Source: Chaetoderma sp. LZ-2023a (lineage: Eukaryota; Mollusca; Caudofoveata; Chaetodermatida; Chaetodermatidae). Taken from it: DNA of 64,000 nt. The position numbers and the translations under genes are program-made. Numbering within the stretch: the stretch's first letter is position 1; every line of letters begins with the position of its first letter. Below are positions 1-64,000 of this stretch, in pieces. The stretch lies in contig CM067373.1 of assembly GCA_034401795.1 (NCBI GenBank), forward strand, positions 41,237,781 through 41,301,780, written 5' to 3'. The notes under the pieces are model-generated. The model did no database searches and was not told the origin of the DNA. It saw only the letters and a list, made by a program, of their open reading frames with translations.

Positions 1-4
1 GACC

Positions 5-1312
5 ATGGGTACGGCAATGGCGGGAGCTATAGTGGAAGACAGTGACCGGAGGGAAAGAAACAGGGTGTTTCGGCAAGAAGTCCACGAGTTAACCCAATGC
101 ATCAAACCATGCGATGGTTTGCTTCCAGAAGAAGTGCGCCAATTCGTGGATGAGGCACAAAGGGTATGGGCAGCCACCGAGTGTAACCTCGATGGGATTC
201 CTGTCTGTATCATGACACGGGCCTCATGAGGGCAGCTATCAAGAGCGATTGACGCATTTGTAGCAGGGAAGGTACGGGATACTGTAACCTTCGACGAACT
301 CCGCGACTATGTGACCCTGAATTTTATCTCGGCAAACGAGAATGAGAGGGTCAAATACGACCTGGAGGGAGTCAAGCAGAGAAGGAACGAAACCTTAGTA
401 TCGTTCAATAGACGATACTGAGAAATGGCTGTCAGGGCCTACCCTACTGAGAATGTCGACAACCACTGGACAGGGCTAGCAGCATACATCAAGGCCTTAG
501 GAGATCGAGGTATGGGGAGACGAATAGTCAGGAAAAAGATTACAACCTTACAAAGAGCAATGGAGCTTACCGAAGAAGAAGAAGGTTGTAACGACCTGCT
601 GATGCCTATGCAAATCGATCCGCGAGGGAAGGAAGAAAGCATGGAAGTCGATATGATTGATGAAAAGGAAGGCCAGAGTGTGTGGGCCGTACTCAAGACC
701 ATGAAGTGGCAGATAACGCAGCAAACCAAGCTGATAGAAAAGCTATGTGCCGTGATCGAGAAACTGCAAAGTGGGCCTGTATTTTCACCACCGCAACAGC
801 AATTCCTGGCGCAACCCAAAGCACAACAACCACGTCACCAGCAGGCAGCAGCACATAGGACGGCCGCAACGAAACCAACCAACAAGAAAAATATCACTTG
901 TTTTAATTGTGGCCGTGTAGACCACTACAAGAGTGAATGTCGACAGCCTACCCAGCCACTGTGACAAACATTGACCCGAAAACCACAACCAAGACTGCAA
1001 CGGCCACCAATAGTGTGTTTTACATGCGGACTTGAAGGGCATATCACCCATGACTGTTATATAAATCGTGACTGTTTCGCGAACAGAAATAGACAGCCCA
1101 CCGGAAAGTGCTTCCAGTGCAATCAGGAGCACCACTACCAGGCTGACTGCCGGAGAGCGGTGCCCATGCTGCTACAGAAGGCAGTGAAGAGGCCACGACA
1201 AGATGAACTAGAGATCGATGAAATACACGATCAGCGTAATGACTACCAGTATGAATCTGAAACAACTCCCCGGTCGTGCTTGAGGAACGTTCGGAAGGAC
1301 ATAGCTAACTGA
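5..1312 (+). pseudogene. gag: Gypsy-1 gag (nucleocapsid part with three CCHC zinc knuckles)
   Basis: Gag would form the cytoplasmic virus-like particle and bind the element RNA. One frame is followed throughout and is broken only by TGA codons at 227, 419 and 962, ending at TGA 1310. The 419 stop sits where an arginine fits (RRY-stop-EMAV), consistent with CGA decayed to TGA. Three knuckles of the form CX2CX4HX4C are visible: CFNCGRVDHYKSEC near 898-939, CFTCGLEGHITHDC near 1016-1057 and CFQCNQEHHYQADC near 1109-1150. A glutamine-rich stretch lies before the first knuckle. The same frame runs on past 1312 to a TAA at 1472. The N-terminus is outside the window. The knuckles make the call firm, and the upstream capsid domain was assigned by position only. 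Confidence 0.85.
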
Positions 1313-1478
1313 GCAAGACAACACGAAGAGTACGAAGATAGAGATGGTTTCGTTTTAACGGGAGTGAATACTGACGGGTATGGCCGTTATTCGTACAGTG
1401 GCAGAGGAGCCCCGTCAGTAGATGAACGACGACAATCATATGCGGAGGCAGTTAGCGGACGACGAGTCCGTTAAATGA

Positions 1479-4400
1479 GAATGGAGGAAATCTTCGGTGA
1501 CCGAACGATTTCTAATCCGGCTCGAAATCGAACCAAGCGGGCGTGAGTACGTAGATGCATTGATAGATACCGGTGCTAGTACATCCTTGATTCGTAAGGA
1601 TATATGGTGTAGCATTTTGAATGCTAGGCCATTGAAAAGAGCTAAGACGTTATTAGCTGTGAATGGTTCACCCATAGAAATTTTGGGAGAAACTCAAATC
1701 AAATCCAAGGACGCCCGGCCTATTCCTAGTGTGGTAGTGAATAGTATGCGGCATGACTGTTTGATTGAGCAGATGCTTTGCACTTGGGAAATGCAAAGAT
1801 TGACTACAGGACCAAAGAGGTAGTATGGTTTGGTCATGTATACCCTTTTAGATATCCATATAGGGAACAAGCGAAATATGTGTATGCCAGTTGCAAGGAA
1901 ACGACCGGATATGCAGTTATTGACAAAGTGCTGAGCGACTTTGCCAATAATTTCGATACGGCTCGTCCAAATACGTTAGGGTTGGTACCCAAGGTAGAAT
2001 GCATGATACCAACAGGAGATTCTTATCCTATGAGGCAGAAGGCCTATCGTCTACTGCTTGCAAAGCAATATGTGGTTAAAAACCGAGTGAAAGAAATGCT
2101 TGCAGTGGGCATCATAAGACCATCGTGATCCCCCTGGGCGTCACCCATAACTCTGGTACCCAAGAAGGATGGGGACACCAGATTTTGTATTGACTACAGG
2201 AAGTTGAATTCAGTGTGCCATAAGGATAGTTATCCACTGCCGAATATATCCGACATTTTTTATTCGATGCGCGGCGCAACGATATTTTCTACTATGGACT
2301 TGAAGTCTGGATATTGGCAAATACCAATGGCCAGCCAAGACATAGAGAAGACAGCGTTCGTCTGCAGTGAAGGTATGTTCGAATGGATTCGGATGCCATT
2401 CGGATTTTGCAACTCAGGTGCCGTATTTCAGAGGGCAATGAACGATATTTTCCAAGAATATGTAGGAAAATATGTGCACGTTTTCGTTGACGATATAGTC
2501 GTTTATTAACGAAATCCAACGGAACATGCACATCACTTGCGTAAGGTCATGCGCAAGATTCAGGAATATAATTTGCAAGTAAAGAAAAAGAAGTGTGATT
2601 TCGCCAGTAAGTCGGTTGACTTGTTAGGATATCACACTTCGTCACAAGGAGTAGCTCCACAGGCTCAAAAGGTCAAAGTCATTCGAGAAATGTCTCCACT
2701 TCGCGACGTAGGTGAAGTACGTAGTTTTCTCAGAGCTACAGGTTACTACCGTTCTTGTGTTAAAGGCTATGCCAAAATTGCAAAGCCTCTAATTGAGTTG
2801 ACTAAGAAATATAAGCGTTTTGAATGGGGTAAGCACGAACAGCAAGCGTTTGAGAAATTAAAGAACTTGCTGTGTAGTGAGACCGTACTCACTTATCCGA
2901 ACTTGAATGCCCCATATAGGTTATATATAGATGCGTCTAGTTATGCAATAGGTGCGATACTAGTGCAAGTTGATGATAAGGGTATAGAGCGGGTTATACA
3001 GTATGTAAGCTCTACTCTTAAAGACAGTCAGTTAAATTGGCCCGTAATAGAGAAGGAGGCTTATGCTGTAATATATGCATTGAAAAAGCTCCGACCATAT
3101 CTATTTGGCACGCAGTTTACCGTGTACACCGACCACAAACCCCTCAAGAGTTTGTTTGTGGGAGAGGTAAAGAACACGAAAGTGCAGTGCTGGGCCATGC
3201 TGATTGCAGAGTACGGATGTAAAATAGAGTACATCCAAGGCTCGAAGAATATTCGAGCGGACATGTTGTCCAGGTTACGTCATCCGGCAGAGGTCGCCAC
3301 ATTGGACACGGGCGAGTATGTCATACCCGAGGTAGACGAAGGTGCGTTACCGCACATCCCTCTAGAGGTATATGACATACCATATGACGACTTATGTGCC
3401 GAGCAGACCAAGGAATACCCAGAGTTATTTATGAATACACCGGAGGAGTACATGGTTAAGAATGGCATATTGTATTCTTTAATTACTCCATCAGCGTTGG
3501 ATGCTGAGTACCCCAGAATCATGTTACCTACCCTGTTCCATGAGAAAGTGCTCTGGACAGCTCATGAACGAGCTGGTCATCAAGGTCTGAAAAAGACTAT
3601 CGGTATGGTAAGAGATTCTTTTGTATGGACGTCTTTGAGAAAAGACGTGGTACGTATGCTTGAGATGTGTACGACGTGCCAGGTCAACCGACCTATCACT
3701 ACTCGACCTAAGTACAGTGAGATGCCCATGGCCAGTTATCCGAGTCAGATAATTGGTATGGATTTAATTGGTCCACTATTAGAGTCGAGCAGGGGTAATG
3801 TTTATATCATGACGATAATCGATCACTGTTCTGCATGGGCAGAAGCATACCCAATTGCAGCCAAGACATATCAGAATGTTGAAGATAAGTTCTTCAACGA
3901 GTATGTTGCTCGTCATGGTGTCCCTGAGATCTTGATTACAGATCAGGGTAAAGAATTCTGTTCGAATTCTCTGGAACAGCGATTTCATGAACACGGTATT
4001 GATCATAGACGATCGAGTCCATATCAGCCACAGACCAATGGACGTACCGAGAGGTTCAATCGCACTCTTAAGGAGTTGATCCAGAAAGGTGTTAATAATG
4101 AGTCTCGAGCATGGGAAGATGAGTTGGGTGCTGCTTTAACAGCATACCGCAACACTCGTCATTCCACGACCGGTTATACGCCATTTTATCTGATGTATGG
4201 TCGACATGCGAGACTTCCGTTTGCAGTTCCAATCGATGCTTTGCATGATCTTGGTGAGAGATTTACATGTCTCAATAATGCCTTGCTGCACGCTCGTGGA
4301 GAAATGGCTAAGTCTCGAGAGATTCACCGAGAGCAAATTAATAAGTGTGCAAACGCTGGTGAGTATAAGGTTGGCGACTCGGTGGTCGTAAAAGCTGAAG

Positions 4401-5038
4401 AGAGGATGAAGTTGACCTCTCACAGTGACCCCGAGTACGAGATCTTTAAGATCAATGGGCCCATGGCTCATGTCCGCCATCAACGATCTGGGAAGGTACG
4501 CGTACTGAATATATCCAAGCTATGCGTAGTTGACTCAGAGATGTGCTGGGACAAAGTACGACCACGCCCTGTTTGTAACCCCGCGAAAGGTACGAAGGCC
4601 AGCCATTATACAAAAATCATGTTTTTACCCGAGTCCGAACCTTTGCCGGTATCCGACTCTGATGTGACACCGTATAAGAAGGCTCGTAGGAAGCGACCAG
4701 CTTCTAATTGGGAGCCGAAGGTGCGCAAGGTGGGTAAGGTGGTCGACATGGATGTAGATCGACCTGGTACGAGTAATAATCGAAACTATGAGTCACCAAT
4801 GGAAACCATCGTAACTCCTTGTACCGGATTGATGGACACCTCGGAGGATGTACCCGAGCCTGCTACTGAGCCAATGGAAACACTTCCATCGCACCCATAC
4901 TTTCTGTGCAAGCGCAGTGACACTCCTGAAGTCAGCTCAGACAGTAAGCGACTTAGGATTGGTGCGTTTGGCCAAGCTCTATACGATGACTTCATCAGTC
5001 ATATAGAAGCTGTTATAAAGCAGCATAGCAGGAGATAA
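1479..5038 (+). pseudogene. pol: Gypsy-1 pol: protease, reverse transcriptase, RNase H, integrase
   Basis: The protease carries the DTGAS active site near 1566-1580. A frame change near 1780 leads into reverse transcriptase, with FCIDYRKLN, TMDLKSGYWQ, MPFGFCN and the catalytic VFVDD box near 2485-2500. Stops interrupt RT at 2126 (TGA inside the usual PSRSPWASP motif, so CGA decay) and 2507 (TAA right after the VDD box). From 2537 the frame is open for 833 codons. RNase H shows LYIDASS, EKEAYA and TDHKPL. Integrase has an HHCC finger (H-E-R-A-G-H then C-T-T-C) and a core with D in GMDLIGPL, D in TDQGKEF and E in NGRTERFNRT, then a basic tail of about 200 residues without recognisable domains. 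The domain order places it in Ty3/Gypsy. It is not functional as it stands. Confidence 0.9.
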
Positions 5039-5091
5039 ATTCAATCTCTGCTTAATCGCTGTACTAGTAACGTCGCATTAGTCTAATCATC

Positions 5092-6163
5092 ATGTATAAG
5101 TTTCGAATATGTGTAGCACTAATGGGGTTACTGATGTCTGTCGAGATCGTTGCCGGGAAGGAAATAACTATATTAAGTAAATTTCTCAAGGTCGATGAAT
5201 CTGCAACCGTTACTAGGATGTTGCACATAACTTCCTCTATGTTATCGCTGGTCAAAATGCAATTATGGTTATATTACCCGTGGGTAATGATGCTATCCAC
5301 CGCAAAATGGGTACCTATAAATGGACAATTTTCAGAGGAGTATCATAATTGGGCTGGAGGCGAATGGCAATACGGACCATAAACCATAACAACACTATGA
5401 CAACTATACGACATGATATAAGTCTTTGGACTTGGTCTAGTTGTCTGGTCCTAGGAACCTATAACGAAAAGTCTAGCACGTATTCGCCCGTATGAAAATG
5501 GACGTTGTGTTGCAAACGTTCGGAGAAACTATAGAGGTACATTGTGGTGGACGACTGACTGACCGGTGTATAGTGAGTAATGGTCTGTATGCATTAATGT
5601 CGAGTGGATGTGACTACAGCGGGAAGGGTTGGCGATTCGAGCCAGTACAGTCTTACAGTCGGACGTACACTCGAATTAGTCTGGCTGTGGATATGCCCAG
5701 ATTGGATGTGGCTGGCGTCCTCAATCAGTCACTTATTGTTAATCATTTATAAATGCAGAAGTGGGACCAGTTACATAAGTCTAAGTACGTGCCACTAGCA
5801 CCGTCATCCGAGGTTGACCCAGCGTTGGTCGACGGCATCGGCATACGTTCCTTATTCTCGTATTCGACGGGCTCCATCGTCTGTTTAATTGTGATTGTGT
5901 TTATATTGTATAAATGTGGCGTAATTTCACGCATGTGGACGTTCATGAAACGAAAGCCACGTGCGGCCATGACACCATTTCCACGGATTGCTCAGACGCT
6001 ACAGCCAAGGAGACATGCAGCTCTACCTACACCATTGCGGATGTCAGCCGGGTCGTCACCTAACGCTGTTGCCAGGACCGTGATCGACCCGACGGCTGAC
6101 GATTGGGTGGACGTGGAATTGCATAACATTCCTGACATTCCCGAGGAATACGAGGATATGTAA
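5092..6163 (+). pseudogene. env-like third ORF of Gypsy-1 (broken)
   Basis: A frame starting at ATG 5092 opens with a hydrophobic signal-peptide-like segment (about residues 4-22, ending VEIVAG) and stops at 5380. A second frame runs from 5492, is cut by one TAA at 5750, and continues from ATG 5753 to 6163. That part carries one clear transmembrane segment (GSIVCLIVIVFILYKCGVI) followed by a basic then acidic cytoplasmic-like tail. Signal peptide, ectodomain, single membrane anchor and tail after pol is the layout of env-like ORFs in errantivirus-type Gypsy elements. No fusion peptide or known envelope family was recognised, and the total length (about 355 codons) is short. The function is inferred from position and topology only. 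Confidence 0.5.
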
Positions 6164-6466
6164 GACATTCTATTACTGTATTGTTCTATATTGTGCACGA
6201 TCATACTGTGCGATACCTCCGTATTATTGTGACTTCTATTTTCATAATTGTCTTCGTATTGTTATAGGTTATGTTGGATGTGTTATGTTTCCGATATTGT
6301 TTGATATTGAACTGTTTTATCGTTTATCGTATTTAACTAAGTTATATTGTTAGTACTTGATCATATATCCGTACTAATTTTAATGGTTGAATTGCTGATA
6401 TTGTATTGTTTCAGTTCGCGTGTAGCCCTGGTATAGTGTGGTTTAGTTGTTGATGTTGTACAACGA

Positions 6467-6510
6467 GTTAATTAACACTCTCTTAAGGCCTTAAGAGACG
6501 GTTAATTAAC
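6467..6510. repeat. 44-bp near-perfect palindrome before the Gypsy-1 polypurine tract
   Basis: GTTAATTAAC occurs at 6467-6476 and 6501-6510, each a palindrome itself. The 20-bp perfect palindrome TCTCTTAAGGCCTTAAGAGA lies exactly between them at 6479-6498. Only the two-base spacers (AC and CG) break the symmetry. It sits just upstream of the purine-rich tract and the probable LTR start. Confidence 0.85.
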
Positions 6511-6513
6511 TTT

Positions 6514-7650
6514 GGTTGAGGGGCATGTGTAGATATGGGATTGTCTTGTGGGAAGTCATGACCCCGCCGGATATCTTATATTTACGAGTAAGACCTAGAT
6601 GAAATTCATATTTGAAAATACAAGGTGAGCTAATGAACCAAGTTATCATTGTGTACAGTATTATTTAGATATGTATTACGCTGTACTGGTTGACATCAAA
6701 CTGTAGTCGAAACTGAATAAGAATGTTAAATGATGTATCCATCATTTAAAGTAAAGTTGAATTAAATGGAATAGGACCTACGGTTCTGAGTTGATGGGAT
6801 CTGGCAATAGTTGAAGATAAAGGTTGTTGCTGTGGGATTGGCACACACTTTTAGAATATTCAGCAGTCGTTTCGGCCAGTAGTTTAGGAAATAATCGAGT
6901 GATAAGAATCGATGGAATCGTATGTGACAGACTGACTGTTAGTTGATAATGGTAGGCATTCCGACTCCCTTAAGAAAGTACAACAACACCAGCTGGCAAT
7001 GAGATCATACAGCTCATGTGCTTATTAATGCTCATATCATACATGCTTAGTCACGATAGTCAATGGACAGGACATGGACATTGTAGCGTCCTGTAGGAAT
7101 TAATAACACAATCGAACTTTGTATATCAACTATATGTCAATCATAGAAACGCATGCTACAACAACACATTCCATAATGTTGTTAGTTAGCTGACAGATCA
7201 CATCAAATCAGAACCAGCCAACACCGCTTTGACCCTGTGCAGCAGTAGCTCCATAGAAGAGAAGCCCAGAGTTTGATTAGTCAGGAGACGTCATGATCAA
7301 TGAGCATCGATCAAACTCTGTGGCAGAGAAATATAAAGAACACGTTTCAAAGTGAAATCAAGAGGTAGATAGTCGCGGATTGGTCAGACCGACCAACAGT
7401 AACAAGTAGAAGCTTCTAGGAGGAAATAAGCAGACGTTGATTGGCGGACTGATTATCCAGACCAATCAAGCTGTGCTTATAACCTACCTAGAAGAATCAT
7501 TGAAACAAAGAATATATATTACGATATGTATATATCTATATATCGTAATATGTATATAACTTCGGGTACACTGAAATGAATAAATAAGGCACTTTGCCTA
7601 TTGTTAAATTAATCAAATCACCATCGTGATTCCGTAAGCAACGGGCTGCT
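6514..7650 (+). repeat. polypurine tract and probable 3' LTR of Gypsy-1
   Basis: A purine-rich stretch (GGTTGAGGGG, 6514-6523) is followed by a TG start near 6526, the usual 3' LTR boundary. Inside the interval are a TATA-like AATATAAAG near 7329 and AATAAATAA near 7580. The right end is a guess. No gene was seen between 6164 and 8180. Small inverted repeats occur, for example CAGAGTTTGAT at 7268-7278 against ATCAAACTCTG at 7311-7321. Confidence 0.45.
7517..7550. repeat. AT-rich hairpin inside the Gypsy-1 LTR region
   Basis: TATTACGATAT at 7517-7527 is the exact reverse complement of ATATCGTAATA at 7540-7550, with a 12-base AT-rich loop. It lies shortly before the AATAAATAA signal and could be a processing or termination hairpin, or simply an AT-rich cruciform. 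Confidence 0.7.
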
Positions 7651-8180
7651 ACGTAAGTTGAAGTCTTGATAGTCACACTAGAAAGTATATTCTAGGAGTA
7701 ATCTAAGTCTTTATCGTAAAATTGTCTAAGTTATTCTCATCATTGAAATATATCAGTATTAGTTTAAGTGTACAGTTAGTGTAAGCAAAATAAAAGCATC
7801 CTCTTGCTTAGCAAGACACTAGTTTGGGTTGTGTGTTAGATAGTGAACTCCAGAGCGCAGAGCAACACTGCGCCGAAGCTAGGAATCTTCCGATAGTTAG
7901 ATAAGCCCGATTATCACATAAAAATATCGTCACACTCATCAATGATGAGGCGAGCCAATAATCATCTTCTACTGCATCTTTGGTAAGAGGTTGTCGCAGC
8001 AACCGCTTACATCATAATCTTGCCAGAGAAGTAGTAGGAACCGTAGAGACCCGAAGATCCGAAATCTTCAAGTGTTTGGTGGATGAGGCATGCGTGATTC
8101 CATACCGAGTGGCTGAATACAGGTATTTACAGTCTGAATAATATGCCCTCTGTGGCAAATGGTCTCGGTTTACATGCAAT

Positions 8181-8312
8181 TTCAAGTCCAAGTTTCACGC
8201 TTACTTGGCTGTCCATTATACAAAAGTGAGGAACATGGAGATCTCTTACCAGTGCTTATCTGCGTTTCTAATGACGAGGTATCGGATAAATTAAGAGCTT
8301 CTGCAAGCGACA
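8181..8312 (-). pseudogene. N-terminal fragment of the MSL-element ORF
   Basis: The 43-codon frame starts at ATG 8312 and stops at TGA 8181. Its beginning matches the copy-2 ORF at 48476 in the pattern MSL, E, L, LSD, S, then KR-x-PCSSLL-x-x-G. In copy 2 this is followed by a C2H2-like finger. Here the frame is lost before the finger. Conservation of the start codon and this motif in two diverged copies supports a real coding origin. The function is unknown. Confidence 0.5.
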
Positions 8313-8533
8313 TTTCAACTCTGCATAATGCTATTTGCGGGACTGGAAATACCTAACCTAACTTTCCTCCTACTTTTCTTCAAAACAAAACTTTCCTAAT
8401 GGCCAATAACACAATAAGAATAAATATAATAATAATACAGCAGAATTTAGTTTGCGACACGAAAGTACCCTAATGCTCGATCTTTCCTAGTGTTAGTTTG
8501 GAGGGAAGATGAAGTTTCAGTGCGTGCTTTCCT

Positions 8534-8558
8534 CTTTTTATAGGTTTTGATGACGTCA
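8534..8558 (-). promoter_or_regulatory. CRE plus TATA promoter of MSL copy 1
   Basis: The palindrome TGACGTCA (8551-8558) lies 8 bp upstream (minus strand) of TATAAAAAG (8534-8542). The same pair with the same 8-bp gap is present in copy 2 at 48237-48260. The start codon of the conserved ORF follows about 220 bp downstream. Confidence 0.7.
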
Positions 8559-9084
8559 CCGGAGGGTGGATGACCACGTCCGTAAATTTCTGGGTGAGTC
8601 AGTCATCTCCATAGATGGATTTTGTGCATTTTATTTACCTGGAGTCTGAGTATATATTCCCTTCGTAGCAAGAAGGTAAATATAAATATAAAAAAGAAGG
8701 AAAGCTGTTTTCATCTCCATTCCACGGAAAATCGGGTCTCTGATCAATGTTAAAATCAGGAACTACTTGTTCCTGTGGATGCCCACCTTTTAATTAGAGT
8801 GAAGTGCTTTCGAGGCCAGATATTTATAAACTCGCATGTTCAAATTTTCGGCTGGAACACCCGATGGTGTAGGAGAGCCTGATTATGCCAGTAGTCTATG
8901 ACCCCAACTCATCACCTCTCGCCGTCTCCACATGAGTGGTAGCCACGTGGGAAGGAAGTTCTCGTGTTTATAGTCTTTGATCTAATTTACCGGAAAACAG
9001 TGGTGTCGATCACGTTCTAGGTTGCTCAGGCTGTGGTGTTCGACGATCAGTTGCTGGTGTGGTGGAAGGGGGATGGTACATACA

Positions 9085-9471
9085 TCACTCTTTCCAATGG
9101 CCTATCTGACCACATCCAAAACACGTATTGGGTGGCTGGGTGTGTGGTGTGTTGCTGCTTAGTGGAGGTCGTGTAGTCTGTTGTGTTGCCACGGCTGTGC
9201 TGAGTGTGGTGGCTAGATTGGTGAGTGCGGAGATCTGCTTAGTTATCTCTTCTAACCTGTCATGTGTAGCTTGCAAATTGTTCACGATGGGACTGGCCAT
9301 GCCCTCGTTCTCTAGGTGCATGATTCTGACTGGGGGAATGTTCTTGATGTGGTGCGGTGTTCGTGTCTGTTGTTATTGCTGTTTGTGTGCTGTCTGTGGC
9401 AATCAGAAACTTGGCATCATTCAGCTCATTGATAGGGTGTAGTTGGCGGCCATTTCTCTCTCTCTCTCTCT

Positions 9472-9529
<58 letters not shown>

Positions 9530-9545
9530 AGCTCTCTCTCTCAAG

Positions 9546-9622
<77 letters not shown>

Positions 9623-10501
9623 GCTCTCTCTCTCTCTCTCTCTCTTTCGAAAGCTCTCTATCCACATTGCTGTTGCAGTGAGAGTTTGCAAGTTTCTGTG
9701 CTTCATAAAGAATAGCTTTTCCTTAAGGGCCGGTTCTCCACTTAAAGCATCAATGAATGTGCCGAGGTGAAGATGCGTTACTCCCTCATGATTGGTGCTG
9801 GGGTACGCTCATGTGATGAGTCGCCGGATGCAGCTGGCTAGTTCTGGGAGTGTTTTTTCCACACGTCTCCTCAGGTTCTTTAGCTGAAGATGGCTAGTCT
9901 CTCCCAAGGCCATGTCCCAGAATCTCTCGGACAAGGCGCTTTCCAAATCCATGTAGGTTGGTGTGAGGTCTGACCACAAATCTACCAATACCTGCAGGGC
10001 CTTCCCTGACAGTTTGGCGGCCAGATACTCTCCCATTTGCTGATCCGTCCATCTGTTTGTGCAGCCTATGATCTTGAACTGACAATTGTAGTTGGCCCAG
10101 TCACCCTCCCCACTGACTTCAGGTGGGAGGATCACTCGGCCAGTGCCATGGTGTGGAACTATGGCGCAAATACAGGTGGGGCACGTGCGATAGTGGGGGT
10201 GAATGCTGACGTTGGTCTGTATGTGTGGGTGTGGGTTCTCGTGTCCTGGTGTCCTGGTGTCCTGGTGTCTATACATCCGTCTGCATTGCTCCGTGCGGTA
10301 TGTTAGTAATGATGACTCCGCCGGCTTCCTAATTGGTATAGGATGATGAATGGGTGGCGGTGTGTCATGCATCCATCGTGGTGGATCCGCAGGTCGATGT
10401 GTGGGTCTTCCTCTATATGGTGGTGGTCCAGGAGAGTGACGAGGTGAACGCATTGGGCATGTTGTAATGGTTGCCTCCATGGGGGACTTCTCTGCTGGCA
10501 T
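9085..10501 (-). pseudogene. gag: Gypsy-2 gag, disrupted
   Basis: The minus-strand frame 10501-9809 has a proline- and histidine-rich N-terminus followed by a capsid-like retrotransposon gag segment (GEGDWANYNCQFKII, then LAAKLSGKALQVL). A second piece (9321-9085) has a heptad-like helix (RLEEITKQISALTNLAT) and ends in CFGCGQIGHWKE, the start of a CCHC zinc knuckle that loses its frame before the final Cys. Between the two pieces the sequence is expanded into a GA/CT microsatellite read as Arg-Glu repeats. Gag would package element RNA. This copy cannot make an intact protein. Confidence 0.65.
9456..9660. repeat. (CT)n/(GA)n microsatellite
   Basis: About 200 bp of CT dinucleotides with a few AAG and TTT interruptions, located inside the Gypsy-2 gag region. 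The long Ser-Leu and Arg-Glu frames across it are artefacts of the repeat. Confidence 0.97.
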
Positions 10502-10790
10502 ACATGATCCGGCAAAGGTTTTGAATGCCTAGCACATATGTCAAACATGGTAATAGAAGATGCACCCACCTGAAAGCCATCACACGAAGCCTCCTCGCTG
10601 ATCGGTGAGTACTCATGCTGGCTTAATGGTGGTATGTCTTCCAATTCAATGCAATTTAGCTCATCACTGGTGACCCCTCGAGCTGCCTTTCCGTCGTAGA
10701 ACTCGAGATCCACGTTGGGGGAGTACTGATTGTAGGAGAAGGGAGACTGGAACATGTGGGTGTTGAGTGCGGGCATGAGCTCACTTCTCG

Positions 10791-10813
10791 TTCGAGTCCC
10801 ACATCGGGCACCA
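10791..10813 (-). other. primer-binding site of Gypsy-2
   Basis: On the minus strand the site reads TGGTGCCCGATGTGGGACTC followed by GAA. It matches the Gypsy-3 site at 34429-34451 at nearly every position and has the form of a tRNA 3'-end complement. In both places it is preceded by two bases, AG. Confidence 0.65.
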
Positions 10814-11324
10814 CTTCTAGCCTCAGGGCATGCACGCTGGTCCACTGGATACTCTCGTTCCACGGTGTAGTTCGGATCGATCAGATGCCGGCCGTACCAG
10901 CTAAGCTGGGTACATGCTTCCCATCCTGGAATTGTTCCATGAACACGACCCCCCCCCCCCCTCCTGGGTAGAGCTATAAGCATATAAGAGCCCATGAGAG
11001 AGATTTCAGCATCAAAATGACTAAGTTCGTTAAGACGTGTAGTGTGCATACGTGTAGTGTGCATGCGCGTGGTTACCACTGGTTTGACAGTGGAGATGAA
11101 TAGTGAAGATGTTGAGGCAGTGGAGTTGGAGTGTGAAGCCAGTGACGCTTTTAGTATACCGAGTAGGTACATTATAATTCTTTATAATTACTTGTTCCCG
11201 CCGAATCTGGCATTAATCAAGAACAGAATTCGACGAATCTGTAAACCATTTAAAAATAGGTTAAGAAATGGATGAGTTATCCTCAAAATATTGCCGTGAT
11301 GTCATAACCACGTGTACGCAGAAA

Positions 11325-11441
11325 TTCTAGAATGTTCTAGAACATTCGACTGCGTCATTATTAGCTACACGCTGATTGGCTATTGCTCGACCGATGATTG
11401 GTTGAAGCCTGCGCCTATGATGTCATGAGTAGTATGAAAGG
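11325..11441 (+). promoter_or_regulatory. heat-shock-type promoter of FB copy A (decayed core)
   Basis: At 11325-11347 five units alternate perfectly as TTC-nn-GAA-nn-TTC-nn-GAA-nn-TTC, an ideal heat-shock factor site. Two ATTGG (inverted CCAAT) boxes follow near 11376 and 11397. The CRE is decayed to TGATGTCA and the TATA box to TATGAAAG near 11434. Copy B keeps the intact CRE and TATA but has one HSE unit changed. Confidence 0.7.
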
Positions 11442-12132
11442 AGATGAAATCCGGAACTCGAGAGCATACTCGGCCAAGGACCGACCAGGTTGAACTGAAT
11501 GCAGCTACTATCCGCGAGACAGGCATTAAGCAAATTACGTCTGTCTCGGGAAGTTTCTCTCCCATAGCTGGCAGCAGCAACCCAACCCACCGCACCTGAA
11601 GCAATTTTGGATCTCCTGATTATTTGGGAGCATTTTTGGAACTTTCAATAATTTTGTTCTCGAATAAGAACTAACTCAGAACAACAAACTTGCGGTGAGG
11701 CCTTTCCCGGCCTATATATGTGATTCTATAGATGTAGAGGCAGCGATATTCTTTGGTGGATAACTCGCCGGATCTGCTGGCGACGCCAAAAAGTGGTTAT
11801 TCAACCTTCCCTAGCACTGATGCTGTGCAAGTTTATTTAAACTTTTTTGACTGCAGCAAGTAAACTTTGGCCGGTACATCTTTCAAGCTAACCGACATAC
11901 CCCGCACCATAAGCTTAGTTATGTATCTTAATCTGAGTTCGACAACCCCCGAACGTATTAATTTCAGTCACACGATAGCCCATCATTAAGAATGGCTACC
12001 GATTATTCAAGTAACTATACTTAACATCATAATTATGCCGTTAGTTACATTTGTGATAATTAAACTTTATTTATGTAAACAGTCCCTATGACTAAAAGGA
12101 ACCGTAATGGTCTTAGGACAGCTATTTATAAT

Positions 12133-12242
12133 AGTAGTATAGCCGGTAGTAGAAAAATACCACCTCCCTCAACTGGCCGCCATTCTACGATCCGCGGCCC
12201 CCACTGCCCTCTCAATCCCTGGGCATAGGAATTTGAGACATG
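12133..12242 (+). repeat. left terminal inverted repeat of the Polinton
   Basis: The first 40 bases match the reverse complement of the right end almost exactly. The rest, to GAATTTGAGACA, matches with scattered changes. Copies begin with AG, as is usual for Polintons. Confidence 0.9.
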
Positions 12243-12254
12243 TGATGTTCGTGG

Positions 12255-12774
12255 TCAAGATGGGAGTTGCTGACATGGAAATAAAACTCTCTGTTGGATC
12301 CCACTGTCCGGAAGAACCTCCTCAGGATACCGGCCAGTGGCCGGCCTCTCTCTATTCTGTGTATGCTCAGACAAACACGTAGTCTCTGCGAGAGTCGCAT
12401 CGGCATAATGGGACCACCCATAGGGGCTTCCATCTACCTTGACAACGCTCACGTGGGAGGAGGCTAAAGTGATTAGCATGTGAACCACGACAGACTCTGG
12501 GATGTTCACATGTTATGCAGAGAATCTGGTGCTGAGCAGGGGTCTCCAGCAGACAACCACGGCCTACCCTCTCCACCCCATAGAAGTGGCAGACAGACTC
12601 GATCTCTTTACGTGGGTGAAAGCGGTCGTAAATGTTTCTCCGCAAGGGGTCTCCCCAAGGATTGTACTGGGAATCATCCCGGAAGTGGGCCCACTTGGCA
12701 TCCAATATCATGGCAGTCTCAGCGCCCTGTGCCACTGCTGTAGACGCCGGCACGAGCAGTATGATGAGAATCAT
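12255..12774 (-). pseudogene. Polinton ORF, putative secreted or membrane-associated protein
   Basis: ATG 12774 opens a frame whose first 17 residues (MILIILLVPASTAVAQG) look like a cleavable signal peptide. The following part is rich in charged and aromatic residues with several cysteines. Near 12510 the likely frame changes to one running to 12255, with a hydrophobic stretch (VVVHMLITLASSHVSVVKV). A TTTAA/ATATA promoter motif lies immediately upstream on the minus strand at 12779-12795. The protein family was not recognised. It could be a virion envelope or entry-type protein given the signal peptide, but that is only a guess. Confidence 0.45.
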
Positions 12775-12795
12775 GGCTATATATGAAGAGTTAAA
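12775..12795 (-). promoter_or_regulatory. Polinton-type promoter motif
   Basis: On the minus strand TTTAA (12791-12795), then seven bases, then TATATAG, CC and the ATG at 12774. Confidence 0.55.
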
Positions 12796-12962
12796 TTGAA
12801 CAGAGTAAATCCCTCGAGAAATATCTGTGCCAGATCAAGCCCTGTTTCATCCGGATCGATAGTGATCTTCATCCCCTCAGGGGCAGGGGCTAGCTGCTTC
12901 ACTATTCCGCTGGCTAAGAAATGTAGCTCTAGGACTATATGAGTCGTTTGCGGGCTAGTGAG

Positions 12963-13753
12963 TCAGACTCGCTGGATTAGTTTAACAGCACCCTTGACTT
13001 TGGAGACATGTGATACCCCATCTACCCATAAGGTGCCCTCCTGGAGGTTAACAGCTTCTTCAGGTCCATCGAATGGACGACGCAGCAGGAGCTTTCCACC
13101 TGTACTCCCGATCCCGTGACCCACCCTCATCAGGGAGGGACCTTCACCTATGTAGGTGAAGAAGGCTGATCCCCGATTGTAGAGCTTTCGAACTGTCCCA
13201 TCCTTTTTCACAACAGTGGAGAGTGGAGTAACCTCTATAGCAATGAGTGCAGGAGGCCTATATAGGGGCAGCCATGTTTGCCAGTCACCCCCAGGTCCAG
13301 CGCGGTACCACACTTCATTCTTCTCAAATATGAACTGCAGGTTTTTTGCCATGGTCAATAGCAGGCCATCACGGGCCATCGGCGGGGCACCGCTCGAATA
13401 GGGTTTGATTAGATGAAAGCTGAGGTCACTATTTAGGGTGTTGATGTCTGCCACCTCTGTATCCGAGAGCTCAATCAACGGCTCGAGGACGTACTTCCTC
13501 TTCAGGAAATCATACCGAAACACGATCTTGTGGCCACCTATGTTGTGACACAGGCATGCCTTCATCACATCCTTGAGGTCTGTGAGCAGCTCCACCCATC
13601 ACCACCAATGGGGTGGAGGGAGAATGCCTTTGAGCTTGCTTCGTACTGTAAGGCGAATGACTTGCCATCGCTCTCTTCCACTTTGGCAGCATCAACTGCG
13701 TACACATCTGCGAGGTCAGCAAGACCAGTCGAGTGATCAAATATGGGTTCCAT
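12963..13753 (-). pseudogene. Polinton protein of unknown function, beta-rich
   Basis: ATG 13753 begins MEPIFDHSTGLADLADVYAV. Near 13600 the frame shifts to a 210-codon frame ending at 12963, giving about 263 residues in all. The C-terminal two thirds alternate hydrophobic and polar residues with many Gly and Pro (for example WLPLYRPPALIAIEVTPLS), suggesting a beta-sandwich. That, the size and the element context make a structural virion protein possible, but no family was recognised. It is transcribed divergently from the gene at 13792, with only 38 bp between the two start codons. Confidence 0.5.
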
Positions 13754-13791
13754 AGCATGCTATAGGAGGGGTTTAAACGAGACATATAACC
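13754..13791. promoter_or_regulatory. bidirectional Polinton promoter
   Basis: The palindrome GTTTAAAC (13771-13778) is shared by two divergent genes. Plus strand: TTTAAA, then ATATAA at 13784-13789, then ATG 13792. Minus strand: TTTAAA, then CCTATAG at 13760-13766, then ATG 13753. The whole intergenic gap is 38 bp. Confidence 0.6.
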
Positions 13792-14175
13792 ATGCTGATT
13801 GTCCGAGTTCTGCTCTCCGGTGGTGAGAACGTAATCTCGGCCTCTCTAGAGGGGAGACGGGTGGTACAGTACCGTGTAGAATGGGTCCTCTTCGACGTGC
13901 CCCAGCGGGGCACAACATACATACACGCCGATGTGCTACATCAACCTCCGGGCAGTGCACACAGCAGCTCACTGGTAGAAGTCGGCCAGGACGTGATAGA
14001 GTATCTCCCAGGTGCCAACAGCAACCTATGGAAAGCTATCAGTCCTAGCCTGTTCACACCTGTAAATCACCTGTTTGACAGCCCCTCCATTAACATATAT
14101 GCCAGCACGGATGGGATATCAGACGCTCATTTAGAGCTTACACTCTTATTACTCCTTGACCTGATGACAACATGA
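13792..14175 (+). CDS. Polinton small protein, unknown function
   Basis: The intact 127-codon frame starts at ATG 13792, directly downstream of the motif at 13771-13789. The sequence is beta-like in its first half (MLIVRVLLSGGENVIS). It ends in a hydrophobic Leu-rich tail after HLFDSPSINIYASTDGISD. The TGA overlaps the ATG of the next gene (ATGA at 14172-14175). No cysteine cluster or catalytic motif was seen and the family was not recognised. Its position inside the Polinton suggests a virion or accessory role. Confidence 0.6.
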   Translation: MLIVRVLLSGGENVISASLEGRRVVQYRVEWVLFDVPQRGTTYIHADVLHQPPGSAHSSSLVEVGQDVIEYLPGANSNLWKAISPSLFTPVNHLFDSPSINIYASTDGISDAHLELTLLLLLDLMTT

Positions 14176-14765
14176 TATCATATCAGGAATATCTGACCTT
14201 TTCCGAGATGATGAAAGAGGGTTGCCCCTTCATGACCCCTGCACAAAACGAACAGCTGCTCGCATAGCAACAAGAAGGAGAGCGACTACAGTGGGAGAGC
14301 TGGTATCAACAGAACGCGAGCATTGCAAGGAGGCGAAAGAACAGTGAATCTTCCAAATACTGGCAGGACCTCCTGAAGAAGAGTAAGCTGGACACAGGAG
14401 TCTTGACAGACGGCGATGAGCCAGATGTCTTCACATACGACGATGAGCCAGATGTCTTCACAGACGAGGATGAGCCAGGTGTCTTCTCAGACGGGGATGA
14501 GCCAGAGGTCATACAGTGGGAAGAGGAGATGGCGCAGAAGTGTAAGACCAAGAAAGCCCTCCAGCGGCAGACCTACTATCTTGGTGATAAGGTGAAGTTC
14601 CAGATGTTATGTCTCAGAAAGCTACTGGCACCTGACATAGTGCTGGATGACCACTGTCTAAGAGACGTCTTCCTCAACACCCGCAAGCTGGTATGGTTCG
14701 CCGGGCTCTCCAAAATGAACCCTTCTATGACTCATGAGCAGATTCTGCAGGTGATGCCGGTTTAA
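14172..14765 (+). pseudogene. Polinton acidic-repeat protein
   Basis: ATG 14172 overlaps the preceding stop. The frame is open to TAA 14763 except for one TAG near 14266. Four tandem acidic units of 8-10 residues, built around DEP(D/G/E)VF, fall at about 14409-14513. The N-terminus is helical and charged. After the repeats a basic helix (KCKTKKALQRQTYYLG) and a Leu-rich segment follow. The repeats suggest a flexible interaction region. The function is unknown. The 3' end leads straight into the motif that precedes the next gene. Confidence 0.5.
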
Positions 14766-14780
14766 GCCTCCAGATATACT
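14761..14780 (+). promoter_or_regulatory. Polinton-type promoter motif
   Basis: TTTAAG at 14761-14766 is followed after 7 bases by ATATA at 14774-14778 and ATG at 14781. The first T is shared with the stop region of the upstream gene. Confidence 0.55.
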
Positions 14781-15405
14781 ATGGCAAAAAAAGGGTGGCA
14801 GATGCAACCAGAACTATACCCCTCCCTGACTGCTGATGAGGGTGGTACCATCCATGGCTGGCGACTCCAGCAGATAGATACCATCAGGCAGAATCTCGTC
14901 CATGAGGCAGAAAAGTACAGCAGAACGTGCAGGTGATATAAGACAGCATACAAAGTCCTCGCACGTACAACCACTGCTGCAGGTGTGATTGGAGCCAGTG
15001 CTGGTGTGGCAGCTGTGGCCACTCACTACAGGGGTGGGTGCCCTCGTCGCCATCCTGCTGGGTGGTTTGACACTAGGCGCCGCTGTCTTGGCCACAGGCT
15101 TGGGGGTGGGGCAGCGGCAGATCACAAGGAGGCTGGAGAAGCATGCTAAATACGTGACACTGGCACAGAGTATGCTATGGACTATCGACGAGTCTGTCAG
15201 CAAAGCTCTCGAGGATGGCCAGGTCACCGATGAAGAGTACCACCATATATTGAAGGTCCAAGCCCTGTACTGCATGGAGAAACCTAAGGTGCGACAGCAA
15301 TACCTCAAAGGCTCTAGCGGGTGGGTTGACATGGAGGAGCTAAAAAACGAGATGTTATGGCGAGGTCACCCCGCCGGTCTATGGAGTCGAGACAACTACA
15401 ACTAG
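14781..15405 (+). pseudogene. Polinton two-transmembrane protein
   Basis: The frame begins MAKKGWQMQPELYPSL and continues through a charged helix to a TGA near 14935, in a spot where arginine would fit. After a frameshift near 15025 it runs to 15405. The centre has two adjacent hydrophobic segments (AGVIGASAGVAAVATHY and GVGALVAILLGGLTLGAAVLATG), followed by a long amphipathic helical part (ITRRLEKHAKYVTLAQSML) and a helical tail. The layout of charged helix, hairpin of two membrane segments and helix suits a small membrane protein. No family was assigned. Confidence 0.5.
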
Positions 15406-15425
15406 TGTGCTGCCTGTATGGTAGC

Positions 15426-15444
15426 TTTAAAAACACCAGCATAG
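15426..15444 (+). promoter_or_regulatory. Polinton-type promoter motif
   Basis: TTTAAA (15426-15431), then ATAG (15441-15444) directly abutting ATG 15445. This is a weaker TATA block than in other copies. Confidence 0.45.
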
Positions 15445-16695
15445 ATGGCCTTCCCACTGAACCTCATGACAGTCATCTGGAGCCAACCGCCCCTCCTGGG
15501 TACACCCTTGACTGGCCTGAGAGGTCTACTGGATGATATACCAGAGCTAACACCATTCTCCATCACAGTGGATGGACGGTCCCGAACCAGCATCTCCATC
15601 AACCCACGACCGCTGACCAACCGCCCGATCACCACCAAGGATGCGAAGCAAGCTCATACTTGGATGGCTGCTCCTGGCCTCTCATACTGGAATCAGCAGC
15701 TGAACTTTGCCATGTGGTAAACGTGGTAGGATGTGGAGTAAGTTCCACCCTGCTTCACTCCTATTCTGGTACTCCTGAAGCTGTGCTCATCGCCAGCTGT
15801 CTCAGATTCCATGTGTACTTCACGGTGCAACGAATCCTCCATGAGCTGGGTGCAAGCCTCCCTGATACAAACGACTTCGACCCACAGCTCAACAGTCATA
15901 GCGTCTCAGTAGCCAGCAGACTACAGAGAGAGTTCAGCGCTCACCCAGACTATTGGTGGCATGGTGGTGACAACAGCGGCCTAGGGGTTATGTACGGTGA
16001 CCCAAGACGTGACTACTCAGGATTCCCCCATCGAACACCCCGATGAGTAGGCCGCAGGAAGACAGCGACATTCTCGTTCGATCCAGACTCTGACCCTGGA
16101 GCACTGGTGCAAAATATGCACATCACTGGCTTGCAGCAGGACAATCCAGATGTGATGAAGTACTATGTCCCACACATCACCTCAGGCCTCACACCAGCAG
16201 GGATCATTCGGATCAACAGATCAAGCTGCGCCATTCCATAGATGGTGTCAGCGGAGCAGAGGTCCAGGCCATGTTCATCAGTCTCGTTGAGGATATGATT
16301 ATCGTGGCAGACCCCAGTAGTCTTATTGCTAAGTTCTAGCAGGGGTTGCAGAAGGCCCGTCCCAAAATTGACTTTGCTATTTCACCACACCTCCGAGCAA
16401 CATGATCATGAACATTGAGGACCTCCATGTCAGGGGCTATAACAACAGGATAGCCAACGGGGGTTCCCCCGGTGTCCAGTTCGGCTTCAACACTGCTATC
16501 AATGCACCTACGCGTATTACTGGCCATGCAGTCGTTCCGACCCTGACATTGCAGCCAGTCGACACGACGCTTCCCATGGCAGCTCCGACCCCGACACTGC
16601 AGCCAGTCGACACGACACCACTTTCCATGGTAGCTCTACGAGTGTTGTCAGGCCTAGCTATCATGGCGCTCGGGATCAGCCTACTCCGCCGCTAG
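15445..16695 (+). pseudogene. largest non-enzymatic Polinton protein; candidate structural protein with C-terminal anchor
   Basis: The first piece (15445-15720) starts MAFPLNLMTVIWSQPP and contains LRGLLDDIPELT. A frameshift near 15715 leads to a piece ending near 16046, and after further breaks coding-like sequence continues to 16404, where ATGA leads into the piece 16402-16695. That last piece has two 16-18-residue repeats built on TLQPVDTT and a C-terminal transmembrane helix (LSGLAIMALGISLLRR). Joined by position this would be about 415 residues, larger than any other non-enzymatic gene here, so a major virion component is plausible. No jelly-roll signature can be proven by eye. The last piece may instead be a separate gene. 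Confidence 0.5.
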
Positions 16696-17025
16696 CAAAT
16701 CAGCTATAAGACTATCCTGACTCTCTACAGTAGCAGTGGGGACGACGGTGAGACACTGAACCAGCTTGGCCTGCCCTACAGCCCCTATACACGCTGCCAA
16801 CATGCATATGCAAGGGCTGGATGATTCCACAGCGCATCCTTTTTCCAGCTTGTAGTATCGCAGAGCCTTGTGCAGCTCTGAGTCAGGTGAGGCCACGGAG
16901 GTCTGCAACTGCTGGAACATATCTGACAGATACTCTCGATCCTTTGAGAAACCTTTAGCTCGCAGGAGCTGCTCGACGATACTCCCGCCCATGATAAGGT
17001 ATTCGAGGAAGCAGATCTGCCCCAT
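16681..17025 (-). CDS. Polinton small hydrophobic-ended protein
   Basis: The minus-strand frame, from ATG 17025 (a GTG at 17049 would extend it in frame), starts MGQICFLEYLIMGGS. It is helical and charged in the middle (KDREYLSDMFQQLQ) and has a Cys- and Ala-rich hydrophobic stretch (SPCICMLAACIGAVGQAKLV) near the C-terminus. It overlaps the 3' end of the preceding plus-strand gene by 15 bp, tail to tail. No TTTAA/TATA motif is obvious upstream. The family was not recognised. Confidence 0.4.
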   Translation of the reverse strand: MGQICFLEYLIMGGSIVEQLLRAKGFSKDREYLSDMFQQLQTSVASPDSELHKALRYYKLEKGCAVESSSPCICMLAACIGAVGQAKLVQCLTVVPTATVESQDSLIADLLAAE

Positions 17026-17190
17026 ACCAAATCCTAGATAGAGCTTCACAGCTAAGATGTCTCAATAGAGAGATGAATATTCCTGAGTACCAACCCAGCC
17101 ACCTGGCAGATGCAGACTGGTAAGATCTTATTAGATCTCTCGACAGGGGACGCAGACATTTAACAGCGTTGCATACTCAGTGCTTAAACA

Positions 17191-17544
17191 ATGACGTCAA
17201 TGGTACAGATCGTGAAGCAACTGCCCGAGAGCCAGGTGAGTCTTCAGAAGGTGGAGAACCTGCTGCCAACCAAGACACAGGAGTTACTGACCAAAGCAAA
17301 ACCTCTGGCAGTCCATGTCGCCAGTAACGTGGCAGCGAATGTGGCCGTGGTGAAGATGGCAGGTGGAAATGAGGTTCTTCCTGCCGCCACTGCGGCTGTC
17401 CTCGCTACAGTGGTGTGTGGGGTGGCTGGGCACTGTCTCGGAATAACTCACCCCATCCCAAAGATCGCCCTCAGTGGTGCATCCTACACTGTTGCTGCCA
17501 AGATCATGGGTGAACGTGTTACATTAATGGAGGCCGCAGTCTAG
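17191..17544 (+). CDS. Polinton small membrane protein
   Basis: The intact 117-codon frame starts at ATG 17191. Residues 1-40 are polar and helical (QLPESQVSLQKVENLL). The rest contains Ala/Val-rich hydrophobic stretches around residues 42-56 and 62-85 (AATAAVLATVVCGVAGHCLG), then PIPKIALSGASYTVAAK. A weak TTTAA lies at 17159. The small size and membrane character resemble minor membrane proteins of tailless dsDNA viruses, but no homology is claimed. Confidence 0.5.
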   Translation: MTSMVQIVKQLPESQVSLQKVENLLPTKTQELLTKAKPLAVHVASNVAANVAVVKMAGGNEVLPAATAAVLATVVCGVAGHCLGITHPIPKIALSGASYTVAAKIMGERVTLMEAAV

Positions 17545-17610
17545 GTCTAGCAACGAGTGCAATGGCTGAGATCATCGTCGCCTACGTTTTAACCCTCTGA
17601 ATAGGGAGAG

Positions 17611-17835
17611 ATGGATCACGAGACCCCTGCAGCATATGAGGCATGGCGTGCTGGAGGACGGTGTGTAGCTCATAGTCGAGCACGTGGACTGAGGATCACC
17701 AATGTCCAGGAATGGTGGACTGCCCACAAGGCGTGCCCCTGCAGAGAGGGCCAGTACCCTGAGCACTGGTACCTATTCCCTTGGCCAACTGCGTGGTCCT
17801 CCTATGCCCAACTATTTCACTGGGGGTATGACTAG
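17611..17835 (+). CDS. Polinton small protein, Trp- and Cys-containing
   Basis: The 74-codon frame follows TTTTAA (17587-17592) and ATAG (17601-17604), the local promoter pattern. The sequence has several aromatic residues (VQEWWTAHKACPCREG, then EHWYLFPWPTAW). It ends immediately before the motif of the next gene. The function is unknown. The short length lowers confidence, but the upstream motif supports it. Confidence 0.4.
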   Translation: MDHETPAAYEAWRAGGRCVAHSRARGLRITNVQEWWTAHKACPCREGQYPEHWYLFPWPTAWSSYAQLFHWGYD

Positions 17836-17839
17836 TGGA

Positions 17840-17861
17840 TTTAAGCCATGTATATAGCACT
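17840..17861 (+). promoter_or_regulatory. Polinton-type promoter motif
   Basis: TTTAAG (17840-17845), five bases, TATATAG (17851-17857), then ATG 17862. This is one of the best matches to the consensus. Confidence 0.6.
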
Positions 17862-18368
17862 ATGACTCTGTCACTCACATACCTAGAAAGCAAAGGGCTA
17901 GGCGATCTTGCTCACTTAGGCGAGGCACGCCTCGGTTCAGAGGACACTGTTGCCCCTATCTCCTTCCTTCACTTCGATGAGAAGGGAGACCCATGGGAGA
18001 TCCGAGGTACCATCCCAGCCCGAGATCTCATCGGGAACACTGATACGGTAGGACAATCGGCCATTAACAAGGCCAAGACTGTATACAAAGGGATGGGCAT
18101 CAAAGACAGGGCAACGATGCGAGGTATGCTCGGAGTTGATGAGGCTGGTGCCATCAAGGTTATGGCTGAGTCCTATGCACAAGACCTGGTTAAGGATCTA
18201 CTGAAACCACGGAGCTCATTTCAACAGGAAGGAGAGAATCTCAGGGTGGGCACCATCGGCCTGAGAAATATCACTGTCGATGGCAAAAAAGGTGCTACTG
18301 CCAGCCTCCAGCTACCAGAGGTGAAGAAGTCAGGGTTCTTTGGTTTGCTGTTTAAGACCACAGGGTAG
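17862..18368 (+). CDS. Polinton conserved-looking protein, unknown function
   Basis: The intact frame of 168 residues starts at ATG 17862; a longer form from GTG 17835 is less likely because it would place the start upstream of the TATA block. The sequence is soluble and mixed alpha/beta, with LHFDEKGDPWEIRGTIPARDL, a basic helix (INKAKTVYKGMGIKDRATM) and a C-terminal KKSGFFGLLFKTTG. No catalytic motif was recognised. It is followed after 2 bp by the next gene and then by the ATPase, so the three may be expressed as one unit. Confidence 0.6.
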   Translation: MTLSLTYLESKGLGDLAHLGEARLGSEDTVAPISFLHFDEKGDPWEIRGTIPARDLIGNTDTVGQSAINKAKTVYKGMGIKDRATMRGMLGVDEAGAIKVMAESYAQDLVKDLLKPRSSFQQEGENLRVGTIGLRNITVDGKKGATASLQLPEVKKSGFFGLLFKTTG

Positions 18369-18370
18369 TC

Positions 18371-18649
18371 ATGGCTTCCCGTGCATGTATCATACAGATA
18401 CTGGATATGCTAACCACTGTGGGTGCTGACACAGGCCCTCTACGCTATCTTCTCAGTTGCTGCCGGGATTTCATGCTTGACACCTCCATCGCATCCTTCG
18501 TATCCGCCGGAGGTTCAGGATTCCCCGCTCTGCAGACGAAAGAGCTGGTGCAGGAAGTACTGCCGTTTAGTCTCCCAGATATAGACGAGGCTACCGCCGA
18601 CCAAGTGCTAACCATCCTCCGCACACATGTCTGTACCATTCGACAGTAG
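18371..18649 (+). CDS. Polinton small protein upstream of the ATPase
   Basis: The 92-codon intact frame starts at ATG 18371, two bases after the previous stop, with no promoter motif of its own. It overlaps the ATPase start by 23 bp. The sequence is helical and leucine-rich (ILDMLTTVGADTGPLRYLL, then ATADQVLTILRTHVC). Tight packing suggests co-expression with its neighbours. The family was not recognised. Confidence 0.5.
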   Translation: MASRACIIQILDMLTTVGADTGPLRYLLSCCRDFMLDTSIASFVSAGGSGFPALQTKELVQEVLPFSLPDIDEATADQVLTILRTHVCTIRQ

Positions 18650-19286
18650 GCCGGCCAATGCTGGCCAGGTGGAGCTGATCATTGACCCGTCAGGACATGG
18701 GAAAAACATCTTGCTGTGGGCTCTCCTGGCCGAACATCTACACTCTCAATACATCCTTCTGGTGTCTGACTCCGCCGCTGAGGTGGTTGACCATAATGAT
18801 CAATGGTACAATGGACCAATCACCAAGATGCAGAACCTGCAAGCACTGATGGAGAAGCTGCTGGCAGCCTGACTGACAGAACCACTTGTTCCAGTTATCG
18901 ATGACCCTGCAATGGACCAGAAGACAGTCACCTACCTCAGCAACATCACCAGGTGCATCCGGCACACACAGATAACTGTCTTCATCCTCTTTCAGAAGTA
19001 CACACGCGAGAGCTCACCAGACATCCGCCACAATGCCTGGTTGCTATACTTCAGCTCCAAGTGTGGACGTGCCCTACTCGAGACCATATAAGACAGCCTA
19101 ACCCTCAAGGAGACCAAGGGGGACTTTATCGCCGGTGTACAGAGGGCAGCTGAGCTGTACCGCTTCATCTTCAGCAACAAGGAGACAGGCGAGCTGTCAC
19201 ACTTCAAGCCATCTCTGGAAAAGGCACAGACCTTCACCTATAAGCTACCAGCCAGAAAACTAACCAGCTCTACGCCTCATCGCTGA
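18627..19286 (+). pseudogene. Polinton FtsK/HerA-like genome-packaging ATPase
   Basis: One frame runs from ATG 18627 to TGA 19284, interrupted by a TGA at 18870 and a TAA near 19089. A Walker A-like loop reads DPSGHGKN (the final Ser/Thr of GxxGxGKS is Asn here), followed by a helix and a strand QYILLVSD. Shortly after the first stop, VPVIDDPAM fits a Walker B strand ending in two acidic residues. Then comes an FILFQK strand with Gln at the sensor position. About 219 residues is the normal size for these Polinton/PLV packaging ATPases, which would drive DNA into the capsid. The stops make this copy non-functional. Confidence 0.75.
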
Positions 19287-20173
19287 CAGAATGTCGCAGC
19301 TGCCGCAACTTTTTTAAAGGCTGCGTGGTCTCTGCTACTTCGTCCACGGTCTCTGCAACTTTGTCAGATGCTAGAGGAACTTCGTCAGAAGCTTGAGGAA
19401 CTTCGTCAGAAGCATGAGGAACTTCGTCAGAAGCCTGTCGCTTAAACTATATCCACTGAGGGTCAGATGGTAGGACTCTCTTCTTCTGGAACTCCTCACG
19501 GAAGATCCACTTTGTCCATGCGTGATGAGCATCTGACTTGCGAGCGGATTTGATGAGGTAGTCCTGGTAGTTAACTGGGAATTTCAGAAATGCTGCCAGA
19601 TTACTGGTCAATCTCCTGCGCCATTCTTCATTGAAGATGTGCTCAACAGCTTCCTTGTGGCCAATGGTGAACCCCTCCTAAGTACCTTCTGCATGACCGG
19701 TGTCATGACTCCGCTGCAGCAGCACTGACCTCCTCCCTGAAGTAGTTATTTGCTCCAGACTGGAGGCTATCCAGCATCTCCCGCTCTTCCTGGCTATGGA
19801 GGCTAAATACGGCAGCCCACTTCCCGACCATTAGTAGATCTTTGGGGTCGACCCTCGCCTTTTGGAGAGCTAGAATAACAGGACTGTTAGTTTGGGCGAC
19901 ATGCAGGTCGAGTGTCCTGCCCTGGGTGCTGTCAAACTTCCGGTAGCGTATCCGAGTCAGGAGTTCTTTTGTACTATGAGCTGGCACTCCTTCCTTTATG
20001 GCGGCCAGTATCTCCGCATCAGACGGAGTTGTGACCTTGGCTCGCTCGTGGATAATGTTGATGTCACGAAGCAGTCCTCGGACCCTGTCACAGTGGGACA
20101 GTGCACGCCGTGGCTGTCGTGCCGACTTGTCCTGCTGTCTATAGACAATCTGCTGGAGAACTTTACCAAACAT
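19270..20173 (-). pseudogene. Polinton protein with C-terminal ASDEVP repeats
   Basis: ATG 20173 starts a 156-codon frame (MFGKVLQQIVYRQQDKSARQ) ending at 19703. After a frame change coding-like sequence resumes near 19677 (GFTIGHKEAVEHIFNEEW) to a TAG at 19447. Beyond that stop the same frame continues with three 7-residue units (ASDEVP plus one residue) and related DKVAETVDEVAETT, ending at 19270. The 3' end overlaps the ATPase 3' end, tail to tail. A promoter motif lies upstream. The body is mainly helical and charged. No family was recognised. Confidence 0.5.
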
Positions 20174-20211
20174 GGCAGCCGTTTAACCCCTCTATATACC
20201 CAGACCTTAAA
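20174..20211 (-). promoter_or_regulatory. Polinton-type promoter motif
   Basis: On the minus strand TTTAAG (20206-20211), seven bases, TATATAG (20192-20198), then ATG 20173. A second TTAAAC lies between. Confidence 0.55.
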
Positions 20212-20302
20212 CATGCTGCAGTATGTGCAACATCCAGCTGGGGCCATTGAACCCGCGACATCGCACCACACTGATCCTCGGAAGGACTGCTTGACAGTCA
20301 TT

Positions 20303-21290
20303 TGACCCAGTATACATGATGAGAATCCATTGTCCGCTGCTTGGAAGTACATAGACTTTGCAATCTCGGCACAGATCCACGAGATCAAGAGCATGACACT
20401 CGAGTTCAAGCTTCAGAGCACAATAGAACAGATGGTAGAGCTCCCGCAGGTTCTGAACAGGTGGGAGATCATGCAGAGCAACAGCACCGTGGACACCACC
20501 TATGTAAACAATGAGTACCGAGGCCTAGGTCCGCTGGCTCGTGGACCAACCTTCTATGCGAAGGGAAAGGGGGTACTACGTTGAGGGGTGCAATGAGAGG
20601 TTCACGGAATTAGAACTACGGGTAGGTGTCGAGAAGCATGTGGCAGTTCCACTCTTATCCCTCCTCGAGAACACACACGTGAATCCAGCTGCCATGCAGG
20701 ATAGGCTGTTCCTCCAGGTGTACACTGAGCAGCTCGCAGATGCGACGATGAATGGTCCAAGACTCCATGTCTGACATGACGAGAATGACCAGGAACTGAA
20801 GCAAACAGGTTCCAAACAGCGGATCGTGCATGTGGAACAAGAACACCAGCAGGTCCAAGCCACAGCTAACCAACGGGTAGAGCTGACATTGTATCATGGT
20901 GCATCAGCCTGTGTCGCTGTTGCAGTCCTGGTTCAGAAGGGAGGAGCCATCCAGCAGGTGGATAAGCTAGACGACTTCAAGCTTGTGGTTGCTGGGACCA
21001 ATGTTCTTGGTGAGATACGCGTGCTGGCTAACTGCCAACTCTACAGACAGAAAACTAAGTCATATGCACTTCTGCAACTAAAATGTGGAAGTGATGACCT
21101 CGAGTCGGCAATCAAGGGCGGGCACCACCTCGGGGGCAGGAACATCCCACCTAATCAGGGCAACCGGCTCAGCTTCAACATCAGAAACCTCATAGCTGGG
21201 ACTCGCTCATTAGGTGTGACAGTACTTTACTTTGGCTATGCTAAGGTATGCGCGTCGAACACATCAGGTATTCAGCTTGAGCGTGCATAG
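20303..21290 (+). pseudogene. Polinton candidate capsid-type protein
   Basis: Coding-like sequence begins near 20303 without a clear ATG in frame, runs to 20584, shifts frame near 20570, meets a TGA near 20772 and continues to 21290; in all about 325 residues. It has a regular run of short hydrophobic strands (VAVPLLSLLENTHVNP, then RVELTLYHGASACVAVAVLV, and SLGVTVLYFGYAKV at the end) with Gly/Asn loops, as in jelly-roll folds. Together with its position two genes after the ATPase, this makes a capsid protein, perhaps the minor (penton-like) one, a reasonable hypothesis. No specific motif proves it. Confidence 0.4.
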
Positions 21291-21639
21291 AGCACGACTC
21301 CTGTCATCACTGCTGCAGCTGCCACCACTACTATAAGCTCTGCTGTCTTCTGACCTGTCAATGCTTCATAGTCGAGCGTTGGCTCAGATATCTTTACAGC
21401 CTCGTTGTACTCATCGAGACTCTCATCTGCCTGTTTGAGGCTCTGGTTGGCCTGAGCTCTGAGTTGGCGTCGGCGTGCGTCCCTCTGGCGCATATGCTCG
21501 ATGGCTTTGCTGTACTCAAATTTCTCCTTAGATAGCTTCGCCATCGCCTGGTTATGACGCTCATGCTCGACCTCTGCCGCCTTCTTGTCCCCAGTTCGCT
21601 AAGGCAAACACACCCCACATTCAAGATTGCGGATGCCAT
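21272..21639 (-). pseudogene. Polinton coiled-coil protein with C-terminal membrane anchor
   Basis: ATG 21639 follows CTATAG and TTTAAA on the minus strand. A frame change near 21600 leads into a 90-codon frame that is a long charged helix (AIEHMRQRDARRRQLRAQA, coiled-coil-like) ending in a transmembrane segment (AELIVVVAAAAVMTGVVLYA) and ARSS. It overlaps the 3' end of the capsid candidate by 19 bp and is divergent from the gene at 21690. The function is unknown. Tail-anchored helical proteins of this size could bridge capsid and membrane, but that is speculation. Confidence 0.5.
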
Positions 21640-21689
21640 GCTATAGACTACAGTTTAAAGCTGCTATATAGCTGTCTCCAGCGACGGAT
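21640..21689. promoter_or_regulatory. second bidirectional Polinton promoter
   Basis: TTTAAA (21654-21659) serves both directions. Plus strand: TATATAG at 21665-21671, ATG 21690. Minus strand: CTATAG at 21641-21646, ATG 21639. Confidence 0.55.
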
Positions 21690-22136
21690 ATGTATGAACA
21701 AGAGGCTTATGAAGATCCAGTCGAGGATATAAATGACGAGGACTATGAGGAGTACTATGATGAGGAGGATTATGATGCAGATGACTACGATGTAGCGGAG
21801 ACGGCGGGTGAGTATGATGATGTAGCGGAGACCACGCCTGAATCCCACAGGCTAGTACACAGAGCAAAAGGAATCTATCGCACTGACATGAAAGGTTCTA
21901 TCTGTCCACTGGCAGCAGTTGGGGCTCTGATCGCTCTGTTCACAATGAAGGCTGGCGAGACGGTCTGCAAGATCGCCAACAATGCTCTCCATGGGGTGGA
22001 GAGGATTTCTGAAGCCATACCAGCCATCGCCTCAGGAGTAGGTACGTTCTTCGGAGTCGCAGGCCCTTGGCTACCATATGTTGCCATAGCGCTCACGGCC
22101 ATCTGGGCTGCCGAACATTTAAGCCGTACTATATAA
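21690..22136 (+). CDS. Polinton acidic N-terminus membrane protein
   Basis: The intact 148-codon frame starts at ATG 21690. The first 50 residues are extremely acidic and tyrosine-rich (DEDYEEYYDEEDYDADDYD), with DVAET twice in a row. A short basic segment follows. The C-terminal half is hydrophobic, with at least two probable membrane helices (CPLAAVGALIALFTM, then WLPYVAIALTAIWAAE). Acidic tail plus membrane domain suggests a virion membrane or scaffolding role. The family was not recognised. Confidence 0.55.
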   Translation: MYEQEAYEDPVEDINDEDYEEYYDEEDYDADDYDVAETAGEYDDVAETTPESHRLVHRAKGIYRTDMKGSICPLAAVGALIALFTMKAGETVCKIANNALHGVERISEAIPAIASGVGTFFGVAGPWLPYVAIALTAIWAAEHLSRTI

Positions 22137-22138
22137 GG
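22118..22138 (+). promoter_or_regulatory. Polinton-type promoter motif
   Basis: TTTAAG (22118-22123), seven bases, ATATAAG (22131-22137), ATG 22139. It lies inside the end of the previous gene. Confidence 0.6.
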
Positions 22139-22384
22139 ATGGCATCTCTGTGCGACCTGGTCAAATCCCTTTACTTCCAAGGGTTGGTCGGTAAACTACT
22201 GTTCAGTGAGGATCCAGCAGAGATTAGATGCCAATGTATGGAGGTGTTTGAGGAGGTCTTCAGTGATGGTCGAATGAATGACGGCCATCTGTTCATCTGT
22301 TTAGAGTTCACCCAGACTGTGCGTGACAGGATGGGAGTGGGCGTCAGTGAAGAAATCCGGGAGTTTATCAACCGTCGTTCTTGA
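22139..22384 (+). CDS. Polinton small acidic protein upstream of integrase
   Basis: The intact 81-residue frame starts at ATG 22139, directly after a strong promoter motif, and runs MASLCDLVKSLYFQGLVG to INRRS. It is soluble and acidic, with an FEEVFSDGRMNDGHLF segment. Its stop overlaps the likely integrase start (CTTGAGG, where ATGA may once have stood). The family is unknown. It is probably co-transcribed with the integrase. Confidence 0.5.
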   Translation: MASLCDLVKSLYFQGLVGKLLFSEDPAEIRCQCMEVFEEVFSDGRMNDGHLFICLEFTQTVRDRMGVGVSEEIREFINRRS

Positions 22385-23337
22385 GGAACTATCAGCCTGG
22401 TGGATATTACCATGAGCCCACTCAACTACTCGAGGCTGCACGTCGCAAGGGCGAAAACTTCACATTGGAGACAGTTAGCCAGTGGCTCAGCCACCAGGCG
22501 ATGTGGCAGATATACAAACCTCGTCCATGGCACATCAGGCATGCCCATTTCGAGGAAACTGTCCCAAACAGAGTTCACCATGCAGATGTTCTATTCCTTC
22601 CACACAACTCGGTTGGTCGTAAGACCTACAAGTATGCCCTCACCATCGTCGATGTCACCAGCAGGTACAAGGCTGCAGTACCCCTCACAGACAAGTCACC
22701 TGGCCATGTGGCCCAGGCATTCCAGGGTGTCTACGAGTCTTCCCCTCCAGTGGCCGGAATTGTTGCAGGTGGATGAGGGTAAGGAGTTCAGAGGGGAGAC
22801 TGCAGCATTCATGCAGAAACACGGTGTGGCAGTTAGGCGAGACGACGTAGGGCATCACCGTGCCCAGGCTATCATTGACTGGTGGAATTGGTCACTGGCA
22901 GAGGGACTGTTCCAACACCAATACGCCCAGGAAATGGCCGCACCGAGTGAACGTTCTAGAGTATGCGTGAGAGGGCTGCCTGCTGTGGTGGAGAGATCCA
23001 ATGCCGGGGTTACCAGCCTAATCGGGAAGAAGCCAGTAGAGGCTATCAGACACTCTGCTGGTCACAGCTCTAGAGGAGCTAACAAGGGAGAGGAGTGCCT
23101 ACCATCTGGTGCTCTGGTTCGGTACCTGTATGAGCCTGGTGAGCTGGAAGGCGGTCGATGGCGTGCAACAGATTCTAACTGGTCAATGTTCACAGGCTTG
23201 ACAGGTATGAGGAGGCGGAGGAGCGGCCTACACTGTACTACCTGGCACACCAGCACGGAGTGCCTAGGTGACCATTTGTCGTAGAAGAACTTCAGCTAGT
23301 CCCTGAAGACACACAGCTACCACCCCTAGGGTGCTAA
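22381..23337 (+). pseudogene. int: Polinton retroviral-type integrase (rve)
   Basis: Integrase would insert element ends into host DNA in the nucleus. The first frame (22381-22776) has the N-terminal region and the first catalytic Asp (HHADVLFL) with the strand YALTIVDVTSRY. A frameshift near 22760 leads to the second Asp (LLQVDEGKEFRG) and the helix that normally holds the catalytic Glu, which here reads HRAQAIIDWWNWSL, with Asp in the Glu position. The C-terminal SH3-like part follows, and another frame change near 23270 gives FVVEELQLVP before TAA 23335. The start codon appears mutated to TTG. Two independent defects make it inactive. The rve assignment is firm. Confidence 0.85.
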
Positions 23338-26300
23338 CATGATAATCGATGGGCTTGGTATGGACCCCATCTGGCAGCACATGGTGCTTATCATAGTAAG
23401 TGGAGAGTCCGAGTTTTTCCTGCGCATACGTCACCATACCCTGGTTGCGCATGTATTGGCCTCGGTTTTTAGCTCTGTCCACCCTGCCATGTAGGGCACT
23501 GTAGACCCTCAGGAGATGTCATTCTGCCGTTTAGACATTCCCTTGGTCGAGCATTTCACTTGCAAGTTTCTGCTGTTCCAGCGGTCTGTGTTCCCCACAT
23601 GGTAGCACTTGGAGCAGAGAGCAATACCACGAGTGCCTTCTAACTCGAGCTTGAACAATCCCGGAGTGCGGTTAGACCATTTGTCCCATGCCAACCAGTC
23701 CAGTTTGCAGGCCTCATACTCCGTTCGCATCTCTGGGCGTATCACCTCTTCGAGGTTGGAGCCTGATATGGCGATATAGGCAGAATCGGTGTCCATCTGC
23801 AGGTACTCGAAGCTGTCACGAGCTATGTAGCGGTCGAGGAAGTCATAGTAGAACTCCAGCATTCGCAGCTTCGCCAGCTCGTATACTGCTCTACCCACCT
23901 GGAAGGGGCGACGAATGGTGATTTTAGCCTTATGGCTCTGCAATTCGTAGGAATCACCGATCTCCTCTAAACCTCGAACCATGCGCTATGCAAGGCTCAG
24001 TCTACTGCTCGTTCATCCTTAGTGAAGCTTGTGTTGGTATGATGTTCTAATGCCATATGCACTGTTGCCGAGGAGTTTGAAGAGATCAGCCAACAAGGCT
24101 TTACTTTTGTCAACATCCCCAGTCTGCAAACCATTCAAAATGTTTCTGTGAGGTGTAGTCTATAGTGCAATAGATAGCAGTAATCTCTAACCCATGGGCA
24201 AGGTACCACTTGAGAGTTGGTGCATACAATACCCTCTTCTTACCAGAGAGTGCATCAACGAGCTTGCTAGTTGTAGACTTTTGTCGACCTGTTTTATCAA
24301 GGTATGCAAGCATCTCCGAAGGTATAGCCTCTTCTGGGATCTCACGATTATAGAAGATGGGAGACATCTCCTCGAACTTTGGCCATAACACTTTAGGTAC
24401 CTCAATGTCGACCTCAGCAAACCCGAACCAACGATCCGCTAGCAGATCCTGCTTAAAGCATTCAATATCACTGCTTACACGCCCACCCCACCGTCGTACA
24501 GTTTCTTTACCATAAGGCATTGCTTGGGCCATGGTTGACAGATACAGAGCATTTGCATCATAACCAAGGAGACGTTGACATACTCGCTTACCTTCGCAAT
24601 TTCGGGTAGCCCCAGCCTCGTGATATCTCATGAACACAATGCTCGGACCCCCAACAACAACACCCTTTAACATCTCGTAGGCTTCCTTGCCTGGAGAGTA
24701 AAGGCTATTATCCGGCTCAAGTTCAGCAGTACCACGAAGTTAGTACTGAAGCGACACACCAGGAAGTGACACCGCATCCTTCAGAATGTCTATACCTCGT
24801 TCTGTGTATAATTCTCGCATCTTCTCTAAGGCTTCAATGAACGGGCTAACATTGTTGTTGTAATATCGCAACCAGTCAGCAAACGTCTTCATCCCCAGAT
24901 CGCTGAAGGTCTGCTTACAAGCTTTCCACTCTGACAACTCAAGAAGGTAACCCCCTTTGAGCTTGGACCACCACGCAGGGTAATCAGGTAGTCCAGGATA
25001 GTCAAGTTTCTCAGGCGAGTCGAACCATTCATAAGGTAACCAGCTCTTCTGTTGCGTGCAACCGTAGGCTTTGATCCATTTCTCATAGGAAACCCCTGGG
25101 CTGAGGTAGTTGATTACATCGAGAAACCTCAGTTCAGGCGTAATGAGGAACATTGTCTGGCTAGCCTTCTTGGCGTCTTTCACCGTTCCTTTGGACGAAG
25201 TAGTAAGTTCATCCACGAAGTACTTTTGATGAGGTGAGGTCGTACCGCCCAGAGTTGAACCCGAGCACAGGCACCTGGTCACACCACTCATTGATAAGTC
25301 GCTGCTGTCGTTTTGTTAACTTGTCCAAGTTTGCGGGTAGATACTGTGACCGAGCCCTTGCACGGATCGTTGAAGCTCGTAGTTGGATCTCCTGCTTGAA
25401 CTCTGAGATCAGCACTTTGGAGTTAGCATTGCAGAGGTGATTTGGCGAGCTCATGCTACCGTCTAAGGAGCAGCCAACTGACACCGTGATTGGTATGTGG
25501 GCACTCTCGATCGTGAGACTCGATTGTTGGATCATAACCATCTACGGGAGCCCCCTCGATCCAACGCTCACCACCATGACCACACTTTGTGTGGTGTATA
25601 TGAATTCCATGGTTTCTCGACTCATATTCGATCCAACGAGTAGCCGCGGAACTGGCCGGTTGGTATGGATAGAAGGCCTTCTCGTATGGGGACTGCGGTG
25701 CTACTACCGTCTCCCCAGGGCAATCGATGGTCGTTTTCCCCCCTGTACAGCGGTCAGCATGGCGATGGAGACTACATGCTTGGGTGGTCGTACACTCCTA
25801 TTGTCATGATGGTCGGATAGTGAGCAGGTTTCCTGGTCAGATGCCAGCTACCCTCTTCAGTGGGCTCATAAACACGAATCCCTGTCTTCGCAAATAACTC
25901 TACCTTGTCCAGCTGGTCTAGGGACGTCTTTGATACGTCAGCCACAGGCCTGTTCAGGCCATAGAACTGTTTAACAAGCCCTCGTGCAGGAACTGTACTT
26001 CTATCAGTTCTTGCACCCAGCTGCACTGCTAGACATCGCCAGAGGCACATGTTATCTTTGTAGGTATCGAGTGCCACCATTCCCTTCCTCCATCAGAGCC
26101 AGACCTGGAGGGGTCCTGTCCCTAGCAGAGGCTGGCGGTCGATGACAACCTTTACCTCAACGTTGATTGATCTGATGAAGGCCCACGCGGTATTGGGTCG
26201 ATTGATATTGTCTGGCTCGAGGCGGGCTTGCTCTCTGCCCTCCACCCAAGTCTGGGTCTCTCCTAGTCTATTCATCCAGGGACTTCCTGGAGCATTCTTG

Positions 26301-26913
26301 TGGAAGAGCATTACCCTACCATCCTCGATGTGGCGGATTCGATAGGTGTGGGTATACCGACGGTGGAAGGCGTTCTGAACAGTCCGCAGCTTCTCCATGA
26401 TCCGACCTGTAATATCTCCTTCTAGCCCTCTGAAGAATGTCCAGCATACTGTTCGCCATCGTCTCTCCTCTGTCTACCTCTCACCAAGATGCTCGTTGAC
26501 AATCTGCTGACCTTCTCGCCTCATACTCCGGGCTAGGGTTTCAGATCTCGGTCCCCTCATTAATCGTCTTCTGATTTGGTCTATAAGAGGTAGGCGTTCT
26601 TGTGGATGGCTTGCCATCCGAGTTGCTACAGCTTTGGCACATAAGCTGACATTCGTCTCCTCATACAACTGACGACTCTCACGGACCAGCTGTGCTTTCT
26701 TGTGCTTTCAGAGGTGAGCGCCAGAAACCTCCCTGTCTATGTTGCTCGGGAGAGTCGCTTTAGCCACTCCTCGGCGAGGATGGGGAGTTGCTTTCGCCAC
26801 TCCTCGGCATTGGCGTGTGCAATCATCCGGAGCAGGTTGGCTTTGCGGGCCTTAGAATAGCCTCTAGGACCGAATTGCTTTGCCATCACTCGAAGCTGTG
26901 TAACAGTAACCAT
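23264..26913 (-). pseudogene. polB: Polinton protein-primed DNA polymerase B with SAP-like N-terminus
   Basis: About 3.65 kb, the length of a 1,200-residue Polinton polymerase, broken into at least eight frame segments. From ATG 26913 the N-terminus reads TVTQLRVMAKQFGPRGYSKA, a SAP-like DNA-binding motif. The exonuclease domain shows VDGYDP near 25550 and FNSGRYDL near 25240. The palm has motif A GYDANALYLS near 24575 and motif C QMDTDSAY near 23795; the C-terminal YDKHHVLPDGV is typical of the family. It would copy the element by protein priming. Its 3' end overlaps the integrase tail to tail. The normal stop seems lost, so 23264 may be too far downstream. Confidence 0.88.
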
Positions 26914-27009
26914 GATGCAAGGTCTATATTTAGATCTTAAACCTTTCTGACTTACAGTAACCCTGATGCAAGGTCTATATATTAGATCTTAAACCTATAT
27001 ATTAGATCT
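26914..27009 (-). promoter_or_regulatory. polB promoter motif, present in about three tandem copies
   Basis: On the minus strand TTTAAGATCTAAATATAGAC (near 26921-26941) lies just before ATG 26913. A near-copy is at 26972-26994 and a partial one at 26996-27009. The block fits the TTTAAG/ATATAG pattern seen before other genes of this element. Confidence 0.6.
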
Positions 27010-27300
27010 GTGGGTGGTGTATATCCCTGTGGATGCCTGTCTCTAAATGGTCGCTCAGACCCTATTATGTGTGGCAATCAGTACCTGTGAGTGGTGTATA
27101 TCCCTGTGGATGCCTGTCTCTAAATGGGCGTTCAGACCCTATTATGTGTGGCGATCAGTACCTGTGGGTGGTGTATATCCCTGTGGATGCCTGTCTCTAA
27201 ATTGGCGTTCAGACACTATTATGTGTGGTGATCAGTACCTGTGGGCGGTGTATATCCCGTATATCCCTGTGGAGTCCTGTCTCTAAATGCGTGGCATGCC
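27005..27300. repeat. 77-bp tandem repeat, about four units
   Basis: Units begin CTGTGGGTGGTGTATATCCC near 27009, 27086, 27163 and 27239 and are about 95% alike by eye. The last unit has a small internal duplication of TATATCCC. They sit between the polB promoter block and the right-end gene. No coding sense was seen. Confidence 0.9.
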
Positions 27301-27359
27301 GCATTTAAGTTCTTCCATAACTAAACTGAACTTTCTCTGGGCACAGACCTTCTTGTCGT

Positions 27360-27566
27360 TCATTCTGTTGGAATGTTTATGACCCCGTATGCTTTACATA
27401 GTCTACAGTCTGTATAAATACCTGCCCCGCATCCTCTGCATGGCTTCGGCTCAACAGAAGCCTTCTGAATCTGAGCATTGTGTGTCGCACAATATTCTCC
27501 AACACAGTTCCTTAAGCATCGAAAAGGCTTACCTCGCATAAGCCATTTGCATGTATTATAATGCAT
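27360..27566 (-). CDS. Polinton small Cys-rich (zinc-ribbon-like) protein
   Basis: The intact 68-codon frame starts at ATG 27566 (MHYNTCKWLMRGKPFRC). Nine cysteines and one histidine occur in spacings that suit zinc binding: CLRNCVGEYCATH, then PCRGCG and DCRLCKAYG. It is the last gene before the right inverted repeat. A variant promoter motif (ATTAAG, then GATATAG) lies upstream on the minus strand near 27579-27595. A small nucleic-acid-binding or regulatory protein is the natural guess, but nothing specific was recognised. Confidence 0.6.
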   Translation of the reverse strand: MHYNTCKWLMRGKPFRCLRNCVGEYCATHNAQIQKASVEPKPCRGCGAGIYTDCRLCKAYGVINIPTE

Positions 27567-27650
27567 GTTTGATAAAGTCTATATCAAGATCTTAATCCTT
27601 GGGCTGATGGGTGTAGGGCCTGGGTATCTTGTATGTATTTGTGTGGCCCA

Positions 27651-27759
27651 TGACTCAAATTCCTATGCCTCAGGAATTGAGAGGGTGGTGGGAGCTGCGG
27701 ATTATGGAACGGTTGCCTGTGGAGGGAGGTGGTATTTTTCTACTACCGGCTATACTACT
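27651..27759 (-). repeat. right terminal inverted repeat of the Polinton
   Basis: Reverse complement of the left repeat, ending CCGGCTATACTAC(T). The final T may belong to the element or to the target duplication. Confidence 0.9.
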
Positions 27760-28690
27760 ATAATTTCTTTAACTGTTTATAGTTATTCTTATTTTACTGT
27801 AAGGTGTCTTTATTAACCACACAGTAGTAGGTCTTCCAACCTGTACTATATATATTATCTTAATCATTCCACTGTATTATTTGTACCGGTTAGTCTTATA
27901 TATGGCAAGTAGCCATTCGTTCACATGTTTTGTTCATTTATATATACAACACATTCCCCCGCCACCAACAATTTTTCACTGAGGTTGCTGTCCATGCTAT
28001 AACTCTGTTTAGCCCGGCATGCTAGTGACTAAAAAGCGTTGCTATTCAGCTCGATAGGATAGGTTTAAAATGATTAGAGACAATCTCTTCGTTGAGGAAC
28101 ACATAGTGTATGCTTCTTTTCTGGTAGTTGCGATAATCTAGCCCCGCACTCCGGCAAGCTTGTGTAAAATTGACCAAAATACCTATTGGGCCTCATATTT
28201 AAAGTTATTGTCTCTTCATGTTCCACTAAGCCTTATGGCTTCTTAATTGTTTGGATAATGGTAATGATAGATCAGTTGCCTAAACTTGCTTATGTGAAAA
28301 GGAACCATTGTCCTGTGACGTTTTATGTGGTTATGGAGCAGGATGTCCGGATTCTCACCCAGCTCGAAGGTCTTGTGAAATAACATGTATGCACCCTGTC
28401 TTCAGTATGGATGTCTTAGGACATCAGTTCTCAATGACAGCAGCATCTAAAAGTTAGGTATTGCACCCACCATTTGCGGCCTAAACTAGTTCATGTCACT
28501 GAAAACTGAATGTTACGTTTGACATAGAAGAAGGCCCACATAAATAAAAGCGGCACCTACTAATTCAGCATACTTAAAACTACATAAGATGGTAGCATGG
28601 GAATCCTTCGGGAATTGCTCATCCCGTCTTCATGTAAAACAGCACACAATGTTATAATCTTAGATTCACTAGGTATGGTCTTTTCTTCAT

Positions 28691-29244
28691 AGCATTCTGG
28701 TTGAATATTAGAGGAAGCCCTTTTTGGCCAATACTCTTCTCCCGCTTTAAGCGGTGGCAGCATTTTCCCGTGACGGAGGCCCACATCAGGCACTTGCCTC
28801 TCACAAGGATTCAGTGACGACGGCCCGTGCAAGGCTACTACTTCACACCCAGAAATAGCATCAGAAGTAATACCCACGTAAGGCACATAACCTTTCACCA
28901 CTTCAACAACATAACTTTCTTTCCTTTTCAGCTTAGAGGTATAATAACTTATATTAAGTTAATTGGAGATCTCGTGTACGGGGGCCTCCCTTGCGGGGAT
29001 ACCTCTGCGGATCTACGAGTCTGTGTGGTACCACCGGGAGTCCCGCAATTAAAAGTTCATCAGGCTGTCTCTATGTCTTGTATTTTCGTATGCTCATTGT
29101 TATCTAGCACACTTAGCGGTCTGTTTAGGTAAATGAATTGTATAGACTTATCTTAATTAGGTCACCAAATCAAATCTTGTAAGTCCATAGATCACGAAAT
29201 TGCTATGGACAGGCATACCAGTGACACAAACTCTTGGGATGAGA
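28691..29244. other. non-coding gap between FB copy A and AcademX-1
   Basis: About 550 bp with no supported gene. The minus strand near 28775-28800 holds a stretch resembling a Gypsy primer-binding site (TGCCTGATGTGGG), but flanking support is lacking. Confidence 0.5.
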
Positions 29245-29407
29245 CTAGTCCAGTAAAACTACAAATTAACCTAGAACAAATTGCAACAGAATTTATTTCT
29301 TTTCTGCGGCATTCATGGGACTGCCAGGTGTCACATATCAAAAGTCCTCCAAAATCCCTCGATGGGAAAGTGGGTAAATTCGCATATATAACAATGCTAG
29401 CAGAGCC

Positions 29408-32400
29408 CGCGAAAGCGATGTCATAGCTGAAGTAGGACAGAGGGTTCATGTAAAATGTCGACGGGAGTTCATTGATCCCATGCGGATTGCCCGTGACGCA
29501 GAGAAAATTGAACAATCTCCGCCACCCATGCGAACACTCCGTTCAGAAAGTCAAACATTCAATTTTAGTGAACATTGTTTGCTATGCGGATACCCTGCAA
29601 AAATTCAAGATGGAAAGAAACGTGGCTATGATATTTATCCAGTAAGTACTCATGACTTTCAATGTAGTAGCGCCGAGGCCTGTGAGCAGAGAAAAGACGA
29701 ATGGGGAAAACTTGTAGCTGGGCGGCTTGCCTTCACGCCGGATTTATGCGTTGTCAATGCAGTATACCATCAAAGCTGCAGTGTAAATTTTCGAACCATG
29801 AAAAATATCCCTCAGCTGCACTCATCTTGCTCATCCCAAAAACATGGAAGGCCAGAAGACTTGGACAGAGTAAGAGCATTTAGTGCGACAATGGCATTTC
29901 TTGAAAATAATGATGATGAGCAGCTGACCCTGCACGACCTCGTTAATAAAATGCAAGAGTATCTCGATGATAAACAGAATAAAGCATACAGTACAAAATA
30001 CATGCAGGATAAAATAAAAGATAATTATGGCGATGAAATATTTATTAGCACTGTGAATGGTAAGCCAAACGTTGTTACCTTTCGTTCTAAAGCATCTACT
30101 ATTTTGACTGACTTCTATAAGGAACAGAGAAAGGATTCCAAATCAGAGAGCATGCTAATCATCCAGACAGCTGCCAAACTGCTTAGACACGATATTAAGT
30201 TAATTGATTCATGCACATCATCTGAAAGCTATCCATCAAGGGAGCAAATGAGCGACCAAGTAAAGGCATTGAATTATTTACCAGAGACACTGCGGGAATT
30301 ATTGCGGATTTTGTTTACTGGAAAAGACACAGAAATGAAATAGGCATCAGTTGGACAGGCTATTATGCAAGGAACTCGTCCTAGAGTTATTTTGGCACCT
30401 TTGCAGTTCGGGCTGTCATGTGAGATGCACCATAAATTTGGATCTAGATTTATTGTTGAAACCTTGTACAAGCACGGAGTTGGATGTTCATACGCGGAGA
30501 TACAGAGGTTTGAGCGCAGTGCATCACTTCATGGTGGAGATCTACCACAGCCATTATCAGGCGAGTTCATTCAGTTTGTTGCCGACAATGTGGATCACAA
30601 TATTTGCACAATAGATGGGCATAATACATTTCATGAAATGGGAATCATTGCATCTGTTACACCAGGAAACCTTTCGTGCAAACTTATTCCAAGGATAAAT
30701 GTAACATCTGAAGATATCAAGCAAGTTGGCAAGATCTGTATCAGGAACTTTGAGTCTCAGCATACCAGGAACTTCCCATTGACCTTTAAGGAGTTAACTG
30801 CGATGGAACAAACAGACCCAACAGCTGACATTGACATTCTCTGGGATTTCTCTTTGTTTCTGCGTTCAAGGAGACAGTCATGGTCTGGCATGATGCAAAC
30901 TGTTCACCAAGGGGTTTATCCAGGTAAATCGTCTGTTATTTTCCTTCCGATGATAGATCTAGAGCCACGTAACATGACCTGCATCTTTTCCACTTTGACT
31001 TATGTTTGTGAACAGGCAAACCGATACCATGTTGCACCCGTGATTACATTTGATCAGCCCTTATTTTGGAAAGCTATGACTATCATAGAGATTGAGCCGA
31101 ACTGGAGTCCATTAAAGCAAATTATTCTAAGACTCGGAGGTCTTCATATGGAGATGAGCTTCCTTGGCTGCATTGGTCACTTAATGGCAGGAAGCGGTCT
31201 TGCGCCTATTCTAGAGGTAGTCTACGCTGAGAATGCTGTCAAACACATTCTTAGTGGAAAGGCAATTTCTCGAGCAGTTCGAGAACACCTCATGGTTTTT
31301 GCTTCTCTCAGTACAATCTTGATTGCAAATGCATACAACCTACCACTACCTACAATTGCAGATGCTGAAGTTGACACAGTAGAATATTCCGCTGCAATGC
31401 ATTCAAAAGAATTGTTTGACAATGATGATAATGTTGCAGGACATGAAACGATTGAAAGTTCCCTAAATAAAAGGCTGGTTAAAGTTGGAGAGCTCTATGA
31501 TGACATTATCAAAAATCCGTATGTACTACAAGATTGTCCTCGGAAAATGCATTACATGATGTCAAGGACAAACTAGACTCAGAGAAGGTGGTCATGAAAG
31601 ATAAGAGGACTGCACGACTCTGGCTTTTGTATATTAGGAGTTGGTTGACATTCTGCGCAAATTCATTAAGGCAGAACGAACTGGTGATTGGAACATGCAC
31701 CTTCAGACCGTTCATGAGATGCTTCCATATTTTGCAGCCGCTGGGCATAATCTGTACGCCAAGTCTGCATATGTATATTTACAAAAGATGTTAGAAATAC
31801 CTGAAAGTCATCCAGATATACACACCAGCTTCCTCAATGGTCGTCATGTCATTCATCGAAGTGATAGGTATTGGGCAGGGTTATCTACTGATCTTGTTAT
31901 TGAGCAGGTCCTTATGAGAAGTGTAAAGTCAAGTGGTGGTCTAACACGAGGTCGTGGAATGACAGAACTTCAGCGTCTTGTTTGGTTGTTGTCTATGCCC
32001 GCATGTACAGATGTGTGTAATGCAATGCAAGAGCTCTCTGGGGGTAAACTGTGATTCAAGTGAACAACACAAAGATTCCACACAATCTCGAATAAAGCGT
32101 GATATGGATGATACTTACAAAATTCTCAAAATCCTTAGTGAACTGAATCCATTTGGACCAGACCCTTCTCTTAGAGGACTTGTTAGTGGATTGTCTGCAC
32201 ATGAATCAGTCAATGTTGACGATGCTAACGATATTGGAGAATCAATTATTAATTCGATGTGTGGCCAATGTGTATCAAGCATTTCGTTCCAGAGAAAGAG
32301 ACAAGCTATTACCTTAGCATCCAAAACAGCTCTCAAGATTGATGATGAATGTGTACAAATTGATCCACAACTCCTATTTCAAAGACTCAGTTTAATTGCT

Positions 32401-33747
32401 ACAAATGGATCAAAAGGGAATCCATCATCTTATTTTGAGTATGAGTTGTGCACTCATCCGCCCGCACTCTTTGATAATTCATCTCTTCCATGGGAAGCAA
32501 ATAAGCCGGCACTTGATGATGCATTGTGGAAATTAATTCAAAATGAAGATGCAGTCCTTCCAGATTCTGTCCACTATGTGCTTGATGGAGGAGCTCTATT
32601 ACACCGTGTTCCATGGCAGCGTGGAGAGACATTTGCAAATGTTTGTCAAAGATATGTAAAATATTGCATAAGCAAATATGGAAAGGCTACAGTAGTTTTT
32701 GATGGTTATGACCAAGGCCCAGACATAAAAGATGTAACACATAAGAGGCGAACTCGTGGATCAGGCGCAACTGTTGTACTGACTCCGCAAACAGTTGTAA
32801 CTCTGAGTAAGCCTGATTTTCTTAGTAACAAGTAGAACAAACATCGGTTCATATCAATCTTAAGTTCATCTCTCGAACAGGCTGGATGCTTAGCGATAAA
32901 GGCAAGCGGTGATACTGATGTCTTAATTACGCAAACGGCTATCTTGGCTTCAAAGTCAACAAATACTGCTCTTGTTGGCGACGATACCGACCTACTGGTG
33001 TTGCTTCTATACCATACTGATATGAATGGCTGTCAGCTATTTTTCAGACCAGAGCCAAAGCAAAATGCAAAGAAACCCCGACTGTGGAATATCAAAATGG
33101 CAAAGGAAAAACTCGGGTTCTGTTTGTGCTCACAGCTGTTATTTATCCATGCTATCCTTGGCTGTGACTCAACATCTAGGCTTTATGGAATTGGAAAATC
33201 TGCATCCCTTAGCAAAATCCAGTGCTGCAAAGAACTCTCTCAAATTGCTGAAGTGTTTACAATGAGTAATGCGAATAAAGATGACGTGATAAAAGCAGGT
33301 GAGAAGGCAATGCTTATTCTATACAATGGCACTTCAATGGATAGTCTAGTTGCTTTGCGGTACAAGCGATTCAGGGAGAAGGTTGCAAAAAGTTCCAAGT
33401 ATGTTGAAGCACGAGATTTACCACCCACACCCGCATCCGCAAAGTTTCACAGTCTTCGCGTGTACTACCAAATTCAAGTTTGGAGAGGAGATGCTGGAGA
33501 TATGGATCCAACAGAATGGGGCTGGAAAGTTCTCAACCACCAAATGCTGCCTGTTAAGACTGACATGCTGGCAGCACCTGCCGATTTACTGTATTTATTT
33601 AGATGCAGCTGCAAAACTGGCTGTGAATCAAAGAGATGCACCTGTAGAAAACATGGGCTCAGCTGCACATCCGCCTGCGAAGACTGTAAGGGTCTCAGTT
33701 GCTCGAATTCAATAACGCTCATTGAGGAAGATGACTTGGATAATTGA
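29408..33747 (+). pseudogene. AcademX-1 transposase, XPG-like nuclease and CXC tail
   Basis: N-terminal cysteine/histidine modules (VHVKCRREF, then CLLCGYPAKI with YHQSCSVNF) are followed by a 403-codon segment with candidate catalytic acids in VADNVDHNICTIDGH and VITFDQPLFW. A conserved block follows: RTGDW, then HPDIHTSFLNGRH and DLVIEQ. The nuclease part shows YVLDGGALLH, VVFDGYDQGP, SGDTDVLI, GDDTDLLVLL and the HhH-like GCDSTSRLYGIGKSA, matching in order the acidic motifs of FEN1/XPG nucleases. The tail (CSCKTGCESKRCTCRKHGLS) is CXC/tesmin-like. Stops at 30341 and 32833 and frame changes near 31540, 31645 and 32045 inactivate it. Motif roles are inferred by eye. Confidence 0.75.
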
Positions 33748-34204
33748 TGCTAGATGAAATTAGTAGAAACCAGGTAACTATGCCATACTATTTCATCTTA
33801 GCTTAGCTTAGAAACGCACAATACTGTGACATAATAAATATAATATGTATTGTATCAATATCAATGATGGTATTAGGTAAATTCATGCAAGTGGCATAAC
33901 ACTATACATTTAATTTGTGGAGAATATGTCAATCGTATTCATTTATTACTAAAAAAGTCCAAAAATACCCAGTCACACATATATTACATACCGGTTTTAA
34001 AGAAATTTAAAAAAATGGATTTTTCAGGTGAAATGGCCCAAATCTGGTAATAATTATGCAAATTTTACCCTTTCCCCTATTGGAATTTTGGAGGACTTTT
34101 GATATGTTGTACATGATGGCCCCCTATACACTGGGCGAGGTAAAAAAATTCTGTTGCAATTTGTTCCGGGTTAAAATATTTTTGGCCTAGATTGACTGGA
34201 CTAG
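33748..34204. other. non-coding 3' part and right terminal repeat of AcademX-1
   Basis: AT-rich sequence with no ORF. 34040-34204 is the right inverted repeat, matching 29245-29400. Confidence 0.7.
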
Positions 34205-34428
34205 ACTGTGGTATTTAATGTTCGCAACGATGGTCGCACAGCCCCACCGGAATGATTGAGTTCCACCGGCCTAAGGCCCCGGTCTTTGTTGCCCGCAGGG
34301 CATTGTCGTACAGGATCCGTAACCCTGAGACAGGAAGCTAACCAGCGTCATCACTCGTTGTGCACATGCAACGCGGCGAGTCAACACCAGACACCAGAAT
34401 GGCCCGACTCTACCCAGTGAGCTACAAG

Positions 34429-34451
34429 TGGCGCCCGATGTGGGGCTCGAA
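34429..34451 (+). other. primer-binding site of Gypsy-3
   Basis: TGGCGCCCGATGTGGGGCTC plus GAA. An (AAC)n run follows at 34452-34477. It is nearly identical to the Gypsy-2 site at 10791-10813. Confidence 0.7.
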
Positions 34452-34585
34452 GAACAACAACAACAACAACAACAACCCACAGTGAACTCACGCCCACTCC
34501 GTATAGCGAGCTCAGTGTACTTTCACCTTTTAGTGACGACTCCCTAGATCAGGAGGTAGCGTCATACGATGGGCACCACACTCGA

Positions 34586-35354
34586 ATGCTCACTGATTCT
34601 GCCAGAAATTCCCAACATGCGGGATCAACAACTCCGCAATACCAACTGTTTCGCCCATCAGTGAGGGAACCTTTTGGGATGCCTCACAGGCGGGAACAGA
34701 ATTTTGAACTCTATCGGACATCCACGATAGGCCAACTCTATCAGGGCCAGATTGTGGACAATCACGACAAAGACCCAATTACAGGCAATACTACTATCCT
34801 TCAAACCACTACCAATCACCCGTGTCATCTACGGAAACTGTATGGCAGGGTATTAATCCATATGCTAGACAACCTCCCGCGCCGCCCCCATCAAATATAT
34901 CATATTATTCTAGGGGAACACCACGGCACCATCGGGAGGAATCGGTACCACCATTCCATTGGTACATCAGTCATGCCACACATCACGACCATCAAACTCC
35001 TAAGGGCACCGATCAAAGAGCCACCTCGGTACCCGTATTCGCTTCCCAGCTCAACTACGGCCTCCGTACAACAACGTCCAGTGGCCGACTATCACCAAAT
35101 AAATTCAGCTTTTACACATACACCAAAATGCACGGCTTCATATACGTCGATGGCAACGATGCCTCTCATATCCGCAGCATCGCCATCCCCCTCTATCTCT
35201 GCACATAAAAAACCTTTCCTTTGTAAAACGGCAGTGGTAGGTTGTAGCACCTCTGCTGAAACAACGTTTTTACAAGCACCATGTCCCGCCACCAAGACAC
35301 TGGATTCTCATAGACCGGGAGCCAATTTTCAAAAGGGGTCTAGAAGAATGGTTT
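34586..35354 (+). pseudogene. Gypsy-3 leader/gag region
   Basis: A 257-codon frame (ending in the AcademX-2 end at 35359) rich in Pro, His, Ser and Thr (for example PQYQLFRPSVREPFGMPHRR). No capsid motif or zinc knuckle is visible before the interruption; the CCHC finger appears only after AcademX-2, at about 41640. A second frame at 34822-35208 overlaps, so the true coding frame is uncertain. It is called gag from its position between the primer-binding site and the finger. Confidence 0.4.
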
Positions 35355-35806
35355 CGTAGCACACCCAGTATTCAGAAGGTTTGTCTCTATATTATGCTAG
35401 ACCGATGTCTTGGGTATATTCTGAGCCGTGTTGTACAAGAAAATTGTGGTATCACTAACCCGTGAGAAGCCCATTTACAATAGGTGTTGAATGTAGCTCT
35501 CAAACAATTTTCACAATGGTAAATTTTTCACAAACTTAAGCGCATGTTATATCAATACAATCTTAACCAAAATGGAAAGGAGTGATCGTATATCGCAGAT
35601 TTATACATAATCAACCTCGTTTAAGACACCCGTATGTTGCTTTGTACATATTGGGGGCACTTAGGTCTTCTTGTGACTAGCAATACCTTAGCTACAACAA
35701 TGCCCATGTTTTCTACATTTTTCATAATTAAACTTTTAACTGACATGCAGTGCATGTCTACACAAGCTGGCAGGACATATTTATCACGTGAGCAAATGAG
35801 AGAATG

Positions 35807-38800
35807 TTACTCATCCGTGTCAGAGTCATCTTCGACAATTGTATGCTGAACATTGTCACACATTTCACCTCCCATACAAAGGCATGCTTCAGTGCAGAGT
35901 AGATTGTTAGCCTTGCATTGACAGAGATCTGTTCTTTTGCAGGCAGACTTTTGACATCTACATGATGTGAGTTCAATTAATCCAAATGGAGCAGGATCCT
36001 TTGACATTAGAACAGGCTTGAGTAGACCATCCACTATATTCCAGCCATGTCCATTTGGAGATGGAAGATTCTGAACAGCTTGCAATGAACGTCTCCAAAC
36101 AAGAGCTTGAAAATTGGACCTTTCGGTGTGATGCTTTAGACTATTCGATGTAGGTGGAAGATTTTCATTTCTTTGTCTCTTTTGACAAAAGAGCCAATAA
36201 CGGGTTTCATCAGCTGTCTTTCCCACATCCCTGGTGGTATACAACTCACAGACAAATTTCTCACATAGAATTGCAGTATTCGGTGATAAGTGAACATGCT
36301 CGCCGAGTTGGGCTAAGCTAAGCTGATGACATTCAGATGACTTTAAGAGATTGAATGCTTTTCTCTTAGCGACTCCAAATAATGCACTAGTGCTATCACA
36401 ACCTGTAAGAGAATGAAACCCAGGCAAAGACAAACAGATAGCTGGGCCCAGTACTTGAGCAACTGTATGTATTGGTATGTATCGCAATTTGTCCTTTGTG
36501 CCCGTATGGAACCATAGTTCAGAACAGTGAAGCGAACGATACGTATATATACTAAGTACTGCCACGTCTGTATCAGGAGACTGTATAACAACACGCATGT
36601 GGTCTTTTGAAGCGTGTAGCGCGTGCAACATCATACGCGTGTCTGCTTCGTCATGATCTGATCGAAGTTCTTCCAAATACGACGAATTGTTCGCTGAAAT
36701 GACAACAACATCCATTCCATCGTTAAAGCCACCAGCAAGAATGACGCAATTGTCGGCAGATAGCATATTTGGACCAGTATCACGCCACCGCTTGATGAGA
36801 AATGCAACCAGGTTACTTTTGTTGCTTGGATTGCTGATGTACTTGGCCCATTGCTTTGGAACGGGAGTATTTTCTCCAGCAATCTTTACTTCCAATGCTG
36901 TTGATGACCCACGTTTTAGCCGCTCTTCCGCTCTGAGAGATTCCAGTCTATCATATCTGTCAAAAACTATATCTACTCTGTTGCAGTCTTCTTGATTCAG
37001 TGGAACTGTAAAGATGTGCCAGTATTTATCAGCCAATTCTCCAAATGTAGACGTACCTCCAGTTTTAACCATTTGCACAATTGCCATACCATCTACTACA
37101 TAAGCTGTTGCGCCTGTATTGTCAACAGGTGGAAGCCGTCCATCAACATTTACTTCCTTTTCTAGTTCACTTAACAAAACACTTTTCACATTCTTTCTTA
37201 GAGGCCCATCCGTATGTGACAATGATAGTGGAACAGCAGACAGTTCATACGTCATCACTAGTTTTAAATCAACATCTCTGGACCTTGCGGCAATAATTAA
37301 TCTACCAAATAGTTCGCGGTCAGATCTCACATTGTGAATTTTTTCATCATTTTTTTGAGTTTTTTCTTCTGTGCTAGGCTGGCAAATGTTTTAAGTTTTA
37401 AGTGTGGCAACGTGTCCCAAAAGCTTCTCGTGTTAGTGTCCAGCCGCTCCTGAACAAAATTTTCCATAATCTCCTTACCAATGTCACAGGCGGAAACAAG
37501 TCTCTTGGCGATTTCACTAGGCAATACCACGCCAGTTGCAACGTTTACAAGCGGAAGACACTCGCTGTCGTCGTTTTCCGCAATATTAAAGGGATTGGTA
37601 ATTATATCTGATGAGAACATCGAAAGTATCTTCTGCACATCGGTTTCATCCCTGTTCATTCGATTAGTCCCCATTTCCTTATGTACTCCAAACATGTGAC
37701 TATCTTGTAACCCACACATTTGCTTTGTGACCGTTGTTATGGCTGCCCTCTCGTGGCTAGTTAAAAACCACCTCTCCAGAGCTCCTGGCTTTTGTGTTAT
37801 TCCAATAATACCACCTCGCTTTTTGGAATCCAAATTAATCGATTGCTCTAAGGCCATATCTGTCCACACTTGATTGAATGGATGGTCTGAGCGACTTACG
37901 GAATGATTTCCATTCAAGAATTGTTCATGTACATGGGGATGTGTACTTGGAAGCATCTTCATGTCCGCAATATATATTGGCAGCCATCTTGCATAATTGG
38001 TTCTGTCCATGCTGTAGAAATATGGCGGCATAGCAGCAGTAGCAGATAGGTGTGCCTGCCAATCTCCAGTTCTCTCAGCTCTTATGAATCCAAGCAGCAG
38101 CTCTACCATATGAATATATGAGTTCCAAAATGCGAACAGGTGTGATTTCGAACTTGACTCAACTTTAAAGGATTTGAACAGCTGTTGCAATTTATTCACG
38201 TACATACACACCTCTTTGAAATTTTCTTGCAGTGCGTCTAAGTCGTCAATGCTGCTTCGGCACATCTTAATTTTCTCATCCAGACTCTCCAATTCTGTTG
38301 GAGTAATGTGGTCTTCATGTTGTCCATTTTGTTGAACCCATTTGGAAAAAGACTGCCATTGTAATCGCAGCAGCGCTTCCATAACCAATTTGTGAGCCCT
38401 CACTCCTCGATTATATGACTTCCCTTTAAGTAGAGCAGCAGCCGTGCTGCTACCATATGTGTTGGCCTCTATGAGGAGATCTTCTAAGCCAGAGTCATCA
38501 CACATCTTTCCAATAACAGCTAAGTAGTTTAGCGCAATGTGGAATCCCCCCAGTCTGATCACAGTGTCACTAAACTCTTCTTTATATTGCCACTGTATCT
38601 CCTTTGCCTTGACATATATGGCCAAGTCGAATGTAATGACCGAGTCATTCTGTCCTAGTGTTGTCATCATTCTTTGAACTTGTTTCATGACCGTATACAC
38701 CGTATTGAATTCAGTTGGTGATCCGGAAATCATTGGACAGTAACCGATTTGTGTAAAAGGTGCGTTAGCACATGATACAAGTGCATTAAATCCACTCCAA

Positions 38801-40670
38801 CTAGGGACTGTTTGTGTTTCTGTGGTCAACATGGGTACAAGATCTACCGCAAACAATTTTATTGGACACATTCGAACGATGGCCCATGCAAGATCCATGA
38901 CTAATGCCTGTTCCTGGATTGAGCTATCACATTGGTACCAATCCTTCAATCAGTGTCTATGAACGCGGACACAACTGGTCTTCTACCAAACACCCCACAA
39001 TCAAGAATTCTGTTTACAGTACCTGGTGCTGTCAAAGCCCTTCTCCTGACTGAGTGTTCAGCATGTATGACACGCTCTGGTCTTGGGCCAAATTGCATTC
39101 GTTGGAACATCACCATTGTCGTTGAGTGAGTTGTCTGTTTACCGTCTAAGGTTTCTTCAAGTATATCATTGTTATCAGCTGCTACTTGAACGAACGAGTT
39201 TGGAACAATGTTTGTTGGTATTACAACTCCATACCGTGTTGATTGAGCTAATACTTCAAGCGCCATACTAGTGTCAACTACCTCAATATCATCATAGGAA
39301 ACGCTATGACCCATACGATTCAGAATGGTGACAACTTGTTTGGAACCTGTAAGATGCCTCATTGTCATAGCGAGGCTTATGTGTTTTGGCATTTTCTTTC
39401 TCCCGTGTGATACACAATGCGCTATGTCTTGGCATATCATCATTACATGCCTCTCATCACCTTCATTAGCACATTCTGATCTAACATTACCAAACTGCTC
39501 TGGTGCTAAATCTGCATTCGTGGTAACCCACCGCAGCAGCCAGTAGAGGCTTTGGGGAATAATTTCCTTTGCTTTTGCGAGTCTCAGATTGCCAACATCA
39601 ACTGGTTTAATGGTGATCCCCTCACAAGCCTCCAAATCTCCCTTCAAAATCTGCGCTGCGTGGAACAACGTGTGAACATCATTGCTAGTAGTATCAGTTG
39701 AGCCATGTGGCCTATCAGTATACGCTGATCTACCACCAGATGCATTGGCAGCTGCATTAATAACATCTTCTAAAGATATATCACTGGAATAAACAAGCTC
39801 GGGTTTGGAAGGGTTTAGCTGCTGGTGAAAAACGATTGAATCCTGAAAGTAGTTTTGTAATCTGCTTTTCAGTCTTTGGGAGCGGTAGTTGTCAGCAGTC
39901 ACACCATTATTCTTTAGATAAAACTTGAATCGACTCAACACATATGTCATGCTGTAAGCTTTTCCTGATACAAGTCCAGACTCTATCTCTGCTACCAGCT
40001 CCGAGAATGATTGGGAGAACGAATCCTCATTCACAGTTTCTTGGTATGATTTATACATCAGATTGCGCATTGATACATACTGTGCACGGCACATTTCATG
40101 ATATTTGGCTTCTGAAGCGATTAAATCTACGCCTCTTATATTGGTAAGCATTTCTGTATCCGCCATTTTCTCTGCTGCAATTTGTATGTTTTGGCATGCG
40201 GAAAATGTAGAAACTGAGAATAATTTCCTGACTTTCTTGTGAGTTTTCTTTTGGCAAAACATACACATTGCCCAGTTTATCGGGGATGATCTCGATCTTG
40301 CTGCTCTAGCCAAACTTGTCGATTCTTCTGGACTTTGTTTATCAAGAGGCATAGGAGTTGGTGGTGTCATGGATCGTCTTTTCGCAAAGTTAATATTGTG
40401 CTTGCTTGTGTATTTAGCATAACAGTTTCTATGCCACACGATATCCAGTTGTTTTAATTGATCAATATTTGAGTTAAGTCTTTCATAAACGTCATCCTCC
40501 CGGTGTTGGAAAGCCTCTATGAACTTTGAGATGCCGACTTCAGTGGCATTGCTAACGGTTTCGCTACTATGTGCTTGACAAATAATACAGCGAGTCCATT
40601 GTGTCGTTTTGATACGCTTTGCTGGGAGAAGATGAAACGCTACTTCCTCGTCACAACTATCACTGTCCAT
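35807..40670 (-). pseudogene. AcademX-2 transposase, XPG-like nuclease and CXC tail (two frame breaks)
   Basis: ATG 40670 starts MDSDSCDEEVAFHLLPAKRI. Two Cys/His modules follow (CIICQ with WHRNCYAKY; CMFCQ with YHEMCRAQY). The transposase-like core has AADNNDILEETLDGKQTTH, a frame change at 38946-38949, VITFDLAIYV, RLGGFHIALNYL, RTGDW and FLNGNHSVSRSDH. A second break at 37327-37330 falls beside a run of A residues. The nuclease part then reads YVVDGMAIVQM, IVFDRYDR, DHDEADTRMMLHA, SPDTDVAVL and GCDSTSALFGVAKRKAF, and the CXC-like tail CRCQKSACKRTDLCQCKAN. The acidic motifs of a FEN1/XPG fold appear intact. The single-protein organisation is inferred from AcademX-1, where transposase and nuclease share one frame. 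Confidence 0.8.
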
Positions 40671-41344
40671 ATTTGCTTAATTGCTAGTTATATAGCGCTT
40701 GTAATTATTTCGCAAATGTAATTAGTGTGTGTGTGTGCATATATATTAAATCAATACTAGGCTTTATTAATCAAGGCATGTATTAACAACCTTTCCCATG
40801 AATACAAATTCATAAAATGCCACTTGCATTCTTATTTGCTTTTCAAAAAAAGATTTGTATTTGAGAAAATGAGTGAATTAAACTTTCAGTTTACTTGTGA
40901 TGTCAAATTACAAAATTACCCCGGAACAAGTGTTACAGGCATACTTTGAATTATATGTAGACAATGACAATGAGAGCGATGTGAGGTGTAGTATTCATTT
41001 TAATTTGTTTTTCCGCACCGATTACCATCACATCCATCTGTCTCATTCCAACCACCATTACCTGGGTGCTTTGTCAACAGTGGTACAGCTGGATATACAG
41101 ATTCTATGATGGAGTTAGTATACATACATAAAATATAACCTTCACATTTCACCCTCGCCTTTGGTATATGCATACAAAATGTATGTTGGATATATGTTAG
41201 GTCGATATCCGTCTAAATATCATATATGGTGATTCTAATACGAAATTACTTTGAGTTATGACACGATCATGCTTATATCGTTGTGCACTGTGGATACAGC
41301 CAAAGCCTAGACCCCTATGCAAAGAAATCAGGATAACTAATTAG
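40671..41344. other. AcademX-2 5' non-coding region
   Basis: About 670 bp, AT-rich, with a short (GT)n run near 40724-40735. No gene supported. Confidence 0.6.
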
Positions 41345-41488
41345 TGCTACCACAATTTGTTTGTACAACAGGGCTTAAAATGTGTGGGACATGTCCCCCA
41401 AGCCACAGCAAGTGTCAGACCTTCCGAATACTGGGTGTGCTACGTCACGATTCTGACCTAGCTTTAGCTCCTGGACTATCAGTGTCCC

Positions 41489-44400
41489 TTGGTGGTATGC
41501 AAAACACCGTCCCTCACAACACCATCTCCCGTATCCACAGACAGCAGTGACTCAGGAGAAATGGTTCACTCCACCTCGTTGATTCGTAAACGTCGACGTA
41601 CATGGGGAAACGCACATCCCTGGCGCTGTCACTGTTTCTTTTGTGCTTCACAAAAACATCCGATGAACCATTGTAAGAAATGGCTCGCACAGGTGGAGCT
41701 TATCCATCATCCAATATGCACCGCTGTCTACACAAAGACTGCATACCCAGAAACAGCAACAACTTCATCATCATTGCTACCCCCAGCTCCATCTTCGCTG
41801 CAGCCCTCACAGCAGCGACGCTGGCAGGCTGGCCCTTTCCTCACTCAGCCATCCACCACATTAAAAGAAGCCATTCAGAAACAGGCCGACTATATACAGA
41901 ATGATTCTGCTCTGACACCATTGTCGCAGACGGAATCATTGGAAACCCTTTCACAGGTGCACCGCAAAGTAATATACAAGTGTGCCTGTCTGTTTAGCGG
42001 CGTTTCCACCAGTGCCACTGTTGACATTGGCGCTTCGATCACAGTATTTAACAAGCGCTTATATGAGAGCATCCCACCTCATAAAAAGCCTCCCCTTAAA
42101 CCCACAAACATTTACCTACAGACGGCTACGGGAGCTGATGTGCCCGTAGCCAGTGTAGTCAATCTAGTTATTCAAATAGAGGAGATGCAATTTATACAGT
42201 GAGTTGTTATCACCTCTATACACAACGATGCTCTCCTTGGCTCTGATTTTCTCAGTGCCAGCGAAGCCATCATTCACTGCAAACAACAGGAACTTGACAT
42301 ACACGGCCGACGGATACCTCTTGGACCGGAATCCTGATTATACGAAACCTGTGTATACTAGATAGTATGGCCACAGTTGAGCCGGGACAGGAGCAAATCT
42401 TGTGGGCCACTGCACCACAGTTAGGAAGCAACACACACATCACCATGCTGGAATCCGGCCCTGATTATATGCTCGCCTCTCAATGCGCAAGTCCCCGCAT
42501 GATCGTAGACACCACTAATAGGGAATATATACCCTTTAAGGTGTTCAATGGCACCACATACCCCACAACTCTTGAACCGGGGGTACGCTGCGGCCTTTTA
42601 GTGGACATTATCTCTTTGGAAACACCTACATTAACCAACACACAACAGGATATGACTGATGATTTACCCGAATATTTACACAAATTATATCTATGTGCCA
42701 CAGTAGGATTACCGCAATCACAAAAACACGAAATTCGGAAACTACTGTACAAATATCGTGATAGTTTTTCCTCCGGAGACATGGATCTCAGAGAAACTCA
42801 TCTTGTCATTGCCCCATATGTCAACCGGTATGATATCTTCCCATTCATAAAGAAGCAGAAGCACACCAGCAAGTTAACAACATGTTGCGGACCGGAATCA
42901 TCGAACCATCAGCATCCCCATGGGCCAGCCCAATAGTACTAGCAGGCAAAAAGGATGGAACCGTGTGGTTTTGTATCGACTACCACAGCCTTAATGATCT
43001 TAGCATGAAGGATGCATATCCACTTCCACAAATATATCAGGCCTTGGATTCCTTGTCCGGAGCCAAGTGGTTTTGTACCCTTGACTTAGCTAGCAGTTAC
43101 TGGCAAGTGGCCATGGATGAAGTTGACATGGAAAAGACCGCATTCGTTTGTAGAGATGGTCTTTTCTAATTCCGCAAGATGCGCTACAGCTTGTGCACCG
43201 CTACCGGAACATTTGAACATCTCATTGAGCAGGTATTAACTACCCTGCAATGGGAAATCTGTCTCGGTTACATTGATGATGTAATAGTCTTCGGACAACT
43301 GTTTGAGCAAACCCTTATCAATTTGGACACTGTGCTTTCACGATTCCGCACAGCCAATTTAAAACTCAAACCAAGGAAATGTAACCTTTTTAGACAGCGT
43401 GTTGAATTCCTGGGACACGTCATATCCGGTGATGGAGTGGCTACTCAGCCGTCAAAACCTAAGGCAGTAGCAGAGTGGCCAACACCCTCTTTGGTCACAG
43501 AGACACGGAGTTTTCTGGGCTTATGCCAGTACTATCGACGATACATCTGACATTTCAGTGAGATTGATTCACCCCTCTACAAGATCATCGAAAAAGATTG
43601 ACCATTCGAGTGGACGAGTGAGTGTGAAGGTTCCTTCAGGGCACTGAAGGAACTCTTGACGATTGCCCCGATTCTTGGTCATCCTAATCCGAACCTCGAT
43701 TTCATATTAGACACTGTCACGTCGGCTTATGCTATTGGCGCGGTTCTATCTCAGGTTACAGAAGCTGGAATGGAGCAGGTGTTGGGTTGTGGTTCGTATA
43801 CCATAAATAAAAGGGAAAGAAGATATGCAACCACAAAGTGAGTACTAATAGCCGCGGTACATTTCGTCAAGTACTACAAGAACTTTCTGTACAGGTGACC
43901 CTTTACACTCCGTACAGACCATGCCTCACTATGATGGCTCCGGAACCTAAAAAATCCGGAGGGCCAGGTAGCAAGATGGTAGGAATCCCTGCAGGCCTAT
44001 AACTTTAATGTTGTTCACCATCCCGGCAAATTGCACGGGAATGCTGATGCCCTCAGTAGAGTTGGAACGGTGGCAGAACACGAAGAGGCTGCAACCGTGA
44101 CACAGTAGACACAGCCATCTCCGGAGTTCCCCGAGTTGAGGTGCGCAGAGTGGAATCTGGAGAAAATTGCACATGACAAAACAACAGATGTGCAGACATG
44201 AAATATATACACGTGGATCCAGAAGGGGGTACGTGCTCCCAAGGAATCAGTAACACCACTATCCACCATGGCTAAATATTATTACCAGTGGTTTGAGGAA
44301 TGTCAACTAATAAATAATATTCTCTACATTAATAACCGTCTGGTAGTCACGGAAAGTTATCATGACATTATCTTAAAACCACTACATGATAACGCCGGGC

Positions 44401-45641
44401 ATCTGGCCATGGAAAGGACTGTTACCCGTATCAAATCGAGATTCCACTGGATCTGGATTCGCGATAGTGTCAAGGCATGGGTTGCCAAATGTATCCCATG
44501 CCAAAGATGCGCTGTTGGCCAGCACCACATTGCACCCTGCCAAATTAAGATTGTTGGTGCACCATGGGAGCGAGTGGCTATTGACGTGCTCGAACCCTTG
44601 AATACGACGGATGGCAGAAATAAATACATCCTTGTATTACAAGACTATTTCACGAAGTGGGTAGAAGCATTTGCTTTGCCGGACCAAGAGGCATCCACCA
44701 TAGCGGAGGTCTTGGCAAGCAATGTGTTCTGCTGGTTCGGTATGCTTTATGAGTTACACTCCGATCAAGAAAGTAATTTTGAGAGCCGGCTCATATCAGA
44801 GCTCTGCAAATTGTTTCTTATTGTCAAACCAAGGACGACTCCGTATCATCCCTGCAGTGATGGGATGGTGGAGAGATGTAAAAGAACTCTCGCGGAGATG
44901 CTTACCAAAGAAACACGCCTTGATTGTAGAGATTGGGATCTACGGCTCCCATATGTACTCATGGCCTACTGCACTTCAGTACATTCCAGCATGGGATATA
45001 CCCCTGCTCAGTTAATGTTAGGCAGTGAATTAGCCTTACCCCTGGACCTGGCTATGCCCCGGATACCAGGGGAGAAAAATTCACCATCTCTCTATGTTGA
45101 AGTCTCGCGGCAGCGGATGGAACAAGCCCATGAGTTAGTGAGAGAAACCTTATCCACTGCACACTGGCGGCAAAAGACATGCCACGACCGGACGGTGCAT
45201 GGAAATCCCTATGAAGCAGGAAGGATGGTTTGGGTACATGATTCGCAATGATCTGCAAACATGCCAAGTAAACTGAGTTACCAGTGGAAAGGGCCCTATG
45301 TGGTAGTAGGTAAGACGTCGGACGTGACCTACCGTATCCGTGCTTCAGATGGCCTGACCTCAGTCATCCACTTCGATCGACTTACACCGTGTGTCAGTGA
45401 TGACCCAGCACCAGAGCTCGGACTGGGAGTTTCTCGTGACACCGGTACTGAGACAGATATTTCTATGGAAAATAGTATTCCCTCGATTAGCGTAGAGCAC
45501 CGGGGTACCAGTTCAACCCACCTTCTACCAAGACAGAATGCGGGTGAACAAGCAGCTAATGCTGAGGACGATGACGAGATACTTACTCGCCCTCTCTCTC
45601 TCCTCAGCACGGGTCTACTCGATCTGGGAAGTCGTATCTGA
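41489..45641 (+). pseudogene. pol: Gypsy-3 gag C-terminus and pol
   Basis: The gag finger CFFCASQKHPMNHC lies near 41636-41677. The protease active site reads VDIGAS near 42023, where DTGAS is usual. RT spans two overlapping frames, with IIEPSASPWASPIVL, FCIDYHSLNDL, TLDLASSYWQ and the catalytic YIDDVIVF near 43270-43293. It is broken by stops near 42936, 43168 and 43550. RNase H is reduced to DTVTSAYAIGAVL with stops around it. Integrase (44268-45251) has the HHCC finger (AGHLAMERT, then CIPCQRC) and the catalytic acids in AIDVLEP, HSDQESNF and SDGMVERCKRTL. The C-terminal segment ends HFDRLTPC. The order is Ty3/Gypsy. This copy is dead. Confidence 0.85.
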
Positions 45642-47809
45642 AGAACTTTGTGTTTGTTTTGTCTAAGGGACTGGATGGAAGATCTGTTCCCCCGATCCCT
45701 TCCCACTCCCACCCACTTCATGCTATGCCCCCCCCCCCATTATAGAGTTACCACAAGCGGAAGCTGAGGCTGACCCACGCCATGTTTCCTGTGGGGTGGA
45801 ACATGTGATGAATAGCATGGAAGTGAAGAGGCTAGATGAAGCCTTGACATGTCTAGAACCGCGAAACCATACAACGAAGTGTACCCAACCACACCCCCAA
45901 ATCTCCAAACCAATCCCCAAACAAGCGGCACCCCTATCCGTCACCGCACCAACACCCCAGCTCCAATTGGCGTCCCTAATCTATACACCAGGTTCGGACA
46001 TCACCGGCCCAGTCCAGTTCACACTCCACTCATCGTCTGCTGACTGTCAATCTTCAGATATGAGAGAGATTGCTACTACAGAGGAGGTGGCATCCCGTGC
46101 CGCACAGACCAACAATACCCCCATGGTGGGCAGGGAAGCAGCCTGTTCAGCAGACTCTCGGCTCGAATTTTCCCAGTGTCTAAAAACTATGACAAGACAC
46201 CAACCGTCATGTAATGGGAGATGACTACATCCCCCTGTCCAAAGGCTACCCTCTCCATATGGCCTACCACATGCCCCTGTGAGCAGTCAGAACATCACAC
46301 CACAGACAGAACGTCACACCACAGACAGAACGTCAGTTACATACAGAACACACTTGCACTCAGGGCTGGATACGTCAATTCACATTGCGCGTACATCACA
46401 CACATACTCGGTTATACTCAGCATAACAGGGACAGACAACACCGGCAACAACATCGTTTAGCAGCACCTATCGGGATTAATTAATTCCCGGTAGAGACAT
46501 AAAAACTCCCCAAACAGTTCCACCCGCACATAATGCGGGAGAAATAATATCGCCGGCAACCCCCACCTCCTGCCATAACAATAGACTCGGCGTTCACCGG
46601 CATGGAAAACTGGAATGCGCCCACTTCACCTAAACATGACCATCATACAGCAGCCCGGACCTCCCAACAACAACATTATCGTCAACAAGCAACAGCCAAC
46701 AAATCTCCCGCACACACCTTCTTATCTAGTTACGGGAGAACCGATCAGGTAGATAGAAGGATTGTACTACAGCCATCTACAGTACGCGTCACGGGAGAAA
46801 CCTCCAAAACCTTCCCCCTCCTCTCCCGCGACGTCATGCGGGAACAGCTAAAACTACATACATCATTTACACGTAATAACAGTCAATATTATTAAGAGAG
46901 TAAGATGCCCGCATTGTCCGTAGTCACGAGTAGGATTTTACTACCGAAAGGTTGAATTCGATAATGGATTGATCAAAGTTATGACAGCATCCGACAGGTC
47001 ATCCGTGCTCTAAAGTAACTCTGTCCCGCCCTCGGTCTCGGCCATTACAGAGCGAAAAACCATCAAGGCTCGATAAAGTTGACATCACGCTGTCCCCCCC
47101 CCCACCCCTGCAGATGGCGGCAATAAAAGCGTCACCTTCACCACAGCGCAAGCATCATCCACAGATAACCAGCCACGTATATCAAACTCAAATCACCATC
47201 ATGTCAGAAACACAGACACTCAGGTTGACTGTATTCACAATCTCCAAACGACGGTATTGTAAATCGTAACACTGTGTGCACTCAATTTTCCGAGCTGTAT
47301 TGTAATTTAACCATTATTAAGTGGTATTAATGTGTCCGGTCTAGGCAGGGACGGAGCTAGTTCTACCCAATGAGGAGAATGCTTGGCAGCCCTCCCGCTC
47401 GAAAACACAGCTATCTTGTTTGGTTCATTAACTTTGATGCCCACCTGAATAGATCTGTTGAAACCACACATCAAATTATTTATGGCTTTACTGTTATATT
47501 TTTGATTAAGAACACAACTGCTCTACCGTGCTACAGATCATTAGCGCACGGGCCGGTAAAGCGGCATAAAAAATCTAACAGTATAATTACAAAGAGCATT
47601 AAAAAAATTCTCTTACCTGCGTTCCAGTCCACAATCAACACGGGCTGAGAACTACCTATTACAGACAAGTACAAAGACGCATGTTTAAGAACTCGCACAA
47701 ATAGGGACATATTTCCATTTCTCGCGTCTACAAAGACTACACTTCAGCAACAGTATTTCGGCCATCGCCATAAACAGTACATATGTTTCCGATCAACCAC
47801 GTGTTCCCA
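45642..47809. other. region after Gypsy-3 integrase, no supported gene
   Basis: About 2.2 kb. It includes C-runs at 45726-45735 and 47095-47103, a 20-bp repeat near 46290-46336 (ACAGACAGAACGTCACACC, two to three copies) and an open frame at 45796-46224 of low-complexity Pro/Thr/Gln composition with no recognisable domain. A 3' LTR would be expected here but could not be matched to 34205-34428. Confidence 0.45.
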
Positions 47810-48236
47810 AGAGCCACGTGACTTTTACTGCTATTTCCAGTAAATTGGATCAAGCGCTTTAAATAAAAGAGCCACCCAAATACAAGATGGAGGAGCGGAA
47901 AGGGTGAGCCAGGGTAATTGCCGCTGACGTCACCAGGCTCCCACACACCCCATTGGGCGCTCCAGCCTGAAATTAAAACAGGCAAGTTTATAAACATCCA
48001 ATCTGTAAAACCGCATCACTCTAATTAAAAGGTGATGCGCCACAGGAATAAGTAGTAACACGTTTTTATGTTGATCGGAGAATTTTAAATGCGCTAAATT
48101 AGGACAAAGTTAATGAGCCATTCCTCCTATAATTAAAAGTACTCCCTTGACGCATGGAATAGGAAAGAGAAAAACTTTTCATATAGGGCGGACCGAATCA
48201 TCTTCAAAACTTCCTGGTGTGGTCATCCGACATCTA

Positions 48237-48260
48237 TGACGTCACTAAATCGTATAAAAG
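48237..48260 (+). promoter_or_regulatory. CRE plus TATA promoter of MSL copy 2
   Basis: TGACGTCA (48237-48244), 8 bp gap, TATAAAAG (48253-48260). The start codon of the conserved ORF is at 48476. Confidence 0.75.
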
Positions 48261-48475
48261 GAGGAAGCACACTCTGATACTGCGTCTTCCCGTCAAAACT
48301 CGACACCGGGGAAGAACAAATAGTGCTAGGCTTCTTTCGTGTCGAAAACTAAATTCTGCTGTTTCTTTATTATTAATTCATTATTACGATACTTGGCCTG
48401 GAAAGTTAAAATGAAGAGATAGGGTTTAAGGTTTTTAATTAAGGTTCCCGCAATCAACTACCATGTGGGAACGAG

Positions 48476-48664
48476 ATGTCACTCCTCGAAGATTTAGCGT
48501 TGTCGGATTCATCTGAAGAAGAATCGGTACCAGTTACAAAAAGATTCCCGTGCAGCTCGTTATTAGCTAGCGGAGAACTGTGTACCAGAACTTTTACACG
48601 AAATTCCGACCTCACTCTTCATGTTAACAAAGATCATATCTCCTGCAGACAGCCTTCTGTATAA
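48476..48664 (+). pseudogene. MSL-element ORF with C2H2-like zinc finger
   Basis: The frame begins MSLLEDLALSDSSEEE. After a KRFPCSSLL motif it shows a finger-like pattern (Cys in SGELC, then TFTRNSDLTLHVNKDH). It stops at 48662, but a second finger-like pattern (YGVTHALRHKH) appears in another frame about 50 bp on, suggesting that the ORF once continued. Copy 1 shares the first 30 residues in outline. It is likely a DNA- or RNA-binding N-terminal domain. What followed it is lost. Confidence 0.5.
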
Positions 48665-48834
48665 CGTGTCAATATCTCTACACAGCCACCCGTTATGGAG
48701 TAACCCATGCGCTCCGTCATAAGCACCGTGTGTTAGAAGTGACATTGATTCCCTGAGAAGAAAGCGAGGATCATGCCGCATTAGCCACCCGTTTCGAATC
48801 TCGGTTACCGGTCAAAATTCTCCTGACCGAGAAG

Positions 48835-49812
48835 ATGGCCCACATGAAAAACACTACCCACAGACATCCCGTTAGTCATCATCCTCCCGTGGCTACATTA
48901 GCAAACGTGTCAGCAGCCAGACGTGAAATTCTACCTTCAGTCGCGTCGGGAAGCATTATGCTGCATCCAGTCACCACATCTACACCGGTCCTGAAGCAGA
49001 GTAGGAAGCAGAAGTCCTCCACGGGATCCAGTCCAGCAGCACCCACATCATTAACCATCAGCATAACAGTAGCCACTACACCCGCACCCGTATTATCGGA
49101 AGCAATCACAGCCAGTCAGCCTATGTCGGTAGTCATCATGCCGCCTATGGAGATATAGATCCCGAGATACCCGCAGTCACCATCTTCTCCCGACCTGACC
49201 ATAGACGAGGGACCGGGACCATCAAAGCCTGCTTCTATCAGCATCACCCTGACCCGTGTTATCCAGCATCCACATCCTAGTCATTCCGACCCAGCAATCA
49301 GGAAGGGGACTACGCCAGAGTGACCATACATGGGAAAAAGACGTATCGTGCACACTCAAGACATACAGCCCGTGCCCAATGTCACCGCAAATCGCCTGCT
49401 GAAGGACGCCAAATCCTGGAAGATGTCAGCACCTACCGCATCAACATCCACATCACTGCCTCGGCCTGCAATACGACTTTCAGCCATCACCACGACAACC
49501 ACCACAACCACTCTAACCACGAAGACCGCATCATCACACTCCTCTACACCAACCAACACCACCGCTTCCGTACGAACAGACATTGTGGCACCAGCAGTAA
49601 CTGTTAGAGACACTATAGACACTAATATTCCCGCAAGTGACACTTCCAACATTCCAGGAAGCTCCAGTAATAGTGAACTCATCTCAGCATTAATAATTCA
49701 TCCACTGCGACCAGCCACCATTAGTCGAGGCAGGCAGAGGTGTGATCATTTGTGTTACAGCAGAACATCAGTGGTGCGACTCGTGGAAAACTACTTTTTA
49801 TTTATTTTTTAA
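48835..49812 (+). pseudogene. Ser/Thr/Pro-rich coding-like region of MSL copy 2
   Basis: Two frames (48835-49158 and 49330-49812) are dominated by Thr, Ser, Pro and Ala (for example SLTISITVATTPAPVLSEA) with basic patches such as KQSRKQKS. They may be the linker of the zinc-finger ORF, or chance frames in a low-complexity region. No domain was recognised. Confidence 0.25.
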
Positions 49813-50336
49813 ATACTTTTCTTATTATTATATATGTTAGATCAATTGAATCCCATCCCTAGGATGACTACGGTTATCCTACACAGCTGCACAACTTAGT
49901 TGCCCAGCTGTGTCTCATACAAAATGAGAACTGTGGACTCCGGTGTTGTAAGAACGTCATGTGCGACGTAAAGTGTACAACATTCGGCAATGCAATAATG
50001 TCATAATCCCATTATGCAGTCTCAGATATGCTGAGGCTGCCTGATAAACTAGCTTCTTTTTGCTTTATTATTATATTCTATTTTTTATCATTTTTCTTCC
50101 TGTCTTAGATGTCAGGACGACTATGGGATCAGCGAAAGCTGCCCGTTGTGGACCCGCTATAATGGGCCGCAAATATTTTTATTAATCAATATACAGTTGC
50201 GTACCCCTTTATTTACCCAGGGTGCGCAAGTAATTTTGTGATATTAAATATCCCATAAGGATATGTTCCGTGAAACTTTATATTTTATAAATATATATTA
50301 TTATATCTTAACTTAAATTGAGGTACTTTGGAGCTT

Positions 50337-50385
50337 GGGTGTTCTCTGCGGAAATAATGATTATCCGCACCCAAAGAGAACACCC
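50337..50385. repeat. hairpin / cruciform
   Basis: GGGTGTTCTCT (50337-50347) pairs with AGAGAACACCC (50375-50385). Inside, GCGGA (50348-50352) pairs with TCCGC (50364-50368). It lies in the non-coding stretch 49813-50705, which otherwise shows nothing but AT-rich DNA. Confidence 0.75.
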
Positions 50386-50705
50386 ATGCGAGCTATTGTT
50401 TGGGAAATCATTATCTAAATAAAGTTAAAAACACGCACCAAAATATTAAAATAAAACAAAACAAAATAAAAGAAAAGACCTGGAAAAATAATTCTAGGTC
50501 AAAAATCAAAACTAAAAGTATGCCGTCCTTGTCTTCTTTGCCACCTCTATGTGCTCTGTCTCCTTAATACGCGTCTATTGCGTCACTACTCCTCTCCGGC
50601 CACGCACCTACCCGGGAAGTCTATAATTACCACCAAGCATGCGTCCGTGCGTCGATCCGCGATGCGTGATTGTTTGCCTTGGATGTCAAACGAGGAGGGG
50701 GGTGG

Positions 50706-51270
50706 TGTAGTTCGGATCGACCGGTCAGGTGCCGGCCGTACCCGCTAAGCTGGGTACGCGCCGCCTGTACTGCATTCGTTCCATGAACACGTTATAAGCG
50801 TATAAGAGCCCATGAGAGAGATTTCGCCGTCAAAACGACTAAGTTCGTTAAGAAGCGTAGCGCGCATGCGCTTACCACTGGTTTGACAGAGCGCGTATTT
50901 CATGGCCAAGATAGGATGGCACTTTTAGTCTACCGAGTAGGTACATTATAATTCTTTATAATTACGTGTTCCCATCGAATCTGGCATTAATCAAGACCAG
51001 AATTCGTCGGGCTTTCCGAATCTGTAAACCATTTCAAAATCGGTTAAGAAATGGCTGCGTTATCCACGGAAAACCCCCTTTTGATTATCTTCAAAATATT
51101 GCCGTGACGTCGTAACCACGTGTATGCAGAAATTCTAGAATGTTCTAGATCATTCGACTGCGTCATTATTAGCTACACGCTGATTGGCTATTGCTCGACC
51201 GATGATTGGTTGAAGCCTGCGACTATGACGTCACGATTAGTATAAAAGGAGATGAAATCCAGAACTCGAG
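50706..51270 (+). repeat. left inverted end of FB copy B
   Basis: About 545-565 bp, related to the reverse complement of 55170-55734 at roughly matching distances: 535 bp from terminus to TATA on the left, 542 bp on the right. It carries the heat-shock promoter. Confidence 0.7.
51133..51248 (+). promoter_or_regulatory. heat-shock/CRE/TATA promoter in the left end of FB copy B
   Basis: HSE at 51133-51155: TTC-nn-GAA-nn-TTC-nn-GAT-nn-TTC (one unit changed from GAA). ATTGG boxes near 51183 and 51205. TGACGTCA at 51226-51233. TATAAAAGG at 51241. The order and spacing are those of a compact RNA polymerase II promoter, driving rightward into the element. Confidence 0.75.
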
Positions 51271-52271
51271 AGCATCCTCGGCCAGGGGCCGAGCAGGTTG
51301 GACTGAATGCAGCTACTATCAGCGAGACAGGCATTAAGCAAATTACGTCTGTCTCGGGAAGTTTCTCTCCTGTAACCGGCAGCAGCAACCCAACTCACCG
51401 CACCTGAAGCAATTTTGGATCTCCCGAGTATTCGGGAGAATTTTTGGAACATTCAATAATTTTGTTCTCGAATAAGAACTAACTCAGAACAACAAACTTG
51501 AGGCGAGGCCTTTCCCGGCCTAGATATGTGATTCTACAGATGTAGAGGCAGCAATGTTCTTTGGTGGATAACTCACCGGATCTGCCGGCCACGCCAAAAA
51601 GTGGTTATTCAACCTTCCCTAGCACTGATGTCGTGCAGGTTTATTTAAACTTTTTTGACCGCAGCAAGTAAACTTTGCACAGTACGTCTTTCGAGCTAAC
51701 CGACATACCCAGCACCATAAGCTTAGTTATGTATCTTCATCCGAGTTCGACAACCCCCGTTTTTGAATGGGTTGTTCTTAACTTCCATCCGTACCATCGG
51801 TGTATGGGAACTTTCTTTCTAGCAGTGATGCTATTGTATCACTTACTGACTGCTCGTTAGACGTTCTTCTATTGTGATTACCATCCTGAGTTCGACCCGC
51901 TTCCATCCTGGACTGCATGCAGGAATCCTGTTTGCGGGAACCAACATGCAGGAACTTTCCAGCTTCCAGAGAATGCGACAACTCAAGTCACACCAAGGAT
52001 GACGTATCAATTTCAGTAACACGATAGCCCATCATTAAGAATGGCTACCGAGTATTCAAGTAACTATACTTAACATCTTAATTATTCCGTTAGTTACATT
52101 TGTGATAATTATACTTTATTTATGTAAATGGTCCCGATGACTAAAAGGAACCGTAACGGCCTTAGGACTGCTATTTATAATTTCTTTATCTGTTTATAGT
52201 TATTCTTATTTTACTGTACGGTGTCTTTACTAACCGCACCGTAGTAGGTCTTCCAATCTGTACTATATATA

Positions 52272-53928
52272 CACCTGTGCAAAAGTTAAGCACCAGCAAA
52301 AACAATAGAACGTAGAAACATGATGGTACAACTAGGCTGCCATACTTTTTGTCCCCGCGTTAGCTGACATAATTCCAAGTACGAAATGCACATGCATGCG
52401 TGACTTCACGCCGCTTGATGTCCGTGCGTGGCGGGAAACAGCACACGTGTTCAGTTATGTAAAAGTCCAGTTTGAGGTGTAGAACATTACATACAGATTT
52501 AGGCGACAAGATTAGGAATTTTGTGTTCATGACCGTGGTTTATTTGTACAGAGAAAATTAGCTCTTGATTGTGAACCGCTATGGCAAGACGAAGGTTAAG
52601 TGATCGTGTGAAATGGCAAATCATAGGCATGCATACCACTGGTATGTCATGCAGAGAGATTGGCAGACAGCTGAACATTAACCATACTGTAATCAGTCGT
52701 TTGATTGCAAAACATGGGCAAACTAACGAGGTGAACGACAGGCCTAGATCTGGAAGACCGAAGAAGACTACTGCCCGTGATGATCGAGCCCTAGTACGCC
52801 TTGTTAGGAGATCTCCATTCACCAACAGCAGAGTGCTCAGCCAGCAATGGGAAACGCGCAATAGAGTGTCAATGTCTACCGTCAAAAGGAGACTGTATGC
52901 TGCTGGCATGAAAGCTAGGAGACCTGTCAGACGTCCTCTCCTCACTGCACACCACAAAGAGGAGCGTCTGAGGTGGTGCAACGAAAGAAGACACTGGAAC
53001 ATGAGATCCTGGAGACGGGTACACTGGTCCGATGAAAGTCGGTTCCTGCTTCATGCCACAAATGGTCGAACTCGTGTTTGGAGGTCCAGACGCACGGCGT
53101 ACGACCAACGTAACATTATGGAAGAAGTTCCATTTGGTGGAGGTTCCGTTATGATATGGGGGTGCATCTCATTTGATTGTAAGCTGGATCTGTTGACTGT
53201 ACCTGGAACACTAAATGGACAAAGATATCAAGATTCCATACTGGATAGAGTTGTGGTCCCTCATTTTGTAAATCATGCACCTGGAACCCACCCTATATTC
53301 ATGGATGACAACGCCCGACCACATCGTGCTAGAGCTGTGCATGAATACCTCCGCCAGAATGCCATCGAAACCCTACCATGGCCAGCAAGGAGCCCTGACA
53401 TGAACCCTATTGAGCATATCTGGGACATTCTGGGAAACATGGTGAGAAGGAGGGATCCTCCTGTGCAGAACCTACAGGAATTAACAGACGCACTCCATCT
53501 TGAATGGCAACGAATACCACAATGGCGTATCAGTCGGTTGGTGACCAGCATGAGACGTCGTGTCCAGGCCGTCATCCAGGCACAAGGTGGATATACCCGG
53601 TATTAATAATGACAGTCTCAAACTCGTGCACAGATGTTAAACTTCGTTTTCAGACACCATTAATGACAATCTAGCCACGTGTGTCAACTGTAGGGCAATA
53701 GTTGTCAGTTGTGTCAACGTAACCATATTCAGGCCTCATTTTCAAGTTCAAACAAAAACATACAGTGTTTCCCTACCATCATAATCAGCATTCCTCTAGT
53801 TCCATTATTACCTCTTGCACTAAGATGGATGGGTACATAAATGTTTATGCTATTGCTTTCTTCATAGCATATGAATATACCCTCGCATGTGCGTAAAAAT
53901 AGGGTGGTGCTTAACTTTTGCACAGGTG
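52272..53928 (+). mobile_element. Tc1-type DNA transposon, intact
   Basis: Perfect 24-bp inverted ends start CACCTGTGCAAAAGTTAAGC, with a TA target duplication at 52270-52271 and 53929-53930. Copy A of the FB repeat shows the same place unoccupied (CTGTACTATATATATTATC near 27851). The element is 1,657 bp with one intact transposase. Confidence 0.97.
52581..53606 (+). CDS. Tc1 transposase (DD34E), intact
   Basis: The 341-residue frame is uninterrupted from ATG 52581. The N-terminal half has the paired-like helix-turn-helix DNA-binding region (MSCREIGRQLNINHTVISRL, then a GRPKK AT-hook-like basic linker). The catalytic triad is Asp in HWSDESRF, Asp in FMDDNARPH and Glu in NPIEHIWD, with exactly 34 residues between the second Asp and the Glu, the Tc1 signature. 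A glycine-rich GGGSVMIWG box is present. It would excise and insert the element at TA dinucleotides. Length and integrity equal those of active family members, so recent mobility is likely. Confidence 0.97.
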   Translation: MARRRLSDRVKWQIIGMHTTGMSCREIGRQLNINHTVISRLIAKHGQTNEVNDRPRSGRPKKTTARDDRALVRLVRRSPFTNSRVLSQQWETRNRVSMSTVKRRLYAAGMKARRPVRRPLLTAHHKEERLRWCNERRHWNMRSWRRVHWSDESRFLLHATNGRTRVWRSRRTAYDQRNIMEEVPFGGGSVMIWGCISFDCKLDLLTVPGTLNGQRYQDSILDRVVVPHFVNHAPGTHPIFMDDNARPHRARAVHEYLRQNAIETLPWPARSPDMNPIEHIWDILGNMVRRRDPPVQNLQELTDALHLEWQRIPQWRISRLVTSMRRRVQAVIQAQGGYTRY

Positions 53929-55169
53929 TATATATTAACTTAATCATTCCACTGTATTATCTGTACTGGTTAGTCTTATATATGGCAAGTAGCCATTCGT
54001 TCACATATTTTGTTTATTTATAGAAAACCTAGGACTGCAGTGCACGTAGGAAACACTATACAGCAAAATTTATATATACAACATATTCTCCCGCCACCAA
54101 CAATTTTTCACTGAGGACGCTGTCCGTGCTATAACTCTGTTTAGCCCGGCATGCTACCGACTAAAAAGCCTTTCTATTCAGCTCGATAGGACAGGATTAA
54201 AATGATTAGAGACAATTTCTTCGTCGAGAAACACATAGTGTACGCCTCTTTTCCGGTAGTTGCAATAATCTAGCCCCGCACTCCAGCAAGGTTGTGTAAA
54301 ATTGGCCAAAATACCTATTGGGCCTCATATTTAAAGTTATTGTCTCTCTTCATGTTCCACTAAGCCTTATGGCTTCTTAATTGTTTGGATGTCCCTATCC
54401 GCACCTATTGGGGTTTTCGAGCAGTGATGACCAGGGTGTGGTGTCACATACATTTCCCGTGTATCTTCGGATACTTAATCGTTAGTTATCCTTGCCAATG
54501 TAGGAAGCACTGCAAAAACATACTTTAATTATTATTTTCTTTTTTCATCTTTCAGGAAGTCTCCCCCGCACCACAGTGCATAACTGGGCAACTTGCATTT
54601 AAATCTAACGTCAGGTTAAAAAGTTAGCTCCATAGAACCTGGTGATGGGTGAGATACGCATCCCCACCGAATTCTGTAAGAATGTCTGGGCACGATGTTA
54701 GGATCTGCCACGCCCTCGCGGGAAGGACATTCACGTTGGGTATTCGTCTCTCTTACCCCACCGTATTGATAGATCAGTTGCCTAAACTTGCTATGTGAAA
54801 AGTAACCATTGTCCTGCGACGTTTTATGTGGTTATGGAACAGGATGTCCGGATTCTCACCCAGCTCGGAGGTCTTGTGAAATGACATGTATACACCCTGT
54901 CTTCAGTATGGATGTCTTAGGACATCCGTTCTCAATAACAGCCGCATCTAAAAGCTAGGTATTGCACCCACCACTTGCGGCCTAAACTAGTTCATGTCAC
55001 TGAAACCTAAATGTTGGGTTTGACATAGAAGAAGGCCCGCAAAAATAAAAGCGGCACCTACTAATTCAGCATACTTAAAACTACATAAGACGGTAGCATG
55101 GGAATCCTTCAGGAATCGCTCGTCCCGTCTTCACGTAAAACAGCACGCAATATTATAATCTTAAATCCA

Positions 55170-55734
55170 CTAGGTATGGTCTTTTCTTTATAGCAGATTT
55201 ACTCATGACGTCACATCTGGAGCGCCACAGCCAATCAGCGAGCGAGCTACAAAGGCAAGGAAGCGAGCACGTGACGCGCTATCACACCCATGCACTAAGT
55301 ATATGCATGCACTAAGCCTATGGGGAACTATATTTTGAAAGGAATTTGCCAGTTCAATTAAGGATAACTCGGTTATTTCTGGACCGATTTTAAAATAGTA
55401 AAAAGATTTGGAATTCTCGTTTCATTATGGTCATGATGGAAACCGAGAACCACGAGGAGAGCAGCAATTAAAGGCAGTACATGTAACAACACGGTTCAAA
55501 ATATGATGCTTTTTCTCTCCAACGCTAACGAGTATTGGAAAGCAATCTCTGATGCCTGCGCATGGGCGCTAGACGATCTCATGGACATAGTTGTTTTGCG
55601 AACCTCTCCTATGTATGGCTTTATATGCGCATACTATCCTACCCAGGGAGCATGCGTGGAACATACCCGGTCTGGCCGCTCCGTACCCAGATTGACTAGG
55701 ATGGTTCGTACCTGACAGGTCGATCCACGCTACA
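55170..55734 (-). repeat. right inverted end of FB copy B
   Basis: Reverse-complement relative of 50706-51270, ending CGATCCACGCTACA. It lacks the heat-shock element present in the left end. The two frames at 55503-55787 are chance ORFs crossing it. Confidence 0.65.
55186..55213 (-). promoter_or_regulatory. CRE/TATA promoter in the right end of FB copy B, facing inward
   Basis: On the minus strand an ATTGG box (near 55236), TGACGTCA (55206-55213) and TATAAAG (55186-55192) point leftward into the element. In copy A the same TATA reads TATGAAG and the CRE is absent because the copy is truncated there. Confidence 0.65.
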
Positions 55735-57111
55735 GTACTAAACAGCCTCATCTTCACTAGCTGCTCCAGAAACAACATTGTCCACATAAATATTTCACTT
55801 TGAAATCTTTGCTACTGGCTTAGCTGACTTAGTACGATGTTTGGCTAGTGTCACGCTTAATATAAATGGCGAAGTTGTTGCGCTGAACAAAACTACCTTG
55901 AATCTGTAAATATCGAATTCGCTTTCAGGGTCATCTGGATCACTTAGCCAAAAGAATCGAGTCATGTCATGATCTTCTTCTTCTAACGTCATATTGAGAA
56001 ATGCCTTTTCAATGTCAGTAACAAGACCATATATATTGTTGTGAAACCGGACTAATAAGGATGTAAGATCATTAAGAACAGGATGACCTGGAAGAAGACA
56101 ATCATTAAGACTTGGCTGATCTACTGATTGTTTGCAACAGCAATCGGACACGATTCTCATAGGTGTTGTTGCCAATTCCTTGTAAACTGGATGATGAGGT
56201 ATGTAATGTTCTTTCTAAGCTTCAAAACTAGCAATCTCAAACGAATCCACGATCCTTCTGATCACGAATTGTGTCAGAATATTGTCTTAACAAATCCGGA
56301 TTCTTACCTAACCTACGAACCATCTGTCTGGTTCTCATTTCGGCAACTGTGTAATTGGTTGGTAATATAGGATGGTTTTCCTTCCACGGTAGTTTCGTGC
56401 AATAGTTCCCATCTATCTGTCTAACAGAGTTACTTTGATAATTGTGCAGAAATTGTTTGTAAGAATATGTTTCTTCGTCTTTCTGAATGCCCATGGACTC
56501 GAGATTCCAAACATTGCTATGTTATTTGCTCATCCTCGTTACACAAAGTGAGGAATACTGGTTAGATTCACTAATGTAGTACACTGAGGAATGGGACCTG
56601 ACACATGATATCCAATCTTTGACTGAACTGCAGTTGGGCCAACACCTCTAATGACCACAGACCCAACAATGTCCCAATAATGGTCCACCCCTATGAGTAA
56701 TGATATTTCAAAACCGTCTTCTGTAGTTATTGGATGAGCCGTCTTAAGTCCTCTGAGATATGAAATATTACATATGTCCGTGGTAATGAAATTCTAAAAT
56801 GGCAGAGCTATCGTGGGAATTACAATTGCTTTGATTGGTATTCTCTCACCAGTGTCTGCTATGGTATAAACTGTAGTGATGTCGACATGCTTAACTGATG
56901 TGGAATTACCACCGAAGGCGGACAGAGATATTGTCTCTGCTTTTTCTGTTTTAAGATCCAACTTTCTAGAAATGAATGATCGTTGTGCACCCTGATCGAA
57001 AAGTACATTAGCGTCTAACCTAACTGTCTCTGAAGCGACTGTGATTATTGCGGGTTTCAAAAGTGTGGCGGGTACTTTCTGCTGGGATTTACCTGAAAAA
57101 CTTGGAGTCAA
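55735..57111 (-). pseudogene. pol: BEL protease and reverse transcriptase (truncated)
   Basis: 57111-56794 is a DUF1758-type aspartic protease with VLFDQGAQRSFIS at its active site (DQGA, where DSGS or DTGA is common). 56494-56237 holds the pol linker (MVRRLGKNPDLLRQY) seen before BEL RT. 56175-55795 is RT (MRIVSDC, PSLNDCLLPG, VTDIEKAFLNM). Just past a stop the catalytic strand reads NIYVDNVVSG, the YVDN variant common in BEL elements. The sequence ends within a few codons, at the FB right end. Several frame breaks make it non-functional. Confidence 0.82.
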
Positions 57112-57230
57112 TGTTGCATGAACGGTTGAACTCGACTTAAGACTGGTTTCTTGTTGAGGTCTATTGAAATCTGAGACTGGGTAAGCGTTTGCGGTTGGCC
57201 TGCATTATCACAAATACTTGTGTGATGTTT

Positions 57231-58291
57231 TCAATTGCATAATCTACAACGATGTTTAGAATTACAGTGTGCAACGCGATGGCTATTTAGACAGTTGAAG
57301 CATAGGCTTTTCTTACGAATAATCGCCAAACGTTCAGCCCGTGCGGTAACAATAGGACAGTTATTGGCTTTATGATGTTTGTCGCAATACATACACTTGT
57401 TTGGCTTAATGTTAGCATTAGAAAATTGTGTTTTCGCCGTGTAATTAGATCGTGGTTGCGATTTTGTACTATAAAATGACGCTGCAGTGGATGCCATTTT
57501 CTGATTATGTTCCTCGCCACAAGAATTGCCACTTGCTTCTAAAATATTCAGTTCTTTCTGAATTGCAGCCCTCATTCCCTTCAATGTCCAACCGTTATTG
57601 CAATGCTCCATAGCCACATTATGTTGCAGTTCTGCCGTTAGTTTACCATATGTAATTGGTACTAAGAGATCGCCATAAGAGTCATGTGATTTATCAAGCG
57701 ATTCTAAACCCCTAATGTGAGCTTCAAAATCATCATAAAATGTTGTAAGGCTGTTCCACTGATTAACTGGACGCGGAAGGTCTAACAAGGCCTGCATGTG
57801 TGCATTTATTATTTTGTGTGGCTGGCCGAAACGCTCGGTTAAATGTTTAACTGCACGCGCCTAATTACTGTTTGTTAAGGGTAGTCCATGTAATGCGTAT
57901 ATTACATGTAATGCGTCACTTACAAGTTATGACTGTAAGTAGTTTAATTTCTCTACTCCACTCATGACTGTCTTGTTATGAACAACGGATTCAGACGAGT
58001 CCCTAAAGCTCTGCCATGTAAGTGAATCACCACTGAAATGAGCTAATGTTAACTTGGGTAGTCTGCTACTATGAACATGAGAACGGCTATTGTCAGTTGT
58101 ACTAATTGAAGATAATGTTACTGAGTTTACAAAACTAGCTAGTGTATACCTCTTCTGACATAGCTCAGTTATGTAATCATCCGATTCGATGATTTGACGC
58201 TCCAGTTCTGTTTCGTCCTGGATACTATCTGACTTTCTACTATTAGATAGACAAGAAATTCAACCTTAGCGGAAAATGTTTCTAGCAAGCT
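57231..58291 (-). pseudogene. gag: BEL gag, main part with CCHC knuckles
   Basis: After the LINE, gag resumes at 58291. The DUF1759-type capsid region shows LPKLTLAHFSGD and FGQPHKIINAHMQALLDLP, then NQWNSLTTFYDDFEAHIRGL. Zinc-binding cysteine patterns follow near the C-terminus (CMYCDKHHKANNC, CFNCLNSHRVAHC, HRCRLC). Stops near 57860 and 57930 and small frame changes interrupt it. Gag would assemble the particle in the cytoplasm. Confidence 0.82.
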
Positions 58292-61200
58292 TCTTCTTCT
58301 TCTTCTTTTCGATCGCTGGTATCACACTTGGAGAGCCGTTCTCAAGATGAAATCTGTGGTTTTCTGCAGTTCTTCCACAGGCCCATACAGCTTTTCAAGA
58401 ATAGAGGTTGACAAAGGCCAGATCTCTTCTCTCAGCAGCTGATACGTACTGCAACATTGAAGTATGTGCTCTGTGGTCTGTTCTGCTTCTCCACAAGGAC
58501 AAGCGGGCGATGTCGTAAGGTGGAACCGCCTGTACATGTGTTGGTTTAGTCTGTTGTGTCCAGTTCTGAGACGAAAAATGGTTACTTGCTCTGGCCTCGA
58601 GAGATGATGGTAGGCATCTTCTGATTGAGGTGTTCTATAGAGGGACTTAATGATAGTCTTCATCTCTGTATGGGTAACCATGTTTTCTGTCTGATTCTCT
58701 TCTGCACCCACCTTTGCCATCTTGTCTGCTTCCTCATTTCCTTGGACTCCACAGTGTGAGGGGATCCACTGCAGTGCTATCCGAAAGCATTTGATGGTTT
58801 GTAGTGCTTCTTCAAGTTGTGGCAGCTTACCTTTGGTGATAGCCTCAAGGACGGAGCGGGCATCAGATAAAAAGACAATCTGTGCAATAGGGTCTGCTGT
58901 TCTGCTGATGGTATTAGCTGCATGAACCAGTGCTTCGACTTCAGCTCTGTAGTTTGTGCAGTGTTTGCCTGTCGGTATTGCAGCTGACTCATGTTGTCCG
59001 TTTGGATACTGTATGTGCAGTCCGGCACCTCCGCTCCTAATTGCATCTTTGGCTGATCCATCTGTGTAGATCCTTATCCATGTCTCCTGAGGGTACATTT
59101 CTTCCAGCATGGCTAGGGTCAGGGCCTTCTTGCTCACATCACTGTGTTCATTTTTGGTTGTGAGATGAGGTACTGTGGTGCGAATAGCTATGCTCTCTAG
59201 TTTGTTTTCCCAGGGTGGAGGATCAAGGGTGTGGTTTGGATCTTCTATTTGTGCTGGCAACATCTCTTGATGTTTCCTTTGAAGTGCTTTTGTCTCTTTC
59301 ACAAAACTTGATCTTTTAAGTCTTCCTGATGACAGCTGTGCTTGCCTGATCTTCATCGGGTGGTTATTGAACGATTTGAACTTTGCAGCTTGGATCAGTG
59401 CTTTGCATTCCCTTCCTTTGCTAAGTGGGGGAATGCCTGCTGTCTGCTCCATTTTTTCTATTGGTGTTGATCTCATTCCACCAGTGATGATGCGCAGTGC
59501 CTGGTTTTGTACTCTGTCGAGGTTCTGTTGATGAGATTTAGCTGTTGTCATCCATGAGCTGGATCCATACTCAAGGTGTGGTCGTACGGCACCTAGGTAG
59601 ATGGTCTTGAGGATCCTTTCATTGGCACCCCACTTTGTTCCTGCCAGCTTCCTCATGATGTTTAGCTTTCTTCTGGCCTTTGCCTCTGCATTCTGGATGT
59701 GCTCCTTCCATGTTAATCTTCTGTCATATGTGACTCCCAGGTATGTCTGCTGGTCCTCGTATTCGAGTGGAGTACCGCCCAGTGTCAGATTGCCAACCTT
59801 GGTTTTGGTGGATAGTGTGAATAGCATGGCTGATGATTTTTCTTTGTTGATGGTAATACACCAGCGATTGGCCCAAGCTGTAATTCTGTCCAAGGCGAGC
59901 TGCATTCTGTACGTGGCAGTCGTTGTGTACTCCTCGGTGCACCAGATTACGAGGTCATCTGCATAGAGGGCTGCTTGGATCCCATTGGGCAGCTCTGCTA
60001 CAATGTCATTGATGAAGAGTATGAACAGAGTAGGTGATAATACTCCGCCTTGTGGCACCCCTTGTCTCAGCAATACATTCTGTCCAGATTGTCCATCCAC
60101 CAGCACCCTAGCTCTGCGATTGTGTAGGTATGACTTGGTCCATCGGAACATGTTGCCACCGATGCCTGTGCGCCGGAGCTTCACGAGGAGGCCATCCTTC
60201 CACACCTTGTCAAATGCTTTCTGCAGATCGATAAAGGCAGCTAGCATCACCTTCTTGGCTTGAAAAGTGTCCTCTATGACCTGTGCAAGATGTGTTGTTT
60301 GATCTTCTGTGCTCCTGTATCTTCTGAATCCGGCCTGCTCTGAAACTATAATGTTCTCTGACTCCGGGTACCACTGCAACCGCTGGTTGATGATGCGCTC
60401 CATGGTCTTGCATATGCAGCTTGTAAGACTGATAGGACGGTAGCTCAGCACTTTCGTCTTGTTCTTTCCTTTTTTCAGAATAGGAGTCATTCTGGCTTCC
60501 TTCCAGCACTGAGGAACCTCTCCATTGGTCCAACTGAGATTAAAGATGTCTAGCAACTTGCGAAGAGATGCATTACCAAGGTGTTGGATCATTTCATTCG
60601 TAATGCCATCTGGCCCGGGAGATTTCTTCTTTTTCAGTTGGCGGATAGCCTTCTTCAGTTCTGTTAAACTAATGTCAACTTTCATTGCATCGTGAGTGTT
60701 GGTGTCTGTTCTTTCCTTTTGCTCTTTTCTAACCTCCCTTTGATGCATTCGTGGTATAGAAATGTTACTTTCTTTTGCATATGCCTTCGCAAAGGCATCT
60801 GCTGCCATCTTTCCTGTCAGTGTTTGTCCATCTTCTTCAAGAGTAATCTTCTCTCCCCTGACACCCTCATCATTGAGTGCTTTAGTCAGTCTCCATAGTT
60901 TTGTGGTGTCTCTCTCTAAATTAAACCCTGCCGTCTTTTCCCTCCAGCTTCTTCTTTTGGCCTCCAGCTTGGTCTTTAGATACCTGGCTTTAGTTTGTTG
61001 TAGCGTGAAGTGGTTTTCATGACAGGGATTACCCTCTGCATCTTCTCTGGCCTTGTCTAGTTTATCATGTGCTGCTTGCAGTTCTGTTGTCCAGTAGGGG
61101 CGGTAGTTTTTCCTGAACCCTCGAGGAATCGCTTCATTGGCAGCCTTGAGGATACTTGAATTAAATTCCTTGACCACATTGTTGATGTTTCTCCCTTCTA

Positions 61201-62263
61201 CTGCTATATTATGGGTAAGCTCATTGGAACGAATGCCGAACAGACTCCAATTTGCCTTTTTGTAGTTCCACCTTGGATGTTGAGGTGAACTGGTCGAAAT
61301 ACTTCCAGAAAGAGAGAGGAGGACTGGGCGGTGGTCGCTTCCTCCTAACTGCGATCCGACCACTCTACTGAGGTTTCTGTGAATGTCTTCTGTACAAAAT
61401 GCCAAGTCCGGCGTTGTTGTCGAGTGCCATCGGCGCGAATAGAAGGTAGGCTGATCTGTGGGATCGTTGACAAGTAAAAGGTGCTTTTCATCTTGCCATG
61501 CTTCAATGTCTTCTCCTCGTTTATCAAGTGTTCTGTATCCCCAGCTCTGGGACTGGCTATTAAAGTCTCCCGCAATGAGGAAGTGGCAGTCCGGGACCTG
61601 GATTGTGTCAAGTGAGAGATTCTTGTCATTAGGGCAGTAATAATTGACAATTTCAATCACAGAGTTGCTGGTTGTTACCTTGATCTTGATATATTCTGCC
61701 TCTTCCATAAAGGTTTTGATCTGGCTGGCGTTCACGCTGTTTCGGACCAAGGTCATCACCCCACCTTTCTTTCTTCCTCTTCGATCACACCGGAAAATCT
61801 GGTAACCTCTGATCTTAAATGGTTTTCCTTCTTGCAGGTGTGTCTCTTGAATGCAGCAGATATCAATGTTGTTTTCGTACAGGAACTGTTCGAGCTCTGA
61901 TTTCTTGTTGGTAACCCCTTCTGCATTCCAGTGCATGATGTTGATACTGGGGTTCTCTTTGGGTTTGGTCTTCTCTTTCCGTTGGCCAGTAGCTCTCCAT
62001 CCTCGTCCCCTGGCTCCACAAGACGAGTTGATGGGACCTCCAGTAGCTGAGGGTGGGCTCCTTCGAGGCATGGAGCCCGGCGCTGCACCTGCCTGGCGGA
62101 TCCTCACAGGGCGAGCACCATTTCGATTGATTCGATCTCCAAGTGTAATTTCATTAGCGTTGTGCATAATGCTCTGGTTAGCCCCGCCAAATGTCTGGAT
62201 TGACACCCAGTGGGTTACACCCCTGCGCCACGTTGAGGCCGAGCATATAGTCTTAAACAGGGG
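58292..62263 (-). mobile_element. non-LTR retrotransposon (LINE, I/Jockey-like group with RNase H)
   Basis: The insertion is flanked by GCAAGCT at 58285-58291 and 62264-62270, a 7-bp target duplication. The 3' end (left) is an (AAG)n tail at 58292-58308. A single long ORF occupies most of it. No separate first ORF is present and the 5' end (right) starts abruptly, so the copy is probably 5'-truncated before or within the first ORF. It sits inside BEL gag. Confidence 0.93.
58322..62206 (-). CDS. LINE ORF2: AP endonuclease, reverse transcriptase, RNase H (open)
   Basis: The frame of 1,294 codons has no stop. It can start at GTG 62206, and the first ATG is at about 62167. The endonuclease domain shows NIMHWNAEG, CIQETHLQ, LIAGDFNSQSQSWG and GGSDHRPV. 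The RT domain has RPISLTSCICKTMERII, FIDLQKAFDKVW, GVPQGGVLSPTLF and the catalytic YADDLVIWC. RNase H follows (RIYTDGSAKDA, NYRAEVEALVHA, FLSDARSVLEA, WIPSHCGVQGNEEADKMAK) with its acidic residues in place. A Cys/His motif (CPCGEAEQTTEHILQC) closes the protein. The order EN-RT-RNase H places it in the I/Jockey-related LINEs. It nicks DNA and primes reverse transcription there. All catalytic residues seen are intact. Confidence 0.95.
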   Translation of the reverse strand: MSIQTFGGANQSIMHNANEITLGDRINRNGARPVRIRQAGAAPGSMPRRSPPSATGGPINSSCGARGRGWRATGQRKEKTKPKENPSINIMHWNAEGVTNKKSELEQFLYENNIDICCIQETHLQEGKPFKIRGYQIFRCDRRGRKKGGVMTLVRNSVNASQIKTFMEEAEYIKIKVTTSNSVIEIVNYYCPNDKNLSLDTIQVPDCHFLIAGDFNSQSQSWGYRTLDKRGEDIEAWQDEKHLLLVNDPTDQPTFYSRRWHSTTTPDLAFCTEDIHRNLSRVVGSQLGGSDHRPVLLSLSGSISTSSPQHPRWNYKKANWSLFGIRSNELTHNIAVEGRNINNVVKEFNSSILKAANEAIPRGFRKNYRPYWTTELQAAHDKLDKAREDAEGNPCHENHFTLQQTKARYLKTKLEAKRRSWREKTAGFNLERDTTKLWRLTKALNDEGVRGEKITLEEDGQTLTGKMAADAFAKAYAKESNISIPRMHQREVRKEQKERTDTNTHDAMKVDISLTELKKAIRQLKKKKSPGPDGITNEMIQHLGNASLRKLLDIFNLSWTNGEVPQCWKEARMTPILKKGKNKTKVLSYRPISLTSCICKTMERIINQRLQWYPESENIIVSEQAGFRRYRSTEDQTTHLAQVIEDTFQAKKVMLAAFIDLQKAFDKVWKDGLLVKLRRTGIGGNMFRWTKSYLHNRRARVLVDGQSGQNVLLRQGVPQGGVLSPTLFILFINDIVAELPNGIQAALYADDLVIWCTEEYTTTATYRMQLALDRITAWANRWCITINKEKSSAMLFTLSTKTKVGNLTLGGTPLEYEDQQTYLGVTYDRRLTWKEHIQNAEAKARRKLNIMRKLAGTKWGANERILKTIYLGAVRPHLEYGSSSWMTTAKSHQQNLDRVQNQALRIITGGMRSTPIEKMEQTAGIPPLSKGRECKALIQAAKFKSFNNHPMKIRQAQLSSGRLKRSSFVKETKALQRKHQEMLPAQIEDPNHTLDPPPWENKLESIAIRTTVPHLTTKNEHSDVSKKALTLAMLEEMYPQETWIRIYTDGSAKDAIRSGGAGLHIQYPNGQHESAAIPTGKHCTNYRAEVEALVHAANTISRTADPIAQIVFLSDARSVLEAITKGKLPQLEEALQTIKCFRIALQWIPSHCGVQGNEEADKMAKVGAEENQTENMVTHTEMKTIIKSLYRTPQSEDAYHHLSRPEQVTIFRLRTGHNRLNQHMYRRFHLTTSPACPCGEAEQTTEHILQCCSTYQLLREEIWPLSTSILEKLYGPVEELQKTTDFILRTALQV

Positions 62264-62402
62264 GCAAGCTACTGATTGAATCTAGAGATTGTTGACTCTT
62301 TATTGGATCTCCCAGTATTATCTTTGAAGCTCTATCCTGCAACATTTTTGCTTGACCCCGGTGTGCGCTTCGCGTCACTTTAAGACTGGCGAATTCATCC
62401 AT
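62264..62402 (-). pseudogene. gag: BEL gag, N-terminal part (before the LINE)
   Basis: ATG 62402 opens MDEFASLKVTRSAHRGQAK, a basic helical start typical of BEL gag. It runs without a stop to the LINE insertion at 62263. The reading frame is restored when the LINE and one copy of its 7-bp target duplication are removed. Confidence 0.75.
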
Positions 62403-62431
62403 CCCCGAACCTGCACTTTCCAAACACCCTT

Positions 62432-62451
62432 GAATCCTGGTTACGGCACCA
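62432..62451 (-). other. BEL primer-binding site
   Basis: TGGTGCCGTAACCAGGATTC on the minus strand, a tRNA 3'-end complement of the type used by BEL/Pao elements, just before the gag ATG at 62402. Confidence 0.7.
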
Positions 62452-62900
62452 AATAAATGATATCTTGTTCTCGTTGTGTTTTGGACGTGAACGAAAGCAG
62501 GTTACAGTCAATATTACACGATAATATAACGCATAATGAGATGATAATAGTAATTATAAACAGCCCTTTATCTCGGCGGTGGCCAGGAAACTCTTGGCCA
62601 TGAAAATTCTTCTTGATATATTGAAACTCTGTTATTCTTCTTCTTCTTCTTTTCGTTCGCTGATCCACAGGCCCCTGAATCTTCGTCCATCCATCCCTCC
62701 ACCACACAACCCCCCCTACCATATATAATATACACACGGTATGAAACCTTCACCCGCGGGCACCACTGTCAGAAAGCCGACTGGCCGGTTTGTAGTGGTT
62801 TGTAGTCAGAAACGTGATGTCAGCGGATTTTGACAACAAACCAACCCATCAGCTTCCCGACAATGGCGCCCACAGACGAAGGCCTCACACCTTGTGCACA
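62452..62900 (-). repeat. 5' LTR region of the BEL element
   Basis: The sequence upstream of the primer-binding site contains a TATA-like run (TATATTATATATGG near 62720) and a (CTT)n run near 62636-62650 resembling the LINE tail at 58292. The LTR start is not defined, perhaps near 62765 where TGACAGTGG occurs on the minus strand. No gene supported. Confidence 0.45.
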
Positions 62901-63059
62901 TTTATATATATAGTAGGGGGAACATGTGGCAGAGGGATGGATGGACACCAACTCAAAGGCCTGTGGCTGATCATACCGCCAGTCCTGTAAGTGACTGTCG
63001 ACACGATCATAAGCATTAAGTGCGTGGATCCATGGTTTATTAGAGTGCGCCGTGCGGCC

Positions 63060-63180
63060 TGGAACCTCCGTCTTTAGCACTCGAGGTTTCTGTCAGGGTT
63101 ACCTAACCCTTACCTCCTTTAGTCGCCTCGTACGACACGCAGAGGATACGGAAGGTGTATTCTAAGCCCCACCTACAGGC
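63060..63180 (-). repeat. possible MetaSINE-type SINE fragment
   Basis: On the minus strand GCGTGTCGTACGAGGCGACT, followed by AAAGGAGG, resembles the conserved core I associate with MetaSINEs of marine invertebrates. A hairpin GGGTTAGGTAACCC follows. No tRNA-like head or clear tail was identified, so this is a weak call. Confidence 0.3.
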
Positions 63181-63557
63181 CAGAAACTCTGTTATGAAAC
63201 GTAACAGTCAAGCAACTCTTGAAAGCTTCGTGCAAAACGACTAGTAAAACAATCAGGCCTGTTTCCCCATAGACATCAATGGCTAGACTGGTCACCGATA
63301 AAATCGGCCCAATTGAAATTGGCATACCGTACTATGAAATGTCAAATCTCGGACAGTCGATGATCAATCGACCTTTCCACTTTTTTCACACATCATATGA
63401 CGTCATAATCAGCTACGTGACGTGTAGAATGACATAATGAATGCCGTCATTATGACGTCGATAAGTACGTCACGAACACATTTTGATGACGGACTATGCG
63501 TTGTTGTACGAATTGTATGTCTTTACTATTTAATAAACATTCTGTTCAATATTTTGA

Positions 63558-63608
63558 AACTAATTTGACTGGGTGCTGTCGCTGCAACAGCACCGAGTCA
63601 AATTAGTT
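63558..63608. repeat. 22-bp stem hairpin
   Basis: The arms 63558-63579 and 63587-63608 are reverse complements with one mismatch, separated by a 7-base loop (CGCTGCA). AATATT blocks outside extend the symmetry imperfectly to about 63547 and 63620. No gene nearby. It could be a small MITE or foldback remnant. Confidence 0.85.
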
Positions 63609-63900
63609 ACACAATATTCAACAGGTTACCTTCTTTAGGAAATTGATAGTTAGGGTATTCGGGGATCGATCAATCCCAACGCAGTGAAGTTTGGGTGGAG
63701 CCTAGCTAGAGTTGGGCGGGCCATAGCAAAAACTGGAAAAGGTCCATTTTACATCAAAGATTGGAAGTATATAGGACATAAATAGAAGGAATACTCCGAT
63801 GGTGTTGATAATAAGATAATGATAGGCAATTTAAAGGATAACAATTACTATACATATATGTCTACGTCTCTACAAAATTTAAATCATCTGCGCAACTATC

Positions 63901-63985
63901 AGCCCCCACCCCCACCCCCAACCCCACCCCACCACCACCACCACCCCACCCAACCCCACCCCAGCACCGCCCGAATCCCACCGCC
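63901..63985. repeat. C-rich simple repeat (CCCCA/CCA units)
   Basis: Runs of CCCCCA, CCCCA and CCA up to the window edge. The stretch 62.9-63.9 kb otherwise holds only the features listed, plus several CRE-like TGACGTCA and TGACGT sites near 63399-63475. Confidence 0.85.
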
Positions 63986-64000
63986 CCGCCATAGAGATAT

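Follow-up and report, generated by a model that had tools for sequence, protein, structure and literature searches.

A two-part signal at the gene starts of a Chaetoderma Polinton, probably a core promoter with a virus-like layout

The 64,000-nucleotide window analysed here, a stretch of contig CM067373.1 from the caudofoveate mollusc Chaetoderma sp. LZ-2023a, contains a Polinton with genes on both strands, which raises the question of where transcription of these genes begins and what machinery reads them. A sequence-only reading had proposed that most start codons follow TTTAA(A/G) and then a TATA-like block, together forming an element-specific, virus-like signal. To our knowledge, the expression of Polintons outside protists, and their status as free viruses, transposons or satellites, is unsettled.

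The element and its two recognizable enzyme genes are as follows.
12133..27758, no strand assigned: Polinton element with ends AGTAGT...ACTACT, placed by inverted repeat and sequence
22139..23284, plus strand: integrase gene, frame broken in the window copy, extent judged by eye from translations
23264..26913, minus strand: family B DNA polymerase (PolB) gene, frame broken in the window copy, extent judged by eye from translations

Terminal inverted repeats with (AGT)2//(ACT)2 ends and a 6-bp target-site duplication, two Polinton/Maverick hallmarks (PMC8097293), are both present. The duplicated sequence, TATAAT, occupies 12127-12132 and 27759-27764; the target is single at 52176-52181 in a related repeat copy, where the direct repeats overlap by 6 bases. 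A protein-primed PolB was recognized through 304 homologues of one piece, several of them with PF03175, while the window's own PolB pieces gave no Pfam PolB match. The retroviral-type integrase was recognized through rve (E 0.001, below the curated cut-off) and a PHROG transposase (E 1.2e-5). No Pfam or PDB match to a double jelly-roll capsid protein, packaging ATPase or protease was obtained with the window pieces or with the 356- and 291-codon ORFs of a second subfamily (L049), and nothing like an RNA polymerase appeared among 20 window pieces scanned with Pfam. Neither protein scans of viral_contigs and genome_contigs nor a protein search using part of the 20213 gene returned a relative. 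For the 168-residue product of the 17862 gene one relative was found, 94% identical, on a 2.7-kb metagenome contig. Fold predictions of two window proteins (mean pLDDT 34 and 37) were set aside.

A strict dyad was defined as TTTAA followed by TATA at offset 11-15 from its first T, on either strand. It is present at 12 of the 26 TTTAA words in the element, an enrichment over shuffled sequence such as the earlier proposal had called for (mean 0.10, maximum 2 in 500 dinucleotide shuffles). The signal is also specific to the element as proposed, the host flanks having 3 strict dyads in 131 TTTAA. In a scan of all 4-mer pairs that was blind to gene starts, TTAA-N7-9-TATA ranked first, with 16 seen versus 0.68 expected in the masked element and 16 versus 0.76 in the unmasked one; this looser pair is in mild excess in the right flank (12 seen, 4.87 expected, p 0.004) and shows no excess in the left (1 seen, 2.26 expected). 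An ATG lies downstream of 11 of the 12 strict dyads, and the remaining one duplicates another of the 12. Of the 652 ATGs, 14 lie 17-40 downstream of a strict dyad, some of them sharing one dyad; frames of at least 50 codons open at 11 of the 14, compared with 144 of the 638 others (p 1.9e-5). With variants counted, the dyad is found at 17 of 19 listed gene starts, in agreement with its proposed presence in front of most genes; the list is partly motif-guided at 17159(-), 17191 and 20213. The 17 sites have little information in common beyond the two boxes (-15 to +44 and -60 to -1), and the 60 bases upstream of TTTAA contain no conserved box, no position exceeding 0.55 bit. These results confirm the dyad as a non-random mark of gene starts, on the plus and the minus strand alike.

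The individual sites are listed below; offsets run from TTTAA to the ATG.
12778..12795, minus strand: putative promoter TTTAAC-N6-TATATAG, ATG 12774, offset 21
13772..13789, plus strand: putative promoter TTTAAA..TATAA, ATG 13792, offset 20, TTTAAA in common with 13777(-)
13760..13777, minus strand: putative promoter TTTAAA..TATAG, ATG 13753, offset 24
14761..14779, plus strand: putative promoter TTTAAG..TATAC, ATG 14781, offset 20
15426..15444, plus strand: variant putative promoter TTTAAA..CATAG, directly adjoining ATG 15445
17159..17176, plus strand: putative promoter TTTAAC..CATAC, ATG 17191, offset 32, facing 17188(-)
17171..17188, minus strand: putative promoter TTTAAG..TATGC, ATG 17159, offset 29
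17588..17604, plus strand: variant putative promoter TTTAAC..AATAG, ATG 17611, offset 23
17840..17857, plus strand: putative promoter TTTAAG..TATATAG, ATG 17862, offset 22
18351..18368, plus strand: putative promoter TTTAAG..GGTAG, within the end of the preceding gene, ATG 18371, offset 20
20182..20199, plus strand: putative promoter TTTAAC..TATATAC, ATG 20213, offset 31, TATATA in common with 20211(-)
20192..20211, minus strand: putative promoter TTTAAG..TATATAG, ATG 20173, offset 38
21654..21671, plus strand: putative promoter TTTAAA..TATATAG, ATG 21690, offset 36
21641..21659, minus strand: putative promoter TTTAAA..TATAG, ATG 21639, offset 20, TTTAAA in common with 21654(+)
22118..22136, plus strand: putative promoter TTTAAG..TATATAA, overlapping the preceding gene's stop codon, integrase ATG 22139, offset 21
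26924..26941, minus strand: putative PolB promoter TTTAAG..TATAG, ATG 26913, offset 28
26975..26993, minus strand: duplicate of the putative PolB promoter, lacking its own start codon
27578..27596, minus strand: variant putative promoter ATTAAG..TATAG, ATG 27566, offset 30

These sites refine the original description. The upstream box is real on both strands, and its sixth base, given as A or G, can also be C, as at 12795(-), 17159(+), 17588(+) and 20182(+). The signal does consist of two spaced parts, but the 5-13 bases allowed between them were too generous: the first base of TATA lies at offset 11-15 in the strict cases, of which there are 12, and the block taken for the copy comparison begins at 13 or 14. 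Divergent pairs do share a half, and one facing pair, 17159(-)/17191(+), had been missed. The 20173(-) start has its dyad in a facing pair with an unlisted start, 20213(+), the two TTTAA lying 30 bp apart around one TATATA. Of the genes thought to lack the signal, 14172 and 18627 do so; 18371(+) has TTTAAG at -20, and its block, GGTAG in the window, is GATAG in 19/19 copies. The choice of 13753 as the start behind the 13777(-) box holds, this codon being ATG in 9/9 copies and the alternative 13758 being GTG in 5/9. The variant box of 27566(-) is indeed ATTAAG in the window, and it is TTTAAG in 2/2 covering copies (10 stretches fetched). The 27596 site resembles the duplicate pair 26941/26993.

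In 20 copies taken from the host assembly, most sites retain the dyad. Scored once per TTTAA and not per TATA, TATA follows at 11-15 after 170 of 361 TTTAA in these copies, some stretches of which include host DNA, and after 31 of 39 in the second subfamily, which is 85-91% identical and has the dyad upstream of long open ORFs of 356, 291, 124 and 143 codons. In that subfamily the 21690-type ATG lies at offset 22 or 30 versus 36 in the window, with the TTTAA-TATA spacing unchanged. Some blocks that are degenerate in the window, at the 17191 and 27566 sites, are exact in copies; TATA replaces CATA of the 17191 block in 16/18 copies and TATGC of the facing 17188(-) block in 16/18. CATA of the 15445 block is kept in 11/13 copies, TTTAA of the 17840(+) site in 19/19, and both TTTAAC and TATATAG of the 12795(-) site are exact in 5/7 covering copies (10 stretches fetched). 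A column comparison at 13 of 14 sites (17588 was left out for an alignment shift) supports the view that dyad bases differ less between copies than neighbouring bases, with differences from the column majority at 14/1085 in TTTAA, 20/868 in TATA and 509/12331 in neighbours. Because the copies are related by descent, these counts of conservation are not independent.

Internal coding sequence and related Polintons had been named as the places where the proposal could fail. It withstood the former, since no strict dyad lies in interior coding sequence of the element away from a start or a start's duplicate. It fared less well with the latter: a distant PolB family of the same genome has the dyad at 0/42 TTTAA in two 3-kb stretches. 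Moreover, in a rearranged relative, L060 (76% identical), a 232-bp tandem array repeats the two-way dyad of 13758-13789, with TATA after 6/6 TTTAA, and neither the array dyads nor that of 26993(-) have a gene start behind them. The dyad is therefore no general property of Polintons. For the neighbouring copy, the PolB start was taken from L059 and L060. Another stretch, L055, matches the window PolB at 74-81% and then has an unrelated insert in place of the PolB start, so its 0/22 TTTAA with a dyad says nothing on promoters.

The spacing between TTTAA and TATA is constant and the distance from TATA to ATG variable. The ATG lies 19-24 from TTTAA at 10 of 17 starts, never below 19, and 28-38 at the other 7. 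A Pol II TATA box sits 25-30 nt upstream of the start site; judged from start codons, an ATG at 19-24 is too near for this, and initiation therefore probably takes place within the TATA block, the arrangement described for African swine fever virus (ASFV) late promoters. The nearest ATG is treated as a putative start codon because the third-position lean in the 5' coding parts is not clear. Substitutions after the ATG in the 20 copies (76/2295, 60/2164 and 66/2124 at codon positions 1, 2 and 3) show no concentration at third positions; between subfamilies, third positions account for 8/14 differences in the first 33 codons of the 22139 gene and for 1/1, 3/5, 1/3 and 5/14 in four other 5' parts, with no clear lean in these four. 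Spliced leaders were discounted as the source of the 5' ends, no acceptor-like TTTCAG being seen by eye before the starts.

We infer from this arrangement that the dyad is probably the core promoter of the Polinton family at 12133-27758, with initiation in or at the TATA block. The upstream box TTTAA and the TATA(G) block, fixed 13-14 bases apart from start to start, would direct transcription to begin in or right at the TATA block and yield nearly leaderless mRNAs, with one dyad copy per transcription unit. The proposed units are 12774, 13753, 17159, 20173, 21639, PolB 26913 and 27566 on the minus strand, and 13792+14172, 14781, 15445, 17191, 17611, 17862, 18371+18627, 20213, 21690 and the integrase 22139 on the plus strand; divergent pairs would share either a palindromic TTTAAA or a central TATATA. 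Such a compact directional grammar would predict transcription starts for the element and its many copies.

Ordinary Pol II promoters of the host, with TTTAA as a TBP-bound TATA variant and the start about 30 nt downstream, are an unlikely explanation. TTTAAA is a tolerable TATA variant, Polintons are chromosomal integrants, the 20 pieces showed no RNA polymerase, and the offsets of 28-38 would leave a very short leader. However, the 10 start codons at 19-24 would fall upstream of the start site, and starting instead at the next usable in-frame Met would shorten the products of the window copy by 7 to 124 residues, one gene having no such Met. The 94%-identical relative of the 17862 product begins at the same Met, as chosen by the gene caller. 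The Pol II account also leaves the fixed second block unexplained, and there is no conserved box within 60 bases upstream of TTTAA. The element has one AATAAA, not downstream of a same-strand gene, and no ATTAAA (expectations 2.8 and 2.6; counts as low or lower in 68 and 27 of 300 shuffles), a weak hint in the same direction. The boxes might instead be operators through which an element-made DNA-binding protein silences or switches genes, and the palindromic TTTAAA and TATATA, the symmetric 30-bp facing pairs and the L060 array, which resembles a multiplied binding site, have that look. Most sites are directional, though, with the TATA block on the ATG side, and no other shared core promoter exists in the 60 bases upstream, which makes this very improbable.

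A phage-type single-subunit RNA polymerase, mitochondrial or T7-like, is harder still to credit as the reader. TTTAA...TATAG resembles T7-class promoters in spacing, and the TATA-like block is followed by G at 11/17 sites, but a cognate polymerase was found neither in the 20 window pieces nor in mobile DNA of the host assembly. All matches to such an enzyme in the assembly fall in two regions of one chromosome, mirror images of each other and split into exons, a pattern to be expected of a mitochondrial enzyme, and none of the 17 candidates, all scored, is a mobile-element copy. Least credible, to the point of being negligible, is chance or the spread of one functionless sequence by duplication. 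The 26941 and 26993 sites are duplicates, 27596 is similar, and the L060 array shows that the dyad can be multiplied; as sole explanations, though, both are contradicted by shuffles that never approach the observed count and by the low information outside the boxes, and with the blind 4-mer scan these also reject simple A/T richness and plain duplication.

With the dyad read as a core promoter, its reader may be virus-type transcription machinery and not the ordinary Pol II/TBP complex, a tentative suggestion; supply in trans is proposed because the 20 Pfam-scanned pieces gave no RNA-polymerase-like match. What stands of the label "virus-like" is the geometry, namely an ATG that in many cases lies closer than a Pol II TATA box would allow, and a layout matching published late promoters of large DNA viruses. 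By analogy, and with still less confidence, the family could be virophage-like, its genes tuned to the late machinery of a large DNA virus of the host in the way that mavirus genes are tuned to that of CroV, and its genomic copies staying silent until infection by such a virus. A VLTF3 search of the host gave no match, nor did its control. A helper could be sought by sequence with the dyad, as a large DNA virus that infects the host and has the same grammar in its late genes.

Vertebrate Mavericks/Polintons share the 5'-(AGT)2//(ACT)2-3' ends, 6-bp target duplication, PolB and integrase; they differ in that a term search of the PMC8097293 text found no promoter motif. The yeast pGKL elements are linear, virus-like and have a short box (UCS) before every ORF, a median of 11 nt from the start site and followed by an A/T (TAAA) initiator, but the UCS is ATNTGA, the polymerase is element-encoded and the elements are cytoplasmic (PMC6211774). 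Mavirus and endogenous mavirus-like elements are Polinton-related and have one promoter motif common to their genes; there the motif reads TCTA with A/T on either side and corresponds to that of the known helper CroV, and the host is a protist (PMC8547959). Poxvirus intermediate and late promoters likewise combine a core element with an initiator at the start site, and late genes have no 5' untranslated region, whereas the initiator is TAAA or TAAAT(G/A) and the polymerase virus-encoded (PMC5294985). ASFV also encodes its own RNA polymerase, and its start sites are mapped where those of the Polinton are predicted. Its late promoter has TATTT at -15 to -11 and TATATA at -1 to +5 (PMC5294985), the former differing from the TTTAA of the 12 strict Polinton sites. 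Both systems have two A/T parts about 14 bp apart from start to start; in ASFV, initiation occurs inside the TATA block, with the motif too near the start for a classical TBP complex (PMC5294985, PMC7163114). The Polinton layout appears closer to start signals of large DNA viruses than to ordinary cellular promoters, which makes the question of who reads the element's genes a testable one.

The Polinton at 12133–27758 of the window ends in AGTAGT...ACTACT, the commonest end motif of vertebrate Mavericks according to the available part of PMC8097293. It is bracketed by a 6-bp duplication, TATAAT (12127–12132 and 27759–27764), and lies within a repeat, an insert-free copy of which at 52 kb shows the target once. 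One PolB piece of the element has 304 homologues, and an integrase piece gives a weak rve match and also matches a transposase family; searches with pieces of the element and with the 356- and 291-codon ORFs of L049, a related stretch of the host assembly, gave no match to a capsid protein, ATPase or protease. Many reading frames of the window copy are disrupted. The family seems to be very abundant in the 2.44-Gb host assembly: a 1.1-kb probe gave 4077 first-look candidates (40 scored, with 39 further full-length matches at 89–92%) and PolB gave 6137 (147 scored), several of the PolB matches sitting in stop-free frames of about 1,330–1,375 codons. The 17862 product has a 94% identical counterpart encoded on a 2.7-kb JGI metagenome contig (P0121), so DNA from the host species or a close one may be present in a public metagenome.

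The candidate promoter is a dyad, a TTTAA box followed by a TATA block. On both strands of the element, 12 of 26 TTTAA boxes have TATA at an offset of 11–15 from the first T (the strict dyad), and within offsets 0–53 TATA occurs nowhere else. In 500 dinucleotide shuffles, strict dyads averaged 0.10 and never exceeded 2, and the 48 kb of host flanks contain them at 3/131 TTTAA. A scan blind to genes ranked TTAA-N7-9-TATA first among all 4-mer pairs with gaps of 0–24 (16 seen against 0.68 expected in the masked element, 0.76 unmasked). This looser pair is mildly in excess in the right flank (12 against 4.87) and shows no excess in the left (1 against 2.26).

Eleven of the 12 strict dyads have an ATG at offset 15–40, and the twelfth, 26993(-), duplicates the putative PolB promoter at 26941(-). 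Conversely, 14 of the 652 ATGs in the element carry a strict dyad 17–40 bases upstream, a few of them having one dyad in common; reading frames of 50 codons or more follow 11 of the 14, as against 144 of the other 638 (p = 1.9e-5). Among 19 gene starts (one with two candidate ATGs), 11 have a strict dyad, two have neither form and six have a variant:

15445, variant dyad
17159(-), variant dyad
17191, variant dyad
17611, variant dyad
18371, variant dyad
27566, variant dyad

The sequence-only reading had placed the motif ahead of most Polinton genes, which agrees with both counts; 17/19 is a biased figure because 17159(-), 17191 and 20213 were added partly on the motif, and the ATG-wide test is unbiased. 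The offset from TTTAA to ATG is 19–24 in 10 cases and 28–38 in seven. The two starts without the motif, 14172 and 18627, had been recognized as such, and both overlap the gene ahead of them (by ATGA and by 23 bases, respectively); being promoterless and overlapping, each would have to be translated by reinitiation from an mRNA that spans both genes. Divergent genes are served by two devices. In one, already noticed from the sequence, a palindromic TTTAAA is common to both genes (13772/13777 and 21654/21659). In the other, two TTTAA boxes face each other 30 bp apart with a single TATA between them (20182/20211 and 17159/17188), and the box of each gene adjoins the ATG of its partner.

The best 20 copies in the host assembly were read across window positions 13.6–22.3 kb. 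They are 90.6–93.5% identical to the window where aligned and have TATA at 11–15 in 170/361 TTTAA, host DNA being included in some stretches. Several irregular sites are more regular in the copies: the 17159(+) block is CATA in the window and TATA in 16/18 copies, the 17188(-) block is TATG and TATA in 16/18, and the 27596(-) box is ATTAAG and TTTAAG in 2/2. GGTAG at 18351(+), GATAG in 19/19 copies, is the variant block of 18371, a gene that the sequence-only reading had wrongly counted as motif-free. CATA at 15426 is the rule among the copies too (11/13). Departures from the majority base amount to 1.3% in TTTAA (14/1085), 2.3% in TATA (20/868) and 4.1% in neighbouring bases (509/12331), a comparison whose significance is overstated by its p-value because the copies are related and which excludes the 17588 site, where the alignment was off by one base. 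In most of the 20 copies the alignment to the window is interrupted at 17053 and 16216, which suggests small indels of the window copy.

Eight stretches next to PolB matches were also read, and seven (L049–L054 and L056) form a second subfamily, 85–91% identical to the window, with the dyad in 31/39 TTTAA. L049 has open ORFs of 356, 291, 124, 143 and 93 codons, which start at offsets 31, 38, 20, 22 and 21. The ATG of the 21690 gene lies at offset 36 in the window and at 22 or 30 in the second subfamily, with the TTTAA-TATA spacing unchanged; the spacing between the boxes is kept and the distance to the ATG is not. A 21-bp tandem repeat at 19357–19434 encodes an SDEVPQA-like tail of the 20173(-) gene, and its repeat number seems to vary between copies, as read in the window and L050–L056.

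The PolB of the eighth stretch, L055, is 74–81% identical to that of the window and has its start truncated by an unrelated insert. In a neighbouring PolB (L059, 76% identity over 891 bases), a 232-bp tandem array (L060) takes the place of the start. In this array all three plus-strand TTTAAAC sites bear the two-way dyad of window 13758–13789, near-exact over 39–40 bases, and TATA follows at 12–14 in 6/6 TTTAA. The PolB side has no ATG at the distance found elsewhere, which marks this copy as rearranged. L060 shows that the two-way module moves and multiplies as one unit, any function there being a separate matter. A 77-bp repeat (3.3 copies, 27008–27258) lies between the putative PolB promoter and the right end of the window element; it is 78–83% similar to parts of the L060 array over 32–64 bases, and the two may be remnants of one regulatory or replication array.

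The sequence-only reading had named related Polintons without the motif upstream of orthologous genes as a refuting case. The motif is kept at most sites in the 20 copies and in the second subfamily, and it is absent (0/42 TTTAA) from a distant PolB family, read in two 3-kb stretches beside PF03175-model matches, which is richer in A/T than the element and has no DNA similarity to it. The grammar therefore belongs to the element's family and not to every PolB element of the genome. One gene of the distant family has TATATAAA about 45 bases ahead of its ATG, a spacing compatible with a Pol II TATA box.

TATA boxes used by Pol II act 25–30 bp before the start site (PMC5294985, available part). 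Were TTTAA such a box, 10/17 start codons would lie upstream of the mRNA start. In the window copy, the next in-frame Met would cost these genes 7–124 residues, and one gene has none. The 17862 product shares its first Met with the sole relative found (94% identical). Of the 14 subfamily differences within codons 1–33 of the 22139 gene, 8 are third-position changes. In the same comparison four other 5' parts lack a clear third-position lean, and codon position hints faintly at translation of these first codons. If the ATGs are true starts, the TATA block must either contain the start site or lie downstream of it; at 15445 a TATA-type block directly adjoins the ATG. Polyadenylation words are scarce in the element (AATAAA 1 against 2.8 expected, ATTAAA 0 against 2.6), a slight indication that transcripts may not be processed in the usual Pol II manner.

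As to a dedicated polymerase, a Pfam scan of 20 window pieces gave no RNA polymerase-like match, and a search of the host assembly for the large-virus late factor VLTF3 was silent, as was its control. Phage-type RNA polymerase matches in the host assembly are confined to two exon-split regions of one chromosome, C1:

C1:120127194–120165785, phage-type RNA polymerase match
C1:120942081–120986535, phage-type RNA polymerase match, in mirror orientation to the other

They represent either a duplication or a haplotype retained in the assembly, and their restriction to these two regions disfavours a mobile T7-like enzyme.

No promoter grammar for animal Polintons was met in the titles and abstract openings that searches of the Polinton/Maverick literature listed, or in text searches within selected papers. 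The putative bipartite promoter is thus of a virus type already known, in a place where none was found described. The ASFV late promoter has TATTT at -15 to -11 and TATATA at -1 to +5 (PMC5294985, same part), an arrangement that the dyad would share if the ATGs are true starts; the available text of PMC7163114 judges the spacing of the ASFV late motif incompatible with a classical TBP complex and also reports untemplated AU tails for ASFV. The earlier proposal of a virus-like transcription signal holds for the geometry, namely the ASFV-type arrangement and the 10/17 ATGs too close for a Pol II TATA box; that the dyad acts as a promoter is our inference. Two other systems are described with the same arrangement: late promoters of poxviruses, where an initiator marks the start site (PMC5294985), and the virus-like elements of yeast, where a single box precedes the start by about 11 nt and the initiator is TAAA (PMC6211774). 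Mavirus illustrates that a Polinton-related element can bear the late promoter of a giant virus (PMC8547959, in the section available).
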